A DNA stretch of 64,000 nt, from NCBI RefSeq assembly GCF_001418255.1, contig NZ_LIPV01000004.1:124001-188000 (forward strand). The letters are read 5' to 3'. A program made the translations under genes and the position numbers. This DNA comes from Thiomonas bhubaneswarensis (lineage in GTDB: Bacteria; Pseudomonadota; Gammaproteobacteria; Burkholderiales; Burkholderiaceae_C). The notes beneath the pieces are model-generated. The model made no database searches, was not told the origin of the DNA, and was given only the letters and a program-made list of their open reading frames with translations. Of this stretch, positions 1 to 64,000 are shown piece after piece; the stretch's first letter is position 1, and each line of letters starts with the position of its first letter.

Positions 1-74
1 GCGTGCGGGCCACGCGCCAGCAATTTTTCGCGGGGGCGGGCGTCAGCGGGGAGATCGGCGATGCGCGTGGCCAT
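1..74 (-). CDS. radC: RadC-family JAB-domain protein, N-terminal fragment cut by window edge
   Basis: Seen: reading leftward from an ATG at 74 the frame stays open to base 1 and gives about 24 residues including RPREKLLARGPH. Known: RadC (DUF2466/JAB family, a DNA-repair-associated protein of uncertain activity) starts with a short leader and the conserved PREKLL.RG stretch. The gene is divergent from the downstream prolyl isomerase, an arrangement common in Burkholderiales. Only the first residues are inside the window, so the catalytic JAB motif cannot be inspected. Confidence 0.75.
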   Translation of the reverse strand, partial: MATRIADLPADARPREKLLARGPH

Positions 75-141
75 GGGGGTTCCACCTAGAATGGATGTTT
101 ACGCTGCGTCAGTGCACTATTTTGCCTGCCCGCCCATCATC

Positions 142-606
142 GTGCCTTGCGTTCAACCCGATTCCTATCTCACCCTGCATTACCGTCTGAGCGACCCCGG
201 CGGCGTCGATGCGGTCAACACCTTCGGCGGCACGCCGGCAACCCTGACACTCGGCCAGGGGCAGCTCAGCCCGGCGCTCGAAGCATTGCTCGTCGGGCTC
301 GACGAAGATGCCCACCGCACCTTCGACCTGCCCGCAGGCGCGGCCTTCGGGGCTCGCATCCCGGGCCTGTTGCGCTGGGTTTCGCGCGAGGGCGTGGAGC
401 GAGCGCGGGAGTATCCCGGCCCTGAGCCGCAGGTTGGCGACGTGATGCGTCTTCGCCTGCCCATCCAGGCCGATGGTGAAGTCGGCCTGCTGAGCGCACT
501 GGTGCGCGAAATCGATGTCGAGGGCGATGCGATCCTGCTCGATTTCAACCATCCCCTGGCCGATTGTCCCACGACCTTCGAGGTTCAGATTCTGGCCGTG
601 CTTTGA
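142..606 (+). CDS. fkpB: FKBP-type peptidyl-prolyl cis-trans isomerase (SlpA/FkpB-like)
   Basis: Role: cytoplasmic prolyl isomerase/chaperone of the SlyD/FkpB group. Seen: the conserved opening [12 protein letters not shown], then [18 protein letters not shown] and the acidic [13 protein letters not shown] block, which is the inserted-flap signature of bacterial FKBPs of this type; length is normal at about 154 residues. Start: the longest frame begins at ATG 61, but that would overlap the divergent radC; GTG 142 gives the family-typical N-terminus, though ATG 91 is possible and no strong Shine-Dalgarno decides. ispH follows after 17 bp, so the two are probably co-transcribed. Confidence 0.88.
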
Positions 607-623
607 GGCCGCAAAACTCACCT

Positions 624-1586
624 ATGTCGCAACAGACCGATTCAGCCGCCTCTCCAGAAGTCTTGCTGGCCAATCCGCGCGGTTTCTGCGCCGGCGTGGA
701 CCGGGCCATCGACATCGTCGAACACGCCTTGACGCGGTTTGGCGCACCCATCTATGTGCGCCATGAAATCGTGCACAACACTTATGTCGTCAACGACCTG
801 AAGGCCAAGGGCGCGGTCTTCGTGGAGGATCTGGAGGATGTTCCCCGGGGCGGCACGGTGGTGTTTTCGGCGCACGGGGTCTCACAGGCGGTGCGTGACC
901 AGGCGCAGGCGCTGGGCCTGCAGGTGTTCGATGCGACCTGCCCGCTGGTGACCAAGGTGCACGTCGAAGTGGCCAAGATGCGCCGCGAAGGTCTGGAGAT
1001 CGTGATGATCGGCCATGCCGGGCATCCCGAAGTCGAGGGCACGATGGGGCAGGCCGACGGCATCCATCTGGTGCAGACCGTCCAAGACGTCGCCCGACTG
1101 GCCATTGCGCCCGACGCGCCTCTGGCCTATGTCACCCAGACCACGCTTTCGGTGGACGACGCCGTCGACATCGTTGCGGCCCTGCGCGCCCGGTTTCCGC
1201 AGGTGCGTGAGCCGAAAAAGCAAGACATCTGCTACGCCACCCAGAACCGTCAGGACGCCGTCAAGCTGCTCACCTCGCAGGTCGATGTCGTCATCGTGGT
1301 CGGCAGCCCGACCAGTTCAAATTCCAACCGGCTGCGCGAGGTTGCGCAGCGCATGGGCAAGCCCGCCTATATGGTCGACAGCGCCGAAGACGTGCGGGCG
1401 GAATGGCTGCAGGGCGCCAGCCAGATCGGCCTGACCGCCGGTGCATCGGCCCCTGAAGCCCTGGTCGAACAGGTGATCGCCAGACTGAAGAGTTTCGGCG
1501 CGGTGGCCGTGCGCCAACTCGATGGCGTGACCGAGTCGGTGCAGTTTCCCCTGCCGCGCGGACTTCTGGTCAGAGCCGAGACCTGA
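624..1586 (+). CDS. ispH: 4-hydroxy-3-methylbut-2-enyl diphosphate reductase
   Basis: Role: last step of the MEP isoprenoid pathway, reducing HMBPP to IPP and DMAPP with a 4Fe-4S cluster. Seen: the three cluster cysteines in [23 protein letters not shown] and [10 protein letters not shown]; the TQTTLS segment; the substrate-binding [11 protein letters not shown]; and TAGASAPE near the end. About 320 residues, full length. Start: ATG 624 (MSQQTD) is preferred over the upstream in-frame ATG at 564, which lies inside fkpB. Known: fkpB-ispH linkage is widespread in proteobacteria. No defects seen. Confidence 0.98.
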
Positions 1587-1631
1587 TCCCCGCTTGCCCG
1601 GCTGCCCGGACGCGGCGGCCTCCCCACTTGA

Positions 1632-2939
<1,308 letters not shown>

Positions 2940-2980
2940 TATAATTTTCAGTTTTCCCGATCACCACAACTCAAAACCCA

Positions 2981-3070
2981 GGAAAGGTGGCAGAGTGGTC
3001 GAATGTACCTGACTCGAAATCAGGCGTAGGCGCAAGCCTACCGAGGGTTCGAATCCCTCCCTTTCCGCCA
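2981..3070 (+). tRNA. tRNA-Ser(CGA), with encoded CCA
   Basis: Seen: a 90-nt class II tRNA. The acceptor stem pairs GGAAAGG with CCTTTCC, discriminator G and encoded CCA follow, the anticodon arm is CTGA/TCAG with loop CTCGAAA (anticodon CGA, reading UCG), there is a long variable arm, and the T-loop is GGTTCGAATCC. Known: tRNA-Ser 3' ends are frequent integration sites for tyrosine-recombinase islands. An integrase gene starts 160 bp downstream on the same strand, so this tRNA is the likely attachment gene. Confidence 0.97.
3041..3070 (+). other. Putative attL: 3' end of tRNA-Ser used as integration site
   Basis: Inference from context: the T-arm, acceptor 3' strand and CCA of the tRNA lie just ahead of a P4-type integrase, the usual left junction of a tRNA-integrated island. 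I looked for a second copy of the 3' tRNA end (GGTTCGAATCCCTCC) further right and did not recognise one, so attR is either beyond 64 kb or lost; the exact core cannot be set. Confidence 0.5.
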
Positions 3071-3095
3071 GAATTGATCCAAAGCGATCCCCGGA

Positions 3096-3127
3096 AGCCC
3101 CGCGCAGTCTCTGCGACGGGGCTTTTT
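3096..3127 (+). terminator. Rho-independent terminator after tRNA-Ser
   Basis: Seen: AGCCCCG and CGGGGCT form a GC stem around a partly self-pairing loop, followed by TTTTT. It would end the serS/tRNA-Ser transcript and insulate the integrase gene that follows. It may already be on the island side of the attachment site. Confidence 0.75.
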
Positions 3128-3230
3128 CATAGGGGAACGCGCCCCTCGCCGTCCCTTTGCGTCCTCGGCGGTACCACGCCAGCCAGCCTCCAAATGTGGT
3201 ATCGTTCATGGCATCGAGAGGGGCGATACC

Positions 3231-4409
3231 ATGGGTCTCACCGTGAAGGCTGTTGAGGCGGCCAGGCCGCAGGAGCGGCCCTATAAGCTCACCGACGGCG
3301 GCGGGCTGTATCTCTTCGTGGCGCCGACCGGATTGAAGAGCTGGCGGGCGAATTATGCGCAGGATGGCAAGCAGCGCACACGGACCTATGGCCGCTACCC
3401 GGTCATGAGTCTGGCGCAGGCCAGGGTGGCCCACGTGCAGGCCAAGGGCGCTCCGAACGAGGCAGAGGCCGCCACGCCGGCGCCGAAGGTGGTGCCGACG
3501 TTCAAGGATGTCGCCGAGCAATGGCTCAAGATCAAGCTTCCCGGCCTCTCCAACGGTAAACATCAGGGCCAGGTCGCCGGCACGCTGGAGCGCTTCGCCT
3601 ACCCCGTCATTGGAGCCTTGCCGATCGACCAGATCCGGCGCACGACGCTTGTCGAGGTAGTGCAGGCGGTCCAGACGGGTGGGCGCATTGAGACTGCGCA
3701 TCGCGTGGCCGGACGCATCACTGCCGTGTTCGACTACGCCCAGGACGTCGGTTACATCGAGAGTCACGGTGCCGCCGGTCTTGTGCGGGTTCTCCAGCCG
3801 CGCAAGGTGAAGAAGCCGATGGCCAGCATCCCGCCCGGCGAGACAGGTGCCTTGCTCGCGGCGATTGCCAGCTATGACGAGCGGGTTACACGACTGGGTC
3901 TGCAGCTGCTGGCATTGACCTTCGTGCGCGTCGGCGAGTTGCGCAGCATGCGCTGGGATGAGCTGCGCGAGGACGACGCGGTCTGGGTCGTTCCTGAAAA
4001 CAGGATGAAGGCGGGTTTGCCGCACGTCGTGCCGCTGTCACGACAGGCGCAGGCGGTGCTCGAACAGCTTCGGCTGCTCACCGGCGATCGCGATCTCGTG
4101 CTGGACTCGCCGCTGCGCTCTGGACATGCGCTGTCCGAGAACACCTTTCTGTTCGCGCTCTACCGGCTGGGCTATCGGGGTCGGATGACCGCGCACGGGT
4201 TCCGGGCGCTGGCCTCCACGGTGCTCAATGAGCAATCAGGCTTCGCGCACGACGTCATCGAGCGCCAGCTCGCGCACCGGGAGACTGATGCGGTTCGGGC
4301 GGCGTACAACCGGGCGCAGTATCTTGAACAGCGCCGGGAGCTGATGCAGTGGTGGGCGGACTGGCTGGATCGACAGCGCGAAGCAGATCGCTCACTCGCC
4401 ACCGCGTGA
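3231..4409 (+). CDS. int: Tyrosine recombinase, P4-type island integrase
   Basis: Role: site-specific integration and excision at the tRNA-Ser site. Seen: N-terminal DUF4102-like arm-binding domain (LTDGGGLYLFVAPTGLKSW, residues about 20-38), SAM-like core-binding domain (about 90-170), and a catalytic domain with Arg in FVRVGELRSMRW, the HGFRALAST HxxR box, the LAHRE second His, and the nucleophile Tyr in AAYNRAQYLEQRR. 392 residues, complete. Neighbours: its last 155 bp overlap the convergent AlpA-like gene on the other strand. Inferred: it belongs to the element carrying the tra/trb genes, because no other integrase is seen in the window. Confidence 0.96.
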   Translation: MGLTVKAVEAARPQERPYKLTDGGGLYLFVAPTGLKSWRANYAQDGKQRTRTYGRYPVMSLAQARVAHVQAKGAPNEAEAATPAPKVVPTFKDVAEQWLKIKLPGLSNGKHQGQVAGTLERFAYPVIGALPIDQIRRTTLVEVVQAVQTGGRIETAHRVAGRITAVFDYAQDVGYIESHGAAGLVRVLQPRKVKKPMASIPPGETGALLAAIASYDERVTRLGLQLLALTFVRVGELRSMRWDELREDDAVWVVPENRMKAGLPHVVPLSRQAQAVLEQLRLLTGDRDLVLDSPLRSGHALSENTFLFALYRLGYRGRMTAHGFRALASTVLNEQSGFAHDVIERQLAHRETDAVRAAYNRAQYLEQRRELMQWWADWLDRQREADRSLATA

Positions 4410-4530
4410 CGCCGCCAATCCGCACGGGTTGCGGCAGCATGCCGGCGCTGACGGCGCGCCAAAATGTCGAGCGACCCATAGAGAGCATGCGGGCGCCCTC
4501 GAGGGCAGTCACAAGGATCTTGTCAGCCAT
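4255..4530 (-). CDS. AlpA-family transcriptional regulator / excisionase-like
   Basis: Role: small winged-HTH protein; relatives such as P4 Vis/AlpA activate integrase and promote excision. Seen: VTALEGARMLSMGRSTFWRA then PQPVRIGGVTRWRVSDLL, the typical AlpA/MerR-like helix-turn-helix and wing (residues 6-55), followed by a Pro/Ala-rich disordered tail. Odd: the tail is encoded antisense to the 3' end of the integrase gene, so the two are mutually constrained and convergent transcripts overlap by about 155 bp. It is the last gene of a leftward run with 4534-4964. Confidence 0.82.
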   Translation of the reverse strand: MADKILVTALEGARMLSMGRSTFWRAVSAGMLPQPVRIGGVTRWRVSDLLRAVDPASPPTTASAPGAVQDTAPGCTPPEPHQSPGARAGAR

Positions 4531-4533
4531 GGG

Positions 4534-4683
4534 TTAGTTCCGGTTCAGGCCGAAGCCGCGGGCCAGGCGACGATGCTCCGCAAGATCCGCGCGCAGGAGC
4601 ATGGCGGCAGGGGTGTCGAGGGCGGTGCCGCAGCGAGCACCAGGATCGTCAGAGTTTGCGACGTGCCCCACGTCCAAAGCCAT
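4534..4683 (-). CDS. Small hypothetical protein (49 residues), translationally coupled
   Basis: Seen: an ATG at 4683 overlaps the TGA of the upstream gene as TGATG, and the frame closes 3 bp before the AlpA-like gene starts. The product has no signal peptide or membrane segment and no recognised motif; it is Ala/Leu/Arg-rich with a helical C-terminal half. The tight spacing on both sides is the main reason to believe it is translated. Function unknown. Confidence 0.5.
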   Translation of the reverse strand: MALDVGHVANSDDPGARCGTALDTPAAMLLRADLAEHRRLARGFGLNRN

Positions 4684-4964
4684 CACACATCCCCGTCGAG
4701 GGGCTCCGGATCCGTCATCACGTCGGCGAGCGCCGCCACGGCGCCGATGCAGGCATTGCGATGCGGCATGTGGCCGAGGCGCAGCACTGCGATGGCGACC
4801 CGCGCCGGTTCCAGGTCCAGTGCGCTTCGGCCACGCCGCTGCAGCTCCGTACGCGCGGCGATCAGTTGGCGGCTTGCGGTCTCGATGTCACGCAATTCGG
4901 GGCGCACGCCGATGCGGGCCGTTGCGATCACGCGTTGGGGAAGCTCGAGGAGGTCGTTGTACAT
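4683..4964 (-). CDS. Hypothetical protein, 93 residues
   Basis: Seen: starts MYNDLLELPQRVIATARIG, predicted mostly alpha-helical, acidic tail, no signal peptide, no recognised family. It is the first of three closely packed leftward genes ending in the AlpA-like regulator, with a 1-base stop/start overlap to the next gene. Inferred: an accessory gene of the element; possibly regulatory because of its company, but nothing in the sequence shows this. Confidence 0.6.
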   Translation of the reverse strand: MYNDLLELPQRVIATARIGVRPELRDIETASRQLIAARTELQRRGRSALDLEPARVAIAVLRLGHMPHRNACIGAVAALADVMTDPEPLDGDV

Positions 4965-5105
4965 GGAGGTCGGTCTTCCGAGATCAGTCAGCGTCGCGCG
5001 TCGCGAGCGCCTCCTTAACGTTCTTTCTGTTGGTCTTGTCTGGCTGACCCCGAGGACGGTCCATACCGTCGCCGGTGTCCAGCTGATGAGTGCGAATAGC
5101 CCGAT

Positions 5106-5414
5106 TCAGAATGCTCCGGGGCCGGTCCTGGCGTTGCGCAGCCCGGCATTCCACGAATCTGAGGCTGCGTCGCAAGACGGATCCCAGGTCGTGGCCTGGT
5201 CGGCACGCTGGGGTGGCTGAAGCGGGTTGACGTAGCCGCTGTTGCCGTTGCACCACTTGACCTCAGCTGCGCGCTCCTTGATGTGCGCATCGAACCACGC
5301 CTTGTCGTGTCCAGCGTAGGGGCTCGGACCGGGCGCGGACGCGGAGCCATGCCTGCCGCACCCGGCCAGGCCAACCGCGAGGAGCATGCCAACAGTGAGA
5401 ATTGAACGCTTCAT
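5106..5414 (-). CDS. EexN-like lipoprotein (entry exclusion)
   Basis: Role: EexN-type proteins sit on the inner-membrane periplasmic face of cells carrying a conjugative element and block entry of a second copy. Seen: signal peptide MKRSILTVGMLLAVGLAGC with lipobox LAGC (lipid on Cys19), then a short mature domain with DKAWFDAHIKERAAEVKWC, matching the AW...H..ER...W.C core of EexN lipoproteins, plus a second Cys near the C-terminus. 102 residues, usual size. Odd: here it sits near the integrase rather than in the trb operon, where exclusion genes are commonly found. Confidence 0.75.
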   Translation of the reverse strand: MKRSILTVGMLLAVGLAGCGRHGSASAPGPSPYAGHDKAWFDAHIKERAAEVKWCNGNSGYVNPLQPPQRADQATTWDPSCDAASDSWNAGLRNARTGPGAF

Positions 5415-5435
5415 GAGCGACTCCTTCGGATGTCG

Positions 5436-6059
5436 TTAGAGAACCGTCACGCCGCTGCGTGTGGGCCGGAACATCGCGGCGTGCACGGGGTGGATCTGTA
5501 CACCGCCGAGTTTCTTGAATCGGTCGAGGAACAGCTCTTCCCACCAGCGCGGAGACCATCCGCCTTCCGTGGCGGGGTGGGGATATGGCTCGACGCCGGC
5601 AAGCGCCGGCCAGCTGCGATTCGAGTCGGCATTGAAGCGCATCAGGTCGCGCCGTTCCGTGGCCAGTGCGATCCGGTCGACGTGGCGGATCAAGTCCCGC
5701 CAGTCCATCATGGCGTGGGTCAGACCGGTTGCCACGAGAACGGCCGCCTCAGCCTGCCGCTCCACGTCCGCCCAAGCGGCGCCGAGTAATGTCTTGATCG
5801 ATGTCGGTACGTTTCCGACGTAGGCCTCGTGCGCGTCGTGCATCAAGCCGCAGAGGATCGCGTCCCGGGGTGCGCCCATGCCCTCGAGGATGCGGGTCAC
5901 GAGCAGGCTGTGCTGCGCGACCGAGTAGTGGATTCTCGTGTGCCCGAGGAGTCTGCAGCGCAGAGACAGCGCGTGCGCGATGTCGTCGATGCGTACGGTC
6001 GAGGGATCGAGCTCGCCGGGGCACACGTCGATGCCGCTGTTCGTCAGGAGTGCGGTCAT
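5436..6059 (-). CDS. HD-domain phosphohydrolase (YfbR-like)
   Basis: Role: HD-superfamily metal-dependent hydrolase; YfbR relatives are 5'-deoxynucleotidases, so a role in nucleotide pools is plausible. Seen: the metal-binding H in YSVAQHSLLV (about residue 50), the HD pair in LMHDAHEAYVGNVP (about 75-80) and a later Asp in HVDRIALATE. 207 residues. The ATG overlaps the stop of the upstream gene (ATGA), so it is translated from the same leftward message. Known: such HD proteins are common cargo on phages and integrative elements, sometimes linked to defence; no such role is shown here. Confidence 0.82.
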   Translation of the reverse strand: MTALLTNSGIDVCPGELDPSTVRIDDIAHALSLRCRLLGHTRIHYSVAQHSLLVTRILEGMGAPRDAILCGLMHDAHEAYVGNVPTSIKTLLGAAWADVERQAEAAVLVATGLTHAMMDWRDLIRHVDRIALATERRDLMRFNADSNRSWPALAGVEPYPHPATEGGWSPRWWEELFLDRFKKLGGVQIHPVHAAMFRPTRSGVTVL

Positions 6060-6319
6060 TGACGCACTCCCAGGGCCATGTTCAGGGCGTTGGTGGCTAT
6101 CGCCCGGGCTCTGTCCGATGCGCCCTGCGCAAGCATCAGGCGCAGGGCACGCATCAGCTCGGGTGCTGCCGCGACCAGGTGCTGCGCGGCGTCTGCCTGC
6201 TCCAGGCTGTCGAGCGCGCCGCTATAGATCTCGCAGAGAGTGAATCGCTGGCCATCGGGTAACCCCCGATCGACGCAGCGATGGCTGCCGACTTCCCAGG
6301 TTTCAGCTGACGTCAGCAT
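6056..6319 (-). CDS. Hypothetical protein, 87 residues
   Basis: Seen: starts MLTSAETWEVGSHRC; the start is supported by GGAGGACGATC just upstream and by overlap with the preceding small gene. The rest is helical with a run rich in Ala/Leu/Arg and no recognised motif. Its stop overlaps the start of the HD hydrolase, so the pair is coupled. A longer in-frame start at 6493 exists but lies within another probable gene. Function unknown. Confidence 0.6.
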   Translation of the reverse strand: MLTSAETWEVGSHRCVDRGLPDGQRFTLCEIYSGALDSLEQADAAQHLVAAAPELMRALRLMLAQGASDRARAIATNALNMALGVRQ

Positions 6320-6521
6320 GATCGTCCTCCGGTGGCTGCCCGAGCGCGCAATCCGCTTGGCGTTCGGCGCCGGCGATGCGCTGCGCGCGTTCGAGCAGGC
6401 CACAGGCATAACCCGATCGATAGTCCGTCCTGCGCCACAGGCGTGGCGCAGGCTCCCGGCCCGCGCAGCCATCGCGCTCGCCGACCAAGGCATAGTTCAC
6501 GGAGGAGCGGAGGAAGAGCAT
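6303..6521 (-). CDS. Hypothetical protein, about 72 residues, first gene of leftward operon
   Basis: Seen: frame from ATG 6521 to a stop at 6303, ending inside the next gene's start region, so its coding sequence carries that gene's ribosome site. Contains VNYALVGERDGCAG and RRTDYRSGYACGLLERAQRI, with no known family. An alternative start at 6575 would lie inside the inverted-repeat operator, so 6521 is preferred. It is the most promoter-proximal gene behind the 6560-6598 operator. Confidence 0.5.
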   Translation of the reverse strand: MLFLRSSVNYALVGERDGCAGREPAPRLWRRTDYRSGYACGLLERAQRIAGAERQADCALGQPPEDDHADVS

Positions 6522-6559
6522 GGATGGGGAGCGGTTCCAGGTTGCGATGAACCCAGAAT

Positions 6560-6598
6560 ATACGGCATACCGCACATAAAAACAACGGTATGCCGTAT
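6560..6598. promoter_or_regulatory. Operator: 13-bp perfect inverted repeat before leftward operon
   Basis: Seen: ATACGGCATACCG (6560-6572) and its exact reverse complement CGGTATGCCGTAT (6586-6598), spaced by 13 bp. The same half-site pattern (ACGG-NN-TACCGT) occurs three times between the divergent regulators at 8.8 kb. Inferred: binding sites for one of those HTH regulators controlling the operon that starts at 6521. Confidence 0.7.
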
Positions 6599-6689
6599 TT
6601 CATTTGCGAAGGGGATGTCCCCTGTGCCTACCGCTTCCTGCAAGACGCAAAAAAACCGCCGTATGGCGGCTCGCGCGGGGCGGCGGAGA

Positions 6690-7529
6690 CTAGGCCAGCT
6701 CGAGCACGCGGTCGGCGCCGGCCTGCACGGACGCGACCGCGAAAAACCGCATCTCGTAGCTGTCAGCTTCGCGCTCGATCTCGTCCAGGTTGCGTCGCAT
6801 GGCATCGATCTGGCGCGGTGACAGGGTCGGATCCTCGGCGCTCGGTGTGCCGAAGATCAGGGCGGCGAGATTAATGCCCGAGAGCTCGCGGGCGCGGAAC
6901 AGTTCCCACAATCGGGCTCTGGCGTCACGCAGGCCGGTCGGTTGCCTGACCGCCGAGAGCACGCCGAAATGAAGGATGACGCGCGGGCTCACGAACCCGA
7001 ATCTGGTGAGCTCGCCGCCGTCGATGAGGGGAGCCGTGCGTCCGAAGTACTGGGTCAACTGCGGGCGTGCCGCGATCACCCGGTCGCGAACCTCCGTGGT
7101 GAACCGCCTGTTGCCTTCCTCCTGCGAGGGAGCGTCGACTTCCTCGAGTTCGTCGAGCTTGTCCAGGTTGGTGAGACTGGAGTACAGCAGCGCCGCAGTG
7201 CGCAACACCTCCGCCAGACTCTCGGCATGGGTATGTCGCAACTGACCTGGGTGCACGCCATACAACGCGGGCATGGTGTCGACGTAAAGGGCCCCGCCGG
7301 CCGCGATGTCCCGCAGATTCTGGAGGGCGGTGTCGATCAGGGTCCGTGCCCCCTTGGCGGCCTTCCCGTACAGGCAATCGAGCACGTCGTCGCGAATGAA
7401 CCGGTGCGCCGTGAACTGGTCGTTCCATTGCACGAGGACGCCGACCATGAGCCGCTCGCCGGTGCCTGCCACCGGCTCCCAGAAAACGGGCCGCCAGTGG
7501 GCGTTGGGTTCGGGTGCTTCGGCGATCAT
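6690..7529 (-). CDS. Uncharacterised protein, partner of HipA-like kinase
   Basis: Not recognised. Seen: 279 residues, no signal peptide or membrane segment; the N-terminus is MIAEAPEPNAHWRPVFWEPV; a middle segment PSQEEGNRRFTTEVRDRV looks solvent exposed, and the C-terminal half is helical. Its ATG overlaps the stop of the HipA-like gene by 4 bp (7526-7529), so the two are translated together in the order regulator, kinase, this protein. Inferred: functional partner, for example substrate, target sensor or effector, of the kinase. Its promoter is shared with the Xre gene. Confidence 0.8.
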   Translation of the reverse strand: MIAEAPEPNAHWRPVFWEPVAGTGERLMVGVLVQWNDQFTAHRFIRDDVLDCLYGKAAKGARTLIDTALQNLRDIAAGGALYVDTMPALYGVHPGQLRHTHAESLAEVLRTAALLYSSLTNLDKLDELEEVDAPSQEEGNRRFTTEVRDRVIAARPQLTQYFGRTAPLIDGGELTRFGFVSPRVILHFGVLSAVRQPTGLRDARARLWELFRARELSGINLAALIFGTPSAEDPTLSPRQIDAMRRNLDEIEREADSYEMRFFAVASVQAGADRVLELA

Positions 7530-8254
7530 GGAGCGGGCTCGAGGTCGGTCAGGAGGTCATCAGGCTTGGGAAAACGATTCAGGAGGCGCACACCCAATCC
7601 ACTCAATCGCTGCTGGGTGTAGTGTACGAACTGCGAAAAATCCACACCGTCCGGCACGTCGAATCGGGACGGAAGGGTCGAGTCCAGGGAGAGGGCTGCC
7701 GCGACCGCGCCCTGTTCGATCTCGCGGGCCTTCCCGACGATCTTGGCCATCTCCGCCAAGAGGTTGTATTGCTGGGCGATCAGCCCAAGCGTGCGGTCAT
7801 GATCGATGTAGGCATGGTCGGTGCCGTCCCACAGGACGTTGCCGAGATTGCGGTCGGCGTTTGCGATGGCTTCATCCACCGCCGTCGCCTTGGGCGCGTC
7901 GTCCCAGGAGCAAACGATGTGCGACCCAGCGAGTTCGAGTTGCTTCTTGTGCTCGATCGGAAGTTCCTCCGAGAACCCCAGACGCTGCGCCAGGTTCGGG
8001 TAACCGGTGTCCAGGCTGCCGAAGATCAGGCTTCCATGCTCGTGGATGATGATGGGCTCGGGCGTGGGAAGGCCCCAGCCCCGAAACAGCATCGCGCAGA
8101 AGCATTCCGCCAGGACCTTCTCCCGCGGCAGGCGCTTGACGATGGCGAGGTGCAGGGCACTTTCGACGCGGATGGTTGCGCGCACCGGGGCATTCAGGCC
8201 GGTGCCGACCGGGGTTTCGGTTCCTGGAATGAGCGTGCCAGTGCGCAATCTCAT
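7526..8254 (-). CDS. HipA-like serine/threonine kinase domain protein
   Basis: Role: HipA-fold kinases phosphorylate protein targets (GltX for E. coli HipA) and act as growth-arrest toxins. Seen: 242 residues covering only the kinase part: Lys in LAIVKRLPREK (about 40), catalytic-loop-like NADRNLGNVLW (about 132-142) and metal-binding-like YIDHDRTLG (about 147). The N-terminal subdomain of full HipA (about 440 residues) is absent, as in short HipA-like families. Neighbours: 4-bp overlap with the Xre gene upstream and with the 279-residue gene downstream. Inferred: toxin or signalling kinase of a three-gene operon; activity unproven. Confidence 0.75.
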   Translation of the reverse strand: MRLRTGTLIPGTETPVGTGLNAPVRATIRVESALHLAIVKRLPREKVLAECFCAMLFRGWGLPTPEPIIIHEHGSLIFGSLDTGYPNLAQRLGFSEELPIEHKKQLELAGSHIVCSWDDAPKATAVDEAIANADRNLGNVLWDGTDHAYIDHDRTLGLIAQQYNLLAEMAKIVGKAREIEQGAVAAALSLDSTLPSRFDVPDGVDFSQFVHYTQQRLSGLGVRLLNRFPKPDDLLTDLEPAP

Positions 8255-8748
8255 GTGACGTTCTTTTTCGTGGCCTTGGCCGGTGCCCGTGGCGACTCGA
8301 GTAGGCCCGCTGGAGAGGCGGGCAGAGATTTCGAGGCGTTGAGCAGCGCGTCCAGGATGGCGCTGGCCTGTTCCCTGGTGTGCTCGCCGCTGAGCCAGCG
8401 CTGGAACTCCTCGCGTGCCGCGCTCTGCAAAACGGGCGCGATCTGGCCGATGATCTCGTCGACCAGAGACATGGCACGCGCCGCCTCCAGTTTCCCGCCG
8501 GGACTGGCGGCGCCAGATTCAGCGTTCGATGGCCGATCGTCGATCGTGGACAGCTCGCCATTGACCAGCGCGTAGATGTCGATGCCGAGCGCGCGTGCGA
8601 GCTGCGGAAGAAAGCTCGACTTCGCTCCGCCCTTCGCTTCGATGTCGCGAAGGGTGTTGAGATGCACCTTGGCCTGCTTCGATAGAGCCGTCTGGGTCAG
8701 GCCAAGCGCATCCCTGCGCTTCTTGATGATGTCGCCGGGCGTTGTCAT
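8251..8748 (-). CDS. Xre-family HTH regulator, HipB-like
   Basis: Role: repressor and probable antitoxin or controller of the downstream kinase gene. Seen: N-terminal Cro/CI HTH (KKRRDALGLTQTALSKQAK, then LNTLRDIEAKGGAKSSFLPQ, residues 8-55) followed by a roughly 100-residue helical tail, longer than classic HipB (88 residues). It is divergent from a second small HTH gene at 8821; the 72-bp gap holds three copies of an ACGG-NN-T[A/G]CCGT palindrome, consistent with autoregulation. Confidence 0.88.
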   Translation of the reverse strand: MTTPGDIIKKRRDALGLTQTALSKQAKVHLNTLRDIEAKGGAKSSFLPQLARALGIDIYALVNGELSTIDDRPSNAESGAASPGGKLEAARAMSLVDEIIGQIAPVLQSAAREEFQRWLSGEHTREQASAILDALLNASKSLPASPAGLLESPRAPAKATKKNVT

Positions 8749-8761
8749 GGGTTGAATTATT

Positions 8762-8809
8762 ACGGAATACCGTGACGGTGTGCCGTTGCGCAGTTATACG
8801 GCTTACCGT
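8762..8809. promoter_or_regulatory. Three palindromic operator copies in divergent promoter region
   Basis: Seen: ACGGAATACCGT (8762-8773), ACGGTGTGCCGT (8775-8786) and ACGGCTTACCGT (8798-8809) between the starts of the Xre gene (leftward) and the small HTH gene (rightward). The first two are almost contiguous. The half-sites match the inverted repeat at 6560-6598. Inferred: CI/Cro-like switch region with graded occupancy. Confidence 0.75.
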
Positions 8810-8820
8810 AGACTTTGCGT

Positions 8821-9045
8821 ATGGACTGGGCAAGATGCATCTCCAACATCGAGCGATCGGGCATGAGCCTGACGCAGATCGCGCGCCGGATCGGCCTGTC
8901 GCTGTCGGCCGTGAGCGACATCAAACACGGGCGCACCAAGGCTCCGAACGGAAGCGCCGCGCTTGTTCTGGCTCGGCTGCACTGTGAGCGCCTCGGCGCC
9001 GCCTCCCAAGAAATTACCCGATGCGCCCGGACACCGCGCCGCTGA
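8821..9045 (+). CDS. Small HTH DNA-binding protein (Cro-like)
   Basis: Seen: 74 residues with an HTH MSLTQIARRIGLSLSAVSDI near the N-terminus and a basic, unstructured tail. ATG 8821 is preferred to the TTG 6 bp upstream. It is divergent from the 165-residue Xre gene across three operators and overlaps the start of the DUF1376 gene by 25 bp. Inferred: Cro-like counterpart of the Xre repressor, controlling a switch between the leftward kinase operon and the rightward maintenance genes. Confidence 0.72.
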   Translation: MDWARCISNIERSGMSLTQIARRIGLSLSAVSDIKHGRTKAPNGSAALVLARLHCERLGAASQEITRCARTPRR

Positions 9046-10211
9046 CCCCGCCCGCGTGCGACCTGCGCAGCATGCCGTTCATGCCACTCGACGTGACGCG
9101 GCTGATGGACTCCGACTTCTTCGCCTTATCCACCCCGGTGGAGTTCAAGGCTGCGGTGGCGCTGTGGGCGAAATCCTGGCTCCAGGTGCCCGCAGCCAGC
9201 CTTCCCGACGATGATCGCGTGCTGGCGTTTCTCGCCGGAGGCCTGACGCTGATGCGCTGGCGCAAGGTCAGGGACGTGGCCCTGCGTGGCTGGATCACCT
9301 GCAGCGACGGGCGCATGTACCACCCACTGATTGCCGAACTCGCGCTGGATGCCTGGGATCGTGTTCAGCACCTGCAGCGCGATGAGCAACCCACTCGGCG
9401 CGCGAGCAGTAGTGCCGAGCGCATGCGCCGGCTGCGCGCACGGCGCAAGGCGATGGAGCCGGGCGGACCGGTCGCGCCAGATCCGGCGGCGCCGCCGGCG
9501 GTGGCGGCTGGTGACGCCGCACATGTGACGCCGGACGTGACGCCGGACGTGACGCGCGGTGACGCCACTTTGGTGACGGATGCCACGTCACATGTGACGC
9601 CTCCTCCCCAGCACCCTGCCAAAGGAGAAGAAGAAGGAGAAGGGGGATATGGCGCACAGCCTGTGACGCTCGCCGCGCCGTCACAGCGTCACCTACCCGT
9701 GCTCGCCGCGATGCCCGCTCCTGCAGGCGCTGACGCGCCTTTGCCGCCCCCCGGTTCTTCAGGCATATGCCAACCCAAAGCCGGCAAGCTGCGCCTCACG
9801 CCAGATGAGCAGCAACTGTGTGACGCGGTGTGGGCCCAGTACGGCGCCGCCTACCAGAGTCGCTATGACGCCCCGCCGCTGCGTGACAGCCGGGCGCGTC
9901 ATCAGGTTGCCGAGTTGGTGCGCCGTCTGGGTGTGCAGGCGCCTGACGTCGCGACCCACTACGTCCGCAGCAACCACGACTGGTACGTGCGCAAGGGGCA
10001 TGACGTCGGCACCCTGCTGGGTGACGTCCAGAAGCTGCGCGCCGAATGGATGGCCACGCAGAAGCGAGCCGGACAGCGTGCGGCTCCTGTTTGCCCGCCC
10101 GAGTTCAGATCCGGAGCGCCGCCGGCTCGTCCGAGCGAGGCGGTGCAAGCCGCCCTGGAGAGTCTTGCGCAGAAGTTGCGCGTCACGCCACCTCGCGCCG
10201 CGGGCGGTTGA
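9021..10211 (+). CDS. DUF1376 (YdaU-like) protein, replication-associated
   Basis: Seen: residues about 18-110 match the YdaU/DUF1376 pattern (PFMPLDVTRLMDSDFFALST followed by EFKAAVALWAKSW and DDDRVLAFLAG), a basic linker, then a long Ala/Pro-rich section with repeated VTPDVT units and a C-terminal domain (about 260-345). Known: YdaU-type proteins are found in phages and integrative elements in the position of replication initiators. Odd: the linker DNA (9530-9600) contains many GTGACG repeats that could double as iterons. Followed by parB after 35 bp, fitting a replication/partition module. Confidence 0.75.
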   Translation: MRPDTAPLTPPACDLRSMPFMPLDVTRLMDSDFFALSTPVEFKAAVALWAKSWLQVPAASLPDDDRVLAFLAGGLTLMRWRKVRDVALRGWITCSDGRMYHPLIAELALDAWDRVQHLQRDEQPTRRASSSAERMRRLRARRKAMEPGGPVAPDPAAPPAVAAGDAAHVTPDVTPDVTRGDATLVTDATSHVTPPPQHPAKGEEEGEGGYGAQPVTLAAPSQRHLPVLAAMPAPAGADAPLPPPGSSGICQPKAGKLRLTPDEQQLCDAVWAQYGAAYQSRYDAPPLRDSRARHQVAELVRRLGVQAPDVATHYVRSNHDWYVRKGHDVGTLLGDVQKLRAEWMATQKRAGQRAAPVCPPEFRSGAPPARPSEAVQAALESLAQKLRVTPPRAAGG

Positions 10212-10246
10212 CGCCTTGATCAATTGCACTTCACGGGAATTCGTCC

Positions 10247-11206
10247 ATGTCCAGTTCGCACACGCAACCCTTTGATCTCGACGCCGACGCGCTTCAACTT
10301 CAGCGTCTCATGGATGTTCCGCTGAGCCGCCTGCGTCCAGACGTCGATCAGCCGCGGCGGCACTTTGACCCCGTATCACTCGATGCCCTGGCCCGGAGCA
10401 TGGCGGTGGTGGGTCAGCTCCAGCCCATCGGCGTGTGTGAAGCCGGCGCGCAATGGGTCATCGTGTACGGGGAACGCCGCTGGCGCGCAGCGAAGCTGCT
10501 AGGCTGGTCCAGCCTGCGGGCCAAGGTCTACCCGCCTCTCGGCGCCGCGACTCTGGTCCTGCAGGCGACCGAGAACATGCACCGTGACGAGCTGACCCTG
10601 GGCGAATACGCCACGACGGTGCTGCGCTTGATTGATGCCGGCATGCCAACGGCAGCGGTCGCCCGCACCCTTGGGCAGCAGGAGGCCTGGGCTGGCATGA
10701 TGCTGCGCATCGCCCGAGATCCGGTGGCCCGCGGGCTGATCGACGCCGGACGCCTTCACAGCGTCGACGCCTGGAACCGATTCTGTGCACTCGATGCCGC
10801 CGCGCGCAGGATCGTGCTCGAATCCACGGAGCCCATCACGGGCGACCGCTGCGCGCTTGCGCAGGAGCAGGCCGCCCAAGCCCCTGCAGCAAGGCGACGC
10901 AGGCATACGGTTGCCGCGCCCGCCCAGCGGGAACGGAGCGACGTGCAGGGATTGTCGGCGATGATTTCCAGAGACTCCTCGACATCGCAGGCCCCGGGGG
11001 GATCCGCAGGAACCTTCTTTTCCTTGCGGATCTCTGAAGAACTGTGCCGGCGCCTTGTCCCTGAGCATGCCGCAACGCTGGATCGCTGCATGGCACGGAG
11101 CAACCCCCACGGACATCTTGGCGAGGCGCTGCACGACGCGGAGGCCGACCTGCAACACGCACTGCTGGCGCGCGTGCGCGCCCTCCTGGAGGCTCACCAT
11201 GGATGA
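10247..11206 (+). CDS. parB: ParB/RepB/Spo0J-family partition protein
   Basis: Role: CTPase/DNA-binding partition protein. Seen: N-terminal ParB nuclease-like domain (PLSRLRPDVDQPRRHF, about 28-43), box II-like YGERRWRAAKLLG (about 75), the ENMHRDELTLGEYA motif (about 107-120), a central HTH, and a Ser/Gly-rich linker to a C-terminal helical domain. 319 residues. No parA lies beside it; the ParA-like TraL at 18 kb is a relaxosome protein. The stop overlaps the start of the sigma-like gene, so they are coupled. Could instead act as a transcription regulator of element genes. Confidence 0.85.
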   Translation: MSSSHTQPFDLDADALQLQRLMDVPLSRLRPDVDQPRRHFDPVSLDALARSMAVVGQLQPIGVCEAGAQWVIVYGERRWRAAKLLGWSSLRAKVYPPLGAATLVLQATENMHRDELTLGEYATTVLRLIDAGMPTAAVARTLGQQEAWAGMMLRIARDPVARGLIDAGRLHSVDAWNRFCALDAAARRIVLESTEPITGDRCALAQEQAAQAPAARRRRHTVAAPAQRERSDVQGLSAMISRDSSTSQAPGGSAGTFFSLRISEELCRRLVPEHAATLDRCMARSNPHGHLGEALHDAEADLQHALLARVRALLEAHHG

Positions 11207-11756
11207 CACCGAGGTCTTGGAGCGGGCTGAGCTGCTGTATCGCAGCGTCGAGGCAGAGGCGTGTCGATTCGCGGCGGTCAGCACGCTGACTCTCGAGGAC
11301 GCGCGCCAGAGTCTCTACACCATGTGCCTGGAGCGCGCCGCCGGCGTGGACAAATACGACCCACTGCTCGGAGACCCGCGCACCTATGTGTTGGGCCGCA
11401 TGTGGGGGACGGTTGAGCGGTGGCGCGGCCGCGAGGTTTCCTTGCAGGACGAGGAAGAGCCGGACGAGGGCGTTCGCAGCCCCGTTCCGTCCGCTCTGCA
11501 CAGCTTGTCTGTCGAGGATGAGCTCATCGAGGTGGAGCAGCGGCGTGTCATGGAGGCAGTCCGCCTGGAAAGTGACCGGCAGGAGAGCGACGCGATGCGC
11601 CACCTGCCGTCCGTGGTCGCATTGATCTGCGTGGGCGCCGTCTCGGAGCGCGAAGCCACGCGCCTGTGCGGCTGTGACAGTGGACGCATGCGGCAGCGAT
11701 GGAGGGCGCTGCGCAAGCAAGGGCTGGCGGCGCAGACGGATAATCCCTGTGCATGA
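11199..11756 (+). CDS. Sigma-70-like / HTH protein of integrative elements
   Basis: Seen: 185 residues; an N-terminal helical part resembling sigma region 2 (LTLEDARQSLYTMCLERAAG, RTYVLGRMWGTVERWRGR), an acidic linker, and a C-terminal HTH resembling region 4 (AVSEREATRLCGCDSGRMRQ). It overlaps parB by 8 bp. Inferred: small sigma-like or replication-control factor belonging to the element's maintenance genes. The similarity is structural and weak, so another DNA-binding role is possible. Confidence 0.5.
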   Translation: MDDTEVLERAELLYRSVEAEACRFAAVSTLTLEDARQSLYTMCLERAAGVDKYDPLLGDPRTYVLGRMWGTVERWRGREVSLQDEEEPDEGVRSPVPSALHSLSVEDELIEVEQRRVMEAVRLESDRQESDAMRHLPSVVALICVGAVSEREATRLCGCDSGRMRQRWRALRKQGLAAQTDNPCA

Positions 11757-11799
11757 ACCGCCATGCGCGCTACGACCGATTCGGTTTCCTGCTGCTCCG

Positions 11800-12711
11800 A
11801 TGAAAATCCCACGCACTTCCGACGTCAGCGAGCGGTCCGTTCGGGCTCTGCTGGACCGACACCATTGCCCGACGCCCTTTGTCGCGGCCAGGACGCTGTT
11901 CATGGGCGCGATTGCGTCGCCGGCGATCGACGTTTCGCCGATGGGCGTGGTTGCAGCTCTTTGGCACGGCGAGCTGCCGCAGTTCGACTCCGCTGACGAC
12001 GTCGAGGTCCTGGTCAACACGCTCATGTCCGGGCTATGGAATCGACTGGCACGGCACCAGGACAGTCGCGAGCCATTCCGGCTTACCCGTGAGTCGGTTG
12101 CGGCCACGCGCGCAGGCCTGGCCGCGCTGGCAGCGATGCGGGCCCAGGAACTCGACGGATTCATGGACGGCCTGTTTGGCGGTGCCGAACAGTTGAATTT
12201 CCCGGAGAAGGCGCACCGGGCGCTCACGCGCCTGGAGGAGGTCCGGCAGATGTTCGACGCTGCCGCCGCCATGCTGATCGATGACACCAAGCCTGCCTCG
12301 GCCCAGGCACTGGCCGAGTTTGCCCGCAACACGCGGGAAATGACGCGCATCGCCGATGACCTGATCAACAAGATCATCCAGGCGTGCAAGCGGGCGAGGG
12401 CGGGGCATCTCGAGGCGATGTCCATGAGCCCTGCAAGAAGGTGGCCGACGTCGATGGAGGACGAGTCGCCCTTCGTGAAATCGCCGTTGAGTCAGCGCAT
12501 CACGCGGCAGGGGGTTACCGTCGCGGTGGAGATTTACGGCGATGGCGAGGACGCTTGGATCCTTGAAGTGGTCGACGGTCAGGGTACGTCCTATGTCTGG
12601 GACGATCGCTTCGCCACCGACCAGGAGGCGCTGGACGAGGCGATCAGCGAGCTCGAGCGGGATCCGATGGAGTTCTCCGGCAAGCCGTCAGGACCGAGCG
12701 ACATGCATTGA
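11800..12711 (+). CDS. Hypothetical protein with UPF0149/YecA-like N-terminus
   Basis: Seen: 303 residues from ATG 11800 (MKIPRTSD); a longer frame starts inside the previous gene and is rejected. The N-terminal half (TPFVAARTLFMGAIASPAID to about 120) resembles UPF0149/YecA helical domains; a central coiled helical stretch follows (about 120-210), and the C-terminal 90 residues form a separate acidic alpha/beta domain with WILEVVDGQGTSYVWDD. Function unknown. Last rightward gene of the 8.8-12.7 kb module. Confidence 0.65.
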   Translation: MKIPRTSDVSERSVRALLDRHHCPTPFVAARTLFMGAIASPAIDVSPMGVVAALWHGELPQFDSADDVEVLVNTLMSGLWNRLARHQDSREPFRLTRESVAATRAGLAALAAMRAQELDGFMDGLFGGAEQLNFPEKAHRALTRLEEVRQMFDAAAAMLIDDTKPASAQALAEFARNTREMTRIADDLINKIIQACKRARAGHLEAMSMSPARRWPTSMEDESPFVKSPLSQRITRQGVTVAVEIYGDGEDAWILEVVDGQGTSYVWDDRFATDQEALDEAISELERDPMEFSGKPSGPSDMH

Positions 12712-12751
12712 GCGACGCGCCGTCGCGCGCGTGTCGCTTGGTGAACGGACC

Positions 12752-13327
12752 TCACCACCGCGGGTGCAGATCTCCCGATTTCGGTGCGAGGGGGCTGGTC
12801 TGTGGGGCCCAGGTGATGGTGGGTTGCACCGGAGGCAAAGAGGTCGAGGCCAGCGCCCAGCGAGCCATCCGTCCATCGGGAATCGACGGCACGATGACCC
12901 CGGCCTGCGCGAAAACGCCGGCGCCGTAGTCCGCGCCCCTGGTGCTCGCGACCTGCCCGGTGTTGTACGCGGATAGCATGCCCATAAGCGTGCCGGCTCG
13001 GCCCCAGCCGTCCAGAAGCATGGTCTGAGCCGCACGGAGGTTCTCGCAAGGATCGAGCGCTCGTTCCACGTCGAGCCCAAGTGTGGATAGGTTCCTGCTG
13101 TTGAGCTGCGCCAACCCGACGTCCACCGAGTGACCCTGCGCGATGAGTTCACGCGCAATTCGGGCCGCGCCCGCCACGCTTGCCGGGCGGTAGCCCCGAC
13201 CGGTCGTGTTGTCATGCAAGGCCAGCGGGTTTCCAGCGCTCTCTTGCTGCACGATGGCAGCCATCGTGACGGGAGCGATGGCTGGCGCGCACTGCTCGAG
13301 CATCAGGATCAGCGAGGTCGGTGCCAT
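12752..13327 (-). CDS. VirB1-like lytic transglycosylase
   Basis: Role: periplasmic muramidase opening peptidoglycan for the conjugation channel. Seen: SLT domain with catalytic Glu in VQQESAGNPLALHD (about Glu29), VGLAQLNSRNLSTLGL (about 90-105) and the CENLRAAQTMLLDGW helix; a Pro-rich tail follows. No signal peptide in the chosen frame (ATG 13327), while the frame just upstream carries a signal-peptide-like sequence, so the true N-terminus or an upstream frameshift is uncertain. Inferred: belongs with the tra genes from which it is now separated by a 2-kb cargo. Confidence 0.82.
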   Translation of the reverse strand: MAPTSLILMLEQCAPAIAPVTMAAIVQQESAGNPLALHDNTTGRGYRPASVAGAARIARELIAQGHSVDVGLAQLNSRNLSTLGLDVERALDPCENLRAAQTMLLDGWGRAGTLMGMLSAYNTGQVASTRGADYGAGVFAQAGVIVPSIPDGRMARWALASTSLPPVQPTITWAPQTSPLAPKSGDLHPRW

Positions 13328-13562
13328 GCTCGGACTCAGTTCGGTGGGCCCGCTGCGCGGACTCTCGTCCCTCTGTCGGCGGTAGGGAGGCAAGCCTGAT
13401 TCGCACCCAAGACTCCGGAGGACTGGTCCTCGGCCGAAGCGGGCACTGTCGACGCGCTCTGACGGCGACCGGTTTGCTGCATTGACCGGCAACATCGCTG
13501 GCGGCGGCCAGCAGCAGGACCACCAGCCCGCAGGAAAGGATCTCGAATCGGCGGCTGCGCAT
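13212..13562 (-). CDS. Possible small exported protein or frameshifted leader of the transglycosylase
   Basis: Seen: the frame starting at ATG 13562 opens with a good signal peptide (basic MRSRR, then hydrophobic CGLVVLLLAAASDVAG), but the frame runs over the start of the transglycosylase gene and the rest is low-complexity, Arg-rich sequence. Inferred: either a short exported protein, or the original 5' end of the transglycosylase now out of frame. Low confidence. Confidence 0.25.
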   Translation of the reverse strand: MRSRRFEILSCGLVVLLLAAASDVAGQCSKPVAVRARRQCPLRPRTSPPESWVRIRLASLPPTEGRESAQRAHRTESEHGTDLADPDARAVRASHRSRHDGCHRAARERWKPAGLA

Positions 13563-13631
13563 GGCGTTTCCGCTGGCCGTGGATCTGTAGAGCCCACATA
13601 CTGCGACCCGTGTACAGGAGCGGGGTGCCTC

Positions 13632-13790
13632 ATGGCGGCAGCTAGGCAGATGCCGGGCCAGGGACGCCTGAGCATCGTCGAGATCGCCGGGCGCGTCGGC
13701 TACGCCTCGGTCGGAACCTTCCGCGTGGCCTTCACACGCCACGCGGGAGTACCGCCGGGTCGCCACGCCCGCAGTGTCAGGCGTGCAGCA
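13632..13790 (+). pseudogene. AraC-family regulator, C-terminal remnant
   Basis: Seen: the translation contains LSIVEIAGRVGYASVGTFRV and FTRHAGVPPGRHARSVRR, the second HTH of AraC/XylS proteins and its characteristic end. The roughly 200 upstream residues and the first HTH are missing. It marks the left boundary of the cargo block 13.6-15.7 kb, so the original gene was cut by the rearrangement. Confidence 0.65.
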
Positions 13791-14160
13791 GACGCCCGCC
13801 CGCAAAGGACCAGTTCTCCCACTGGGTCTCCTTGAAGCACACCATGACCTTCTCGGGTTCGATGCCCAGCCCCTGCAGGCGCTGCATCAGGTCCGCCAGC
13901 AGCGCGCGCTTGACGCGAACGCTGCGCCCCACCGACCACAGCACCTCGACCAGGATGGCGTCGTCGTCGCGCGGGATCCGTGCATCCGGATAGCGCGGAT
14001 CGATGCGCAGGTTCTCGGCGTCGAGTTCCAGTACACGCTGGAATCGGTCGGCCTCAGGCACACCGCTCGCCACGAGGGCCGCATGCAGTGCATCGAGCAA
14101 TCCGGACTTGAATCCCGCGGGGCGGGTCTTGCGGTACAGCGTCACGGTGAGCAAAGGCAT
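13777..14160 (-). CDS. Tautomerase-superfamily protein (Pro1 type)
   Basis: Role: small cytoplasmic isomerase or related hydrolase of the 4-oxalocrotonate tautomerase/MSAD superfamily. Seen: 127 residues starting MPLLTVTLYRKT, so Pro1 becomes the catalytic N-terminus after Met removal; the two-repeat architecture and the DRFQRVLELD and FKETQWENWSF segments fit tautomerase_3-like proteins. Adjacent to a second tautomerase gene and a divergent LysR regulator, suggesting one inducible operon. Substrate unknown. Confidence 0.8.
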   Translation of the reverse strand: MPLLTVTLYRKTRPAGFKSGLLDALHAALVASGVPEADRFQRVLELDAENLRIDPRYPDARIPRDDDAILVEVLWSVGRSVRVKRALLADLMQRLQGLGIEPEKVMVCFKETQWENWSFAGGRLLHA

Positions 14161-14174
14161 CGTTGTCTCCTGGT

Positions 14175-14594
14175 TCAGGTGCGATCCGGCGCACTGGGCG
14201 CCGTGGCGCGGTACCCATGTTCTTCCTGGCTGATGCCGCCGTAGCCGTAGGCCGACGCGCGACAGTCGATCACGTGCACGTTCGAGTGTGGGTGAAGGTT
14301 CTCGAAAAGGCCCGAAAGCAAGGCGAAAGCCTCTCGCTGGAAGCGCTGCTTGTCGGCTCGCGTGTTGGACTCGTCGGTGACCGTGACCTCCAGGCGAAAG
14401 GCGTTGCGCCCAGTGTCCGCCAGGCATTGCCCGGCGATGAACCAATGCGACGCATCCACCGGCCGCAGCAGCACCGAGGTGCGCCGCGGATCCTTGCGCA
14501 GCACAGTGCATGCGAGATCCGCGATTTCGCTGGCAAGGCGCGCGGCCTTGGCCGCATCGACCGCGGCCGTGTATTGCAGTGTGATGAAGGGCAT
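14175..14594 (-). CDS. Tautomerase-superfamily protein (second copy)
   Basis: Seen: 139 residues with N-terminal MPFITLQYTAAVD (Pro1 after processing), a beta-alpha-beta repeat, and VLRKDPRRTSVLLRPVDASH typical of the family. It lies 14 bp upstream of the first tautomerase on the same strand, so both come from the promoter facing the LysR gene at 14.7 kb. The two differ strongly in sequence and could form heterohexamers, as known for some members of the family; that is inference. Confidence 0.8.
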   Translation of the reverse strand: MPFITLQYTAAVDAAKAARLASEIADLACTVLRKDPRRTSVLLRPVDASHWFIAGQCLADTGRNAFRLEVTVTDESNTRADKQRFQREAFALLSGLFENLHPHSNVHVIDCRASAYGYGGISQEEHGYRATAPSAPDRT

Positions 14595-14662
14595 GGTGCT
14601 TCGTGCTCCGTGGGTGACGCTTGAAGACTAGGCGCTTGGAAAGCATCGGTAAAGCGGGAAAT

Positions 14663-14678
14663 GATGGTGTAATCCATC
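14663..14678. promoter_or_regulatory. LysR-type binding site between tautomerase operon and lysR
   Basis: Seen: GATGG-N6-CCATC, an interrupted palindrome (14663-14678) centred between the divergent start codons at 14594 and 14700. Spacing and position suit a LysR recognition site controlling both genes. Confidence 0.5.
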
Positions 14679-14699
14679 GTGAAACCCGTTGGATGACCG

Positions 14700-15623
14700 A
14701 TGCGTACCTTCGACCCCGAATGCCTGCGCGCCCTGGTTGCCGTGGCGCACAGTGGAAGCCTCAGCGCTGCGGCGCAGCGTCTGTACCGTTCGCAGTCTGC
14801 GGTGAGCGAGCAGATCCGCAAGCTCGAACTGGCCTGCTCGGCCACGCTGTTGCTGCGCAGCAAGCGCGGCGCCGAACTCACCCCGGCCGGGCGCACGCTG
14901 CTGGGCCATGCGCAGGAGATCCTGGATGCCCATGAACGAGCCGTGCTGGCAATGCAGGGCGTGGATCTGGCGGGCAGCCTGCGCGTCGCCGTGACGGACT
15001 ATTTCCACCCCTCGGGGATCGCCGCGCTGCTGCGGCGGCTGCGCGCAAGCCATCCGCGCCTGCAACTGCACGTGACCGTGCGCAAGAGCGCCAGCATCGA
15101 GCAGGAGGCCGATGAGGAGCCCTACGACCTCGGACTGTCCATGCGCATCTTGGAGCGCGGAGCCACGAGAGGTACGCCGTCCGGCGTGCTGCGCGTGCCG
15201 CTGTTTCGCGAACCCATGGCCTGGGTCGCCGATCCATCGCTGCAGGCTGCCGCGGGCGGGGCGCTGCCGCTGGTCGTGCTTCCTGCATCCTGCGCCGTGC
15301 ATCGCTTCGTCGCGCGCGCGCTAGCCGCGCGGAACATCGAACACTATGTGGCGCATTGCGCTTCAGGCGTCGCCGGGCTTCAGCTGGCGATCAGCGCGGG
15401 CCTGGGTGTTTCCTGCCTGAATGCCAGCGCGCTGCCGGCCGGGCTGCGGCCGCTGCGCTCCTTCTCGGGCATCCGCCTGCCGAGTCTGCCGCAAGTAGAG
15501 TTCGCGCTGCTGGTGCCGCAGGCGGGACAGTCGGCATTGATCGACGAGGTGGTGCCGCTGCTCGCGCAGGTGCTGCGCGCCGCGGTGCCCATGGAGGGGG
15601 ACGCAGCCCATATCATGGTTTGA
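14700..15623 (+). CDS. LysR-family transcriptional regulator
   Basis: Role: effector-responsive activator/repressor, probably of the divergent tautomerase genes. Seen: N-terminal winged HTH (SGSLSAAAQRLYRSQSAVSE then IRKLELACSATLLLR, residues 18-55) and a type 2 periplasmic-binding-like effector domain (about 95-300). 307 residues, full length. The tail MEGDAAHIMV is immediately followed by the hairpin at the block's right boundary. Confidence 0.92.
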   Translation: MRTFDPECLRALVAVAHSGSLSAAAQRLYRSQSAVSEQIRKLELACSATLLLRSKRGAELTPAGRTLLGHAQEILDAHERAVLAMQGVDLAGSLRVAVTDYFHPSGIAALLRRLRASHPRLQLHVTVRKSASIEQEADEEPYDLGLSMRILERGATRGTPSGVLRVPLFREPMAWVADPSLQAAAGGALPLVVLPASCAVHRFVARALAARNIEHYVAHCASGVAGLQLAISAGLGVSCLNASALPAGLRPLRSFSGIRLPSLPQVEFALLVPQAGQSALIDEVVPLLAQVLRAAVPMEGDAAHIMV

Positions 15624-15673
15624 GTCTGCCGGCGCGGCGGCCCGATCCGCCGCAAGCATGGGTCCGTCCGAAC

Positions 15674-15719
15674 ACGAGCCTGGGTATTTCGCGAGCGATC
15701 GCGAAATACCCAGGCTCGT
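15674..15719. repeat. 46-bp perfect hairpin (21-bp arms, 4-nt loop) at cargo boundary
   Basis: Seen: 21-bp arm 15674-15694, loop GCGA, and the exact reverse complement 15699-15719; key core CCTGGGTATTTCGCGA. No T-run follows, so it is not an ordinary terminator. It lies exactly between the LysR cargo and a truncated leftward frame next to traB. Inferred: fused terminal inverted repeats of a lost or miniature transposable element, or a recombination scar. Confidence 0.8.
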
Positions 15720-15878
15720 CACCTCGTCCTTCTGGGCGCCGGTCAGGAACGACTCGGCCAGACGGCATCGAGACATCAGCGGCTCGATATCGGTCTTGGC
15801 AGCCGGATGGCCCACCTGCGTGAGGAGTTGCTTGAAGCTGCGACTGACCGGGGTGGCCGCGGCCGCCGCATCTTGCAT
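15720..15878 (-). pseudogene. Unidentified leftward gene, N-terminal piece truncated at the hairpin
   Basis: Seen: from ATG 15878 a frame with protein-like composition (TPVSRSFKQLLTQVGHPAAK, then LAESFLTGAQKDEV) runs to the hairpin, where the sense sequence is lost. The frame is open further upstream to about 15974. It lies downstream of traB on the same strand, so it may be the first part of a transfer gene cut by the cargo insertion. I do not recognise the family. Confidence 0.35.
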
Positions 15879-16062
15879 CGCACCAATTTGTTGCCAGGGG
15901 TCCCATATGGGGGGCGCCTTCACGGCCCGCCGAGCGCTGACGTTGAGTGACAGTGACAGCTTTCCGGCTCTCATCCCGTTGACACGGGACCACTCAGGCC
16001 GACGACCGGTCTCCCATCGAGCGGACCGGCCCGCGCAACGTCGACATGAACTCAGCCGCCAA

Positions 16063-17217
16063 TTACCAGTTCACAGCCGATAGGACCGGCTCGCTCATGA
16101 GCCGGGCCCATGCGTTGGTACTGGCTTCTTGAATCTCCGGCGCTTCCCGGTCCTGGCCAGCCCACCAAGCATTTGTCTGCGCCAGGATCACATCAGGCCG
16201 CTGTGCCATTGCCTCGAGCCATGTCCAGGGCAGCACCTGCTCGACGCAGACGGCGGCCCACACGCGCCGGCCATCGACGTCAAACACCGGTTGCCACCAG
16301 GCAGGACGCAGTGAGCGGGAGCTCCACGGTTGCCAGTCGCCACCAAGCAGTAACCCAGCGGCTGCGACGAGCGGGTCCATCTTGCTGTTGCTTGCTTTCG
16401 CAAGAACAATGGCATCGCGTTTTTCGACCTGCACGCCGAGCAGCCATATCTGCCCCAGTGGCACGGCTGCGCTGAGTTGGGCACGTGTGCCGTCGTACCA
16501 GTTCGGCACGATGGCCTCCGGGAACACCACCACTCGTGCGCCGAGTCCTTGCTCGATGCCTGCGCTGATCACTGCCTGATTGTTCTGGATCGAGGCGAGC
16601 ACATTGCCGTCGCTTGGGGTGATCCGAGTCTGCACTCCGACCTACCCAGAAGGAAGGTGCGGCTCGGGTGCCAGACGGGCTGCGCAGTTGGCACCCAGCG
16701 CCAGGCCGATCAAACTCGCCAGCAGCCATCTCGCTGCAGTGTTGCCGTGCAATGCGCTCGGAAGGGCCACGGTCATCATCATCAGGTAGATGATGCCGAG
16801 CCATCCCGTCGCCGGGAACAGGGCGCCGGCGGCGGTCAGGGGCGACAACCACCCGATCACGCCCAGCGGCGGCAACGCCGTCGACACCAGTGCGGCGAGC
16901 AGTCCTCCCCGACGCGGTGGAGTCCCCCACGGAGAGGCGAGCAGGAGCGATGTCCCGAACCAGGCGCCGACCGCGGCGGCAATGTGGTGGGGACCCCAGT
17001 AACCGAGCACGGCCCCGACGATCGGCCAACTGCCGCTCAGGTAGTAGGCCGCTGCGACCAGAAGACGCTCAGGTGCCGACTGACCCAGCGCGATCCACAG
17101 CAGCAGGGTGATCGACAACGCCGGGCCGGCGAGGCTGGCGCCACCCCATAGCCAGGCGCTCCCCGAGAATGCCGCTGCGCTGATCAGGCTGGCCCTTCGA
17201 GCGTCCTCAGCGCGCAT
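16063..17217 (-). pseudogene. traB: TraB-like CN-hydrolase conjugation protein, interrupted by in-frame amber codon
   Basis: Role in relatives: Ti-plasmid-type TraB, a membrane protein with an apolipoprotein N-acyltransferase/nitrilase-like domain that aids conjugation. Seen: N-terminal part (17217-16642) with several hydrophobic segments; a TAG at 16644-16642 stops the frame after LPSG; the same frame resumes with VGVQTRITPSDGNVL and the nitrilase-like part (VVFPEAIVPNW with Glu, AAVCVEQVLPW with Cys-Val-Glu, end SAVNW). No indel is needed to join them: one sense codon, probably Trp TGG, became TAG. A GTG at 16635 could restart the C-terminal half. It overlaps traM by 11 bp. Confidence 0.82.
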
Positions 17218-17710
17218 GCCACCGGGCGCTCAACTGGTCGATGGTCTGCTGCTTGGCTGCGAGCAGGGGGAGCATCTCGCGTTGGCCACACAGCATGCCG
17301 GCCCAGAAGGCGAAAGCCAGAAGCAGCCCTCCGGCCAGCAGCCAGATCGTGCTGATCGACTCGCGCAATGCGTCACGCAGCACGCCAAGATCGATCCTGA
17401 CCGGCGCCGCGCGCAAGGCGGTCAGTGCCTCCAACACAGGCCCGAAGTCGGCGGGCAGCGTTGAGGGCGCCTGGCTACCTGCGCTCTCCAGGACTGCGGC
17501 CTTGACCGCGGCGAGCACATCGGCCCGGCCGGTCGACCGCGCCCAGCCCCAGGCGAACAAGGTGACGTGCGGCGCATTCGAGGGATCGTCGACCTCGAAG
17601 CCAGCCTTGCTGAGGATGCCGAGCAGGGACCGGATGTCCTTCCATTGATCCTCAGTCGGCAGGGCGCCTATGGCGTCGATGAAAATTTGCTCCGAGTTGC
17701 TGTAGGCCAT
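17207..17710 (-). CDS. traM: TraM-like relaxosome/transfer protein
   Basis: Seen: 167 residues, start MAYSNSEQIFIDAIGALP; a soluble N-terminal region and a transmembrane segment near residues 125-147 (TIWLLAGGLLLAFAFWAGML). Position directly after a ParA-like traL and before traB, leftward from oriT, matches the IncP traK-traL-traM order, which is the main basis for the name; sequence similarity to RP4 TraM was not verified. Its ATG overlaps the stop of traL (TGATG). Confidence 0.6.
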   Translation of the reverse strand: MAYSNSEQIFIDAIGALPTEDQWKDIRSLLGILSKAGFEVDDPSNAPHVTLFAWGWARSTGRADVLAAVKAAVLESAGSQAPSTLPADFGPVLEALTALRAAPVRIDLGVLRDALRESISTIWLLAGGLLLAFAFWAGMLCGQREMLPLLAAKQQTIDQLSARWHAR

Positions 17711-18471
17711 CACGCGACGCCCAGGGAATCGAGTGACTCGACCTGCGCCATTGCCGCTCCGGCACGCTGCAGCCAGGAGGTCAGGGCCAGCCGGTAGCCG
17801 AATTGCAGGGGCTTGCCGTCGATGCCGGTGGCGAGTACCTCGTGGAACGGCCGTCGCCCGATCATCACCATGAGCTGATCGTTGAGTTCGGGCAGCTCGG
17901 TCTCGGCCCAGGTTCGTTCCTCGATCAGCAGTTTGCACAGGTCGTCGCCATCCCACAGGGCGAACTTTTCCGAAGCGCCAAAGAACAGGTTCTTCACGAT
18001 CAGGCCGATCTCATACTGTGCCGGCATGTGGCGCAGCCGGTACTGCAGCGCGCGGATGCTCTCTTGGGTGCGGCTGAGCATCCAGACCGGGACCGCGTTG
18101 GCCTCGCGCAGCACTTCGCTGACGATATGGATCGAGCCGTCGAAGGCGCGCGTGCCGATCTGCGCGGGCATGTTGACGATGATGCGGTACTCCGTGTCGG
18201 CCGCGGCAGTGGCCGTCATCGCGACCCGGGTGCCCAGGTCGATCCATCCGCTCTCGGTGGAAAGGTCGAGCATTGCGGTGCCGATGATTCCGCTACCAGC
18301 CTTCAGTCCGCCGTCGCCGCAGACATCCGGATTGGACATGTCGGCGTCATAGACCACCAGGCGTGGACGCTGGCTGTCAGGGAGAGACAGGTAGTGGTGC
18401 ACCAGGGCGCGTGCGGCGAGGCTTTTGCCGACACCGCCTTTGTCACCGTCGATGATGAAGGTCTTGAGCAT
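17710..18471 (-). CDS. traL: TraL-like ParA-family ATPase
   Basis: Role: in IncP plasmids TraL is a ParA/MinD-related protein of the leader operon. Seen: deviant Walker A IDGDKGGVGKSLAARAL at residues 6-22, an Asp-rich switch VVYDADMSNPDV (about 40), and a C-terminal helical part. 253 residues. It sits between traK and traM with coupled spacing. An alternative reading as a plasmid-type partition ATPase is less likely because no parB-like gene adjoins it. Confidence 0.82.
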   Translation of the reverse strand: MLKTFIIDGDKGGVGKSLAARALVHHYLSLPDSQRPRLVVYDADMSNPDVCGDGGLKAGSGIIGTAMLDLSTESGWIDLGTRVAMTATAAADTEYRIIVNMPAQIGTRAFDGSIHIVSEVLREANAVPVWMLSRTQESIRALQYRLRHMPAQYEIGLIVKNLFFGASEKFALWDGDDLCKLLIEERTWAETELPELNDQLMVMIGRRPFHEVLATGIDGKPLQFGYRLALTSWLQRAGAAMAQVESLDSLGVA

Positions 18472-18497
18472 GATTGAATCCTTTGCCGTGAGGGGGT

Positions 18498-19073
18498 TCA
18501 GATGTTGTGGTCGTCAATGAACTTGCGCCTGGCCTCAGGTGGGCCCTCAAGGTTCTTGCGCAAGGCGTAATCGGCATCGGATTCGTCCGGGCGGCGATCC
18601 GAGCCGTCGGCCCAATTGGGGAGGTCCGCAATACCGGGTGCGCACGACGCACGAATCGCCGGAGCGTCCTGAGTAGCAGATCGTGCTGCAGGGGCCGGGC
18701 GTGGAGCGCGGCGACTCGTTGCTGGTGCGGAAGCCTTGTCGCTGGACGGCAGCCTCGCAGGCTGGGCGTTCAGCCGATAACGCTCTCGCGTCTGGGCAAG
18801 TGCGTAGCGCATTTCCGCTGGCGCCACCGCGGGCAGGGCCTGCTGCAGGATGTTGAACACCTCGCCCAGCGTGGCGCCGGAGTCGAAGAGATCGACGATC
18901 ACGGGTTCCAGTCCGCGAACGCTCTTGAGCGCAAATTCGCGGGCCGTCGCCGCCGCGTTGGCGGCTCGCTTGGCCTTGAGCGCAGCAAGCAGCGCAGCCG
19001 CTGCGGCGGGAACCTGCGCGGCTGCCGCCTGGGCATCGAATGGCGAGTCGACCTTGTCGTCATTGCCGTCCAT
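18498..19073 (-). CDS. traK: TraK-like oriT-binding protein
   Basis: Seen: 191 residues from ATG 19073 (MDGNDDKVDSPFDAQ); an Ala-rich helical N-terminal domain, VRGLEPVIVDLFDSGATLGE (about 50-70), a Pro/Ser/Arg-rich linker, and a C-terminal KNLEGPPEARRKFIDDHNI. Known: in RP4, TraK binds and bends the oriT leader side and heads the traKLM operon. Position here, first gene left of the presumed oriT, fits. Name rests on gene order plus general character. Confidence 0.65.
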   Translation of the reverse strand: MDGNDDKVDSPFDAQAAAAQVPAAAAALLAALKAKRAANAAATAREFALKSVRGLEPVIVDLFDSGATLGEVFNILQQALPAVAPAEMRYALAQTRERYRLNAQPARLPSSDKASAPATSRRAPRPAPAARSATQDAPAIRASCAPGIADLPNWADGSDRRPDESDADYALRKNLEGPPEARRKFIDDHNI

Positions 19074-19416
19074 AGACTCTCTCAGTTGCGGCCCGCAGGG
19101 CTGGGCCGATGGCCGGACTCTGCGGGGTGGGCCCTCAGATCTGGCGGGTGCGACAAGGGAACCGCGGAGCATCGCCGCCGGCAAGGCCGTGGCGACGTGG
19201 TGTTGCCATGCCGCGCGGCTGTGCTTTCCGGGTGTCGGGCGGAGCCTGACCAAGTGGCGACGGGGCGCGTTTGGGAGCGCAGCGGAAAACGTGACACGTC
19301 GCCTTACCTTGCACGCGTTTCATGCACACCACCGGCATCGGCTTCGAACCGGATGGCAGCGATTCGGAACAGGCCGTCAACGGAACGATGTGGGGCCCGG
19401 CCCGCAGAGCCAGGGT
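19074..19416. other. Probable origin of transfer (oriT) region
   Basis: Seen: 343-bp gap between divergent traK and traJ, the position of oriT in IncP systems. It holds an inverted repeat GGCGACGTG (19191-19199) / CACGTCGCC (19295-19303) and a CTTACCTTGCACG segment just right of it that loosely resembles the IncP nic region (TATCCTGC). The nick site cannot be fixed by eye. Confidence 0.6.
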
Positions 19417-19752
19417 ATGAAACAGAACGCTTCCCGGACCCACTGGGTGTCCGTCCGCTTCACCGAGACGGATTTGCAGGATTTGTCGGCGCAGGCCAGC
19501 CAGGCCGGCATGTCGCGCTCGGAACTGATCCGGCGACGCGTTCTTCATCGGCCCGTCATCAGCCGCGCCGACGCGAACACCGCCGGGCGCATTGATCAGC
19601 TCGGCCGCTTGATCAAGCACCTCTACCCGAAGGACAAAGGCTGGGCCAGTCCCGAGGAGCGCCGGAAATTCTGGCGCGTTCTTGAAGACTTGCAGCGTAC
19701 CGCCCAGGCTTTGCGCCGGAGGGCGCCATGCTCGCCAAAGTCATCACCCTGA
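19417..19752 (+). CDS. traJ: TraJ-like relaxosome accessory protein
   Basis: Role: binds next to nic and recruits the relaxase. Seen: 111 residues starting MKQNASRTHWVSVRFTETD with a ribbon-helix-helix-like N-terminus (VRFTETDLQDLSAQASQAGM, then SRSELIRRRVL), and a MobC-like helical end. Start: ATG 19417; earlier in-frame starts would run into the oriT region. It overlaps traI by 25 bp, so the two are co-translated. Confidence 0.8.
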   Translation: MKQNASRTHWVSVRFTETDLQDLSAQASQAGMSRSELIRRRVLHRPVISRADANTAGRIDQLGRLIKHLYPKDKGWASPEERRKFWRVLEDLQRTAQALRRRAPCSPKSSP

Positions 19753-21737
19753 AGCACTCTGCAGCCGGCAACGGGTTCGCGCCGGTCATGCGCTACATCA
19801 TGCGCGCCGCCCCCGACAGCGCGTTGCCCGACGGTCACATGCTCGAAGGCGGACACATCAACATCCCTGACGAGGCGCTGTTCTGGGCACTCCATGAAAA
19901 CCGCCTCGCCTATGCCGAAGACGTCGCCAGTGTCCTCGATCGCACGGCCGACGCTTGCCGCCTCAGGGGGCGGTTCCACGGCAACCCGGTCTACCACGTC
20001 GCCATCAACTGGCAGGAGGCCGAACGCCCCACGGCCAGCCAGGCCGAGCGCGCGTGTCGCCATGTGATGCAGTCACTGGGCTACGGCGATCACCAGGCCG
20101 CGTGGGCCATCCATCGCGACACCGACAATGACCACGTGCATCTGGTCATCAACCGGGTGCACCCGGAAAGGTTCCGGGCCGTCAGCCCGCCGTTCAAGAA
20201 GGATTATTTGATCCTCGACCGCTGCATGCGGGAGTTGGAGCTCGAGTTCGGCCACCAACGTGCGAACGGTCCTTTCATCACGCTGGACTCAGACGCCGGT
20301 CCGCAGATCGTGCGCATGAGCCGTGCGGAGCGACGCGAACGCGGGTTGCTGAAGGAACATGGAAAGCCCCGGCTCACGCGTGGCGCGGCTGCAGCAGAAC
20401 ATCGACTTGGATACGCGTCCTTTCAAGCCTGGGTCGCCGGTGCTCCTGCCCGGGACCTGCGCCAGGCTCTTGGCTCCCCGGCACCTACCTGGGCCGACGT
20501 TCACAAGGCGTTGGCCAGACATGGCGTCACCATGCAGGCCAAGGGCTCCGGGCTGGTCGTGACCACACGCCTTCCCGATGGCCGGGTCCTCGCCGGGAAG
20601 GCTTCGCAGCTCGGCCGCTGGGCAAGCAAGGCCGAGCTGGAGAAGCGGCTGGGCGCGTTCGTCCCGATAGGATGCACTCCCGATCTGCCCGCTGTCTATG
20701 CCCTGCACATCGAGGCTGCACGCCGGCAGGTTCAGCCTACGCAGCCGTCATGGGGACGCCTGGGAGACCGGGAGAACGCTTCTTCCTTCTCAGGCACCCG
20801 TCGCGATCCCGATGAACGCGCGTTGCGCAGGCAACAGCGCGCCGAAGCGCGCGCAGCGCTGGCCGATCGGTTCAAGATCGAACAGGACGTTCTGCGCCGA
20901 GACAAACCTCGGCAGCGTGCCGAGATGCGCGAGCGACACCGGAGCGAGCGGGCCGCACTGCAGGCCGAGCAGCGCGAGGCGAGGGCGCTGGCCTACGCCG
21001 CCGCGCGCCGAGATGGCCAGCCGATTGTCGTCGCACAGTCCCTCTGGGCCTGGATGTCGGCGCGGGAGCGCGAAGCACTGCAAGAGCGCCAGGCCGAAGA
21101 GCGCAAGGCGCTTTCTGTCAGCCAGCCGCGCAGCGAGGTCTGGCGCAAGTGGCTTGAGCGTCAGGCCGAGCAGGGCGACGAAGCGGCGCAGGCCGCGCTG
21201 CGCGGCATTCGCTACCGTGAACGTGGGGAAGCCAGGCACCAACGCGATGGCATTGAGGGCGATGAAGTCGAGCCGCTGCGCAAGCTGGTGTTGGCAGGAC
21301 TGGATGCCCAGATCGACCAGCGGCGGCAGCAGGTGCGCTACCGAGACTCCGGCGGTCGGGAGATGTTCACCGACACCGGCCGGCGCATCGAGTTGCACGA
21401 CAAGAGTGCGGACAGCGTGGAGGCCGCGCTTCGCATCGCGGCCCAGAAGTTCGGCGGCCGGGTGGAAATCACCGGAAGCGCCGCGTTTCGGGAGAGGGCG
21501 ACCCGCCAGGCCGTGCGCTTGGGCATCCGGGTAGTCGATGCTGACCTGGCGGCCATCGTGGCGGATGAACAGGCGAGTATGCGCGCAGATCAGACGAGGT
21601 TATCCACAGAATCTGTGGGCGAATCAGGGCGGGGGGCGGGTAAGCCCTTGAAACCCCATGTGGCCTCTGGGTTGCCTGTGGCGAAGGCAGATCAATTGGA
21701 GCGTAACTCGCGTTCCCAGATGGCGAATGGGCTCTGA
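19728..21737 (+). CDS. traI: Relaxase TraI (MOBP family) with LPD7-like C-terminal domain
   Basis: Role: nicks oriT, stays covalently bound to the 5' end and is led through the secretion channel. Seen: motif I Tyr23 in PVMRYIMRA, motif III with the metal-binding histidines HRDTDNDHVHLVIN (about residues 136-149), Arg-rich coiled region (about 360-470), and a C-terminal domain with YRDSGGREMFTDTGRRIELH and AAQKFGGRVEITGSAAFRE (about 537-600) that matches the LPD7 pattern. 669 residues against 732 in RP4. Intact. No traG/virD4 follows, unlike RP4; cargo begins about 230 bp downstream. Confidence 0.95.
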   Translation: MLAKVITLKHSAAGNGFAPVMRYIMRAAPDSALPDGHMLEGGHINIPDEALFWALHENRLAYAEDVASVLDRTADACRLRGRFHGNPVYHVAINWQEAERPTASQAERACRHVMQSLGYGDHQAAWAIHRDTDNDHVHLVINRVHPERFRAVSPPFKKDYLILDRCMRELELEFGHQRANGPFITLDSDAGPQIVRMSRAERRERGLLKEHGKPRLTRGAAAAEHRLGYASFQAWVAGAPARDLRQALGSPAPTWADVHKALARHGVTMQAKGSGLVVTTRLPDGRVLAGKASQLGRWASKAELEKRLGAFVPIGCTPDLPAVYALHIEAARRQVQPTQPSWGRLGDRENASSFSGTRRDPDERALRRQQRAEARAALADRFKIEQDVLRRDKPRQRAEMRERHRSERAALQAEQREARALAYAAARRDGQPIVVAQSLWAWMSAREREALQERQAEERKALSVSQPRSEVWRKWLERQAEQGDEAAQAALRGIRYRERGEARHQRDGIEGDEVEPLRKLVLAGLDAQIDQRRQQVRYRDSGGREMFTDTGRRIELHDKSADSVEAALRIAAQKFGGRVEITGSAAFRERATRQAVRLGIRVVDADLAAIVADEQASMRADQTRLSTESVGESGRGAGKPLKPHVASGLPVAKADQLERNSRSQMANGL

Positions 21738-21971
21738 CTACATGGGCGCGGTCGAGGATGGGCGCAGGGGTGGCGAAACCATCGCAAGGGTCAGCCAGTG
21801 CACGCGCAGGCGGCTAGCTAGGCAGCAGCTACGACGCCTTGATGAAACAGGAGGTGCGTGGGCGCCAGCGGTAACGACGTTGGTGGGGCCGGCGGTACGA
21901 CTCGGGAGGGCCCTCGACCCACCTGCGCGATCTGGCTGGAGGGTGAATATCTGCGGCAAACCACAGTTCCA

Positions 21972-22556
21972 TCAAACCATGTCAGGCGCAAACAGAGGCT
22001 GCAGGATCATTTTGAGCGACTGCAACAGCGGCTCGAGGGACATGCCGAGTTGTGCGTGGACGATGGCTCCATCGATGGCCAGAGCGAGAGCACGGGCCCT
22101 GCCGGCACGGCCAGGGCCGCTGGGCAGAAGGGATTCCAAGGCTGATGTCATGTCGACCTTGTGCCTTCTGACGGCTTCGAGGATATCCGGAGAGGCGCTT
22201 CCCAATTCGGTCGCCGCGTTGATGAACGCGCAACCGCGATAGTCGGGACTGCTCCACCAGTCCTCGAAGGTCGCCAGGAGTGCCGCCAATGGCGTTGGCT
22301 GCGAGGCGACCTGCCGCGCCAGCGTCGTGCGCAGCCAGGCCATCCATTGGTCGTGCCGGTACGCCAGATAGGCACGGACGAGGTCATCCTTGCTCGGGTA
22401 ATGCCGATAGAAGGTGACCTTGGTGACCTTGGCCTGAGCGATCACGCGGTCAATGCCGGTTGCCCGCACACCATCGCGGTAGAACAGCGCATGCGCGGTC
22501 AGAAGAATGCGGTCCCGTGCCGAAGATTCCTTCGATGGAGATGCGGAGGTTTGCAT
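21972..22556 (-). CDS. TetR/AcrR-family repressor
   Basis: Seen: 194 residues; N-terminal HTH (RILLTAHALFYRDGVRATGI then KVTKVTFYRHYPSKDDLVRA, about 15-58) and a ligand domain with YRGCAFINAATELGS, as in the TetR C-terminal 16 group. It is divergent from the DUF1348 gene; two GTAGACA-type palindromes lie in between, one close to its own start, indicating autoregulation and control of the neighbour. Confidence 0.92.
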   Translation of the reverse strand: MQTSASPSKESSARDRILLTAHALFYRDGVRATGIDRVIAQAKVTKVTFYRHYPSKDDLVRAYLAYRHDQWMAWLRTTLARQVASQPTPLAALLATFEDWWSSPDYRGCAFINAATELGSASPDILEAVRRHKVDMTSALESLLPSGPGRAGRARALALAIDGAIVHAQLGMSLEPLLQSLKMILQPLFAPDMV

Positions 22557-22565
22557 GCCGACATT

Positions 22566-22621
22566 GTAGACAGATCTGTCTACTTCGTTTAGGCTGCCTG
22601 CATGTAGACAACTCTGTCTAC
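22566..22621. promoter_or_regulatory. Two TetR operators in divergent promoter
   Basis: Seen: perfect 18-bp palindrome GTAGACAGATCTGTCTAC (22566-22583) and near-perfect copy GTAGACAACTCTGTCTAC (22604-22621), 38 bp centre to centre, between the TetR gene and the DUF1348 gene. Sequence and spacing are typical of a TetR dimer repressing both directions. Confidence 0.85.
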
Positions 22622-22646
22622 GCTGATGACCTTTGGGGAAACCATC

Positions 22647-23114
22647 ATGGAAAGTCGTCCACCGCTTCCACCGTTCACGCTGGAAACAGCGATCCAGAAA
22701 GTCCGTCTGGCGGAAGATGCATGGAACTCGCGCGACCCTTCGCGCGTGGTTCTCGCCTATAGCCCCGACACCAGGTGGCGCAACCGCGCCGAATTCCCAG
22801 TGGGCCGCGAGCAGGCACAGGCCTTTCTTGTGCGCAAGTGGGCTCGGGAGCTCGACTACCGTCTCATCAAGGAACTCTGGCTCTTCGGCGCCGAGCGGAT
22901 CGCGGTGCGGTTTGCTTATGAATGGCATGACGACGCCCGCCAGTGGTATCGCAGCTACGGCAACGAGAACTGGGAATTCAACGCCCAAGGCTTGATGACG
23001 TCGCGCTTCGCGAGCATCAACGACCTACCAATCAAGGACGCTGAGCGCAAGTATTTCTGGCCTCTCGGGCGTCGCCCGGACGACCACCCGGGGTTGTCCG
23101 ATCTAGGGTTGTGA
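22647..23114 (+). CDS. DUF1348 / NTF2-like family protein
   Basis: Seen: 155 residues from ATG 22647 with GGGGAAACC upstream; motifs [33 protein letters not shown] and [20 protein letters not shown], ending [19 protein letters not shown], the signature of nuclear-transport-factor-2-fold DUF1348 proteins. Function unknown; likely a small enzyme or binding protein under the divergent TetR repressor. In-frame ATG 22626 is an alternative start. Confidence 0.85.
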
Positions 23115-23228
23115 AGGACTTGCCGGGCAGATAGCAGGGCACGGCGCGCGTCCAATGGCTTTGGTTGATTGTTCCGGCGGGACATCGGCACATCCGTGGC
23201 GGTGGAACCCGGTGGTGCGATATGGGCA

Positions 23229-24128
23229 TCACAGCGCCTGGGCAACTGCCGAGGCAAGAAAGTCGAACACCGCCCTGACGCGCGCGCTGCTGCGAATTTC
23301 CCGGTGCACGGCCAGCCACACCGGCAGCGGCGGGATCGGCAGGTCGGGCAGCAGCCGGCGCAGCCCCGGCTCGCGCTCGGCCAGCCAAGTCGCCGCGAAG
23401 CCGACGCCCAGTCCCGCGACCAGGCATTGCCAGTGCACCAGATGGTCGTCGCTGCGCACTTGGAACGATTCCCGCGTCGCCGGCACGCCGACGGCATGCA
23501 GGCCCCGGATGATCTGCTCGTCCTGGTCGAAGCCGATCAGCGCGTGACGCAGAAGATCCGGCGCCGTCCGCGGCGCGGGGTGGCGGCGCAGGTACTCAGC
23601 GCTGGCGTAGACGCCAATGTCGACACGGCCGATGCGCCTGGCGAGTAGCGAGGCTTGCTGCGGCCGCGCCATGCGGATCGCGATGTCGGCCTCGCGTCGC
23701 AGCAGGTTGCTCATGCGGTTGGACGCGACGATGTCCACCGTCACGCCGGGCAGTTGCTGGCGCAGCGCGCCGAGCAACCCCGGCAGCAGGTGCACCGCGA
23801 CGATCTGGCTGGCGCTGACACGCACCGATCCCTGCATGTCGCTGCCCAGCCCGGTCAGCTTGCGCGCGATCGCCTGCGCGCTGTCGTCCATGGACCGCGC
23901 CTGATCGGCGATCGACAGTGCCGCTGCCGTCGGGACCAACCCGCGCCCACCGCGCTCGAACAGAGTCGCGCCGAGCTGTTGCTCGAGCTGGGCGACGTGC
24001 CGTCCGATCGTCGGCTGGCTGCCGCCGAGCTGGCGCGCCGCACCGCTCAGGCTGCCGGCATCGAGCACGGCGAGGAAGGACCGTACCAGCGTCCAGTCGA
24101 AGGCAGTCGGCGGGTTGGATTCATTCAT
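23229..24128 (-). CDS. LysR-family transcriptional regulator
   Basis: Seen: 299 residues; HTH with VLDAGSLSGAARQLGGSQPT and QLEQQLGATLFER (about 20-60), effector domain to the end. Divergent from the SDR gene 24217 with a short gap, so it probably controls that gene and the membrane protein after it. Several long frames on the opposite strand are shadows of its codon use. Confidence 0.92.
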   Translation of the reverse strand: MNESNPPTAFDWTLVRSFLAVLDAGSLSGAARQLGGSQPTIGRHVAQLEQQLGATLFERGGRGLVPTAAALSIADQARSMDDSAQAIARKLTGLGSDMQGSVRVSASQIVAVHLLPGLLGALRQQLPGVTVDIVASNRMSNLLRREADIAIRMARPQQASLLARRIGRVDIGVYASAEYLRRHPAPRTAPDLLRHALIGFDQDEQIIRGLHAVGVPATRESFQVRSDDHLVHWQCLVAGLGVGFAATWLAEREPGLRRLLPDLPIPPLPVWLAVHREIRSSARVRAVFDFLASAVAQAL

Positions 24129-24216
24129 TCGTGTATATCTCCAAGACATCTTTGTGCAATTGTGGATGATCGCTGCTACGGCAACAATGCAGTGATTCCG
24201 CAACGGAGCCATCACG

Positions 24217-25182
24217 ATGCCCACCTCGAAGACCGTCCTGATCCTCGGCGCCAACGGCCGCTTCGGCCGCGTCGCCTGGCGAGCCTTCGCACATGCAGGC
24301 TGGAGCGTCATCGCCCAGTCGCGCGGGCCGCTACGCGACCCGGGTGATGCGCGCGTCCGGCATGTCGCACTCGACGCGAAACAGCCGGCCGCGATCGTCG
24401 ACGCGGCCCGCGGTGCTGCGATCGTGGTCAACGCGCTCAATCCGATCTACACGCGGTGGGAGCAGGAGGCGCTGGCGCTGAACGAGACGGCGGTGACGGT
24501 GGCGCGCGACCTCGGCGCGACGCTGATGCTGCCGGGCAACGTCTATAACTACGGCCGCGAGATGCCGCCCGTCATCACCGACACGACGCCGGAGCGGCCC
24601 AGCACGCGCAAGGGCGAGATCCGCTGCCGGATGGAGGCGCGCATGCGGGCCGGCTGTGCACGCAGCATCGTCGTGCGCGCCGGGGACTTCTTCGGCGGCC
24701 CCGGTAGCGGATCGTGGATGGATCAGGTCATTGCGAAGGACATCCGCCGTGGCCGTATCACTTATCCCGGTCCGCTCGACCGGGACCACGCCTGGGCCTA
24801 CCTCCCCGATCTCGCCCGCGCCTTCGTGCTTCTGGCGCAAGGCCAAGAGCGGTTGCCCGGTCATGCGACGGTCCTGTTTTCTGGGAACACGCTGACCGGC
24901 GCACAGCTGGCGGCTGCGATCACCGAGGCGGCGCGGGCAGTCGGCGTCATCGACTCCTCAGCGCCGACCCGCGTGCGCGCATTGCCCTGGGGCGCGATCG
25001 GTGTGGCACGTTTCGTCAACCCGATGCTGCGCGAGATCTGGCGCATGCGATACCTGTGGCAGATTCCACACCGCATCGACGGCGCGGGGATGGAACGGAT
25101 CGTCGGCATCGTCCCGTCGACACCACTGGCCGAGGCGATACGCGCCACGCTCGCTATCTTCCCGGCGCCAGGGGAACATTGA
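24217..25182 (+). CDS. NAD-dependent epimerase/dehydratase-like protein (atypical SDR)
   Basis: Seen: nucleotide-binding motif VLILGANGRFGRVAWRAF (residues 7-24), VVNALNPIYTRWE (about 72), NVYNYGREM with the YxxxM-like stretch (about 108-116), and VVRAGDFFGGPGSGSW (about 148-163). 321 residues, no signal peptide. Known: such proteins bind NAD(P) and act on sugar nucleotides or as sensors. It ends in TGATG with the membrane gene start, so the two are coupled. Substrate cannot be told. Confidence 0.85.
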   Translation: MPTSKTVLILGANGRFGRVAWRAFAHAGWSVIAQSRGPLRDPGDARVRHVALDAKQPAAIVDAARGAAIVVNALNPIYTRWEQEALALNETAVTVARDLGATLMLPGNVYNYGREMPPVITDTTPERPSTRKGEIRCRMEARMRAGCARSIVVRAGDFFGGPGSGSWMDQVIAKDIRRGRITYPGPLDRDHAWAYLPDLARAFVLLAQGQERLPGHATVLFSGNTLTGAQLAAAITEAARAVGVIDSSAPTRVRALPWGAIGVARFVNPMLREIWRMRYLWQIPHRIDGAGMERIVGIVPSTPLAEAIRATLAIFPAPGEH

Positions 25183-25667
25183 TGGCGATCTCCATCGGCA
25201 CACTGCTGCTCACGTTGACCGGATTGGCATTGGCGGGGTTCTGGCTGCTGCCAGGAGGCGTGTTGGACCTGAGTCGGCTCGCTGGCGGGTCCTTGCAGGC
25301 TGACCTGCGGCCCGCCTATGGGAGCCGAACTCTCTATGCTTTGCTCGATGCGTATGGAATCCGCGGTCGACGCTGGTTCGGGCGCATGCTGCAAGTGGAT
25401 CTGGTGTTTCCGATGCTTTACACCGCGACCATCTGGATGCTCGCAGCCGAGCACGGCGCAATGCATAGACAGGCGGCCGTGATCGCCCAGGTCACGGGCT
25501 TCGCAGCGGCAGGATTCGATGAGCTCGAAAACCTCTTGCTGCTCAGCGTCCTGGGCTCCTACCCTTCTCGAAGGCCGCGCGTGGCGCGATCTGCAGGCAT
25601 CATGACGCTGGCGAAGATCATTTCTCTTGCGTTCTCGGTTGGAATCCTGGCGAGTTTCACCTTGTAG
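25182..25667 (+). CDS. Membrane protein of unknown function
   Basis: Seen: 161 residues with hydrophobic segments near residues 5-25, 75-90, 95-115 and 140-160; basic loop PSRRPRVARSAG. No family recognised. Its start overlaps the stop of the SDR gene, so the pair forms an operon probably under the divergent LysR regulator. Confidence 0.7.
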   Translation: MAISIGTLLLTLTGLALAGFWLLPGGVLDLSRLAGGSLQADLRPAYGSRTLYALLDAYGIRGRRWFGRMLQVDLVFPMLYTATIWMLAAEHGAMHRQAAVIAQVTGFAAAGFDELENLLLLSVLGSYPSRRPRVARSAGIMTLAKIISLAFSVGILASFTL

Positions 25668-25702
25668 CGCCGACCATATTTGGGGTGGTCTCGGATTCAT
25701 GT

Positions 25703-25726
25703 ACAGTGTCTAAAAATGAACACTGT
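25703..25726. promoter_or_regulatory. Inverted repeat at the start of a tetR gene
   Basis: Seen: ACAGTGT (25703-25709) and ACACTGT (25720-25726), 10-bp spacer, spanning the ATG at 25716. Inferred: autoregulatory operator for the TetR protein encoded here. Confidence 0.6.
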
Positions 25727-26369
25727 GCATGCATCAGGTGACCCGCATCGCGCTCCATTGCGTGAGGGGCGACGAGTTCGCAAGGAGCACGCGCTTCGAG
25801 AGCAGATCTACGCCGCGGCATGGTCGCTGTTCGATGCCGGCAGCTACGAGGCCGTCACCATGGACTCGATCGCATCGGCGGCGGACGTGGCCAGGGGAAC
25901 CCTTTACAAGCACTTCGCGACCAAGGAGGCGTTCATCCAGGAACGCTTCTACCGCGATGCCGTCGAGCGGCGCGAGTCCAGCCTTGCACACTGCCGGCGA
26001 CGCCGCAGCACGGCCGCGCGTTTGCGGGAGCTGTTGCGTCTCGACGGCGAGTATGCAGAGTGCATGCGGGTCTACGTCGGACCCTATCTCCAGCATCGCC
26101 TGGCGACGGTGGGATCGAACAAGGCAGCAGTGGAGCGGACGGTCTTCGAGGAGATCGTCCGTGGCTTGCTGGAGCAGGGGTGCATGGATGGGGAGATCCG
26201 CACCTATCCATCGATCGCCGCCCTGACGGAGCACTTTGTCTTCCTACGGATCGGGACGTTGATGCGGTGGCTCGGCAGCGGCGATGTCTCCATCGCGCCC
26301 TATTTCGAGCAGATGCTTGACCTGTTCCTGCATGGCGTTGCCCGAATGGAAGGGACTGCGCATGAGTGA
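25716..26369 (+). CDS. TetR/AcrR-family regulator
   Basis: Seen: 217 residues; HTH YAAAWSLFDAGSYEAVTMDS then AADVARGTLYKHFATKEAF (about 33-76), and a variable helical effector domain. The ATG lies within an inverted repeat, suggesting repression of its own translation and transcription. Overlaps the next gene by 8 bp, so the small membrane protein is under its control. Confidence 0.92.
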   Translation: MNTVHASGDPHRAPLREGRRVRKEHALREQIYAAAWSLFDAGSYEAVTMDSIASAADVARGTLYKHFATKEAFIQERFYRDAVERRESSLAHCRRRRSTAARLRELLRLDGEYAECMRVYVGPYLQHRLATVGSNKAAVERTVFEEIVRGLLEQGCMDGEIRTYPSIAALTEHFVFLRIGTLMRWLGSGDVSIAPYFEQMLDLFLHGVARMEGTAHE

Positions 26370-26736
26370 AGCGGAAGTATTCGCCCGGCTGGCCGCAGGC
26401 AGCGCCATGCTCTGCGCTGCCCTCGCCGCAGCCTGGCCGCTTTTCAATCGCCATCTGCTGGCTCTGTTTGGCGCAGGGTATGCACCGGTCGCTGGCCTAG
26501 TCGCGCGGCGCAATGCGGCGCTGTTCCTGGGCATTGCGCTGCTGCTCTGGCGTGCATCGTCCACGCCCGATGCGGATGTTCGAGCCATGGTCGGCCAGGG
26601 CGTCGGCTTGGCCTGTGCAACGCTGGCCGGACTAGGTGCCCTGGAGTTTCAGTGCAGACGCGCTGGTCCCTGGATCTGGCTGGCCATCGCGACCGAGGCG
26701 ACCTTAGCCGCGGCATTCTTCTACTTTGGCGTCTGA
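26362..26736 (+). CDS. Small membrane protein
   Basis: Seen: 124 residues, four predicted hydrophobic segments (about 10-30, 45-63, 75-95, 103-123) with few charges. No known motif. Coupled to the TetR gene upstream and followed after 54 bp by a DUF2867 gene; the three may be one regulon. Function unknown. Confidence 0.7.
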   Translation: MSEAEVFARLAAGSAMLCAALAAAWPLFNRHLLALFGAGYAPVAGLVARRNAALFLGIALLLWRASSTPDADVRAMVGQGVGLACATLAGLGALEFQCRRAGPWIWLAIATEATLAAAFFYFGV

Positions 26737-26790
26737 ACGTCCGGCCCTTCGCCGCGGGCGTTCTCGAGACCTTTCTTCGCCCCGCATGCC

Positions 26791-27306
26791 ATGGAAAGAC
26801 CGAAGGCGACCCAGGTACCGTCAGGCAGCTTGATCGCAGACCATCTGCCTGGCGCGAACTTTTTCGACGCATGGAGCATCGACTTGGTCGATGATGGACG
26901 GTCAGCGCTCCGCCTGTTCATGCAGTCGCTCGCCACGACGCCGGCATGGGTCGAGCGATGCATGGCATTGCGCAACCGCGCAGCGGTTCTCGTCGGGCTG
27001 AAGGATCTTGGCCCCTTGAGCGCCGTCGACCCGGCCGGAGCCGAATCAGCCTATCGGCCCGGCGACCGCGTTGGCATCTTCACCTTGGTTCAGAACACAT
27101 TCGCCGAGACCCTGCTGGGCGACAGGGACAAGCACCTGGACGTCGTCCTTTCCGTGCATCGGCGGGCATGCGGCACTGGCCGTGTTCTCGTGACCGTCAC
27201 GACGGTGGTCCGGGTCCACAACCTGCTCGGGCACCTGTACATGATCCCGGTCAGACCGTTGCACAGGCGAATCGCGCCCGCGGTGCTGGCATCGCTCGCA
27301 CGTTAG
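26791..27306 (+). CDS. DUF2867-family protein
   Basis: Seen: 171 residues with PGANFFDAWSIDL, a central GDRVGIFTLVQNTFAETLLGD and DKHLDVVLSVHRR, then TTVVRVHNLLGHLYMIPVRP near the end, the pattern of DUF2867, a single-domain family often fused to or near NAD-dependent epimerases. No catalytic residues are established. The family link with epimerases fits the SDR gene 1.6 kb upstream. Confidence 0.8.
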   Translation: MERPKATQVPSGSLIADHLPGANFFDAWSIDLVDDGRSALRLFMQSLATTPAWVERCMALRNRAAVLVGLKDLGPLSAVDPAGAESAYRPGDRVGIFTLVQNTFAETLLGDRDKHLDVVLSVHRRACGTGRVLVTVTTVVRVHNLLGHLYMIPVRPLHRRIAPAVLASLAR

Positions 27307-27331
27307 CCAGCACCCCCACAGTTGTAGGACT

Positions 27332-28507
27332 TCAACCCAGCGCGTGCACGACCAGCGATAGCACGGCGAAACCGGCACCCACTGAGACCACGGCGGGCCA
27401 CCCGCCCAGGCTCCAGGCGTGGCTCGCCAGCAGGGACCCAAGCGCGCCGCCGCCGAAGTAGTAGGTCATGTACAGGGCGTTGACGCGGTTGCGTACCTCG
27501 CTCGGCAGCGCGTGGATCGACGCCTGGTTGGCGATATGCGCCGCCTGACAGCCAGCGTCCACGGCGACGATACCGACCACGAGCCCCCAGAGGGAGTGCT
27601 CGCCGAAGCTTGCCGCGCCCCACGACGCCAGGACGACAAGCAGGGCCGCGCCGCGAATGCGCCCAGGGCCCCGGGCACGGTCCGACCAGCGACCGGAGAG
27701 CGCCGCTGCGCTCGCGCCGGCGATTCCCAGCAGCCCGAAGGAGCCCACGACTGCAGGACCGTAGTCGTAGTCCGTGCTCTGCAGCAGTGGAGTCAAGCCG
27801 ACCCAGAACACGCTGAAGCTGCCGAAGAACAGCGCGCCGGTCAATGCTGCCGTGCGCAATTCGGGGAATTTTCCGAACTGGGCGAACGTGGACGTGATGA
27901 GCGCGAGATAGCGTTGCCCAGCGTGTGCCGGCGCTGGCTGCCGAGGCAGTTCCCTCCAGAGCATCGCGAACATGGCCGCGTTGAGTGCTGCGCCGACGTC
28001 GAACACCACGCGCCAGCTGCTCCACTGCGCCACCGCGCCGGCGAGCACGCGTCCGCCGAGAATGCCGATCATCAGTCCGCTCATCACGGTCCCGATCGAT
28101 CGGCCGCGTTCCTCCGGCCGTGCAAGGTGCGCGACCAGTGGAATGATCTGCTGCGCGATCGATGACAACACCCCAATGGCGAATGCTGCCGTGGCCAGCC
28201 AGGCCACCGAAGGGGCCAGCGCTGCCGACAGGGTCACCGGAACAAGCAGCGCGGACAGCCAGAGGATGATGCGATGGCGGGCGTGGCGATCGCCCAGCGG
28301 ACCGATGAGGATCAGCCCGGCCGCGTAGCCGATTTGCACGGCCGAAGGCACGATACCGATCCTGGCGATCGTGACGTGGAAGGTTCCGGCAAACTGCTGC
28401 AACAGCGGTTGCGCGTAGTAGAGATTCGCCACCGAAACGCCGCAGGCCGCCGCCATCAGCACGGTGAAGCGCGCGTCGGCGTCACGCTGTGTGGCACGGT
28501 GTTCCAT
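27332..28507 (-). CDS. MFS transporter
   Basis: Role: proton-coupled efflux of a small molecule. Seen: 391 residues with about 12 hydrophobic segments, the loop 2-3 motif GPLGDRHARHRI, and GRVLAGAVAQWSSWR (motif C region). ATG 28507 chosen because a longer in-frame extension lies in the neighbouring gene. Similar in type to sugar/drug efflux members; substrate unknown. Followed by the aldo-keto reductase gene on the same strand upstream. Confidence 0.88.
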   Translation of the reverse strand: MEHRATQRDADARFTVLMAAACGVSVANLYYAQPLLQQFAGTFHVTIARIGIVPSAVQIGYAAGLILIGPLGDRHARHRIILWLSALLVPVTLSAALAPSVAWLATAAFAIGVLSSIAQQIIPLVAHLARPEERGRSIGTVMSGLMIGILGGRVLAGAVAQWSSWRVVFDVGAALNAAMFAMLWRELPRQPAPAHAGQRYLALITSTFAQFGKFPELRTAALTGALFFGSFSVFWVGLTPLLQSTDYDYGPAVVGSFGLLGIAGASAAALSGRWSDRARGPGRIRGAALLVVLASWGAASFGEHSLWGLVVGIVAVDAGCQAAHIANQASIHALPSEVRNRVNALYMTYYFGGGALGSLLASHAWSLGGWPAVVSVGAGFAVLSLVVHALG

Positions 28508-28548
28508 GATTGTGGGGCAGGAGGAAGCTGGCGATCGTTCGCGTCGGA

Positions 28549-29538
28549 TCAGCCGCGCACCAGGCCCATCATGTTCTCGGCATACCGCGTGCCGCTGGCC
28601 GCGTCCGGCGGGAACAGCGCGTCGATGTGTTTGCGTTCCTCGACGGCGAGAGTCACCTGCAGGGCGCCCAGGTTTTCCTCCAGTCGCGCCAGCCGGCGCG
28701 TTCCCGGAATCGGCACGATGTGCGGGTCGCGCCCGAGAACCCAGGCCAGCGCCAGCTGCGCGGGCGTGCACCCCTTCGCCGTCGCGAGCTCGCGCACCGT
28801 TGCGACCAGCGCGAGGTTTTTTTCGAAGTGCTCGCCCTGGAAGCGCGGGCTGCTGCGGCGATAGTCGTCGGGTTCGAAGTCCGCGGGACTGCGGATGGCG
28901 CCGGTGAGGAATCCGCGCCCCAAGGGGCTGTAGGCGACGAAGCCCACGCCCAGCTCGGCGCAGGTGTCGAGCACGTCATCTTCGGGATCGCGGGTCCACA
29001 GCGAGTATTCGCTCTGCACCGCTGTGATCGGGTGGACCGCATGCGCTCGCCGCAACGTCCCCGGAGCGACCTCGGACAAGCCCAGGTGGCGCACCTTGCC
29101 GGCGCGCACCAGGTCGGCCATCGTGCCCACGGTCTCTTCGATCGGCACGTTGCGATCGACCCGGTGCTGGTAGTACAGATCGATGTGATCGACGCCAAGC
29201 CGTCGCAGGCTGGCGTCGCAGGCCCGGCGCACGTAGTCGGGCCTGCCGTTGATGCGCCGCCCCTTCGGGTCGGCGGGGTCGCGCTCGATGCCGAACTTGG
29301 TGGCCAGAAAGACCTCGCCACGGCGCCCACGGATCGCTCGGCCGACCAGTTCCTCGTTGCTGAACGGTCCATACGCGTCGGCGGTGTCGAGGAAGTTCAC
29401 GCCTCGGTCCAGCGCAGCGCCGATCAGCGCCTCGGATGTCGCGTCGTCATGGCTTCCGTAGAAGTCGCTCATACCCATGCAGCCAAGCCCAAGGGCAGAG
29501 ACTTCGGGGCCGTCACGGCCCAGGCGTCGTGTATTCAT
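28549..29538 (-). CDS. Aldo/keto reductase
   Basis: Role: NADPH-dependent reduction of aldehydes or ketones. Seen: AKR (beta/alpha)8 signature from [13 protein letters not shown], catalytic Asp/Tyr in [18 protein letters not shown] (about 48-65), Lys in [11 protein letters not shown], His in [12 protein letters not shown], and the cofactor segment [14 protein letters not shown]. 329 residues, full. Divergent from the LysR gene at 29645, which probably controls it and the MFS gene. Confidence 0.93.
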
Positions 29539-29644
29539 GAAAGGTCTCGTGAGGAGGGCGGCAAGGCGCCGCCGCAACACCGATGATTATTCGCAGCGCT
29601 GCTATGCTCGTGAAGAGAAATCCATGCAAGGTGGTTTTGCATCC

Positions 29645-30544
29645 ATGGAAAACCTGAGCTGGGACGACCTGCGCCTGTTTCTGCTGGTCGCACGCACCCA
29701 CAGCCTGTCGGGCGCCGCCGTGCAACTGGGCGTGAGTCCGTCTACGGTCGGCCGGCGCGTGGCGCAGCTGGAACATGCGCTCGGCGTGTCGCTGTTCGTG
29801 CGCCATGCCAGCGGCTACCGGCTGACCGAAGACGGCTCCGGTCTGCTGGACGAGGCGCGTCGCGTCGAGGATGCGGTCGTGCAACTGCGCGGGCACGCCG
29901 CGGACCTGGGCTCGACGCCGCGCGGCCATGTCCGGCTGGCCACCAACGAGGCGCTGGCGAACCTGCTGATCCTGCCGCGCTGGGCCGAGATGGCGCCACG
30001 CTACCCCGATCTCGTGCTGGAACTGATCACCGGCTCCGCGGTGCAGGACCTCTACCGCCGCGATGCCGATCTTGCCCTGCGCCTGGTTCGTCCCGAGTCG
30101 GGTGGACTCGTCGTGCGCCGCCTGGGCACGCAGGCCTACGCTGTCTACGCGCGCCAAGGCCTGGCGCCGGCCGCGGGCAAGCAAGGACGGGAGGATCTTG
30201 CCAGGCTGCCGTGGATCGGATGGGACCTCTCGGTGCAGCATCTCGTGCAGGCCCGCTGGCAGCGCGAACGCTTCCCGCAAGCCACGATTGCGCTGACCGC
30301 CAACAGCCTCTTCAGCCAGTTGCACGCTGCGGAGCGGGGCCTGGGCCTGGCCGTCCTGCCTTGCTACATCGCGGACACCAGCCCGCTGCTGGAGCGCTGC
30401 CTGGCGCCATCGCAGTGCGTGTCTCAGGACATCTGGCTGGTGATCCAGCAGGGTCTGCGGGATTCACCCCGGGTGCGCGTGGTCGCGGATCTGCTGACGG
30501 ACCTCATCCACGAGAACCGTGCCGCCATGGCTGGCACCGGATAA
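29645..30544 (+). CDS. LysR-family transcriptional regulator
   Basis: Seen: 299 residues from ATG 29645; HTH RTHSLSGAAVQLGVSPSTVG then QLEHALGVSLFVR (about 19-54). ATG 29624 is an alternative start. Divergent from the aldo-keto reductase, so a likely redox or xenobiotic-responsive regulator of it; followed at 33 bp by a YciI-like gene. Confidence 0.92.
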   Translation: MENLSWDDLRLFLLVARTHSLSGAAVQLGVSPSTVGRRVAQLEHALGVSLFVRHASGYRLTEDGSGLLDEARRVEDAVVQLRGHAADLGSTPRGHVRLATNEALANLLILPRWAEMAPRYPDLVLELITGSAVQDLYRRDADLALRLVRPESGGLVVRRLGTQAYAVYARQGLAPAAGKQGREDLARLPWIGWDLSVQHLVQARWQRERFPQATIALTANSLFSQLHAAERGLGLAVLPCYIADTSPLLERCLAPSQCVSQDIWLVIQQGLRDSPRVRVVADLLTDLIHENRAAMAGTG

Positions 30545-30576
30545 GCTTGTCCTGTTTTCAACAGGACGATGCATTC

Positions 30577-30870
30577 ATGTACGCCATCATTCTTCGCTAC
30601 AAGGTTCCGCTGCACGAGGTCGACAGGCATGTCGACGCGCACCGTGCCTGGCTGCGCGAGCACTATGCGGCCGGGCACTTCCTGCTCTCGGGGGCGCAGC
30701 GCCCGCGTGTCGGCGGCCTCATCCTGGCCGCGGCGATGGCGCGCGCGAAGCTCGACGCGATCCTGGCCGGCGATGCGTTCAAGATGGCCGGCGTGGCCGA
30801 CTACGAGGTGATCGACGTCGCCGCGACGACGTCGAGCCCCGAACTGGCGTTTCTTGCCGAACAGCCGTAG
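30577..30870 (+). CDS. YCII-related protein
   Basis: Seen: 97 residues; MYAIILRYKVPLHEVDRHVD, then HRAWLREHYAAGHFLLSGAQ with the conserved His, and ADYEVIDVAA, matching the ferredoxin-fold YciI family. Function in general unknown; one member is a chloromuconolactone dehalogenase-like enzyme. Same strand as the upstream lysR, with a good start. Confidence 0.85.
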   Translation: MYAIILRYKVPLHEVDRHVDAHRAWLREHYAAGHFLLSGAQRPRVGGLILAAAMARAKLDAILAGDAFKMAGVADYEVIDVAATTSSPELAFLAEQP

Positions 30871-30901
30871 CGGACGTCTGCGGAGCAGGCGGCGTTACGG
30901 C

Positions 30902-31630
30902 TCAGCCCGGGCTGCCGGCGACGGCCTCCGTCGTGCAGGCGTTCGTCGCGATCCTCCCGGCGAGGGCGCTGCGCTGGCGCCCATCCGGGGTGAAGTTCCC
31001 GGGATCGAGCCAGTCCTCGATGGCCCCTTGCAGGGCTGGCCATTCGCCGTCGATGATGCTGAACCAGGCGGTGTCGCGGTTGCGGCCCTTGACCACGGTG
31101 GCCTGGCGGAACGTGCCCTCGTAGCTGAAGCCCAGACGAACCGCGGCGCGCCGCGATGGCTGGTTCAGGCTGTCGCATTTCCACTCCAGCCTCCGGTAGC
31201 CCAGCGCGAAAGCCTCGCGCATGAGCAGGAACAGCGCTTCGGTGGCCATCGGCGTGCGCTGCAGACGGGGCGAGAAGTGCAGGTGGCCGATCTCGATCGA
31301 GCCGGCCTCCGGCGTGATGCGCAGATAGCCGGCGACGCCGGTCGGCAGACCACTGGCCGAATCGACGATCGCGAACAGCATCGTATCCTTGCGTTGCGCC
31401 AGGTCATCGATCCACTTCGCGTACTGCCCGGCATCGGCGAAGGGACCATAGGGCAGATAGGTCCACCCTCGTCCGCTTGGGTCGTCGGCGTAGGCCTCGT
31501 AGAGGGCGGCGGCGTGCGACTCGGCGGCGAGCGGCTCGAGCCGACAGCGTGGCCCGTGGATGATGCGCGCTTGCGGATGCGGCGGCGCGATCCACTGGGG
31601 GAGCGGGGTGCCGATGGGCTGGGTTGGCAT
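30902..31630 (-). CDS. GNAT-family acetyltransferase (RimJ/RimL type)
   Basis: Role: acetyl-CoA-dependent N-acetylation of protein or small molecule. Seen: 242 residues with GVAGYLRITPEAGSIEIGHL, an acetyl-CoA loop region LQRTPMATEALFLLM and the C-terminal AAVRLGFSYEGTFRQA typical of RimJ/L. Last gene of the leftward run 34221-30902. Target unknown. Confidence 0.88.
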   Translation of the reverse strand: MPTQPIGTPLPQWIAPPHPQARIIHGPRCRLEPLAAESHAAALYEAYADDPSGRGWTYLPYGPFADAGQYAKWIDDLAQRKDTMLFAIVDSASGLPTGVAGYLRITPEAGSIEIGHLHFSPRLQRTPMATEALFLLMREAFALGYRRLEWKCDSLNQPSRRAAVRLGFSYEGTFRQATVVKGRNRDTAWFSIIDGEWPALQGAIEDWLDPGNFTPDGRQRSALAGRIATNACTTEAVAGSPG

Positions 31631-31654
31631 GGGTCGGAGCGTTGATTGAGGAGA

Positions 31655-32305
31655 TCAGGTCGGAAGGGGCGCGTCAGGCGCCCGGTCCGGCGCGAGGAAG
31701 CGGCGAACATGTGCCGCGACGAGGTCCGGCTGGTTGGTGCCGAGGGCGTGGTCGCCGCCGGCGATGATCACGAGCTGCGCGCCGCGGATCGCGCGTTCGA
31801 GATGCTGGCCGACGGCCGGCGGGCTGATCCGGTCGTCGGAACCCCAGAGCAGAAGGGTTGGGATGTCGATCGCGTGCAGCCGTGCCTGAAGGTCCGGTTT
31901 CGCCTGCAGAATCCAGCGCGCCGTGTTCGGAAAGGCCTCCAGGTACTCGGCGCGCCAGTCCTGGGCGCCGAACGCGGCGACGTCGACGCCCCCTGATGTT
32001 GCGGTCAAGACCAGATGGGTGACCAGGGCTGGCATCCGAAGCGCCAGTTCGATGGCCACGACACCGCCCATCGACTGCGCGACGAGGACCGAAGGCGCTG
32101 TGAGCTCGGCGCAGGCCAGGTCGACGAGATCGGAAAAGCCGCGAACATGCGGGCATGGGGTCTGTCTGCCCAATCCCGGCCAGGCCAGAAAGCGTTGCTC
32201 CCAGGTGCATGGCAGGAGCATCCCGACCCCGTGCCAGAACGATGGGTCGCCGCTGGCCCCGGGAAGAAACACCACGCGATGCGGATGCGTCGGTCTCGCA
32301 CTCAT
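31655..32305 (-). CDS. Alpha/beta-fold hydrolase
   Basis: Seen: 216 residues; oxyanion region FLPGASGDPSFWHGV, nucleophile elbow VAQSMGG with Ser (about 99), Asp in LLLWGSDDRISPP, and His in GGDHALGTN, so the triad is complete. Substrate unknown. Its ATG overlaps the end of the upstream GNAT gene, so both are in the phzF operon. Confidence 0.88.
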   Translation of the reverse strand: MSARPTHPHRVVFLPGASGDPSFWHGVGMLLPCTWEQRFLAWPGLGRQTPCPHVRGFSDLVDLACAELTAPSVLVAQSMGGVVAIELALRMPALVTHLVLTATSGGVDVAAFGAQDWRAEYLEAFPNTARWILQAKPDLQARLHAIDIPTLLLWGSDDRISPPAVGQHLERAIRGAQLVIIAGGDHALGTNQPDLVAAHVRRFLAPDRAPDAPLPT

Positions 32306-32790
32306 GGCTGGACGTCGATTTTCAACTTGCGCCCGCCGGTCACGGCAAAGCCGCAGCGTTCGTAGAAAGCCAGCGTGCGGTCGAATTCCGGCAAGGGCGG
32401 CGTGGTGACCTCGAGCCGCGGCCAGCCAAGCGATCGCGCGTGGGCGCGGGCTGCATCCGCCAAGGCCGCGCCGACCCCGCGCGAGCGCCACCCGGGTTCG
32501 ACGTAGAACTCCGGGATGGTGCCGAACAAGCCGCCGGCGTACAGCGCGCAGCTCTCGCTCAGCGTGATCACCCCGACTGCTTTGCCGTCGACATTCGCGG
32601 CCACGAATGCCGTGTAGCGCCCGGAGCCGATGAGCTTGCTCAGCGACAGCGCCGATGCCTCGACATCGAAGTCGAAGACCTTCGCGCCGATCGCCTCGAT
32701 GATCTCGGCGAGCAGCGCTCCGATCAGGCCAGCAACCGCCACGGCATCGACCGCAGTGGCTTGCCGAATGCGCACATCGGGCGCCGTCAT
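32302..32790 (-). CDS. GNAT-family acetyltransferase
   Basis: Seen: 162 residues with VGVITLSESCALYAGGLFGT, PEFYVEPGWRSRGVGAALAD containing the acetyl-CoA motif RSRGVG, and a C-terminal FYERCGFAVTGG. Overlaps paiB upstream and the hydrolase downstream by 4 bp each. In B. subtilis PaiB pairs with the acetyltransferase PaiA; this gene may play a similar role, which is inference. Confidence 0.87.
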   Translation of the reverse strand: MTAPDVRIRQATAVDAVAVAGLIGALLAEIIEAIGAKVFDFDVEASALSLSKLIGSGRYTAFVAANVDGKAVGVITLSESCALYAGGLFGTIPEFYVEPGWRSRGVGAALADAARAHARSLGWPRLEVTTPPLPEFDRTLAFYERCGFAVTGGRKLKIDVQP

Positions 32791-33425
32791 CTGGTCAACC
32801 CCTGCATCAAGGCCGCGAGCTCGGGGTGGCGGTGCGGATCGTCGGGCGAGCCCAGGGCATCGATCACCCCGTCGCGATCGGCGCGCCCTCGGTTCTGGCT
32901 GAGATTGAATTTCCCGTCCAGGGCCTCGATCGCGATCTCGACCCCGGCGATTCCGGCGATCATGCCGGCGATGAATTCGGCGGGGGAGTCGTCGGGGCTC
33001 CAGGGTGCATCGCGGTGCGCTTCGTGTTCCGCCGTCAGCGCGGCGATCTGCTCGCGCAGCCATGCCGCATCGTCGATGACCGTGGCGCGGCCGCGCGCCT
33101 GGACCATCGCATAGTTCCAGGTCGGAACGACCTTGTGGTGCTGCTGCTTCGCCGGATACCAGGATGGGCTCACATAGCCCTGCGGCCCATGGAACAGCAC
33201 CAGACACTCGGCGCCGCCGCGCAGGGCGTCGATCAGCGGGTTGGCGCGCGCCAGATGGGCGCGCAGGGTTCCGTGCAGCCCTTCGGCGGCATCGAACAGA
33301 AAGGGTGCTGGCGAAGCCTGCAGGCCACCGCTGCCGCTGGTGATCACCGTGCCGAGGGGGTGGGATCGGATCAGCGCGTGCAGCACCTCGGGGTCGTCGA
33401 CGCGGAACGCTTCGGGGATGTACAT
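32787..33425 (-). CDS. paiB: PaiB-like FMN-binding negative transcriptional regulator
   Basis: Seen: 212 residues from MYIPEAFRVDDPEVLHALIR; HPLGTVITSGSGGLQASPAP; ARANPLIDALRGG; GYVSPSWYPAKQQHHKVVPT and TWNYAMVQARG; end LDGKFNLSQNRGRADRDGV. These are the PaiB (FMN_bind_2) landmarks. Known: a negative regulator of sporulation/protease genes in B. subtilis, elsewhere poorly studied flavin-binding protein. In operon with phzF and acetyltransferase genes. Confidence 0.93.
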   Translation of the reverse strand: MYIPEAFRVDDPEVLHALIRSHPLGTVITSGSGGLQASPAPFLFDAAEGLHGTLRAHLARANPLIDALRGGAECLVLFHGPQGYVSPSWYPAKQQHHKVVPTWNYAMVQARGRATVIDDAAWLREQIAALTAEHEAHRDAPWSPDDSPAEFIAGMIAGIAGVEIAIEALDGKFNLSQNRGRADRDGVIDALGSPDDPHRHPELAALMQGLTR

Positions 33426-33438
33426 GGAATTCTCCGTG

Positions 33439-34221
33439 TCAGAGGGCGATCTCGCCGACCAGATAGTCGACCGCGCGGCCTTCGAGCAGCACGCGCCCGG
33501 TGTGGACCTCGCAGTGCAGCGCGCCGCCGCGGCGCGAGAGCTGGCGCGCGTGCAGCCGGTCGCGGCCGAGCCGGTGCGCCCAGTACGGCGCCAGGGCGCA
33601 GTGCGCCGAGCCGGTCACGGGATCCTCGTCGATGCCAAGCCCGGGGTAAAAGCAGCGGCTGACGAAGTCGCAGTCGTCGCCCGGCGCGGTGGCGACGACG
33701 CCGCGCGTGTCCAGGGCCGCGATGGCCCGGAAATCGGGGTCCAGCGCGAGCACTTGTCGCGCATCGGCGAAGACGGCGATCAGGTCCATGCCCCGCAGCA
33801 CCTGCTCGGGATGGCCCCCAAGCCCAGCGGCCAGTGCGGCTGGCGCCTCGCAGGGAACCGTAGCGACCGCCGGAAAATCCATGCGCAGACCGTGCTCGGC
33901 GCGCTGGACGCGCAGGGCGCCGCTGCGGGTGTGGAAGGTCACGTCCGGTCCCGTGTGTCCGAGATGCTCGAACCAGACATGGGCGCTGGCGAGGGTGGCA
34001 TGGCCACAGAGGTCGACCTCCGCGCGCGGTGTGAACCAGCGCAGATCCGCTGAGTCGGGCGCGGTCTGGACGAAGAACGCCGTCTCGGCGAGATTGTTCT
34101 CGGCGGCGATGGCCTGCATTACCGTGTCGTCGAGCCAGGCGCCCATGGGGCAGACGGCCGCCGGATTGCCCTCGAACAGGCGCTCGGCGAAGGCGTCGAT
34201 CTGATACAGGGCAATGCGCAT
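33439..34221 (-). CDS. PhzF-family protein (isomerase/epimerase fold)
   Basis: Seen: 260 residues starting MRIALYQIDAFAERLFEGNP, then NPAAVCPMGAWL, NNLAETAFFVQ with the conserved Glu (about residue 46), RWFTPRAEVDLCGHATLASA and DPVTGSAHCALAPYW. These are PhzF landmarks. Known: PhzF isomerises a phenazine precursor, but most relatives are of unknown function; no other phz genes are here. The gene is first in a leftward operon and has an attenuator-like leader. Confidence 0.93.
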   Translation of the reverse strand: MRIALYQIDAFAERLFEGNPAAVCPMGAWLDDTVMQAIAAENNLAETAFFVQTAPDSADLRWFTPRAEVDLCGHATLASAHVWFEHLGHTGPDVTFHTRSGALRVQRAEHGLRMDFPAVATVPCEAPAALAAGLGGHPEQVLRGMDLIAVFADARQVLALDPDFRAIAALDTRGVVATAPGDDCDFVSRCFYPGLGIDEDPVTGSAHCALAPYWAHRLGRDRLHARQLSRRGGALHCEVHTGRVLLEGRAVDYLVGEIAL

Positions 34222-34249
34222 GGGGCTTCGCTCATCGGAAGCCCCCTGG

Positions 34250-34283
34250 CGGGAAAAAAGAAACCCGCCTCGAGGGCGGGTTT
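34250..34283 (-). terminator. Intrinsic terminator in the phzF leader (attenuator)
   Basis: Seen on the minus strand: AAACCCGCC and GGCGGGTTT arms with a short loop, followed by CTTTTTT, ending about 30 bp before the phzF ATG. Such a terminator inside a 5' leader implies regulated read-through; see the leader peptide at 34306-34365. Confidence 0.85.
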
Positions 34284-34305
34284 GTCGGCCTGTGTTGCGC
34301 GCGAA

Positions 34306-34365
34306 CTATCCCGCCACCTCAATGGTGGTACGGATGATTCGGGCAGCTCGCAGGGCGGAGTTCAT
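34306..34365 (-). CDS. Leader peptide of phzF operon attenuator (19 residues)
   Basis: Seen: ATG at 34365 opens a frame ending with TAG at 34308-34306, encoding MNSALRAARIIRTTIEVAG, rich in Arg, Ile, Thr and Val. Its last codons form a self-complementary CCACC/GGTGG hairpin, and the following GGCGGG can pair with the 5' arm of the terminator at 34250-34283. This is the layout of ribosome-mediated attenuation as in thr and ilv operons. Translation is inferred, not shown. Confidence 0.55.
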   Translation of the reverse strand: MNSALRAARIIRTTIEVAG

Positions 34366-34499
34366 GTGTGCGAATGTAGCGAACGTGGCGGCTGTAGGTC
34401 AAGGCTTGCTGATCGACGTCATTGGTCCTGACATAAACACGCGACGCGCGAGGGCTTCGATCTGCTACTTGGGGACAGTTCGATAATGTGCATCACGAT

Positions 34500-35687
34500 T
34501 CAAGCCACCCTTCGCAGTTCGTGCCGCCTATGGAACGCAAGGTACCGTCTGTGGGCGGCCTGGAGCCCTTCAACCCCCCAGTCGGTCCTGACGCCCAAGC
34601 GTGCCGCAGCGTCGGATGGAAGCGCCTCTGAAGCCAGGACGCGGCCATCGTCAGAAAACGAAATCCATCCGCCGTCGAACAAGGCATCAATGTGCGGCGC
34701 CAACAGCAAACCATTGAACACGTCCAGTCGCTCGTTATCGCTCTCACAGGCAGCCCAGGGTTTGATGTGCGAGGCGCGAAGCAACTCAGTGATATTAAGT
34801 CCAGTCACACAACAGCGACCCTGCCAGTAGTCGAGCAGCGCAGCCCGGAATAGGTCTTGGCCTACCCGTTGGACGACAACCCGCTCGGTCTCTGTTGCGG
34901 GAGCTACCGCGTTCTTCTCGGCCTCAGACGCCATGCGCCGGCTCTCGGCCAACCACAGAAGCCGAGCAGTTTCGGGATACTCGGGCAGCTGGATGACATC
35001 ACCGGGCAGCGCATCGGCGCCGCGCGCGTAGAAGGCCACGCCACCCCGTGTTGAACGCACAAGCACGTCAACGCTAACTAGGCGCTGCACGACGGGCAGT
35101 ATGCGGCTCAGTAGAGGCGTCACGTCTGGTATCCCAAGCGAGCCCCGCACGACATCGAAGCGCTGTCCGTCGACAGCGCCAAGATAATGCGCTGCTGTCG
35201 CCAAGGCAGCCACGGCTGACTGAATCTCGACCAGCGAGCTGCCCTCCGTTCGCTCGGCGACCAGTGCCGTTACCAGGCCCGCCAGACGGCCTTCCTCGGC
35301 ATTGCGAATCATCCCGTGCTCGGAATACGAAGTGGGTGCTGGTTGCGCCGCAGGCGATATGTTGGTTTGTTGGTCCCACGCGTCCAGGACCAAACGGCGA
35401 GTCCGGTACTCCCCGTAGGCCCGCATTTCGCCATCCTTCAGCACCCGGAAGGTCTCGCTGGGGTAGTCGGGACCCATCACGTCCTTGGGGTCGAGGATGT
35501 AGCGCAACTCGTCGCGGCTGAGGCCGTAGAGGCTGGCGTAGTAGGCGTCGAGTTCGGCGCGCAGCTGGGCGCGCCGCTCAGGGTTCCACGCGAAGGGCTG
35601 GCCCCGCTCGGCGGCAGGGCGTGGGTCGTAGGCAGCGAGATCCTGCCCCCAGCAGCGCATCGCCCACGCGGAGGTGGTGGTCGACAA
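34500..35687 (-). pseudogene. Methylase C-terminal remnant with HNH endonuclease domain
   Basis: Seen: 395-codon frame. Residues about 20-130 match the end of PglX/Eco57I-like methyltransferases (ASLYGLSRDELRYILDPKDV, then YPSETFRVLKDGEMRAYGEY). The last 120 residues carry an HNH-type domain (GRCCVTGLNITELLRASHIK then LDVFNGLLLAPHIDALFDGG). The start is not a normal gene start: the frame is the 3' piece of the methylase that begins further right, joined across a deletion. The HNH domain may be intact and expressed; the methylase part cannot work. Confidence 0.7.
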
Positions 35688-36425
35688 AGCTCAGCGGTCG
35701 GTCAGGCGAGTAGGCCTCTAGCCACAGCGCCGTCTTGGCCAGCTGGATGGCCATGGGGTTCTTGTCCACGCCGTACAGGCAGTGGCTCACGACGTCGCGC
35801 AGCGCGTGCCGGTAGTCTGCGGGTGTGGGGGCGCCGCCTTCACGTTCGGCCGCGGCGCGGTTTAGCGCCACCTCGTCGGCCAGGCGCCGACCGGCGGAGA
35901 GCAGGAAGTGGCCGCTGCCGCAGGCGGGGTCGCATACGGTGAGCGCAAGCAGCGCTTCCACCGGGCGTTCGGGGTTGGCCTTCACCGTCTGCGCGATGAC
36001 GGGCTCCAGCGCGCTCTTGATGAGCTCCTGCACCAGGCTGTCGGGCGTGTAGTAGCTGCCCGTGAGCTTGCGGTTGTTGCCCTTGGTGCTGGCATCCGTC
36101 CCATCGTCGCCGACAAAGGCCAGGCGGGCGGTCGTGGGTGTTGCCAGCCCCTGCAGATCGGGCACCAGCTCCAGCAGGCTCTCGTAGACGCTTCCCAGCT
36201 CCTCCGGGCCCATGTCGCGGTAGTTGACGCGTGAGAGGCCGCCTTCAGCGCGGAACCAGCCAAGCTGGAACACGGCGGCCAGCAGGTGGCGGTTGTCGAT
36301 CTGGGCTGCGTCCAGGCGCGGGCACTGGTCGACTTCGAACAGGCCACCAAGAGCGGGCAGGCCCAGGGCCGGCTGGCCACCCGCCAGTGCGCCAAAGGTG
36401 ATGGTCAGTGCCTGCCAGAGATCGG
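35650..36425 (-). pseudogene. N6-adenine DNA methyltransferase (PglX/Eco57I-like), truncated at both ends
   Basis: Seen: a leftward frame with LGSVYESLLELVPDLQ, TGSYYTPDSLVQELIKSALE, the SAM motif VCDPACGSGHFLLSAGRRLA and YGVDKNPMAIQLAKTALWLE, then VDHHLRVGDALLG, after which the sense sequence jumps out of frame into the C-terminal remnant of 34500-35687. The catalytic NPPY block is missing, so an internal deletion plus frameshift has killed it; the 5' part is lost at about 36425, where an unrelated MFS fragment starts. Known: such methylases belong to BREX/DISARM or type IIG systems; no other subunits are nearby. Confidence 0.8.
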
Positions 36426-36429
36426 CATG

Positions 36430-37103
36430 GCGGTCGTGCTCGCTGCGGCGCGCTGGCTTTGCTGCTCGGCTTGTATGCCACAGTGGGCTGGCTGGCCTGG
36501 GCCGGGCTGCCAGACCTCCCGGTCCAGGATGGGCACGGCACCACCCGTGTCGGACTGCGAACCATGCTGGGCCATCGCTCCATGCGCTGGGCGCTCGCTC
36601 TGGTTTTGATCGCCGCTCCGCTGGGGTCGGCCTCGTTCGCCACGGTCGGGAATCTCACCCGTGAACTTGGCTTCGGCTCCGAATTCGCCCTCGTTGCGGT
36701 CTCTGCCATGGCAATCGGCAACGGTCTGGGCCGCCTGGGTTTCGGTGCGGTCGCCGATTTTCGGGGCGGACGCTTCAGCCGGAACGCAGTTCTGGCCGTC
36801 AACGCCCTGGCGGCAGCCATCCTGCTGGCCGCGTTGCATGGTCTAGACGCGAAGGCGTTCGTCCTGTATCCGCTGCTCATGGGCCTGGCCTTCGGCGGCA
36901 TGGCCGGCAAATTGCCGGCGCTGGCGGCACATATCGTCAAAGATGGTCATGCCGAGACGGCGTTCGGCCTGTTGTTCGGCGCCTTCGCATTGGCCAGCTT
37001 CCTGGGGCCGCTTGCCAGCGCGGCATTTGGCATGCGGGATGCGTTGGAAGGCTTTGCCGTCTGTGCGATCGCGGCCGGGTTGTCGGCGCTCGTCGCTCCT
37101 TGA
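36430..37103 (+). pseudogene. MFS transporter, C-terminal half only
   Basis: Seen: about 225 residues with six hydrophobic segments (LALLLGLYATVGWLAWAGL; MRWALALVLIAAPLGS; FALVAVSAMAIGNGLGRLGF; and others) ending SALVAP. This is the second half of an oxalate/formate-antiporter-like MFS protein; the first six helices are missing and the 5' side abuts the methylase remnant. It occupies the place where trbB would be expected upstream of trbC. Confidence 0.75.
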
Positions 37104-37296
37104 CTCGTCTTGCAGCACGCCGCGCCGTGGCTGCGCGCGACGTTCAGGCCTGGCTTGACGAATCCCCGTCTGCGAATGCTGAGGGGTACGGCCACTGGCG
37201 CGAGCCTGCGGCAGGGTACCGGTCGGGGCCCAACGCGCGGAGTCTGGGTAGGGAGCCGATGTCAGGCCTCCGAACCAACCCATCGAAAGGCCGGAA

Positions 37297-37650
37297 ATGA
37301 AGCGTTTCAAACTGCCATGCATCCATCGTCAGCCGCGCTCCGCGGTGGTCCGCCGCATGTTGCTGGCCGGGGCCGTGTTTGCTGCCACCACGGTCGAGGC
37401 TTTCGCCACTGGCGCCGGCGGCCTGCCCTGGGACAGCGCCATCAGCACCCTGCAGAACGACCTGACCGGCCCGGTTGCCACCGGCATCAGCGTCATCGCC
37501 TTCCTGGCCGCGGGTGCAGCGCTGGTGTTTGGCGAAGAACTCGGTGGCATCGCGAAGAAGGCGCTGTACGTCGTCCTGGGAGTGGCCTTCATCGTCCTGG
37601 GGAACAAATTTCTCTCGGCGCTCGGACTGACTGGCACCCTGGTGTCCTGA
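37297..37650 (+). CDS. trbC: TrbC/VirB2 pilin
   Basis: Role: major pilin subunit of the mating pilus. Seen: 117 residues; long basic leader ending MLLAGAVFAATTVEAFATGA with a signal-peptide cleavage region, then two hydrophobic helices around a basic loop (VATGISVIAFLAAGAALVFG and KKALYVVLGVAFIVLGNKFL). Known: TrbC is processed and cyclised in RP4. First gene of the rightward trb operon; about 190 bp upstream space for a promoter. trbB, its usual predecessor, is absent. Confidence 0.9.
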   Translation: MKRFKLPCIHRQPRSAVVRRMLLAGAVFAATTVEAFATGAGGLPWDSAISTLQNDLTGPVATGISVIAFLAAGAALVFGEELGGIAKKALYVVLGVAFIVLGNKFLSALGLTGTLVS

Positions 37651-37653
37651 GCC

Positions 37654-37842
37654 ATGCGCTGGCAGCTCGGGGAGCGGCGGCAGGGCCATGGCGATGCTCC
37701 GCATCCCGCGCTGCTGGAAATCCTGACCGGCGTCCGGGCCCTGATGAAGCAGGGCTGTGCCCTGGCGGACATCGCCGTGGTCATGCGATCCGCCGCCGAC
37801 CTGAGCGCGTTGATCCGCTGTAACCGTGGAGTGCCCCAGTGA
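37654..37842 (+). CDS. Small hypothetical protein in trb operon (62 residues)
   Basis: Seen: frame between trbC and trbD, starting 3 bp after the trbC stop and ending in GTGA overlap with the trbD start at 37839. Contains LLEILTGVRALMKQGCALAD, predicted helical; no signal or membrane segment. Its spacing supports translation. Not part of the RP4 gene set as I know it; function unknown. Confidence 0.5.
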   Translation: MRWQLGERRQGHGDAPHPALLEILTGVRALMKQGCALADIAVVMRSAADLSALIRCNRGVPQ

Positions 37843-38138
37843 ACGACATCAAGACCCCGATCCACGACGCGTTGAACAGGCCCATTCTGATGATGGGAGG
37901 CGAGCGTCCGCTTGTACTAATGCTCATCATCGTTGCCGGGATTTTCATTTTTTCGCTGGCCAAGATCTGGGCGGCGGTGATCGGCGTCGCCCTCTGGTTG
38001 CTCGGGCACTGGGCGCTGACACGCGCTGCGACCTTCGACCCAATGCTGAGCAAGACTGGGACACGGCTGCTCAAGTACCGCCGCGATTACCCCGCGCGGG
38101 CAACTCCTTTCGCGAGGTCGCGGGAGGTGCGTTCATGA
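37839..38138 (+). CDS. trbD: TrbD/VirB3-like inner-membrane protein
   Basis: Seen: 99 residues, GTG start, MNDIKTPIHDALNRPILMMG, one or two hydrophobic segments (LVLMLIIVAGIFIFSLAKI; WAAVIGVALWLLGHWAL), basic C-terminus. Position and pattern match VirB3/TrbD, which partners the VirB4 ATPase. Overlaps trbE by 4 bp. Confidence 0.9.
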   Translation: MNDIKTPIHDALNRPILMMGGERPLVLMLIIVAGIFIFSLAKIWAAVIGVALWLLGHWALTRAATFDPMLSKTGTRLLKYRRDYPARATPFARSREVRS

Positions 38139-40585
38139 GGGCGCTAAAGGAATTCCGCGACGCGGCCTACGGGTTGCCCGACCTGCTGCCGTGGGCCGCC
38201 CTGGTTGGGAATGGCATCGTGCTGACCAAGGCAGGTGGGCTGATGGCCGGCTGGGAGTACCGCGGCCCCGACCTTGACTCGTCGACGCCCGAGGAGCTTG
38301 GCGCGATGGCGGCACGGCTCAACGCGGCGCTCAAGCTTGGCGACGGTTGGGCGCTGCACGTGGACGCCGTGCGCTCCCCGGCCCCTGGTTATGCGCCGGC
38401 TGGTGCCTTTCCCGACCGCACGACGCGGCTGATCGATGACGTCCGGCGCCATGCCCACGAATCGCGAGACTTGGGGTTCGGCAGCCGGTTCGTGCTCACC
38501 GCGACCTGGTTTCCGATGCCTGACATTGCCAGCAAGACGGCCGACCTGTTCGTCGAGGGGCGGGTCAAGGCCACGGCCAGCCGCAATCTGGAGCGTTTCA
38601 GCCAGCAGATTCGCGCACTGGAGTCGCGCCTGTCCACCCTGATGCAGATCAGGCGTCTGGTCGACGTGGTCGATGCGCGCGCCGGCATTGTGGACAGCCC
38701 GCTGCTGGCGCACCTGGAGCAATGCGTCAGCCTGACGCCACAGCGCCGCGCCTTTCGGATGGCCGACGTGCCGATGTACCTGGACTGCGTGCTTGGTCAG
38801 CATGATTTCGCGACCGGCTTCGTGCCGCGCATCGGCCGGCGCAACGTCGCCTGCATCGGCCTGACTGGCCTGCCGCCGGACAGCTTTCCCGGAATCCTCG
38901 ACGTGCTCTCGCGCCTGCCGGTGTCATACCGCTGGAGTTCGCGCTTCATCTACCTGGATCCCGGGCAGGCCGAGAAGACGCTGAACAAGTACCGCAGCAA
39001 GTGGGCGCAAAAGCGCAAGAGCATGATGAACCTGCTGCGCGAGAATGCGGGCGGCCAGGCCACGCACATCAACGCCGACGCCGATCGTATGGCGCACGAT
39101 GCCGTCGAGGCGCTGGCCGAGGCCTCCAGCGGCATGGTGCTCTATGGCTACTACACCAGTGTGCTGCTGCTCTCGCACGAGGATCCGGAAATCCTCGCCG
39201 AGACCACGCGGGAGATGGTCAAGCTCATCGAGAGCCATGGCTTCGTTGCCCGGGTGGAGGACGTGAACGCCGTCGAGGCCTACCTCGGGTCGCTGCCCGG
39301 CAACACGGCTGCCAACGTCCGCCGTCCGCTGGTCCATACCTTAAATTTGGCGCACCTGCTGCCATTCACGGCCGTGTGGGGCGGGCAGGAGTGCAATCCC
39401 TGTCCCTTCTACCCGTCGGACAGTCCGCCGCTGCTGCACGCCAAGACCGACGGCGCAACGCCGTTCAAGCTGTCGCTCCATGCTGGCGACGTGGGGCACA
39501 CCGCGATTCTCGGGCCCACAGGGGCCGGAAAGTCGACCTTGCTCGCCACCCTGGCGGCGCAGCAGTTCCGGTATTCGGGCGCACAGGTCTTCGCCTTTGA
39601 CAAGGGCTACTCGTTGTTGCCCTTGGTGTGGGCTGCTGGCGGCGAGCACTACGACATCGCAGGGGATTCCGGGGACCTGGCGTTCTGCCCCTTGGGACGC
39701 GTGAGCGAAGCCGCCGAGCGCGTCTGGGCGGCGGAATGGCTCGAGCAGCTCTGTGAACTGCAGGGCATGAGCATCCTGCCGCGGCACCGGCAGGAGATTT
39801 TCCGCACCGTGAGCCAGCTTGGCGCGTCGACCGATTGCATGTCGCAGCGCACGATGACCAACTTCCTCGTGCTGCTGCAGGATCAGGCCCTGCGCGAGGC
39901 GCTGCAGGCGTACACCCTGCGCGGCATGGCCGGGCACCTGCTCGACGCCGAAACCGACAGTCTGGGCGAAGACTGCTTCCAGGTGTTCGAGATGGAACAC
40001 CTGATGAACAAGGGCGACAAGCTGGTGCTGCCAGTCCTCGCCTACCTGTTCCATCGTATCGAGCAGAGGTTCAGAGGCGAGCCGACGCTGCTGATCCTGG
40101 ATGAAGCGTGGATCATGCTCGGCCACCCGGCCTTCAAGGCCAAGATTCGCGAGTGGCTCAAGGTGCTGCGCAAGGCCAACGTGGCGGTGGTGTTCGCCAC
40201 CCAGTCGCTGACCGATCTGAGCCGATCCGGCATCGCCGACGTGATCTTCGAGTCCTGCCCGACCAAGATCTTCCTGCCGAACCCCGAGGCGCAGACCGAG
40301 AACATCCGGCCGCTGTACGAGGCGGTCGGCCTCAATGCCCGGCAGATCGAGATCCTGGCCTTGGCGACCCCGAAGCGCCAGTACTACGTCATGCATCCGG
40401 AAGGTCGCCGACTGTTTGAACTTGGGCTGTCCGAAGCAGAGCTCGCCTTCGTCGGCGCCAGCGGCAAAGGTGACATCGCGCGCATCCGCATGCTGCGCGC
40501 TAGCCTCGGCGCCGGGTGGCCGGCCCAGTGGCTGCGCGAGCGCGGACAGAGCGAGGCCGCGGCGAGGTGGGAGAAGTACCAATGA
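38135..40585 (+). CDS. trbE: TrbE/VirB4 secretion ATPase
   Basis: Role: ATPase powering pilus assembly and transfer. Seen: 816 residues from ATG 38135; N-terminal VirB4 domain, Walker A GPTGAGKSTLLATLA (about residue 460), Walker B LLILDEAWIML (about 652), and ATQSLTDLSRSGIADVIFES (about 689). The upstream extension of the frame is antisense-free but overlaps trbD, so 38135 is the start. Full length for TrbE (RP4 852). A 529-codon frame on the minus strand here is a shadow. Confidence 0.96.
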   Translation: MRALKEFRDAAYGLPDLLPWAALVGNGIVLTKAGGLMAGWEYRGPDLDSSTPEELGAMAARLNAALKLGDGWALHVDAVRSPAPGYAPAGAFPDRTTRLIDDVRRHAHESRDLGFGSRFVLTATWFPMPDIASKTADLFVEGRVKATASRNLERFSQQIRALESRLSTLMQIRRLVDVVDARAGIVDSPLLAHLEQCVSLTPQRRAFRMADVPMYLDCVLGQHDFATGFVPRIGRRNVACIGLTGLPPDSFPGILDVLSRLPVSYRWSSRFIYLDPGQAEKTLNKYRSKWAQKRKSMMNLLRENAGGQATHINADADRMAHDAVEALAEASSGMVLYGYYTSVLLLSHEDPEILAETTREMVKLIESHGFVARVEDVNAVEAYLGSLPGNTAANVRRPLVHTLNLAHLLPFTAVWGGQECNPCPFYPSDSPPLLHAKTDGATPFKLSLHAGDVGHTAILGPTGAGKSTLLATLAAQQFRYSGAQVFAFDKGYSLLPLVWAAGGEHYDIAGDSGDLAFCPLGRVSEAAERVWAAEWLEQLCELQGMSILPRHRQEIFRTVSQLGASTDCMSQRTMTNFLVLLQDQALREALQAYTLRGMAGHLLDAETDSLGEDCFQVFEMEHLMNKGDKLVLPVLAYLFHRIEQRFRGEPTLLILDEAWIMLGHPAFKAKIREWLKVLRKANVAVVFATQSLTDLSRSGIADVIFESCPTKIFLPNPEAQTENIRPLYEAVGLNARQIEILALATPKRQYYVMHPEGRRLFELGLSEAELAFVGASGKGDIARIRMLRASLGAGWPAQWLRERGQSEAAARWEKYQ

Positions 40586-40687
40586 AGGCCTGTCAAGCCT
40601 GATTCGCAACGCGTGCGGCCGCGGCGGCACGTTTGCCCTGCGGCCCGACGGGCTCTTGGGCCCGTCATCCATCAGGAGAGGAACACC

Positions 40688-41386
40688 ATGCGCATCCAGA
40701 AATTCGTGGCGCTCTTCGCGGCGCCCGCTTTGATTGTCAGCGCTCCGGCGCACGCCACCGGGGTGATCGCCGGGGCGACCTTCCCGGAACAGATCGTTCA
40801 GGAGGTGACCCTGGTTGAGCAATACGCAACGCAGGCCCAGCAACTGGAGACACAAATTCAGCAGCTTGCGAACCAGGTGGTCAACATGCAGACCATCCCG
40901 GTCCAGCTCTGGCCGAACATCAGCAGCCAACTGCAGGGCTTGGTCACCCTGGTTGGCAATGCCAAGGGGCTGTCCTATGCCTCAGCGAACACCGTCTCGG
41001 CGGTGCAGGCGCAGTTCGGCCAACCCAGCGGGGTGCTGAGCAACTACAACGCCAGCCTGCAAACCTGGACCTCGAACCTGGACGGCCAGATCGCGGGCGT
41101 GCTCCAGCAGTTCGGGCTTAACGCCAGCAACTTCCAGAGCACGCAGTCGGCGCTGGCGGCGATCCAGGCCCAGAGCCAGTCCGCCAGTGGACGCAAGGCC
41201 GTCCTGCAGGCCGGCAACCAGATCGCAGGTCTGATGGTCAACCAGATGCAGGACCTGCAATCGGACATCCAGGTCGGCAATCAAGCCATGCTGAACTACG
41301 TTGCGATGCAGGCGCACACGCGCGTGGACCAGTCGAACAGCGTGACCCCGATTCTGGCCGCGCCGACCGGTCCCGGCGCATTCTGA
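40688..41386 (+). CDS. trbJ: TrbJ/VirB5-like protein
   Basis: Role: periplasmic minor pilus component. Seen: 232 residues with signal peptide (MRIQKFVALFAAPALIVSAP then AHA-T cleavage), and a long helical mature part with YATQAQQLETQIQQLANQVV and QGLVTLVGNAKGLSYA, typical of P-type TrbJ. About 100 bp separate it from trbE. RP4 trbK (entry exclusion) normally follows; here trbL follows directly. Confidence 0.92.
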   Translation: MRIQKFVALFAAPALIVSAPAHATGVIAGATFPEQIVQEVTLVEQYATQAQQLETQIQQLANQVVNMQTIPVQLWPNISSQLQGLVTLVGNAKGLSYASANTVSAVQAQFGQPSGVLSNYNASLQTWTSNLDGQIAGVLQQFGLNASNFQSTQSALAAIQAQSQSASGRKAVLQAGNQIAGLMVNQMQDLQSDIQVGNQAMLNYVAMQAHTRVDQSNSVTPILAAPTGPGAF

Positions 41387-41396
41387 AGGAACGAGC

Positions 41397-42989
41397 ATGC
41401 GCAACGCGATGAAGTGGGGCGGCCTGGCGGTGGCGATGTTGCTGGGGCTGGTCGCGGTGGCCCATGCGGCGTCTCCTGCCCCCACGGGTGGCCCAGGAGG
41501 AAACGGCTACCTCGATTCGATCAGCTCGAACTTCCAGACGGCGACGTCCGGATGGATGACGACGGCGCAGGGCTATGCCTTCAAGATTTTCACGGCGCTC
41601 GCGGCCATGGATTTGTCGTGGTGGGGGATCAAACAGGTCCTGAAAAAGAATGATCTCGCCGACTTCACCGCGGGGGCAACCCTGAAGATCGCGTCGATCG
41701 CGTTTTTCTACACCATCGTGAAGTACGCGCCGACCTGGATGCCGATGATCACATCGAGTTTCATGGACATGGGGCAGGCGATCGGGGGCTCCGCGGCCGC
41801 CTCCTCGACCCCGTCCGGTGTGATGGCGATGGCGTTCTCGGTGGTGCAGCAGCTCTATCAGGTCTATGACAGCGCGCCGGGCGGAATGATCCACATCGGC
41901 ACGAACTTCTTTCTGGCCATCGTCATTGCGATCACGTCGCTGCTGGCCCTGATCGGCTTCGGCCTGGTCGCCCTGCAGCTGCTGATGACCTTGGTCGAGA
42001 CCTATCTCGTGGGCGGGGCAGGGCTGGTGATGCTTGGGTTCACCGGGTCCGGGCTCACCAGTAGTTTCGGGGAGAAGTACATCGGCTATCTGGTGAACGT
42101 CGGGATCAAGCTGCTGATGATTTACGCCATCATCGGACTCGGGCAGAGTCTAATCAACAACGAACTGGCCTACATCAACAACTACATCGCCTCGAACAGC
42201 GGGATCCCGCCGACCGATCTGCTCACGGTCGGTGTCAGCATGCTGATCTACGGTGTGATCGGGATGCAGGCGCCGGGGCTGGCAGGCAGCCTGATGAACG
42301 GCTCTCCCAACATGAGCCTGGGCAACGTCGCCGGCGGGGCTGCGGCCGTCGCCGGTGGCGTTGCCGCGGCCGGGGTCGCGGGCCTGGCGGGCTACGCGGC
42401 CGGTGTTGGCGGCCTGCAAAGACTCGCTGATCGTGTCGGCGCAGGCGCGGCCGGCGCGCCCGGGGGCGGTGCTGCCGCCGGCGGGGTCTCCGGTGTGGAG
42501 CGGCTCGCCGCGCTGGGGGCCACGACCGGCGCTGCATCCCGGCCCGGCGTCGCGGGCGGCATCAGTGGGGTGATCCCCGGTGCAGCGGGATCCGTGACGA
42601 GGCCGTCCGCGGGTGTTCCGTCAGCGCCCTCAACCGCCCGTGCGGAACAGGCCGCGCAAGCCGTGGCGCAAGGCGGGGGTGCCGCCGAAGCGTCCAGCGC
42701 GCCCTCGGGCTCGGGCGGTGGTGCGTCTTCCTCGCCAGCGCCCGATTCAGCGGCGGGACCAACAGTCGCACCCAAGGGGCCGATCGACGCACTGGGTGAC
42801 CCGTCCGCGCTGGCGCGAGGAGCGCCGGGTACTGCAGGCGCATCGTCTGAGCAGGACAAGGGTCGCAATCCTCTCGACGTCCTCAAGGATCAGACCAAGA
42901 ACCTGATTGACAAGAAGGACGACATCGCGCGCCATGAGGGCGGAGGTGGCGGCATCCAGATCCGCCTGAGCCACCACGAGGGTCACTGA
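41397..42989 (+). CDS. trbL: TrbL/VirB6-like membrane protein
   Basis: Role: polytopic channel component. Seen: 530 residues; signal-like MKWGGLAVAMLLGLVAVAHA, hydrophobic core with six or so segments (residues 60-300; e.g. FFLAIVIAITSLLALIGFGL), then a long Gly/Ala/Pro/Ser-rich soluble tail (about 320-500). The tail is low-complexity and GC-extreme, as in TrbL of other elements. Intact frame. Confidence 0.92.
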   Translation: MRNAMKWGGLAVAMLLGLVAVAHAASPAPTGGPGGNGYLDSISSNFQTATSGWMTTAQGYAFKIFTALAAMDLSWWGIKQVLKKNDLADFTAGATLKIASIAFFYTIVKYAPTWMPMITSSFMDMGQAIGGSAAASSTPSGVMAMAFSVVQQLYQVYDSAPGGMIHIGTNFFLAIVIAITSLLALIGFGLVALQLLMTLVETYLVGGAGLVMLGFTGSGLTSSFGEKYIGYLVNVGIKLLMIYAIIGLGQSLINNELAYINNYIASNSGIPPTDLLTVGVSMLIYGVIGMQAPGLAGSLMNGSPNMSLGNVAGGAAAVAGGVAAAGVAGLAGYAAGVGGLQRLADRVGAGAAGAPGGGAAAGGVSGVERLAALGATTGAASRPGVAGGISGVIPGAAGSVTRPSAGVPSAPSTARAEQAAQAVAQGGGAAEASSAPSGSGGGASSSPAPDSAAGPTVAPKGPIDALGDPSALARGAPGTAGASSEQDKGRNPLDVLKDQTKNLIDKKDDIARHEGGGGGIQIRLSHHEGH

Positions 42990-42990
42990 G

Positions 42991-43224
42991 GTGGGGACTC
43001 GCAACCGCCTGCGCGAGGAAGTGATCGACGCCGTCTCCAAGCAGCTGCGTTGGGCCGCGCGCAACGATCGCGGGGGTCTGGTGATCATGGCCCTGCAGGT
43101 CGTCTACGCCGTGTGGTTCGCCGCCCTGTGGGTGAAGGATTTTCCAGCGGAGGCAACTTTGGTCTGGGGTGCGTGCTTCGCGCTGTCGGCCGTGGGCGCC
43201 GTCGCGATCGAGCGACGGCGCTGA
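42991..43224 (+). CDS. Small membrane protein between trbL and trbF
   Basis: Seen: 77 residues from GTG 42991, 1 bp after trbL stop; basic helical N-terminus, then VIMALQVVYAVWFAALWVKD and ATLVWGACFALSAVGAVAIE as two membrane segments. Not TrbK-like (no lipobox). Position suggests a mating-pore or exclusion accessory. Function unknown. Confidence 0.65.
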   Translation: MGTRNRLREEVIDAVSKQLRWAARNDRGGLVIMALQVVYAVWFAALWVKDFPAEATLVWGACFALSAVGAVAIERRR

Positions 43225-43315
43225 GCCGCGTCGCGACCGGGCCGTCGCCGCATGGGCCCGCTCCGCAGAGACAGGGTAGGGCGCCGATCAGAGGCGCCTC
43301 CCCCTGGAGACCCGA

Positions 43316-43966
43316 ATGGCGGATGCCAACCCCTACCTGAACGCCCGGCGCGAATGGGATGAGCGCTATGGCGACGCGCTGTCCCGGGCGAGGAACTGGC
43401 GCCTGGCCGCGTTCGGCAGTCTCGGCGTGGCGGCGCTTGCCGTGGCCGGCATCGCCTACGTCGGCGGGCAGAGCAAGATCGAGCCCTTCGTCGTGGGCCT
43501 CGACAAGATGGGGAATCCAGTCGCCATGGCCCGGCCCGCGGGAGGCAGCGCGGTCAGTCAGCGGATCATCGAAGCGCAGGTGGCGAACTGGGTCTGGACG
43601 GCGCGGACCGTCGTGCCGGACGCAGTGGCGCAGAAGGCCTTGATCGCCAAGGTCTACGCCATGGCGGCGGTGGGCGCAGCAAGCTACCTCAACGGCTACT
43701 ACGCCGCACACCCGCCGTTCGGCGACTTCACGATCAACGTCACGATCACCAGCGTGCTGCCAATCAGCCAGGACACCTGGCAGGTCGGATGGGACGAGCG
43801 GCGCTTTGTGGGTGGGCAGCCCAAGCCCGTCGAGCACTGGCGGGCCAACATCACCACGGGTGTCGATCCAAAACTCGCCGAGAGTCCACAGGTCATGCTC
43901 GACAACCCTCTGGGACTGTTCATCAGGAACGTCACCTGGACGCCGATCGTGGGCGGCGCCTCGTGA
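43316..43966 (+). CDS. trbF: TrbF/VirB8-like protein
   Basis: Role: inner-membrane assembly factor with a periplasmic NTF2-like domain. Seen: 216 residues, MADANPYLNARREWDERYGD at the start as in TrbF, one membrane segment (LAAFGSLGVAALAVAGIAYV), periplasmic domain with QSKIEPFVVGLDKMGNPVA and DTWQVGWDERRF. Full length. Confidence 0.95.
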   Translation: MADANPYLNARREWDERYGDALSRARNWRLAAFGSLGVAALAVAGIAYVGGQSKIEPFVVGLDKMGNPVAMARPAGGSAVSQRIIEAQVANWVWTARTVVPDAVAQKALIAKVYAMAAVGAASYLNGYYAAHPPFGDFTINVTITSVLPISQDTWQVGWDERRFVGGQPKPVEHWRANITTGVDPKLAESPQVMLDNPLGLFIRNVTWTPIVGGAS

Positions 43967-44083
43967 TGCGGCGGCGCGCCCATGGCGCCGACCGACCCCT
44001 GCTTATGGCGGGCCTGAGCGTTCGCTCGTGGTCGCTACAGCCGGATCTCGTCCATTCCATCAGATCCCATGAGGAGCAATGAC

Positions 44084-45049
44084 ATGCGCTTCGCCAAGAC
44101 CATCATCGCCCTGGCCATCTCCGTGGCTGCGGGCAGCGCCTGCGCAGGCACGCCGGCCACCGGCGGCTCGCAACCCGAGGCGGGAGCCCAGCCGCCTGTC
44201 TCCCAGCAGACGAGTCGCCAGATCTACGATCTGAAGGAGCCGATTCCTCTGTCCTGGCGGGCGACGTCGGCTGCCGCGCAGACCTGGCTGCAGACCGGCA
44301 ATGCGCCGAGCATGGTGGGCACGAATGGGGAGGTGATGTACGCCTACGGTCAGAGCCAACCGACCATCACCTGCGCCCCGCTGCACATTTGTCTCATCAA
44401 CCTGTTGCCCGGTGAGCACGTCACCAATCTGAGCATTGGCGACAGCGTGCGCTGGCTGGTGCAGACCGCCGACGCAGGACAGACACCGGTTGTGGTCATC
44501 AAGCCGACGGCCGATGGGCTGACCACCAATCTGGCCGTGACCACTGACGCGGGGCGCATCTACTACATGACCCTGGTCAGCGACGCGCACACCTACGTGC
44601 CGCAGATCGGGTTCTACGACCCGCAGCAGCTCGTCATCAACATGCAGAACCAAGCCAGGCGACAACGCGCCGCGGATGCGGCGAAGAAGGACGCGTTGGT
44701 TGCCCCACTCGGGCAGGTTGATCCCTCGACCCTGGACTTCAACTACACCTGCCAGCTCGGTGACGGGCATGCTGACCAAGAGAGCAGTGACCTGATGCCG
44801 GTGCGGGTGTTCGCCGGCGGCGGTCACACCTACCTGCAGATGCCCGAAGGGATGAAGTACACCGACGCGCCGGCGGTGTTCAACGTCAGCAACGACGACA
44901 CCGAGCTGATGAACAGTCGGCTGGTGCACGGCTATTTCATCATCGACGGCCTGCCGCAAAAGTTCAAGCTCGTGGTTGGGGTTGGCAAGGGCTCGCACAG
45001 CGTGACCTGCCGTCACGCGCAACCGACCGCCGGCTTCTGGTCCCGGTGA
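44084..45049 (+). CDS. trbG: TrbG/VirB9-like protein
   Basis: Role: outer-membrane core component of the secretion channel. Seen: 321 residues from ATG 44084 with signal peptide MRFAKTIIALAISVAAGSAC (AxA-like site), N-terminal domain containing PTITCAPLHICLINLLPGEH, and C-terminal VirB9 domain with PVRVFAGGGHTYLQMPEGMK. ATG 44069 is an alternative five codons upstream. Its stop overlaps the GTG-start extension of trbI. Confidence 0.95.
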   Translation: MRFAKTIIALAISVAAGSACAGTPATGGSQPEAGAQPPVSQQTSRQIYDLKEPIPLSWRATSAAAQTWLQTGNAPSMVGTNGEVMYAYGQSQPTITCAPLHICLINLLPGEHVTNLSIGDSVRWLVQTADAGQTPVVVIKPTADGLTTNLAVTTDAGRIYYMTLVSDAHTYVPQIGFYDPQQLVINMQNQARRQRAADAAKKDALVAPLGQVDPSTLDFNYTCQLGDGHADQESSDLMPVRVFAGGGHTYLQMPEGMKYTDAPAVFNVSNDDTELMNSRLVHGYFIIDGLPQKFKLVVGVGKGSHSVTCRHAQPTAGFWSR

Positions 45050-45060
45050 AGGTTGACGCG

Positions 45061-46452
45061 ATGAGCCAGAATCAGGAGTTCGGGCAGGACGACTTCGCCT
45101 CAACGCAGGCCGATGCGACGCTGCTGGCGCAGGACGTCGACGGTGGCACGGCCAAGGGCCGCAAGGGGCTGAGCATCCGCAGCACGCCAGCGGCGGGCGG
45201 CGCCCGTCTGAGCAGGAATTTCAAGAGGGTTGCCTTCATCGCGGGCGGGGCCGTGGCCGGTGGCATGGTGATCGGGATCATGACCGCGGCGAACAAGCCT
45301 TCGGGCCCGGACGAAGGCGATGGCCAGAGCCAGATGGTCGGGCAGACGTCGCCCGACGTCTCGGCCATGCAACGCGCCGCAGAGAGACAGGTGGGCGCCG
45401 CGGCACCGGCGGCGAGCGCGGCCAGCCAGCCTGCGGCCAAGGCCAGCGGGCCGGGGGCGGCGTTGAGCGGTCACGACGCGGCACTGGCGGCCAACGGCAA
45501 CCCACGGCAACTGACTGCAGCCCAGAAATACCACCAGTGGCTGGTCGCGCAGCACTACAAGGGCCTGGAAGGCGCCGTGCTGGCCGCGCAGAGTGCCAAG
45601 TTGTCCAAGACGGCCCCCGAGGGCTCGCCGGCGCTTGGAGCGCAACGGCAACCGCAGGGCGACAAGGCGGACGACTTGCGCCAGCTCGCCGCGGCTGCCG
45701 CCCCGCAGGACCTTGGCAATGCCAACGCCGCGCTGCAAAAGGCGCTGGCCGGGACGCAACAGTCAGGCGCCGCGCCACAATCACCACAACTGGCCGATGC
45801 CGCGTTCCTTGATGCTGCCGCTTCCAAGGTGGACAACGGATACTTGCCTGCCGCCGTGCGGCCGCCGATCGGCCACGATGAGCTGTTCGCGGGCTCCGTA
45901 ATCCCCGCGGTCATGCTGACCGGAATCGACAGCGATCTTCCCGGCAGCATCACCGCCCAGGTGCGGCAGACGGTCTACGACAGCCTCGATCCCGGCGTGG
46001 TATTGATTCCGCAGGGCACTCGCCTGATCGGCGAGTACAGCAGCCAGGTGGCCTATGGCCAAAGCCGCGTGCTCGTGGCCTGGAATCGGTTGATCTTCCC
46101 CAATGGAGCGATGATCGACCTCGAGGGCATGGCAGGCACGGATGCCGAGGGGCAGGCTGGATTCCACGACCAGGTGGACAACCACTACATGCGCGTCTTC
46201 AGCAGCGCCATTCTGATGAGTCTGCTGGGCGTTGGCGCTCAGCTCAGCCAGCCGCAGAACGCCAACGCCCTCACGACGCCGAGCGCCAGCCAGCAGGCCG
46301 CGGCAGCGATGGCCGAGGGGCTCAACAACGTTGGCACCAATGTGCTCAACCGGAACCTGGACATCCAGCCCACGCTGAGCATCCGGCCAGGCTATACGTT
46401 CAACGTGCTGGTCAACCGGACGATGATCCTGCCGCCATACGAGGTGCGGTAG
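45061..46452 (+). CDS. trbI: TrbI/VirB10-like protein
   Basis: Role: energy-transducing component spanning both membranes. Seen: 463 residues from ATG 45061; membrane segment VAFIAGGAVAGGMVIGIMTA (about 60-80), Ala/Gln-rich linker, and VirB10 domain with LFAGSVIPAVMLTGIDSDLP, LDPGVVLIPQGTRLIGEYSS, LLGVGAQLSQ and the end NVLVNRTMILPPYEVR. The last 120 bp of coding sequence are repeated at 51015-51134. GTG 45046 is an alternative start. Confidence 0.96.
   Translation: MSQNQEFGQDDFASTQADATLLAQDVDGGTAKGRKGLSIRSTPAAGGARLSRNFKRVAFIAGGAVAGGMVIGIMTAANKPSGPDEGDGQSQMVGQTSPDVSAMQRAAERQVGAAAPAASAASQPAAKASGPGAALSGHDAALAANGNPRQLTAAQKYHQWLVAQHYKGLEGAVLAAQSAKLSKTAPEGSPALGAQRQPQGDKADDLRQLAAAAAPQDLGNANAALQKALAGTQQSGAAPQSPQLADAAFLDAAASKVDNGYLPAAVRPPIGHDELFAGSVIPAVMLTGIDSDLPGSITAQVRQTVYDSLDPGVVLIPQGTRLIGEYSSQVAYGQSRVLVAWNRLIFPNGAMIDLEGMAGTDAEGQAGFHDQVDNHYMRVFSSAILMSLLGVGAQLSQPQNANALTTPSASQQAAAAMAEGLNNVGTNVLNRNLDIQPTLSIRPGYTFNVLVNRTMILPPYEVR
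46321..46440 (+). repeat. Direct repeat copy 1: 3' end of trbI
   Basis: Seen: 120 bp that recur at 51015-51134 with about five differences (for instance CTGAGC against CTGGGC). This copy is inside the complete trbI and runs up to CCATAC, after which the two copies diverge. Together they bracket the defence cassette 46.9-50.9 kb. Confidence 0.9.
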
Positions 46453-46901
46453 CAGGGTGGAAGTCGCTGGCGTTCCGCATGGTGCCCATTGCTGGGACGG
46501 ACGCCGCACGGTCGGCCGCAGAAGGGGGGAAGGGGGCACCGATCACGGTGAACTCGGGCAACCTGCACCGACAGCCTGATCCCCCGGATAGGGGACACCC
46601 CGTATGTCTGCGTTTGATCGCCTGCGTGACGGACGTGGCCTGTGTCTGCTGAAGCGACGACTTCGCTCGGTCAGGAGTGCGGGCACGGTGGCATCGACGA
46701 GGGCCGTGGCGGCCACAGCCACGCCATCGAGCGCATACAGGTGAACACTTCAACGCGGCTCGCCCGGGCCGGCGACGGCCAGGGACCAACGGTACTGCGG
46801 CCTTTCGGCTTTGCATTCCAGCTTCCTGTCGTTCTGTGAGACAATACAAGTCGTCCGCTTGGATTGCATAAAAAATATAGTGTAATCATATTGTTATCGA
46901 A
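46453..46901. other. Intergenic region before ietA, AT-rich at its right end
   Basis: 449 bp without a convincing gene. Short frames exist on both strands but none has a family or good start. From about 46850 the GC content drops sharply (AAAAAATATAGTGTAATCAT), likely the promoter of ietA and a sign that the cassette came from elsewhere. Confidence 0.6.
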
Positions 46902-48068
46902 ATGTTGGACAAAATTAAGGAAGAGCAATCAGATTTAGCCCAGATGGTTCGTCTGGCTTTGGCCGAGCAGACGGAGGATGTGCGCCTGTTCGCTGCAAGG
47001 CTGGTTCGCAAATACCGTGGTACGGCCCCCGATCTGGCCGAGCAACTTGAGCTGTACCTGAAGTCGAAGCCGGCACGTAGCGTCTCGCCCATGCGCAGGC
47101 TGTCGCCTCCGCGCCCGGAGGCCGGGGCCATGCCTGTTGACGACGAATCTCGACTCTCGCTCCTGAAAGTGTTCAAGGATGATCCGGCGAAACAAACCCC
47201 GCTGTTGTCCAGCGATGTCGATGATGCCTTGAGGCAGCTCATCGAGGAGCGCCGCCAGAGTGACCGACTGCAGGCCATGGGGTTGACGCCGACCCGCTCG
47301 GCCATCTTTGTGGGGCCACCCGGAGTTGGCAAGACACTGACGGCCCGCTGGCTGGCCGCGCAGTTGAATGTGCCGCTGTACGTGCTCGACCTGACCGCTG
47401 TGATGAGCAGCCTGTTGGGCAAGAGCGGGGCGAACCTGCGCGCGGCAATCGATTACGCCAAGCGTGAGCCCTGCGTGCTGCTGCTGGATGAGATCGACGC
47501 TATCGCCAAGCGGCGCAGCGACGACACCGACGTGGGCGAACTCAAGCGCCTGGTCACGGTGATCCTCCAGGAGGTCGATGAATGGCCTGCCAGTGGCTTG
47601 CTTCTGGCCGCGACCAACCATCCGGAGCTGATCGATCCGGCGTTGTGGCGCCGGTTCGATTTGGAGGTCCAGTTCAAGACGCCGGGTGAGCAGTCCATCA
47701 AGGAAGCCCTCAAGCGTTTCCTGGGGCCGGACTACGCCCTTTTTGCTCGCTGGATCGACATCCTGGCGTTTGCGTTCGCCGGGTACTCCTTCAGCGACAT
47801 CGAGCGGGATGTGCAACGCTTCCGGCGCGCCGTGGCCTTGGGCGCTGGCACCGATGCCGATCTGGTGGAGGACTTCATGAAGGCGCGTGCGCTTGCGCTC
47901 GACAAGCAGGGCCGCATCAACCTGGCGGTGATGTTAGCCAAGGAAACGCGCTTGTCCCAACACGCCATCGCGGACGTCACGGGCGTGAGCCGGGACACGA
48001 TCCGGAAGTACACCAACGGTGTGCCGACCGCACGGAAGACCACGGGCCGGAGAAAGGCTGACGCATGA
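46902..48068 (+). CDS. ietA: IetA-like AAA+ ATPase (anti-phage IetAS system)
   Basis: Role: ATPase partner of a subtilisin-like protease in the IetAS defence pair. Seen: 388 residues; Walker A GPPGVGKTLTARWLA (about residues 138-152), Walker B CVLLLDEIDAIAKRR (about 191-205), sensor-like LLLAATNHPELIDPALWRRF (about 235-254), helical lid, and a C-terminal HTH-like SQHAIADVTGVSRDTIRKYT. Its stop overlaps the protease start as ATGA. Known: Gao et al. (2020) reported ietAS from defence islands. Assignment here is from the domain pair and order, not from a database search. Confidence 0.8.
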   Translation: MLDKIKEEQSDLAQMVRLALAEQTEDVRLFAARLVRKYRGTAPDLAEQLELYLKSKPARSVSPMRRLSPPRPEAGAMPVDDESRLSLLKVFKDDPAKQTPLLSSDVDDALRQLIEERRQSDRLQAMGLTPTRSAIFVGPPGVGKTLTARWLAAQLNVPLYVLDLTAVMSSLLGKSGANLRAAIDYAKREPCVLLLDEIDAIAKRRSDDTDVGELKRLVTVILQEVDEWPASGLLLAATNHPELIDPALWRRFDLEVQFKTPGEQSIKEALKRFLGPDYALFARWIDILAFAFAGYSFSDIERDVQRFRRAVALGAGTDADLVEDFMKARALALDKQGRINLAVMLAKETRLSQHAIADVTGVSRDTIRKYTNGVPTARKTTGRRKADA

Positions 48069-50287
48069 ATCGAACCAATTTCCTGATCGGTCGGGGCGAG
48101 TTGCTAACTCACGACATCGTCGGCCCAAGGCGCATGCCTCGCAAGGCCGAGGTCTACACCTTCGCGCAGGCACGGGAGCGACTGACTCCCCAATTCCGCA
48201 GCGCGGCGCAAGCGCTGGATGAACTGCCTGCCGAAGCGTGTCCGGGCGACTTCGCCGTCGCCCGATTGATGATGAATCCCAGCTTCATCGCTCGCTCTTA
48301 CTTCCCGATCGGCCTGTTGCGCAGCACCGGGCTGGAGTCCGTTGGCAGCCGCACTGTCAGGGTCAAACCGCAGGCCTGGACCCGCAAGGGACAACCGCAG
48401 GAAACCACGACGACCGAATTGTTCGTCGCCGGCAAGCGCCAGGCTTTTCGCAACCTCGCCCAGTGGACTGAGACCATCGCCGCGCAGTCTGACGAGGGCG
48501 ACGATCTGGCACACATCGAACAGTTCGCAGCCTTCGCGCCGGCGGAGCGCATCGTAAGCCTGGGCAGTCCGAAGGATCGCTTCTTCGAGGTGGGTCTGCA
48601 TCTGCTGCCAGGTGAAGATCCTGGATTGATTCAGAAGGCCTTTGTGAGGTTTGCCAAGCGTGACGACGTCAATGTCCACAGTGAAGTCGATTTCGTGGCC
48701 GGCAACCTGTGGTTCGTGCCGGTCGAGGGCAAGCCGCGTGACGTTGAGAAGCTAGCCGGTTTCGCGTTTGTCCGTGTGATCCGACCGGTGCCTAAGCTGC
48801 GTGGTATCCGTCCGCTGCAACGCAGCGGTGGTCCTGCGGTGGGGTGCAGCCTTCCCACCGAGCAGGCGCTCTCGTCCGAACCTCGCGTCGCCGTCTTGGA
48901 CGGCGGCTTGCCCAAGCATCACCCGATCGGACCCTGGCTGCGCTCGTATCGCAAGCTCGACGAAGACGCCGACGATGATCCGGACGGCCCGGAGCACGGC
49001 CTGGGCGTGACATCGGCTGTGTTGTTCGGCCCGATCCAGCCCAACGGAGCGGCAGGTAGGCCCTTTGCCCCAGTTGACCATCTTCGCGTGCTCGATCAGG
49101 AAGCAGGGGGCGAAGACCCGCTGGAGCTTTATCGCACGCTCGGCCTCATCGAACAGGTCCTGCTGTCACGTTCCTACGAATTCATCAATCTGAGTTTGGG
49201 GCCTGACCTCGAAGTGCAAGACCAGGAAGTGCATTCGTGGACTTCCGTGATCGACGACTTGCTGAGTGATGGCGACACCCTCATGACCGTAGCCGTTGGC
49301 AACAACGGAGAACGGGACCGCGAACTCGGCTACAACAGAGTGCAGGTTCCGTCAGATTGCGTGAATGCGCTTTCGGTTGGTGCTGCGGATGACACCGGCA
49401 CCGGCTGGGCGCGCGCACCTTACAGCGCGATCGGTCCGGGCCGCAGCCCCGGCGTCGTCAAGCCAGACCTGATGGCGTTCGGCGGCAACCCAGCGGCGAA
49501 ATATTTTCATGTCCTGGCGCCGAACGTGAAGCCGGTGCTGTCGCCGCAATTGGGTACCAGTTTCGCGGCACCGTATCTGTTGCGCAGCGCAGTCGGGATT
49601 CGCGCGATCCTGGGCAGCGATCTGACGCCGCTCGCCATCAAAGCCTTGCTTGTTCATGCAGCGGATCTCGGCGACCACGACCCCATCGAAGTGGGTTGGG
49701 GCAAGATCCCCGAGGACACTCTCGACATCATCACATGTCCGGACGGGGTAGCCAGGGTGGTCTACCAGGGTGAGCTCAAGCCCAGTAAATACCTGCGCGC
49801 CAGCCTCCCACTGCCGAAGGAAGGGTTGACGGGCAATGTGCGCCTGAAGGCGACGTTCTGCTACGCATCGCCCACTGATCCGCAGGATGCCGCGGCCTAC
49901 ACCAAGGCTGGCCTCGAAGTTGTCTTCCGTCCCAACGACGAGAAGGTCAAAGATGGCAAGAGCAATGCGGATACCAAGGGCTTCTTCGACCTGAAGAAGT
50001 TCGCAACAGAACAGGAGCGCCGATCCGATCAGGGTAAGTGGGAAACCGTGCTGCACGGGGCCAAGACCTTCCGAGGTTCCAGCCTGAAGAACCCAGTGTT
50101 CGATATCCACTACAACGCCCGCGACGGCGGCGGACGCGCCACCGGCGCCGAGAGGATCCGCTACGCATTGATCCTGTCGGTTGAGGCTCCGAAGCACGCT
50201 GATCTCTATAACGACATCCTGCGCGCTTACGCCAAGACCTTGGTTCCGATCCAGCCGCAGGTGTCGCTGCCCATTCGGGTCAAGTAG
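48065..50287 (+). CDS. ietS: IetS-like subtilisin-family serine protease
   Basis: Role: presumed effector of the IetAS system; cytoplasmic, no signal peptide. Seen: 740 residues; catalytic Asp279 in VAVLDGGLPKHHP, His311 in GPEHGLGVTSAV and Ser499 in LGTSFAAPYLLRS, with Asn in VAVGNNGERDRE; so the triad is complete. The first 260 residues are unlike classic pro-domains and the C-terminal 200 residues form an extra domain. Co-translated with ietA. Alternative: another AAA/subtilase pair of unknown role. Confidence 0.82.
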   Translation: MNRTNFLIGRGELLTHDIVGPRRMPRKAEVYTFAQARERLTPQFRSAAQALDELPAEACPGDFAVARLMMNPSFIARSYFPIGLLRSTGLESVGSRTVRVKPQAWTRKGQPQETTTTELFVAGKRQAFRNLAQWTETIAAQSDEGDDLAHIEQFAAFAPAERIVSLGSPKDRFFEVGLHLLPGEDPGLIQKAFVRFAKRDDVNVHSEVDFVAGNLWFVPVEGKPRDVEKLAGFAFVRVIRPVPKLRGIRPLQRSGGPAVGCSLPTEQALSSEPRVAVLDGGLPKHHPIGPWLRSYRKLDEDADDDPDGPEHGLGVTSAVLFGPIQPNGAAGRPFAPVDHLRVLDQEAGGEDPLELYRTLGLIEQVLLSRSYEFINLSLGPDLEVQDQEVHSWTSVIDDLLSDGDTLMTVAVGNNGERDRELGYNRVQVPSDCVNALSVGAADDTGTGWARAPYSAIGPGRSPGVVKPDLMAFGGNPAAKYFHVLAPNVKPVLSPQLGTSFAAPYLLRSAVGIRAILGSDLTPLAIKALLVHAADLGDHDPIEVGWGKIPEDTLDIITCPDGVARVVYQGELKPSKYLRASLPLPKEGLTGNVRLKATFCYASPTDPQDAAAYTKAGLEVVFRPNDEKVKDGKSNADTKGFFDLKKFATEQERRSDQGKWETVLHGAKTFRGSSLKNPVFDIHYNARDGGGRATGAERIRYALILSVEAPKHADLYNDILRAYAKTLVPIQPQVSLPIRVK

Positions 50288-50294
50288 TCACACG

Positions 50295-50906
50295 ATGGAT
50301 AACATGAAGACGGCCTTGGAAGAGGGAACCGGAATGACCCTTTGCGAAGGATGCCAGAAGCCCACTCCCGACCATGATCTCGTGCACTATGGCTCGGCTG
50401 ATTCTTTTCGGACGCTTTGCTTGCGGTGCGTCAACCAAGACATGGCGGAACGATGCGACGTTGATTTCGAGCATGTCCAGTTCGAACCGATCACGATGAC
50501 GGATCATGCAGAGGCAGTGCATGAATTCCACTTTTCCACCCGACTGCTCGGAGACATCTGCAGTCTTGAAGCGTTCGAACTGCGAGGTGGGTCACGTAGC
50601 GGCTACCAGTTCCAGGCCATCGGCGACGCCGAGGCGGATCTCTGGGAACTCATGGCGAAGCTGATCGAGCGTATCCGCCGTGCGTTGAGCGTTTCGTACC
50701 TTTGCGAAGATCGCGGCGAATTGTACATCGCAGGCCAGTCTGTGAGTGGACGGATTTCCTGCGAGATGGATGGCGATGGCTTTTTCTCGCCTGCATTGAT
50801 CGTTGACGGGCGCGATATCTCGTGGGAAGAGTTCGGCCGCATGTTGAGCACTTTCGAGGGGTGGCAGTTCAAGCTTCAGATCCTCGACCCGAGCGACGCG
50901 GCGTGA
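50295..50906 (+). CDS. Zinc-ribbon protein of unknown function linked to IetAS
   Basis: Seen: 203 residues from ATG 50295, 7 bp after ietS. N-terminal CEGCQKPTPDHDLVHYG and LCLRCVN give a CxxC/CxxC zinc site (about residues 18-50); then EAVHEFHFSTRLLGDICSLE and GYQFQAIGDAEADLWELMAK; the end SWEEFGRMLSTFEGWQFKLQ is strongly conserved in appearance. I take it to be a family of unknown function that occurs in defence neighbourhoods. Spacing suggests a third component or a passenger of the cassette. Confidence 0.7.
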   Translation: MDNMKTALEEGTGMTLCEGCQKPTPDHDLVHYGSADSFRTLCLRCVNQDMAERCDVDFEHVQFEPITMTDHAEAVHEFHFSTRLLGDICSLEAFELRGGSRSGYQFQAIGDAEADLWELMAKLIERIRRALSVSYLCEDRGELYIAGQSVSGRISCEMDGDGFFSPALIVDGRDISWEEFGRMLSTFEGWQFKLQILDPSDAA

Positions 50907-51014
50907 CAACGCGCAGCCGGTCGTGCAGGGAGGCAGCAGTCAACGCCGTGCAGCGCGAGGCACCGTTCGATTTGGCGAACCTGGCGACGCTCGGGGTGTC
51001 GCCCTAGCGCGTGG

Positions 51015-51134
51015 CTCAACAATGTCGGCACCAATGTGCTCAACCGGAACCTGGACATCCAGCCCACGCTGGGCATCCGGCCAGGCTACGCGTTCAACGT
51101 GCTGGTCAACCGGACGATGATCCTGCCGCCATAC
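51015..51134 (+). repeat. Direct repeat copy 2: truncated 3' end of trbI
   Basis: Seen: 120 bp about 96% identical to 46321-46440, in a frame that runs on without the trbI stop toward the small gene at 51195. It has no upstream trbI sequence, so it is a remnant, not a gene. Likely produced when the cassette inserted or recombined at the trbI end. Confidence 0.9.
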
Positions 51135-51194
51135 CGGATGCGGGAGCGGTGGGGTTGTCGAAGGAGGTGGCGCGGGGGAGGGCTGGCGTCTAGA

Positions 51195-51458
51195 ATGGAG
51201 GCCATGAGTTCCCGGACCAAACAGCCTGCTCGGAAGACGGCAAGAGCTTCGCGCCGCAGGGCCGTCGTTTCCGCCGCGCGAGCGGTAGAGAGCGTCGCTC
51301 GCGTGCCTGGCGTTCTTCTCACTGGACAGGCACTGCTCGATGATATGGTTGCTTATCGAAAGCAGGTCACGTCGTCTCCGGAGGCGGCACAGAGCTTCCT
51401 CGTGCGGCTTGGTGTATTGACCAAGGGCGGGAAAGCCAAGACGTTGATTCGTGGCTAA
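51195..51458 (+). CDS. Putative antitoxin, small basic protein
   Basis: Seen: 87 residues; basic Ser/Arg/Lys-rich N-terminus, then TGQALLDDMVAYRKQVTSSP and AAQSFLVRLGVLTKGGKAKT, a helical ending resembling proteins encoded just upstream of ART-like toxins. ATG 51195 (GGAGGG upstream) or 51204. It overlaps the next gene by 8 bp. Inferred antitoxin from size, position and coupling. Confidence 0.6.
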   Translation: MEAMSSRTKQPARKTARASRRRAVVSAARAVESVARVPGVLLTGQALLDDMVAYRKQVTSSPEAAQSFLVRLGVLTKGGKAKTLIRG

Positions 51459-52059
51459 CGACTGGGCGCTCTATCAGCGCCACACGGCTTTTGTGCTCGG
51501 CTTTCATGGCACGGAAGACGCGATTGCTCAAGACGTGATCGGCAGGAGCATCGCTCACCTTGAGCATTCCCGGGGTCGATTCGAGTGGCTCGGGCACGGC
51601 ATCTACTTCTGGGAAGGCGACCCTCAGCGCGCACTCGAATGGGCGCAGGATGGGAATGCAAAGAAGAAGATCAAGAATCCAGGCGTCGTCGGCGCCATCA
51701 TCGATCTTGGTTTATGCCTTGACCTGACCACGCGTACGGGCCTCGATGAGATCGCCCAGGCGCACGCCACTCTCGTCGAGACCTATGCGGCTTCAGGCCA
51801 GCCCGTGCCGGACAATACAGGGGGCAAGGATCGCTTCAAGCGCGAGTTGGATTGCCAAGTGATCCAGGCGCTTCATCTGTACCGGAAAGAAAACGGGTTG
51901 GCTCCTTACGATTCCGTGCGAGCTCCTTTCCCTGAAGATGAGCCACTCTACGACGGCGCGGGCTTCCGGAAGCGCAATCATATTCAGATTGCGGTGATCA
52001 ATCCGGAATGCATCAAGGGGTCCTTCCGCCCGATCCCAGGGGCGTCGGCGCACACGTAG
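51451..52059 (+). CDS. Putative ADP-ribosyltransferase-fold toxin
   Basis: Seen: 202 residues from GTG 51451; FVLGFHGTEDAIAQDVIG with the His-Gly-Thr start of an ART fold, WLGHGIYFWEGDPQRALEWA with GxGIYF, and acidic residues further on (ETYAASGQPVPD; FPEDEPLYDGAGF). The H-Y-[E/Q] layout is that of PARP/diphtheria-toxin-like ADP-ribosyltransferases. Neighbouring small gene upstream overlaps it, as in toxin-antitoxin pairs. Inferred: NAD-dependent toxin; target unknown. Confidence 0.6.
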   Translation: MANDWALYQRHTAFVLGFHGTEDAIAQDVIGRSIAHLEHSRGRFEWLGHGIYFWEGDPQRALEWAQDGNAKKKIKNPGVVGAIIDLGLCLDLTTRTGLDEIAQAHATLVETYAASGQPVPDNTGGKDRFKRELDCQVIQALHLYRKENGLAPYDSVRAPFPEDEPLYDGAGFRKRNHIQIAVINPECIKGSFRPIPGASAHT

Positions 52060-52128
52060 CTCCACCGCAGAGCTCGCCGATGGAGCGTGCCCCTTCGATT
52101 CCTTGATCGTCGGTCGACGGCAGGCCAG

Positions 52129-52530
52129 TCACGGCGTGCCTCCAGTCCCGTCGACCATGGTCATGGCACCGTAGCCAAAGGACCAGTCGTCCAGCGCGTT
52201 CGTCCGGACAACCACCATCACGTCGGCAGGATGGATTCCCGGATTGTCGACCAGAAGGGTGGCCAGGCGACGGTAGAACGCCCGTTTCGTTGCCGTGTCG
52301 CGTGGGCGCCCCGCGGTGACGGCGAAGAGAACAAAGTCGGCCGAGCGCGGGCCGCCGAGGTAGTGACGATCGAACACGAGTTCGCCCGGCGCCAGTTGCT
52401 CGATGAGTTGGAAACGGTCGGCCGGCGGCACGTCGAACGCTTCCACCAAGGCACGATGCAGGCTGTCGGACAGCGCCTGCAAGAATTCAGGCGGTTTGCC
52501 GGCAAGCAGGGAAATGCGCGTGATCGGCAT
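52129..52530 (-). CDS. Tautomerase-superfamily protein
   Basis: Seen: 133 residues, MPITRISLLAGKPPEF with catalytic Pro1, then LHRALVEAFDVPPADRFQLI and RHYLGGPRSADFVLF, the pattern of tautomerase family members around 130 residues. Downstream of the CMD gene and divergent from a LysR gene; third tautomerase in the window, the third near a LysR. Confidence 0.85.
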   Translation of the reverse strand: MPITRISLLAGKPPEFLQALSDSLHRALVEAFDVPPADRFQLIEQLAPGELVFDRHYLGGPRSADFVLFAVTAGRPRDTATKRAFYRRLATLLVDNPGIHPADVMVVVRTNALDDWSFGYGAMTMVDGTGGTP

Positions 52531-52545
52531 GGAGCACTCCTGGGA

Positions 52546-52860
52546 TTACGCCGCGGTTTCTGCTAGCAACCTGGCGGCCGTTGCCGCCGTCGGCCACCCG
52601 GAGTAGAAGGCCAGGTGCGTAACGAGTTCGGCGAGTTCGGCCTGTGTCAAACCATTGTCCTTGGCCCGCCGCAGATGGACGGGCAACTGTTCGGCCCGAT
52701 TCAAGGCGATGAGCGCGGCCACGGTGATCAGGCTGCGGTCGCGCTGTGACAGGCCCGGGCGGGTCCAGACGTCACCGAACAAGACCTTGTCGGTGAGTTC
52801 CGCGAGCTTGGGCGTTTGCTCGCTGATCAGACGCTGCCATTCGTGGGGCGTCGGTTCCAT
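52546..52860 (-). CDS. Carboxymuconolactone decarboxylase-family protein
   Basis: Seen: 104 residues from ATG 52860; FGDVWTRPGLSQRDRSLITV and AALIALNRAEQLPVHLRRAK, then GLTQAELAELVTHLAFYSGW. This is the CMD fold without the CxxC peroxidase motif, so likely a decarboxylase-like or unknown enzyme. Co-oriented with the tautomerase and divergent from the LysR gene. Confidence 0.9.
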   Translation of the reverse strand: MEPTPHEWQRLISEQTPKLAELTDKVLFGDVWTRPGLSQRDRSLITVAALIALNRAEQLPVHLRRAKDNGLTQAELAELVTHLAFYSGWPTAATAARLLAETAA

Positions 52861-52914
52861 GAGCGATTTCCTCCGGGATGTCGTTGAGTGAGCCCATCTT
52901 AGGCATCTACAATC

Positions 52915-52940
52915 ATCCGGAAAAGCGGAAACTTTCGGAT
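52915..52940. promoter_or_regulatory. Inverted repeat in CMD/lysR divergent promoter
   Basis: Seen: ATCCGGAAA (52915-52923) and TTTCGGAT (52933-52940), a near-perfect inverted repeat between the divergent starts 52860 and 52969. Inferred LysR recognition site. Confidence 0.5.
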
Positions 52941-52968
52941 CATTGATCCTATAAAACGGGATGCTTGC

Positions 52969-53976
52969 ATGGGCCGCCTGAATCTGGATCTCGATGGACT
53001 TCGGACCTTGAGCACCGGAGTCGCCTTGGGCAGCTTCGCCAAGGCCGCCGACCGCCTGGGCCGATCGACCTCTGCCGTCAGCGCACAGCTCAAGAAGCTC
53101 GAGGAGCAAATCGGCGCACCGATTCTGCGCAAGGCCGGGCGCGTGATGGTGCCGACCGCCGCCGGCGAGGTGCTGCTGAGCTATGCGCGCCGTTTGCTCG
53201 ATCTCAACGACGAAGCCGTTGCCGCCGTACGCGGAGTGGACCTGGAAGGCTGCGTTCGCCTCGGATTGCAGGAGGACTTCGGCGAAATCGTGTTGACCGA
53301 TGTGCTGGGCCATTTCGCACGGGCGCATCCTCGCGTACGCGTGGAGGCAAGGGTCGCGCGCAACGCCGATCTGCTCGGCCTCGTGACGGCGGGCCGGCTG
53401 GACCTTGCGCTGGCCTGGGACGACGGCTTCGACACTCCTCACAGTCATTCTCTGGCCGACCTGCCGCTGCGCTGGATTGGCGCGGCGGCCCACCCCGAAC
53501 TCGCGCGCACCACGGATCGCGGCGTTCTGCCCCTGGTCGTGTTCGATGCACCTTGTCTCATGCGTCAGGCAGCGACGGCGGCGCTCGACCGCGCCGGCAT
53601 CGCCTGGCGCGTGGCCTTCACGACAGCGAGCCTGTCGGGGATCTGGGCGGCCGTCGCCGCGGGCCTGGGCGTGACCGTACGGACGGAGGCGGGTCTGCCA
53701 GGCAACCTGTGCGTTCTCGATCCCGCCATGTGTGGCCTGCCGGAGCTATCGGCCGCTGGCCTGCGGCTTCATCGCGCGGGGCCAGCGCTCGCGCCAGCCG
53801 TGCGACGGCTGGAAGACCTCCTGTGCGATGCGCTGATCCGGGCCTTGCCCGAGGGCGTCGACCGCGGCATGCGGGCGCATATTTCAGACGGGGGTGGTTC
53901 GTCCGCGCCGCGCGAGGAACGTGAAAAGCGCGACGCCGCAGAGCGCGCGCCGGGGCCGGATGCCATTCGGCGTTGA
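52969..53976 (+). CDS. LysR-family transcriptional regulator
   Basis: Seen: 335 residues; HTH GSFAKAADRLGRSTSAVSAQ then KKLEEQIGAPILRKAG (about 22-60), effector domain, and an extra charged tail of about 35 residues (PREEREKRDAAERAP). Divergent from the CMD/tautomerase genes, which it probably regulates. The tail is longer than usual, perhaps from loss of the normal stop. Confidence 0.92.
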   Translation: MGRLNLDLDGLRTLSTGVALGSFAKAADRLGRSTSAVSAQLKKLEEQIGAPILRKAGRVMVPTAAGEVLLSYARRLLDLNDEAVAAVRGVDLEGCVRLGLQEDFGEIVLTDVLGHFARAHPRVRVEARVARNADLLGLVTAGRLDLALAWDDGFDTPHSHSLADLPLRWIGAAAHPELARTTDRGVLPLVVFDAPCLMRQAATAALDRAGIAWRVAFTTASLSGIWAAVAAGLGVTVRTEAGLPGNLCVLDPAMCGLPELSAAGLRLHRAGPALAPAVRRLEDLLCDALIRALPEGVDRGMRAHISDGGGSSAPREEREKRDAAERAPGPDAIRR

Positions 53977-54069
53977 TGCCCGTGTGCGTAACGCCACCCG
54001 AAGGGACATCGGGGAACGGGCCTTCCCGTCTCGACGTGCACGGCACGCCATGCGGCCTCTTGGCACCGC

Positions 54070-54552
54070 TCAGCGCTCGAACGGGCTCAGCGTCGCGACG
54101 TGGACCAGCCACTTGCGGATTGCTGCTTCGTCCGCAGCGCTCACGCCGCTGAGCAAGTCCCGCTCGACCGCGTCCACGCCCTTACGACAGTGCGCCAAGA
54201 GTTGCTGGCCGGACTCGGTGACCTCCATCTGCAGGACGCGGCCGTGTGTCGCGTGATGCTTGCGCTGGAGTGCGCCTGATCGCTCCAGATTGCCGACGAT
54301 CACGCTGACGGTCTGCGGCGTCAGCAGAGACAACCTGGCGACGTCCGCGCCGGACGCGCCAGGATAGGCAACCAACATGGTCAGCACGGCGAACTGGGGC
54401 GGCGTCAACCCGACTTCGGACAGTGCCCGCTCCATTCTCTGCCGATGCGCGACCTCGGCTTGGCGAAGCAGGTAGCCGATGTGTCCCGCATGCCCACGCT
54501 TGCCCTCGCCGGCTTCCGGAATGACTGCCGCTCCCGCTGGCTTCTTGCGCAT
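54070..54552 (-). CDS. MarR-family transcriptional regulator
   Basis: Seen: 160 residues from ATG 54552; winged HTH (TPPQFAVLTMLVAYPGASGA, ARLSLLTPQTVSVIVGNLER, about 52-95). Divergent from the AhpD-like gene at 54624 across two identical 12-bp palindromes, so it likely represses both. Ligand unknown. Confidence 0.93.
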   Translation of the reverse strand: MRKKPAGAAVIPEAGEGKRGHAGHIGYLLRQAEVAHRQRMERALSEVGLTPPQFAVLTMLVAYPGASGADVARLSLLTPQTVSVIVGNLERSGALQRKHHATHGRVLQMEVTESGQQLLAHCRKGVDAVERDLLSGVSAADEAAIRKWLVHVATLSPFER

Positions 54553-54556
54553 AGTG

Positions 54557-54593
54557 TTCGAATTCGAATACGATGACATTGTTCGAATTCGAA
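54557..54593. promoter_or_regulatory. Tandem MarR operators
   Basis: Seen: perfect 12-bp palindrome TTCGAATTCGAA at 54557-54568 and again at 54582-54593, 25 bp apart, inside the divergent promoter of the MarR gene and the AhpD-like gene. Confidence 0.85.
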
Positions 54594-54623
54594 TATTACG
54601 CTCATGCACGATCAGGAGCCCCC

Positions 54624-55121
54624 ATGACCAACTCCCCAAGACTGGATTACGCGTCCTATGAGCGCCTGGCACCGGAAACGGTCGTCGCAATGCGGGCGCT
54701 CGGACGCGCCGTTGCCGAGTCCGGGCTGGACCAGCCGCTCACGGAACTGATCAAGATCCGCGTCTCGCAGATCAACGGCTGCGCCTTCTGCCTCCAGTAC
54801 CACCTCAATCAAGCCCGCAAGCTGACGACGCCGGTCGCAAAGCTCGATCTCGTCGCGACGTGGGGCGAAGCGGACATCTTCTCGGCGCGTGAGCGCGCCG
54901 CCCTGGCGTGGGCCGAGGCGTTGACGAGGATGTCCATGGCTCCGATCGACGATGCCGACTTCACCGACCTTCTCGAGCACTTCGTGATGGAGGAGGTCGC
55001 GCACCTGACAGCTGCCGTTGCCAACATCAATGCCTGGAACCGGATCGCTGGAGGACTGCAATTCGCTCCACCGATTCCGGCCGCGCACCTTCTTCAAGGG
55101 GAGCAGGCGCATGCGCGTTGA
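54624..55121 (+). CDS. AhpD-like alkylhydroperoxidase / CMD-family protein
   Basis: Role: peroxidase-like reduction of organic hydroperoxides. Seen: 165 residues from ATG 54624 with GGAG upstream; redox pair CAFC (Cys53, Cys56) followed by LQYHLNQARKL with the conserved His, matching the AhpD core. Under the MarR operators; followed by a GNAT gene overlapping by 11 bp. Confidence 0.92.
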   Translation: MTNSPRLDYASYERLAPETVVAMRALGRAVAESGLDQPLTELIKIRVSQINGCAFCLQYHLNQARKLTTPVAKLDLVATWGEADIFSARERAALAWAEALTRMSMAPIDDADFTDLLEHFVMEEVAHLTAAVANINAWNRIAGGLQFAPPIPAAHLLQGEQAHAR

Positions 55122-55554
55122 CGCCTGCACGGTGGAGGCGGTCGAGACCATCGAGGCTGCGCGTGCCGTCTACCCCCTGATGGCCCAGCTGCGTCCGCAT
55201 CTCGCCGATGCCGGAGAGTTCCTGGAACGTTGGGCGCGCCAATGCGAGGACGGATACCGACTCGTCGCGCTCTACGCGGAAGGGACACCAGTGGCCCTCG
55301 CAGGATATCGGCAGCAAGAGAACCTTGTTCACGGAACATTCCTCTATGTCGATGACCTTGTGACGGATGCGGGTTGCCGAAGCAAGGGCTATGGCGAGCG
55401 ACTGATCGTGTATCTGCTGGACCAGGCCCGCGTGTTGGGATGTGCCAAGCTCATGCTCGATACACCCATGAGCAATGCGCTTGGCCATCGTTTCTACTTC
55501 CGGTGCGGCCTGCTCGCGACGGCGCTTCGGTTCGTCACGGCCGTCACGGGCTGA
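55111..55554 (+). CDS. GNAT-family acetyltransferase
   Basis: Seen: 147 residues; PVALAGYRQQENLVHGTFLY, DDLVTDAGCRSKGYGERLIV with acetyl-CoA loop RSKGYG, and C-terminal NALGHRFYFRCGL. Coupled to the AhpD-like gene. Complete; next is the azoreductase fragment after 5 bp. Confidence 0.9.
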   Translation: MRVDACTVEAVETIEAARAVYPLMAQLRPHLADAGEFLERWARQCEDGYRLVALYAEGTPVALAGYRQQENLVHGTFLYVDDLVTDAGCRSKGYGERLIVYLLDQARVLGCAKLMLDTPMSNALGHRFYFRCGLLATALRFVTAVTG

Positions 55555-55559
55555 CCGAT

Positions 55560-55721
55560 ATGCAGACGCTCCTGCATGTCTCCGCGAGCCCACGCGGCGG
55601 CATCTCGCACAGCCGACGCGTTGCCATCGAGCTGGTCGCGCACTGGAAGCTCATGCATCCCGGGCTCCTCGTCGTCGATCGTGACCTTGCTGCATGCCCG
55701 CTGCCGCCGAGCGAAAACTGA
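55560..55721 (+). pseudogene. FMN-dependent azoreductase (AzoR-like), N-terminal fragment
   Basis: Seen: 53 residues with the flavodoxin-fold start MQTLLHVSASPRGGISHSRR and the strand LLVVDRDLAACPLPP, matching AzoR N-termini. A TGA at 55719 stops the frame, and the remaining roughly 150 residues are not found on either side of the intron. Third gene of the MarR-controlled run. Confidence 0.8.
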
Positions 55722-55741
55722 GGTGGTCAGAATTGCATCGG

Positions 55742-57652
55742 GTGCGCCGGGAGACCTGCAAGGAGCAGAGGGTGCAAGTCCCTTGCAGTGAAGGCGTAGC
55801 GAACCACACTGGCCCCGAGTCATGCGCAGTGCACCGCGAGGTGCCCGGCGAAGCGTTGACAGGGGTACGTGCGGGCCAGCCATTGAGCCGCGAAAGAATT
55901 TCTTCCCAGGGTGCCGACGCCGTCCGATTTGTGGAAGGCTACATGGTCGCGCGCGCTATCGCGAGCGCACGACCGACCCGGCGTGGTCGTAGAACCCGGC
56001 ACGCGCGCACGCTCCTTGAACGGAAACCGGGAGATCTCCAACCCGACCGTCGCCGCCAGTCTTGGCCCGACGGCCCGCATCGGGAAGGCGAGGAGCCATA
56101 GCCGATGACGCACGGGTTGGAGAAGTCGGACTCCGTCGTAGTAGCGATGAAACCTGCGAACAAGGCCGGCTCTCCGGCTTCGGAGTGGGTGGAGCCAAGG
56201 ACGGGGACCAAGGGAAACGCGGAAGACTCTCGCACGCGCCGGACTCAGAGCCGGGCAAGCGTGTCCCCGGGGCTCGACCGCGTACGGCAAGCCGCAAGGC
56301 TGAGGAAGAAGCAACCGCTCACGGCCTTGCTGCACCACGTTACCGTCGACCTGCTCCGTGAGGCGTTTCTGGCGCTCAAACGCCGTGCCGCACCCGGAGC
56401 GGATGGCGTCACGTGGCAGGACTATGAGCAAGGACTTGAAGAGCGCCTCGGCGATCTTCATGCTCGTATCCATCGTGGCGGGTACCGGGCGCAGCCCGTG
56501 CGGCGACGGTTCATACCGAAGCCGGACGGGCGCCAGCGCCCGCTGGGCATTGCCGCGCTGGAGGACAAGGTCGTTCAGCGTGCAGTCGTCGCCGTGCTCA
56601 ATGCGATCTACGAGGAAGACTTCCTCGGCTTCTCGTACGGGTTCAGGCCCGGTCGCGGCCAGCATGACGCATTGGACGCCTTGTGCGTGGCGATCAAGGG
56701 CAAGCGAGTGAACTGGTGCTCGACGCTGACATCAAGGGCTTCTTCGACGCGGTCGACCATGACTGGTTGCTGCGCTTCGTGAGGCACCGGGTCGGTAACG
56801 AGCGCATCGTCCGGTTGGTGAGCAAATGGCTCACGGCCGGCGTCCTTGAAGACGGGAACTGGAGCGCTGTGCAACAGGGGACGCCACAAGGCGCGGTGAT
56901 CTCGCCGCTGCTGGCCAACGTCTACCTGCACTACGTCTTCGATCTGTGGGCTCAGCAATGGCGACGGCGCGAGGCGACCGGCGACATGATCGTCGTGCGC
57001 TATGCCAGACGATCTGGTCGTCGGCTTCGAGCATGAAGCTGACGCACGCCGCTTCTGGGACGCGATGCGAGAGCGGTTCGCGCGCTTCGCGCTCGAACTG
57101 CATGGGGAGAAGACCCAGCTGCTGGGGTTCGGCCGCTACGCGATCGAGCATCGGCAGCGCAAGGGTCTGGGCAAACCACCAACATTAAACTTCCTGGGGT
57201 TCACGTTCATTTGTGGGCGGTCGCGGCGAGGTGCATTCCTGCTGCGCCGGCATACACGACGTGACCGCATGCGCCTGGCGCTACAGGCGGTCAAAGATGG
57301 TTTGCCCCAACGGCGCCAGCATCCCCGAACAGGGGAAATGGCTGCGCACGGTTGTGACCGGCTACTTCGCGTACCACGCGGTGCCCACCAACGCGCAGGC
57401 CGTCTGCGCGTACCAGCACCACGTCTTGTCACTCTGGCGACGCTCCCTGGAGCGTCGCAGCCAGAAGGCAGGCGTCACGTGGGCGAAGATGGATCGACTC
57501 GCCGCCGCATGGCTCCCGCCCCCGCACGTGCTTCATCCCTGGCCGAAAGACCGGCTCGCCGTCCGAACCCGAGGTAGGAGCCGTATGCCTTAATTGGGCA
57601 CGTACGGATCTGTGCGGGAGGGCGGGCAACCGGCAGGCATCCCTACCGCGAT
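55742..57652 (+). mobile_element. Group II intron with degenerate reverse transcriptase
   Basis: Seen: 5' end GTGCGCC with the downstream GGTGCAAGTCCCTTGCAG region typical of bacterial group II introns; an internal RT frame; domain V GAGCCGTATGCC...GCACGTACGGATC at about 57578-57611; and a 3' end around 57652 after a domain VI-like hairpin. About 1.9 kb. It sits just beyond the azoreductase fragment. The RT has frameshifts, so autonomous movement is unlikely, while the RNA fold may be intact. Confidence 0.88.
56105..57593 (+). pseudogene. ltrA: Group II intron reverse transcriptase/maturase, frameshifted
   Basis: Seen: frame A (56105-56782) carries RT blocks with GADGVTWQDYEQGL, RRRFIPKPDGRQRPLGIAAL and YGFRPGRGQHDALDALC; a one-base deletion near 56712 moves the sense to frame B (LVLDADIKGFFDAVDHDWLL, GTPQGAVISPLLANVYL); one extra A at about 57007 breaks the YADD catalytic box (TATGCCAGACGAT instead of TATGCCGACGAT); frame C continues DDLVVGFEHEADARRFW; a third shift near 57320 returns to the C-terminal group II maturase part. 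At least three frameshifts. Ends within domain V. Confidence 0.9.
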
Positions 57653-57957
57653 CGCCAACAGACAGAAGACGGCTCTTTCTAAATTCCGTGAAAAATTCTG
57701 CCATGCTCCAGCACCATTAGAAATCCTTAGTAACATCTATTACATAAAGAATCTAAACATCCATCTAGTCGCGCAATAGCCCTAACGCTATCCTGCGTTG
57801 CAGATCGTCACCACATCTGATTTCGACTTTTGGAGACGTTCGGCCCAATAATCCAGTGACGGGGGGGATTGATGCATAGGTGTTATGCGCTGGAGCGCGG
57901 ATCGCGGCGACTCCATACACCCTCAGGGCGTAACCCTTTTCGTTGTGATGGTGCCTC
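57653..57957. other. AT-richer spacer after the group II intron
   Basis: 305 bp without a recognised gene. Base composition is lower in GC than the flanks (e.g. CTATTACATAAAGAATCTAA), no continuation of the azoreductase is seen. Contains the promoter and ribosome site of the aminotransferase at 57958. Confidence 0.5.
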
Positions 57958-59199
57958 ATGACCCCGTCATTCGAATTCCCCTGGATACTTTCGCGTCGAC
58001 ATGCAGGCATGCGTGCATCGGCAATCCGCGAAGCCATGAAACTCGCCGAGCAGCCGGGCGTAATCAGCTTCGCGGCGGGGATGCCTTCGTCAAAGGTGTT
58101 TCCCATTGAGCGAATCACGGCCGCTTGCGAGCGTGTGCTGCGCCGCGATGGAAGTGCGGCGCTGCAGTACGCCGCCAGCGAGGGTTTCGCGCCATTGATC
58201 GATTGGGTGGTCGCACATCTTTCGGCACGAGGTCTGCACATCAGGCCTGAGCAAATCATCATTACCAACGGGTCGCAACAGGGTCTCGACCTAGTGGCCA
58301 AATCGTTAGTCGATCCGGGCTCGCCAGTCCTTGTGGAGACGCCCACATATGTCGGCGCACTTCAATCGTTCGCACCGTACGAGCCCGAATTGATCGGTGT
58401 TGCCTGCGATGTCGAAGGCCCCTTGTCAGCGGATCTGGCCGCACGAGCCAGCGCGCTCCTGCGGGAAGGTCGGGCAGCCCGCTTCCTCTACCTGCTGCCC
58501 ACATACCAGAACCCGTCAGGTCGCTGCATCAGTCCGGCCCGGCGAGCCGACCTCGCTGGCGTGGCGGCGCTACTCAACCTGCCGGTTGTCGAGGATGATC
58601 CTTACGCCGACCTGTGGTACGACGAGCCACCGCCCGCTCCAGTCGCGACGCTGCTACCCGAGGGAACAGTCTATCTGGGATCGTTCTCGAAGATCCTGGC
58701 CCCCGGACTACGCCTCGGCTATCTCGCGGCGCCATTGGCCCTGGTGCCCAGACTATTGCAGGGCAAGACAGCCGCGGACTTGCACACTGCTACCTTCAAC
58801 CAGCGCATCGCGCTAGAGGCGCTCGGCGAGGACTTCCTCGCAGAGGCTTTGCCCGCAGTGCGACATCTCTATCGGGAGCGCCGCGACATGATGCTCACCG
58901 CGTTGGAGCGAGCATTCCCGGATCGTCGTCTGCTCGACTGGACCCGCCCAGGGGGCGGTATGTTCATCTGGGCGAGGTTGCCTCAAGGTTGGGACGCCGC
59001 CGAACTCCTTCCTCTGGCATCTTCTCGCGGCGTCGCCTATGTGCCTGGGGCGGCGTTCCATGCCGGTATCCCTGATCCGCGAACCCTGCGCCTGTCGTTC
59101 GTCACCGTCGAACCCTCCCAGATCGATGCTGGTGTAACCCGTCTAGCGGAAGTCATTCGCGAGGCCGAACGATCCGCTCCCGGGATCGGGCGGTGTTGA
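57958..59199 (+). CDS. PLP-dependent aminotransferase (class I/II, LysN/MocR-type)
   Basis: Role: transamination of an amino acid, possibly branched or aromatic, or 2-aminoadipate. Seen: 413 residues; ISFAAGMPSSKVFPIERITA, LQYAASEGFAPLIDWVVAHL, ITNGSQQGLDLVAKSL, VVEDDPYADLWYD, and the PLP Lys in GSFSKILAPGLRLGYLAAPL (about 240-260); no HTH, so not a MocR regulator. Intact. Head of the right-edge gene group; a TonB-receptor remnant lies between it and the methyltransferase operon. Confidence 0.92.
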   Translation: MTPSFEFPWILSRRHAGMRASAIREAMKLAEQPGVISFAAGMPSSKVFPIERITAACERVLRRDGSAALQYAASEGFAPLIDWVVAHLSARGLHIRPEQIIITNGSQQGLDLVAKSLVDPGSPVLVETPTYVGALQSFAPYEPELIGVACDVEGPLSADLAARASALLREGRAARFLYLLPTYQNPSGRCISPARRADLAGVAALLNLPVVEDDPYADLWYDEPPPAPVATLLPEGTVYLGSFSKILAPGLRLGYLAAPLALVPRLLQGKTAADLHTATFNQRIALEALGEDFLAEALPAVRHLYRERRDMMLTALERAFPDRRLLDWTRPGGGMFIWARLPQGWDAAELLPLASSRGVAYVPGAAFHAGIPDPRTLRLSFVTVEPSQIDAGVTRLAEVIREAERSAPGIGRC

Positions 59200-59206
59200 G
59201 GTCGGC

Positions 59207-59590
59207 ATGAGCGCCATGCAGCAATGCCGGTTCTTACGCCGACGCGCTGCTGGCGCATTCGCCGCGGCGGCGCGTCCTGCGCTCGTCCAGGCGCAGGAAC
59301 AGGGCTGTGTAGGCAATTTATCTCCACCGTCATCCGCTGGCCTTGCTCGGTTAGGTGCCGTAGAGGTGCCGGGACCGAACCAAGGAGATAAACGAGAAGA
59401 TCCCACCTCGAAGTTCATCGTTTCCGGGGAAGACCTCGCGGGCTTCGGCGACTGCGCGTTGGGCGAGGTGTTGCGGCGGACTCAGGTCGTGACCGCTTTG
59501 GGCTCCGGCATGCTCGGTACGTGTGAGATCAAGTTGCGAGGACTGGGCAACGGAGATATAGAGAACCGTTCACTGCGCGACGCAACGCCT
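59207..59590 (+). pseudogene. TonB-dependent receptor, N-terminal remnant
   Basis: Seen: signal-like RRRAAGAFAAAARPALVQAQ, then SKFIVSGEDLAGFGDCALGE, VLRRTQ and IKLRGLGNGD, which match the plug-domain start of TonB-dependent receptors (FGD.SLGE.L.R ... RG.G.G). The barrel is absent and the frame loses sense after about residue 125. Begins 7 bp after the aminotransferase stop. Confidence 0.55.
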
Positions 59591-59994
59591 AGCCCGGAAA
59601 ACCGCCTTTCGCGCCCGCCCGGGGTGGCTCAACAGTCAGCCTGGGCTTGGACTATTGGCCACACAGCGTGTGACTCGTCATCGAAGGAGTTTTCTCCTAT
59701 TTATACGAGGATGAGCTCCCGTCCGTGTCTCCACCACGCAGACCGCCAGGAACGCCGACAAACGGCAGATCGCCCTCCCTGCCGATTGGAATTCGACACA
59801 GCCGGTCCGGCTCGTCACCTGCGTGACGAATGCCATCGCCCCGGAGATCACCGAGGAGTCTGGGTATACCCACCAAACGCTCGGTCAGCAGCTGTATCTC
59901 CCGACGGCCACCAGCCGCCAGATCTTGGCGAGGCAAAAAAAGATCAATTATGACACGCAGAGAGATCCAGAGAAAGACAAGGAGAAGATTCGTA
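59591..59994. other. Spacer with one protein-like open frame of unknown nature
   Basis: 404 bp. In the frame that leads into the methyltransferase ATG, 59715-59994 is open with high-GC third positions (RLVTCVTNAIAPEITEESGY and LYLPTATSRQILARQKKINY) but has no ATG; the only GTG is at 59823. Could be an N-terminal extension, a remnant of another gene, or a precursor-like peptide. AAGGAGAAG before ATG 59995 argues that the methyltransferase starts there. Confidence 0.4.
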
Positions 59995-60821
59995 TGCACA
60001 CAAACATGATCAACCCGCAGGAGGTCGAGGAGGCCGCCACGTATTTCGACGCCACGTCGGTCGGCTACGACGCCGAATTCTCGGATTCATCCATCTGGTC
60101 CATTGCACACCGGACCGGCAGGACCTTGCTTGAGCAGGCGCTGGATGAGCGCACAGGACTGGATATCGCGGACATCGGCTGCGGGACGGGCAAATGGGCA
60201 GGCTTCTTCTCAGGGCGCGCATCCAGCTTGCTGCTGTCGGACGTTGCTGAATCGATGCTGGCGGTCGCAGTCCGAAAGTTTGCACATGTGCCCTCGGTAC
60301 AGTCATTGCGAGCTTCGGTGGACGATCTCGGACACATCTCCGATGCGAGCTTCGATCTCGTGCTCTGCATGGGAGATCCGCTGTCCTATGCGCCAGACTA
60401 CGTCCGCGGCATCAGTGAATTGTGCCGCATCACACGGCCGGGGGGCCTGATTTTCGTCAGCGTTGACAGCCGCCTCGGCTACCTCAGGATCCTCAAGGAG
60501 CAGCACCATGCCGACCTCGACACGCTGTTCACCTTTCTCGAGACCGGCAACATTATCGGCTGGGAGGGACTGCCGCTGCACGCATTCACGACGAAGGAAC
60601 TTGGCGATCTTTTCGCCGAAGCTGGCGCCGAGACGCTTTCTATCCACAGCCTGCCCTCGGCATCCGCGTACTTTCTATTCGACGACCGGTTCCGCGAACA
60701 GATCCATGACCCGCGGCAGTTCGAACGATTGATCGCCATGGAGGACTTGCTGCGCGACCAAGGCTCGCCCGGTCCCCACCACCTATACGGATTGTTCAAG
60801 AAGGCACTGCCGGGGGGGTGA
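59995..60821 (+). CDS. SAM-dependent methyltransferase
   Basis: Seen: 275 residues from ATG 59995 (AAGGAGAAG upstream); class I motif I ADIGCGTGKWAGFFSGRA (about 50-67), motif II-like DLVLCMGDPLSYAP (about 118) and the helical motif RITRPGGLIFVSVDSRLG (about 142). Substrate not inferable. GTG 59823 would add 57 residues. First gene of a tight operon; 1 bp before the next. Confidence 0.9.
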
Positions 60822-60822
60822 G

Positions 60823-61983
60823 ATGCAGATCGATTTCGCTCTGCCAGAAAGGCTGGGCACCTGGCGACAAGCGCTCAATGAACGCGCAGAGTTGTCGTGG
60901 CAAGAGTTCGAAACGCAGGCATACCTGCTGGCTCAGTTGCGGGAGCTTGGATTGTCGCCACGGGTCGCTGCAGGAACCGGTGTGGTTGTCGACATCGATT
61001 CCGGCCATGATGGTGCCTGCATCGCATTCCGCGCAGACATGGACGCTTTGCCTTTCCCCGCGGCGGATGGCGCACCGATGGCGGCGTGGCACGGCTGCGG
61101 TCACGACATGCACATGGCTATCCTCCTAGGCTTGGCCAGCGAACTGGTGACGAAAGTACGCGCGCGTCTGCGAGGACGCGTCCGGCTGATCTTCCAGCCT
61201 GCGGAAGAAGTCCTTGGGCATGACAGCGGTGCTCGACGGTTAATCGCGGAAGGCGCGCTGGTCGAGCCTTCCGTGTCGCGCATCTACGCGCTGCACGTTT
61301 CGCCGCGCTTTCCGGTCGGCCATGTCGCGTATCGATCTGGCGCATTCATGTCGGAGAGCCTTCGGACCAGGCTGAGCGTGCGAGGCGGAGGCGGCCACAG
61401 CGCCATGTCCGGACCGGACGGAGACACGGTACTAGCCCTCTCCCGCGTCATCGCCGCATTAACCGGTGGTGCGGTCGTCGACGAGTCCATCGGGGGCACC
61501 TGCTCCTTCTGCACCATCGGCGGTGGCACGGCGGCCAATGTGCGGCCGACGCTGGTGCATGCGGAAGGAATCATCCGATCGCCGCACGCAGGTGGCGCGC
61601 TGCAGCATGGGCGAAGGTTGCTGGACATTGTCGAACAGCTCGCCACCGAGCATCCCTCCCTGTCGATCCAGCTGGAGCTCGGCGACGGATACCCGCTACT
61701 GGTGAACAGCGACGCCGTAGATCGAACCGTGATGACTGCGCTCACAGCCGCAGTGGGAGCGGACGCTGTTCATTCCATGGCGCAACCATCGCCGGCGTCC
61801 GAAGATTTTGGGGCCTACGTGGCCCGATGCCCCGGCGCAATGTTCCTTCTCGGAACCCGCGCCGACGATCCGGCGTCCAGGGCACCCCTGCACACACGGG
61901 ACTTTCGTGGGCCCGACGAAGTCCTGGCGACGGGCGTCCGATGTTTCCTCGCCCTTACCGAGCAGGAATTGGGGGAGCGATGA
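60823..61983 (+). CDS. M20-family metallo-amidohydrolase
   Basis: Role: zinc-dependent hydrolysis of an amide, such as an N-acyl amino acid or peptide. Seen: 386 residues; IAFRADMDALPF, HGCGHDMHMAILLGLA, QPAEEVLGHDSGAR, YALHVSPRFPVGHVAY and a dimerisation domain, ending with PLHTRDFRGPDEVLATGVRC. The metal-binding His/Asp/Glu set of M20D proteins is present. Stop overlaps the next start by 4 bp. Confidence 0.93.
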   Translation: MQIDFALPERLGTWRQALNERAELSWQEFETQAYLLAQLRELGLSPRVAAGTGVVVDIDSGHDGACIAFRADMDALPFPAADGAPMAAWHGCGHDMHMAILLGLASELVTKVRARLRGRVRLIFQPAEEVLGHDSGARRLIAEGALVEPSVSRIYALHVSPRFPVGHVAYRSGAFMSESLRTRLSVRGGGGHSAMSGPDGDTVLALSRVIAALTGGAVVDESIGGTCSFCTIGGGTAANVRPTLVHAEGIIRSPHAGGALQHGRRLLDIVEQLATEHPSLSIQLELGDGYPLLVNSDAVDRTVMTALTAAVGADAVHSMAQPSPASEDFGAYVARCPGAMFLLGTRADDPASRAPLHTRDFRGPDEVLATGVRCFLALTEQELGER

Positions 61984-62807
61984 CGGCAGATCCATATAGC
62001 GGAGACCTGATCGAGATCCTGCGCCTGCGGGATGGTACCTCCTGGTATGCGGACTCCGGGCGCGTATATCTGTGTCAAGGAAACCTCTGCGAGATCGGCC
62101 TGCCGACCCATGGCCTTCCGCCGGCGTTGCTCCAGCTCTTGATGCTGCAGCTCCGCGCGGGCAGCACCCACCAGGACCTACTGTTCCTCTTCGGCCGACA
62201 CTTTCATCGCCGCGCACGCCGGGTCATTGCGGATCTCGAGGACCGGCAAGTGCTCCGTTGGGAGACTGTGCAATGCAATCGGTTCGAATGCCGCGACGCA
62301 AGGCCCTTCGAACTCGTCCTCGAAGGGAGTCCAGACGCTGTCTCATTGCCTTCGCGCTGCGAGATATTCGTCCATTCCGGTGCCGCAGCCACCTATACCT
62401 TACCCGCGACCCTCTCGAAGCGGGTCGGCGCCAAACTCACTCTGCACGACGTCGACCTGGGTACAGGCTATCTAATCGTCGCCCGTCGGGCCGACTCCGA
62501 AGTCTGCATGGCCTGCCAGCTCCTTTGGTTCTTCGGTAGCCGACTACTGCCTTTGAGCTTCCTCGGGGCCTGTTTGTCGGTGCCATCTTCCGGCGCCCAA
62601 ACGGTTGACCATTACCGTGCCCGGGTTAGTCTGGCATTGACCGAGATGCGCGACGAGGAGGCGCTGTTGATCTATTTCCCGGACGACGTTCCGGCATGTG
62701 CGTCGATCGATCGTCCGCGCGCACGGCATCCGGCCTGCGGCTGCACGCGGTTCTCGCGGGGCGGCAACAGCATGTCAACGCCTGAATCCATAGACGTGCT
62801 GGCATGA
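61980..62807 (+). CDS. RRE/E1-like protein, possible precursor-peptide-binding partner
   Basis: Seen: 275 residues from ATG 61980; N-terminal winged-helix-like part VYLCQGNLCEIGLPTHGLPP to about residue 95 that resembles RiPP recognition elements and the first domain of SagC/E1-like proteins; then a degenerate alpha/beta part with LDLG-like DVDLGTGYLIVARR and QLLWFFGSRLLPLSFLGACL, and a C-terminal HPACGCTRFS Cys pair. Inferred: leader-peptide-binding partner of a YcaO-type modification enzyme expected downstream beyond the window. Unproven. Confidence 0.5.
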   Translation: MTADPYSGDLIEILRLRDGTSWYADSGRVYLCQGNLCEIGLPTHGLPPALLQLLMLQLRAGSTHQDLLFLFGRHFHRRARRVIADLEDRQVLRWETVQCNRFECRDARPFELVLEGSPDAVSLPSRCEIFVHSGAAATYTLPATLSKRVGAKLTLHDVDLGTGYLIVARRADSEVCMACQLLWFFGSRLLPLSFLGACLSVPSSGAQTVDHYRARVSLALTEMRDEEALLIYFPDDVPACASIDRPRARHPACGCTRFSRGGNSMSTPESIDVLA

Positions 62808-64000
62808 CAACATCATCCAACTTCCTCCACGCCTGCCGCACGGTACTTGGGACCGCACACGTGCTGACGACGTCCGATCAGGTCGCCCCGTTCTTGACCG
62901 ACTGGAGTGGTCGTTGGCGAGGTGAGGCGCTGGCCGTGCTGTGCCCAGGATCGACGTCGGAGGTTTCGGAGGCGGTGCGGCTTTGCGCCTGCGCAGGCAT
63001 CGGCGTGGTACCACAAGGGGGCAACACGGGCCTTAGTGGCGGCGCGACGCCGCAACGCGCACAGCCCAGTGTCGTGATGCACCTCGGACGCCTGACGTTG
63101 GTTAGCGACGTTGACCTGCTCAACAACACGCTGACTGTCGGCGCCGGTGTGACGCTGGCTCGTGTCCAGGAAGTCGCCCGGGCCGCCGGACGACTCTTCC
63201 CGCTGAGCCTTGCTTCGGAAGGCACTTGCACGATCGGCGGCAACCTAGCCACCAACGCCGGCGGCACGACAGTACTTCGCTATGGAAGTATGCGGCAGCT
63301 CTGCCTCGGGCTCGAAGTGGTTCTTCCCGATGGCCGCATCTGGAACGGTCTGCGAACGCTGCGGAAGGACAACACCGGGTACTCCCTGCGGGACTTGTAC
63401 ATCGGATCGGAAGGCACGCTTGGTCTCATCACCGCAGCCGTATTGCAACTGCGTGCCTTGCCGACAGATGTCGTTACCTGCATGCTCATATTGGACAGTT
63501 CGGATCGCGCAATGGCCTGCTTCGACGTTCTGCGTGAGGAGTTCGACGCAGTGCTCACCACCTTCGAGTTGATCTCCCCTGCGGCATTGGACGCCGTGGC
63601 TGAGCAGTTGCCTCATTTGAACCTGCCTGCGTGTCGCCCTCATCCCTGGGTGGTGCTGGTCGAATGTAGCGACGCCTCTGCGGGACGACATGATGGCGAA
63701 GCATCATCGCAAGCGCTCTTGTCGCACCGTCTGGAGCAGCGGTTGGCCTATGCGCTCGATACCAACATCATTCGGAACGTCGTCATCGCGCAGTCTGCCG
63801 CACAGGCGCGTTCCCTATGGGCGATCCGGGAGGGGGTGCCGTTGGCGTTATCCCGACAGCGCACGGCGCTGCGTTACGACCTCTCCTTTCCGATATCGGC
63901 GCTGGAGCGCTTCCTGCAGGAGTCGAGGAGTCGACTCGTCGCACTGGACGCCGATTTTCTGCCGGTCGTCTTCGGCCACGTGGGGGACGGCAACCTGCAC
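62804..64000 (+). CDS. FAD-linked oxidase (GlcD/2-hydroxyacid dehydrogenase-like), partial
   Basis: Seen: at least 399 codons, open to the window end, ATG 62804 overlapping the previous stop. N-terminal PCMH FAD domain: ALAVLCPGSTSEVSEAVRLC, VVPQGGNTGLSGGATPQ (about 66-82), GAGVTLARVQEVARAAGRLF, EGTCTIGGNLATNAGG, DLYIGSEGTLGLITAAVL; then the C-terminal domain with WAIREGVPLAL and VVFGHVGDGNLH. Role: FAD-dependent oxidation of a 2-hydroxy acid or related group. Continues past 64000. Confidence 0.9.
   Translation, partial: MTTSSNFLHACRTVLGTAHVLTTSDQVAPFLTDWSGRWRGEALAVLCPGSTSEVSEAVRLCACAGIGVVPQGGNTGLSGGATPQRAQPSVVMHLGRLTLVSDVDLLNNTLTVGAGVTLARVQEVARAAGRLFPLSLASEGTCTIGGNLATNAGGTTVLRYGSMRQLCLGLEVVLPDGRIWNGLRTLRKDNTGYSLRDLYIGSEGTLGLITAAVLQLRALPTDVVTCMLILDSSDRAMACFDVLREEFDAVLTTFELISPAALDAVAEQLPHLNLPACRPHPWVVLVECSDASAGRHDGEASSQALLSHRLEQRLAYALDTNIIRNVVIAQSAAQARSLWAIREGVPLALSRQRTALRYDLSFPISALERFLQESRSRLVALDADFLPVVFGHVGDGNLH

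What the first reader, a model, noticed from the sequence alone, without database searches (positions are those of the whole stretch)
46321..51134. Defence cassette bracketed by a 120-bp direct repeat of the trbI 3' end
trbI is complete up to its stop at 46452, but its last 120 coding bases reappear at 51015-51134 with about five changes and no upstream trbI sequence. Everything in between (ietA, ietS, zinc-ribbon gene) is unrelated to conjugation and starts with an AT-rich promoter. This looks like cassette insertion that keeps trbI functional while leaving the original 3' end behind, so the end of trbI may be a cargo hotspot.
Basis: seen in the sequence. Interest (0 to 1): 0.75.

Follow-up and report, generated by a model that had tools for sequence, protein, structure and literature searches.

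The report
Displaced trbI end marks cargo port
A mobile DNA element in a Thiomonas-like bacterium carries an anti-phage gene pair between its last conjugation gene and a leftover copy of that gene's end, and two related elements carry the same kind of leftover, so this spot looks like a repeated entry point for passenger genes.

Summary
Confirmed: the last 40 codons of trbI up to Pro-Pro-Tyr (46321-46440) recur at 51015-51134 with 5 of 120 mismatches; no other internal repeat of the element was listed at E<=1e-6. The window lies in a 68-kb ICE between tRNA-Ser (2981-3070) and an exact 17-bp attR copy at 70973. In relatives trbI is the last backbone gene: for 10 of 16 trbI loci I could place a right end, 95 bases to 24.5 kb from trbI. 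Five have at most 0.8 kb there, five carry 5.7-24.5 kb of largely different cargo. Orphan trbI ends, same orientation, occur in 3 of those 5 and 0 of the other 5 (p=0.17): here, in G305 (71 bp, about 70 bp before attR) and in G167 (36 bp). They end at or near the gene end but start at different points, and no recombinase was found between the tails. So the trbI end is a real cargo port, and the repeat is most likely a scar of 3'-end displacement between related ICEs, not site-specific insertion. Only ietA+ietS of the cassette are shared elsewhere, and no PF02534 coupling protein was found in the ICE. Interpretation partly supported.

The parts
2981..3070 (+). tRNA-Ser(CGA), insertion site of the ICE; attL 17-mer at 3054-3070 (exact attR copy at 70973-70989, beyond the window)
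3231..4409 (+). tyrosine integrase (Arm-DNA-bind_3, Phage_int_M, Phage_integrase)
   Evidence: 85% identical to the integrase of element E1
19728..21737 (+). TraI/MobP-type relaxase
   Evidence: NF041893, 387 bits over cut-off 250; PF03432
37357..46452 (+). trb block; trbE (38135-40585) and trbI by models, the other genes by order and DNA similarity to related elements
45046..46452 (+). trbI, last backbone gene
   Evidence: PF03743 E=6e-63
46319..46460 (+). tail A: trbI 3' end, first copy of the repeat (core 46321-46440)
46453..46901 (+). unassigned stretch between trbI and ietA; no long match in 60 genomes or in plasmids
46902..48068 (+). ietA, AAA ATPase of the IetAS anti-phage pair
   Evidence: PADLOC IetA E=9.3e-82; PF00004
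48065..50287 (+). ietS, S8 subtilase of the IetAS pair
   Evidence: PADLOC IetS E=5e-45; PF00082
50295..50906 (+). DUF7685/DUF7686/DUF7713 gene (start uncertain)
   Evidence: scanned from 50331; not matched beside ietAS in G026 or G043
51013..51152 (+). tail B: orphan trbI 3' end, second copy of the repeat (core 51015-51134)
51204..51458 (+). 84-aa gene, first of a two-gene toxin-antitoxin-like module
   Evidence: frame; a short gene also precedes the partner in the two plasmids checked
51451..52059 (+). 202-aa partner gene
   Evidence: relatives in 65 plasmid records; weak PD-T4-9_A match E=1.3e-5; no Pfam or NCBIfam match

Best explanation
The window lies in an ICE whose last backbone gene, trbI, ancestrally sat next to the right attachment site. 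The interval between trbI and attR is where cargo enters. Cargo arrives by recombination between related ICEs. One junction is homologous, in conserved backbone DNA, so a complete trbI is kept or remade. The other is illegitimate: the far end of the cargo (here the IetAS pair and a DUF gene) is joined into the last ~140 bases of the other parent's trbI, leaving that 3' end behind as an orphan in front of its old downstream sequence. Shown: both tails, the intact trbI frame, the ICE ends, empty and filled relatives, two more orphan ends. Inferred: the recombination route, the illegitimate nature of the far junction, and which tail is older.
For: The repeat is close and unique in the element. 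A ~90-bp right end with a tRNA-Ser 3' end is shared by W, E1, G122, G167a, G044, G011 and G005; distances from trbI to a right end are 95 to 24,533 bases in 10 of 16 loci. Orphan trbI ends in 3 of 16 loci, all on the trbI strand, 0 on the other; 0.0 expected at up to 1 mismatch in 253 kb over 40 simulations. In E1 the orphan lies about 70 bp before attR, where trbI ends in G122. In G167a the orphan is followed by BrnT/BrnA and the right end; G011 has trbI, a RelE-like/HTH pair, then the right end; here tail B is followed by a TA-like pair. Right limits lie at or within a few codons of the gene end; left limits differ (142, 71, 36 bp). E1 joins backbone segments 91-95% identical to E2 with an integrase 85% identical to W's and unrelated to E2's, so such exchanges occur. 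Homology-facilitated illegitimate recombination is proposed for displaced T6SS and rhs gene ends (PMC5361080, passages) and was seen at 3x10^-10 per recipient in E. coli conjugation (PMC3240628, abstract).
Against: Only three cases; p=0.17 for orphans in cargo bearers against the rest. G005 (18.4 kb of cargo) and G044 (11.7 kb) have no orphan end at up to 4 mismatches of a 23-mer. In the window tail B is 19.8 kb from attR. Tails A and B are nearest relatives in a 120-bp tree, with weak support (0.71), so in-place duplication is not excluded; and tail B, the orphan, is nearer to G005 (10 differences) than tail A (13), so it shows no excess decay. No relative with the window's exact empty site was found. 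Polarity is unknown: in E1 the orphan may have come in with an attP-integrase swap.
Confidence: 0.55

Rival explanations
1. Two related ICEs, or an ICE and a decayed relative, once sat in tandem at the tRNA-Ser gene. A large deletion from the cargo of the first into the trbI of the second fused them, leaving only the 3' end of the second trbI and its right end (CIME-like accretion and decay).
For: Gives the same final structure. Tandem elements, CIMEs and gene-free microCIMEs of 130-220 bp are described at gene 3' ends (PMC7563491, passages). G000 holds a second close trbI and G305 holds four. With the E1 attR variant as query one 3-mismatch site lies between the tails of E1 (63649).
Against: No copy of the tRNA 17-mer at up to 3 mismatches lies between the tails in W or E1, nor of the G167a att 17-mer in G167a; the one E1 site above is matched by chance in 7.5% of 200 shuffled queries. 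E1 joins an E2-like backbone, whose element sits at tRNA-Val, to a tRNA-Ser integration module, which tandem insertion at one site does not explain by itself.
Confidence: 0.25
2. A site-specific recombinase inserts cassettes into the trbI 3' end, each cassette bringing a replacement 3' end, as many integrative elements do at gene ends.
For: The layout (intact gene, cargo, displaced 3' end) looks like it; three cases in one orientation.
Against: No recombinase among the genes called between the tails: 3 of 3 genes scanned in W, 7 of 8 in E1 (a 52-aa frame not scanned), 13 of 13 in G167a. Left limits differ (142, 71, 36 bp) and the three cargoes are unrelated in content.
Confidence: 0.06
3. Simple in-place duplication of the trbI end during cargo insertion or repair (a long target duplication).
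For: Tails A and B are each other's nearest relatives over 120 bp (5 differences).
Against: Divergence is uneven: 5 of 120 in the core but 7 of the next 20 bases (Fisher p=2e-4), which a single recent copy does not predict, though selection on trbI could contribute. In E1 the orphan is 93.0% to E2's tail and 91.5% to its own and its last codons match E2 and E3 rather than its own trbI. Lengths vary from 36 to 142 bp.
Confidence: 0.12
4. The orphan tail is kept because it does something at the right end (terminator, promoter, integrase arm region).
For: In 4 of 10 delimited elements trbI ends within 173 bases of the right end.
Against: Nothing was tested; length varies from 36 to 142 bp; G044 and G005 have a right end without a trbI tail nearby; the window's tail B is 19.8 kb from attR.
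Confidence: 0.02

Closest known systems
3'-end (C-terminal) displacement in rhs and T6SS effector-immunity loci, with homology-facilitated illegitimate recombination as proposed route (PMC5361080, passages)
   Same: Incoming DNA anchored by a conserved region, a new 3' part plus cargo added, the old 3' end pushed downstream and kept; repeated events can build arrays.
   Different: There the displaced ends belong to effector genes and the immunity genes are what is kept; here it is the conserved end of a conjugation structural gene, and the displaced bit has no start of its own.
Tn4371-family ICEs with trbBCDEJLFGI (PMC2789088, passages and part 2 of section 6)
   Same: IncP-like trb block ending in trbI; modular cargo.
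   Different: The hotspot described there lies between relaxase and traR/traG and the att site is TTTTTCAT-like; here the port lies between trbI and a tRNA-type attR, and no PF00437 match (TrbB) was found on contig C4.
CIMEs and microCIMEs in ICE accretion (PMC7563491, passages)
   Same: Decayed remnants of a second element at an ICE end, some very short.
   Different: CIMEs are flanked by att sites; none was found between the tails.
IetAS anti-phage pair (PADLOC IetA/IetS; NCBIfam IteA/IteS)
   Same: AAA ATPase plus S8 subtilase, adjacent and overlapping.
   Different: Scores lie below the NCBIfam equivalog cut-offs (234 of 510 and 118 of 900 bits): a divergent member.

Membership tests
Integrative and conjugative element (ICE) | Integrase gene beside a tRNA att site with a matching second att | tested here: met
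   tRNA-Ser 2981-3070, integrase 3231-4409, exact 17-bp copy at 70973
Integrative and conjugative element (ICE) | Relaxase and mating-pair genes | tested here: met
   TraI/MobP relaxase, TrbE, TrbI
Integrative and conjugative element (ICE) | Coupling protein (T4CP) | tested here: not met
   PF02534 matches in G000 only on contigs C16 and C5; other coupling-protein families not searched; related element E1 has one
Tn4371-family ICE | trbBCDEJLFGI order | tested here: inconclusive
   TrbE and terminal TrbI present; no PF00437 match on contig C4; the rest not checked gene by gene
Tn4371-family ICE | TTTTTCAT-like att site | tested here: not met
   att is the 3' end of tRNA-Ser
IetAS defence system | AAA ATPase IetA next to S8 protease IetS | tested here: met
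   PADLOC E=9.3e-82 and 5e-45; adjacent frames
IetAS defence system | Protects against phage | not testable with these tools
   needs a plaque assay
Site-specific insertion at a gene 3' end | Recombinase carried by the inserted unit | tested here: not met
   none in 3 of 3 (W), 7 of 8 (E1) and 13 of 13 (G167a) called genes scanned with Pfam
Site-specific insertion at a gene 3' end | Common core with fixed limits | tested here: not met
   left limits 142, 71 and 36 bp from the right limit
3'-end displacement (rhs/T6SS type) | Intact gene upstream, old 3' end retained downstream on the same strand | tested here: met
   3 of 16 loci, all same strand
3'-end displacement (rhs/T6SS type) | Homologous near junction and illegitimate far junction | tested here: inconclusive
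   parents not in hand; junctions compared by eye only
CIME / microCIME | Flanked by att sites | tested here: not met
   no tRNA 17-mer at <=3 mismatches between the tails in W or E1, none in G167a; one 3-mismatch site to the E1 attR variant, chance 7.5%

The most novel reading that the evidence does not exclude
The trbI-attR interval is a dedicated cargo port of this ICE group, filled stepwise by gene-end displacement. Each entry can leave a trbI tail of another allele, so orphan tails act like growth rings that order cargo acquisition: IetAS here, a PhzF/GNAT/isochorismatase block in G305, an amide-transporter/acetyl-CoA-synthetase-like block in G167.
Probability: 0.4. Interest if true: 0.7.

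Novelty: new variant of a known kind. Interest (0 to 1): 0.55.

Why it matters
If right, defence and metabolic genes enter these ICEs at a predictable point, the junction of the last conjugation gene with the right attachment site, by a route that needs no recombinase of its own. Short orphan ends of a conserved gene could then be used to find and order cargo acquisitions in other ICEs, and gene-end displacement, discussed so far for rhs and T6SS loci, would extend to conjugation modules.

Tried and rejected
Rejected: chance repeat; origin from the second close trbI on contig C5 (18-19 of 120 differences); a recombinase-driven cassette (no recombinase found, no common limits); the whole 4.7 kb as a conserved cassette (only ietA-ietS shared with G026 at 82% and G043 at 71%).

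Led nowhere: plasmid search with the trbI end (16 records, none covering 80% of the query) and with 46453-46901 (no match); the peptide in front of tail B (the first used a wrong frame); trbI in viral contigs (no relative); class-wide trbI search (1 of 369 genomes at E<=1e-100, the window's own); family of G305 (1 of 67 at E<=1e-70, G305 itself); the window's family (4 of 299 at E<=1e-80, all already in hand). The order-wide search (96 of 399 genomes with a match; as a rule only 4 candidates per genome scored) listed the window's tail B as the only tail-only match. Partial matches there in G281 (at a contig start) and G438 were not examined, and small pieces in G217 overlap a larger match. That search missed the two shorter orphans, which turned up in DNA fetched around close relatives, so orphan ends elsewhere are under-counted.

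Dropped from the 16-locus table: L038 (4.2-kb contig, one tail); the more distant L040, L042, L043 and L100 (G337); and trbI matches weaker than E=1e-100. Six of 16 have no placed right end: C5, G009, G012, E4, G288a, G288b. Right ends of G122, G167a, G044, G011 and G005 rest on similarity to those of W and E1, and that of G167b on an adjacent tRNA-Asn; no attL was seen for these six. E1's attR matches its tRNA end at 14 of 17 bases.
Full report
Observation. The repeat is real. Bases 46321-46440, the last 40 codons of trbI up to Pro-Pro-Tyr, recur at 51015-51134 with 5 mismatches; 7 of the next 20 bases differ, and on the left the similarity stops abruptly at 51013. In a self-comparison of the element it was the only repeat listed at E<=1e-6, and of 71 called gene ends only trbI has a long close second copy. 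A second close trbI lies on contig C5 of the same genome, but it differs from the two tails at 19 and 18 of 120 bases, while the tails differ from each other at 5.

Setting. The window is G000:C4:124001-188000. I take the genus to be Thiomonas because G009, placed in the same genus, has a contig of the same length and trbI match as the Thiomonas isolate STB_93 record. tRNA-Ser(CGA) at 2981-3070 is followed by a tyrosine integrase, and the last 17 bases of the tRNA recur exactly at 70973-70989. The element carries a TraI/MobP relaxase, TrbE and TrbI, but PF02534 and PF00437 give no match on contig C4, whereas the related element E1 has a TraG-like protein. The element may therefore not transfer alone.

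Comparison. I gathered 16 trbI loci: W (window), C5, G005, G009, G044, G011, G012, G122, two in G167 (a, b), four in G305 (E1-E4) and two in G288. The coding sequence is conserved up to Pro-Pro-Tyr; the last codons and the downstream DNA then differ between most elements, G005 and G009 being the clear pair that share what follows. A ~90-base right end that closes with a tRNA-Ser 3' end is shared by W, E1, G122, G167a, G044, G011 and G005. E2 and E3 end in repeats of a tRNA-Val end, and G167b abuts a tRNA-Asn. Distances from the Pro-Pro-Tyr codon to the right end are 95 (G122), 109 (G167b), 151 (E3), 173 (E2), 803 (G011), 5752 (E1), 11731 (G044), 16932 (G167a), about 18470 (G005) and 24533 bases (W). 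trbI is thus the terminal backbone gene, and the interval to the right end is a cargo port: 4 of 10 essentially empty, 1 of 10 with only a RelE-like/HTH pair (the RelE match is below Pfam's cut-off), 5 of 10 with 5.7-24.5 kb. The cargoes are largely different, but some blocks are shared (below).

Orphan ends. A scan of 253 kb downstream of the 16 trbI genes for the conserved end, up to 4 mismatches, found three copies, all on the trbI strand and none on the other, against 0.0 expected at up to one mismatch and 0.375 at exactly four. W has 142 columns at 92%; E1 71 bp, 91.5% to its own tail, 93.0% to E2's and 90.1% to E3's; G167a 36 bp up to the stop, 32 of 36 identical to its own trbI. In E1 the orphan ends about 70 bp before attR, with the arm-like sequence between, just where trbI ends in G122. 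In G167a it is followed by BrnT and BrnA and the right end; the same BrnT/BrnA and right end occur in G044 without an orphan. In W it is followed by an overlapping 84-aa/202-aa pair. All three are among the five cargo bearers (3 of 5 against 0 of 5, p=0.17). Right limits lie at or within a few codons of the gene end; left limits differ.

Cargo. IetA and IetS are recognised by PADLOC but score below NCBIfam's equivalog cut-offs. In G026 and G043 DNA similarity covers window 46893-50280 only, ietA plus ietS, in other surroundings; 5 of 100 relatives searched hold an IetS match. E1's cargo has PhzF, FMN-binding, GNAT, hydrolase, isochorismatase and AraC-type genes; G167a's has an amide-type ABC transporter, amidase-like, CbbQ, AmiR and acetyl-CoA-synthetase-like genes. 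No recombinase appeared among these. E1's block matches window 30963-34366 in the opposite orientation, and parts of G005's cargo match window 27331-30536 and 54072-55533, so blocks move between positions.

Mechanism. The data fit recombination between related ICEs with one homologous junction, which leaves a complete trbI, and one illegitimate junction between the far end of the cargo and the other parent's trbI end. This is the route proposed for displaced T6SS effector and rhs gene ends (PMC5361080, passages); recombination of that kind was seen, at very low frequency, in E. coli conjugation (PMC3240628, abstract). E1 shows that exchanges happen: five segments are 91-95% identical to E2, but its integrase is unrelated to E2's and 85% identical to W's. 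Because attP and integrase adjoin the right end in the circular form, E1's orphan may equally have entered with an integration-module swap; I cannot say which parent was resident. Against the reading: tails A and B are nearest relatives, with weak support (0.71), and the orphan tail B is nearer to G005 (10 differences) than tail A (13), so it shows no excess decay; two cargo bearers have no orphan.

Rivals. A deletion between tandem ICEs gives the same product. No tRNA-end 17-mer at up to 3 mismatches lies between the tails in W or E1, and none in G167a. One 3-mismatch site to E1's attR variant does lie inside E1's cargo; shuffled queries give such a hit in 7.5% of trials. Site-specific insertion is disfavoured by the missing recombinase and the varied left limits. 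In-place duplication is disfavoured by the uneven divergence (5 of 120 against 7 of 20, p=2e-4), though selection on trbI could add to that.

Literature. Tn4371-type ICEs are described with a hotspot between relaxase and traR/traG (PMC2789088, passages and part 2 of section 6). One Thiomonas paper reports tra or trb genes in five islands and one ICE (PMC4589449, passages). The listings showed no title or abstract start about orphan trbI ends, and one search found no paper; only open-licence papers are held.

Verdict. Observation confirmed. Interpretation partly supported: the hotspot and the left-behind end are backed by independent cases; a defined 4.7-kb cassette and retained function are not.

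Noticed in passing
window 57958-64000 and on to 68640 (L006 1958-12640): Aminotransferase, methyltransferase, M20 peptidase, FAD oxidase, TauD, DHDPS-like and YcaO proteins and a small predicted protein with repeated ESAI units: possibly a peptide natural-product cluster.
   Followed up: partly
window 51204-52059: Overlapping 84-aa and 202-aa genes. The 202-aa protein has relatives in 65 plasmid records, all below 60% identity, preceded by a short gene in the two records checked. Looks like a toxin-antitoxin pair.
   Followed up: partly
G000 contig C4, the ICE: No PF02534 coupling-protein match in the element; matches lie on contigs C5 and C16, so transfer may depend on another element.
   Followed up: partly
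L094, L110-L115 (G305 elements E1 and E2): E1 and E2 share backbone segments at 91-95% but have unrelated integrases and different tRNA sites: an integration-module swap with a breakpoint near the integrase 3' end.
   Followed up: partly
window 27331-34366 and 54072-55533: Cargo blocks that lie right of trbI in G005 and E1 sit elsewhere in this ICE, E1's in inverted orientation.
   Followed up: partly
window 56105-57593: Reverse-transcriptase frames in pieces; one piece (56683-57033) matches RVT_1 at E=4e-15. By eye a broken group II intron.
   Followed up: partly
L004 1-3245 (G000 contig C5): A second trbI in the same genome is followed by DsbD-like and MerR genes on the opposite strand, again other cargo at the trbI end.
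   Followed up: partly
L045 near 6163 (G009): The trbI frame of G009 reads past the stop position of its close relative G005.
   Followed up: no
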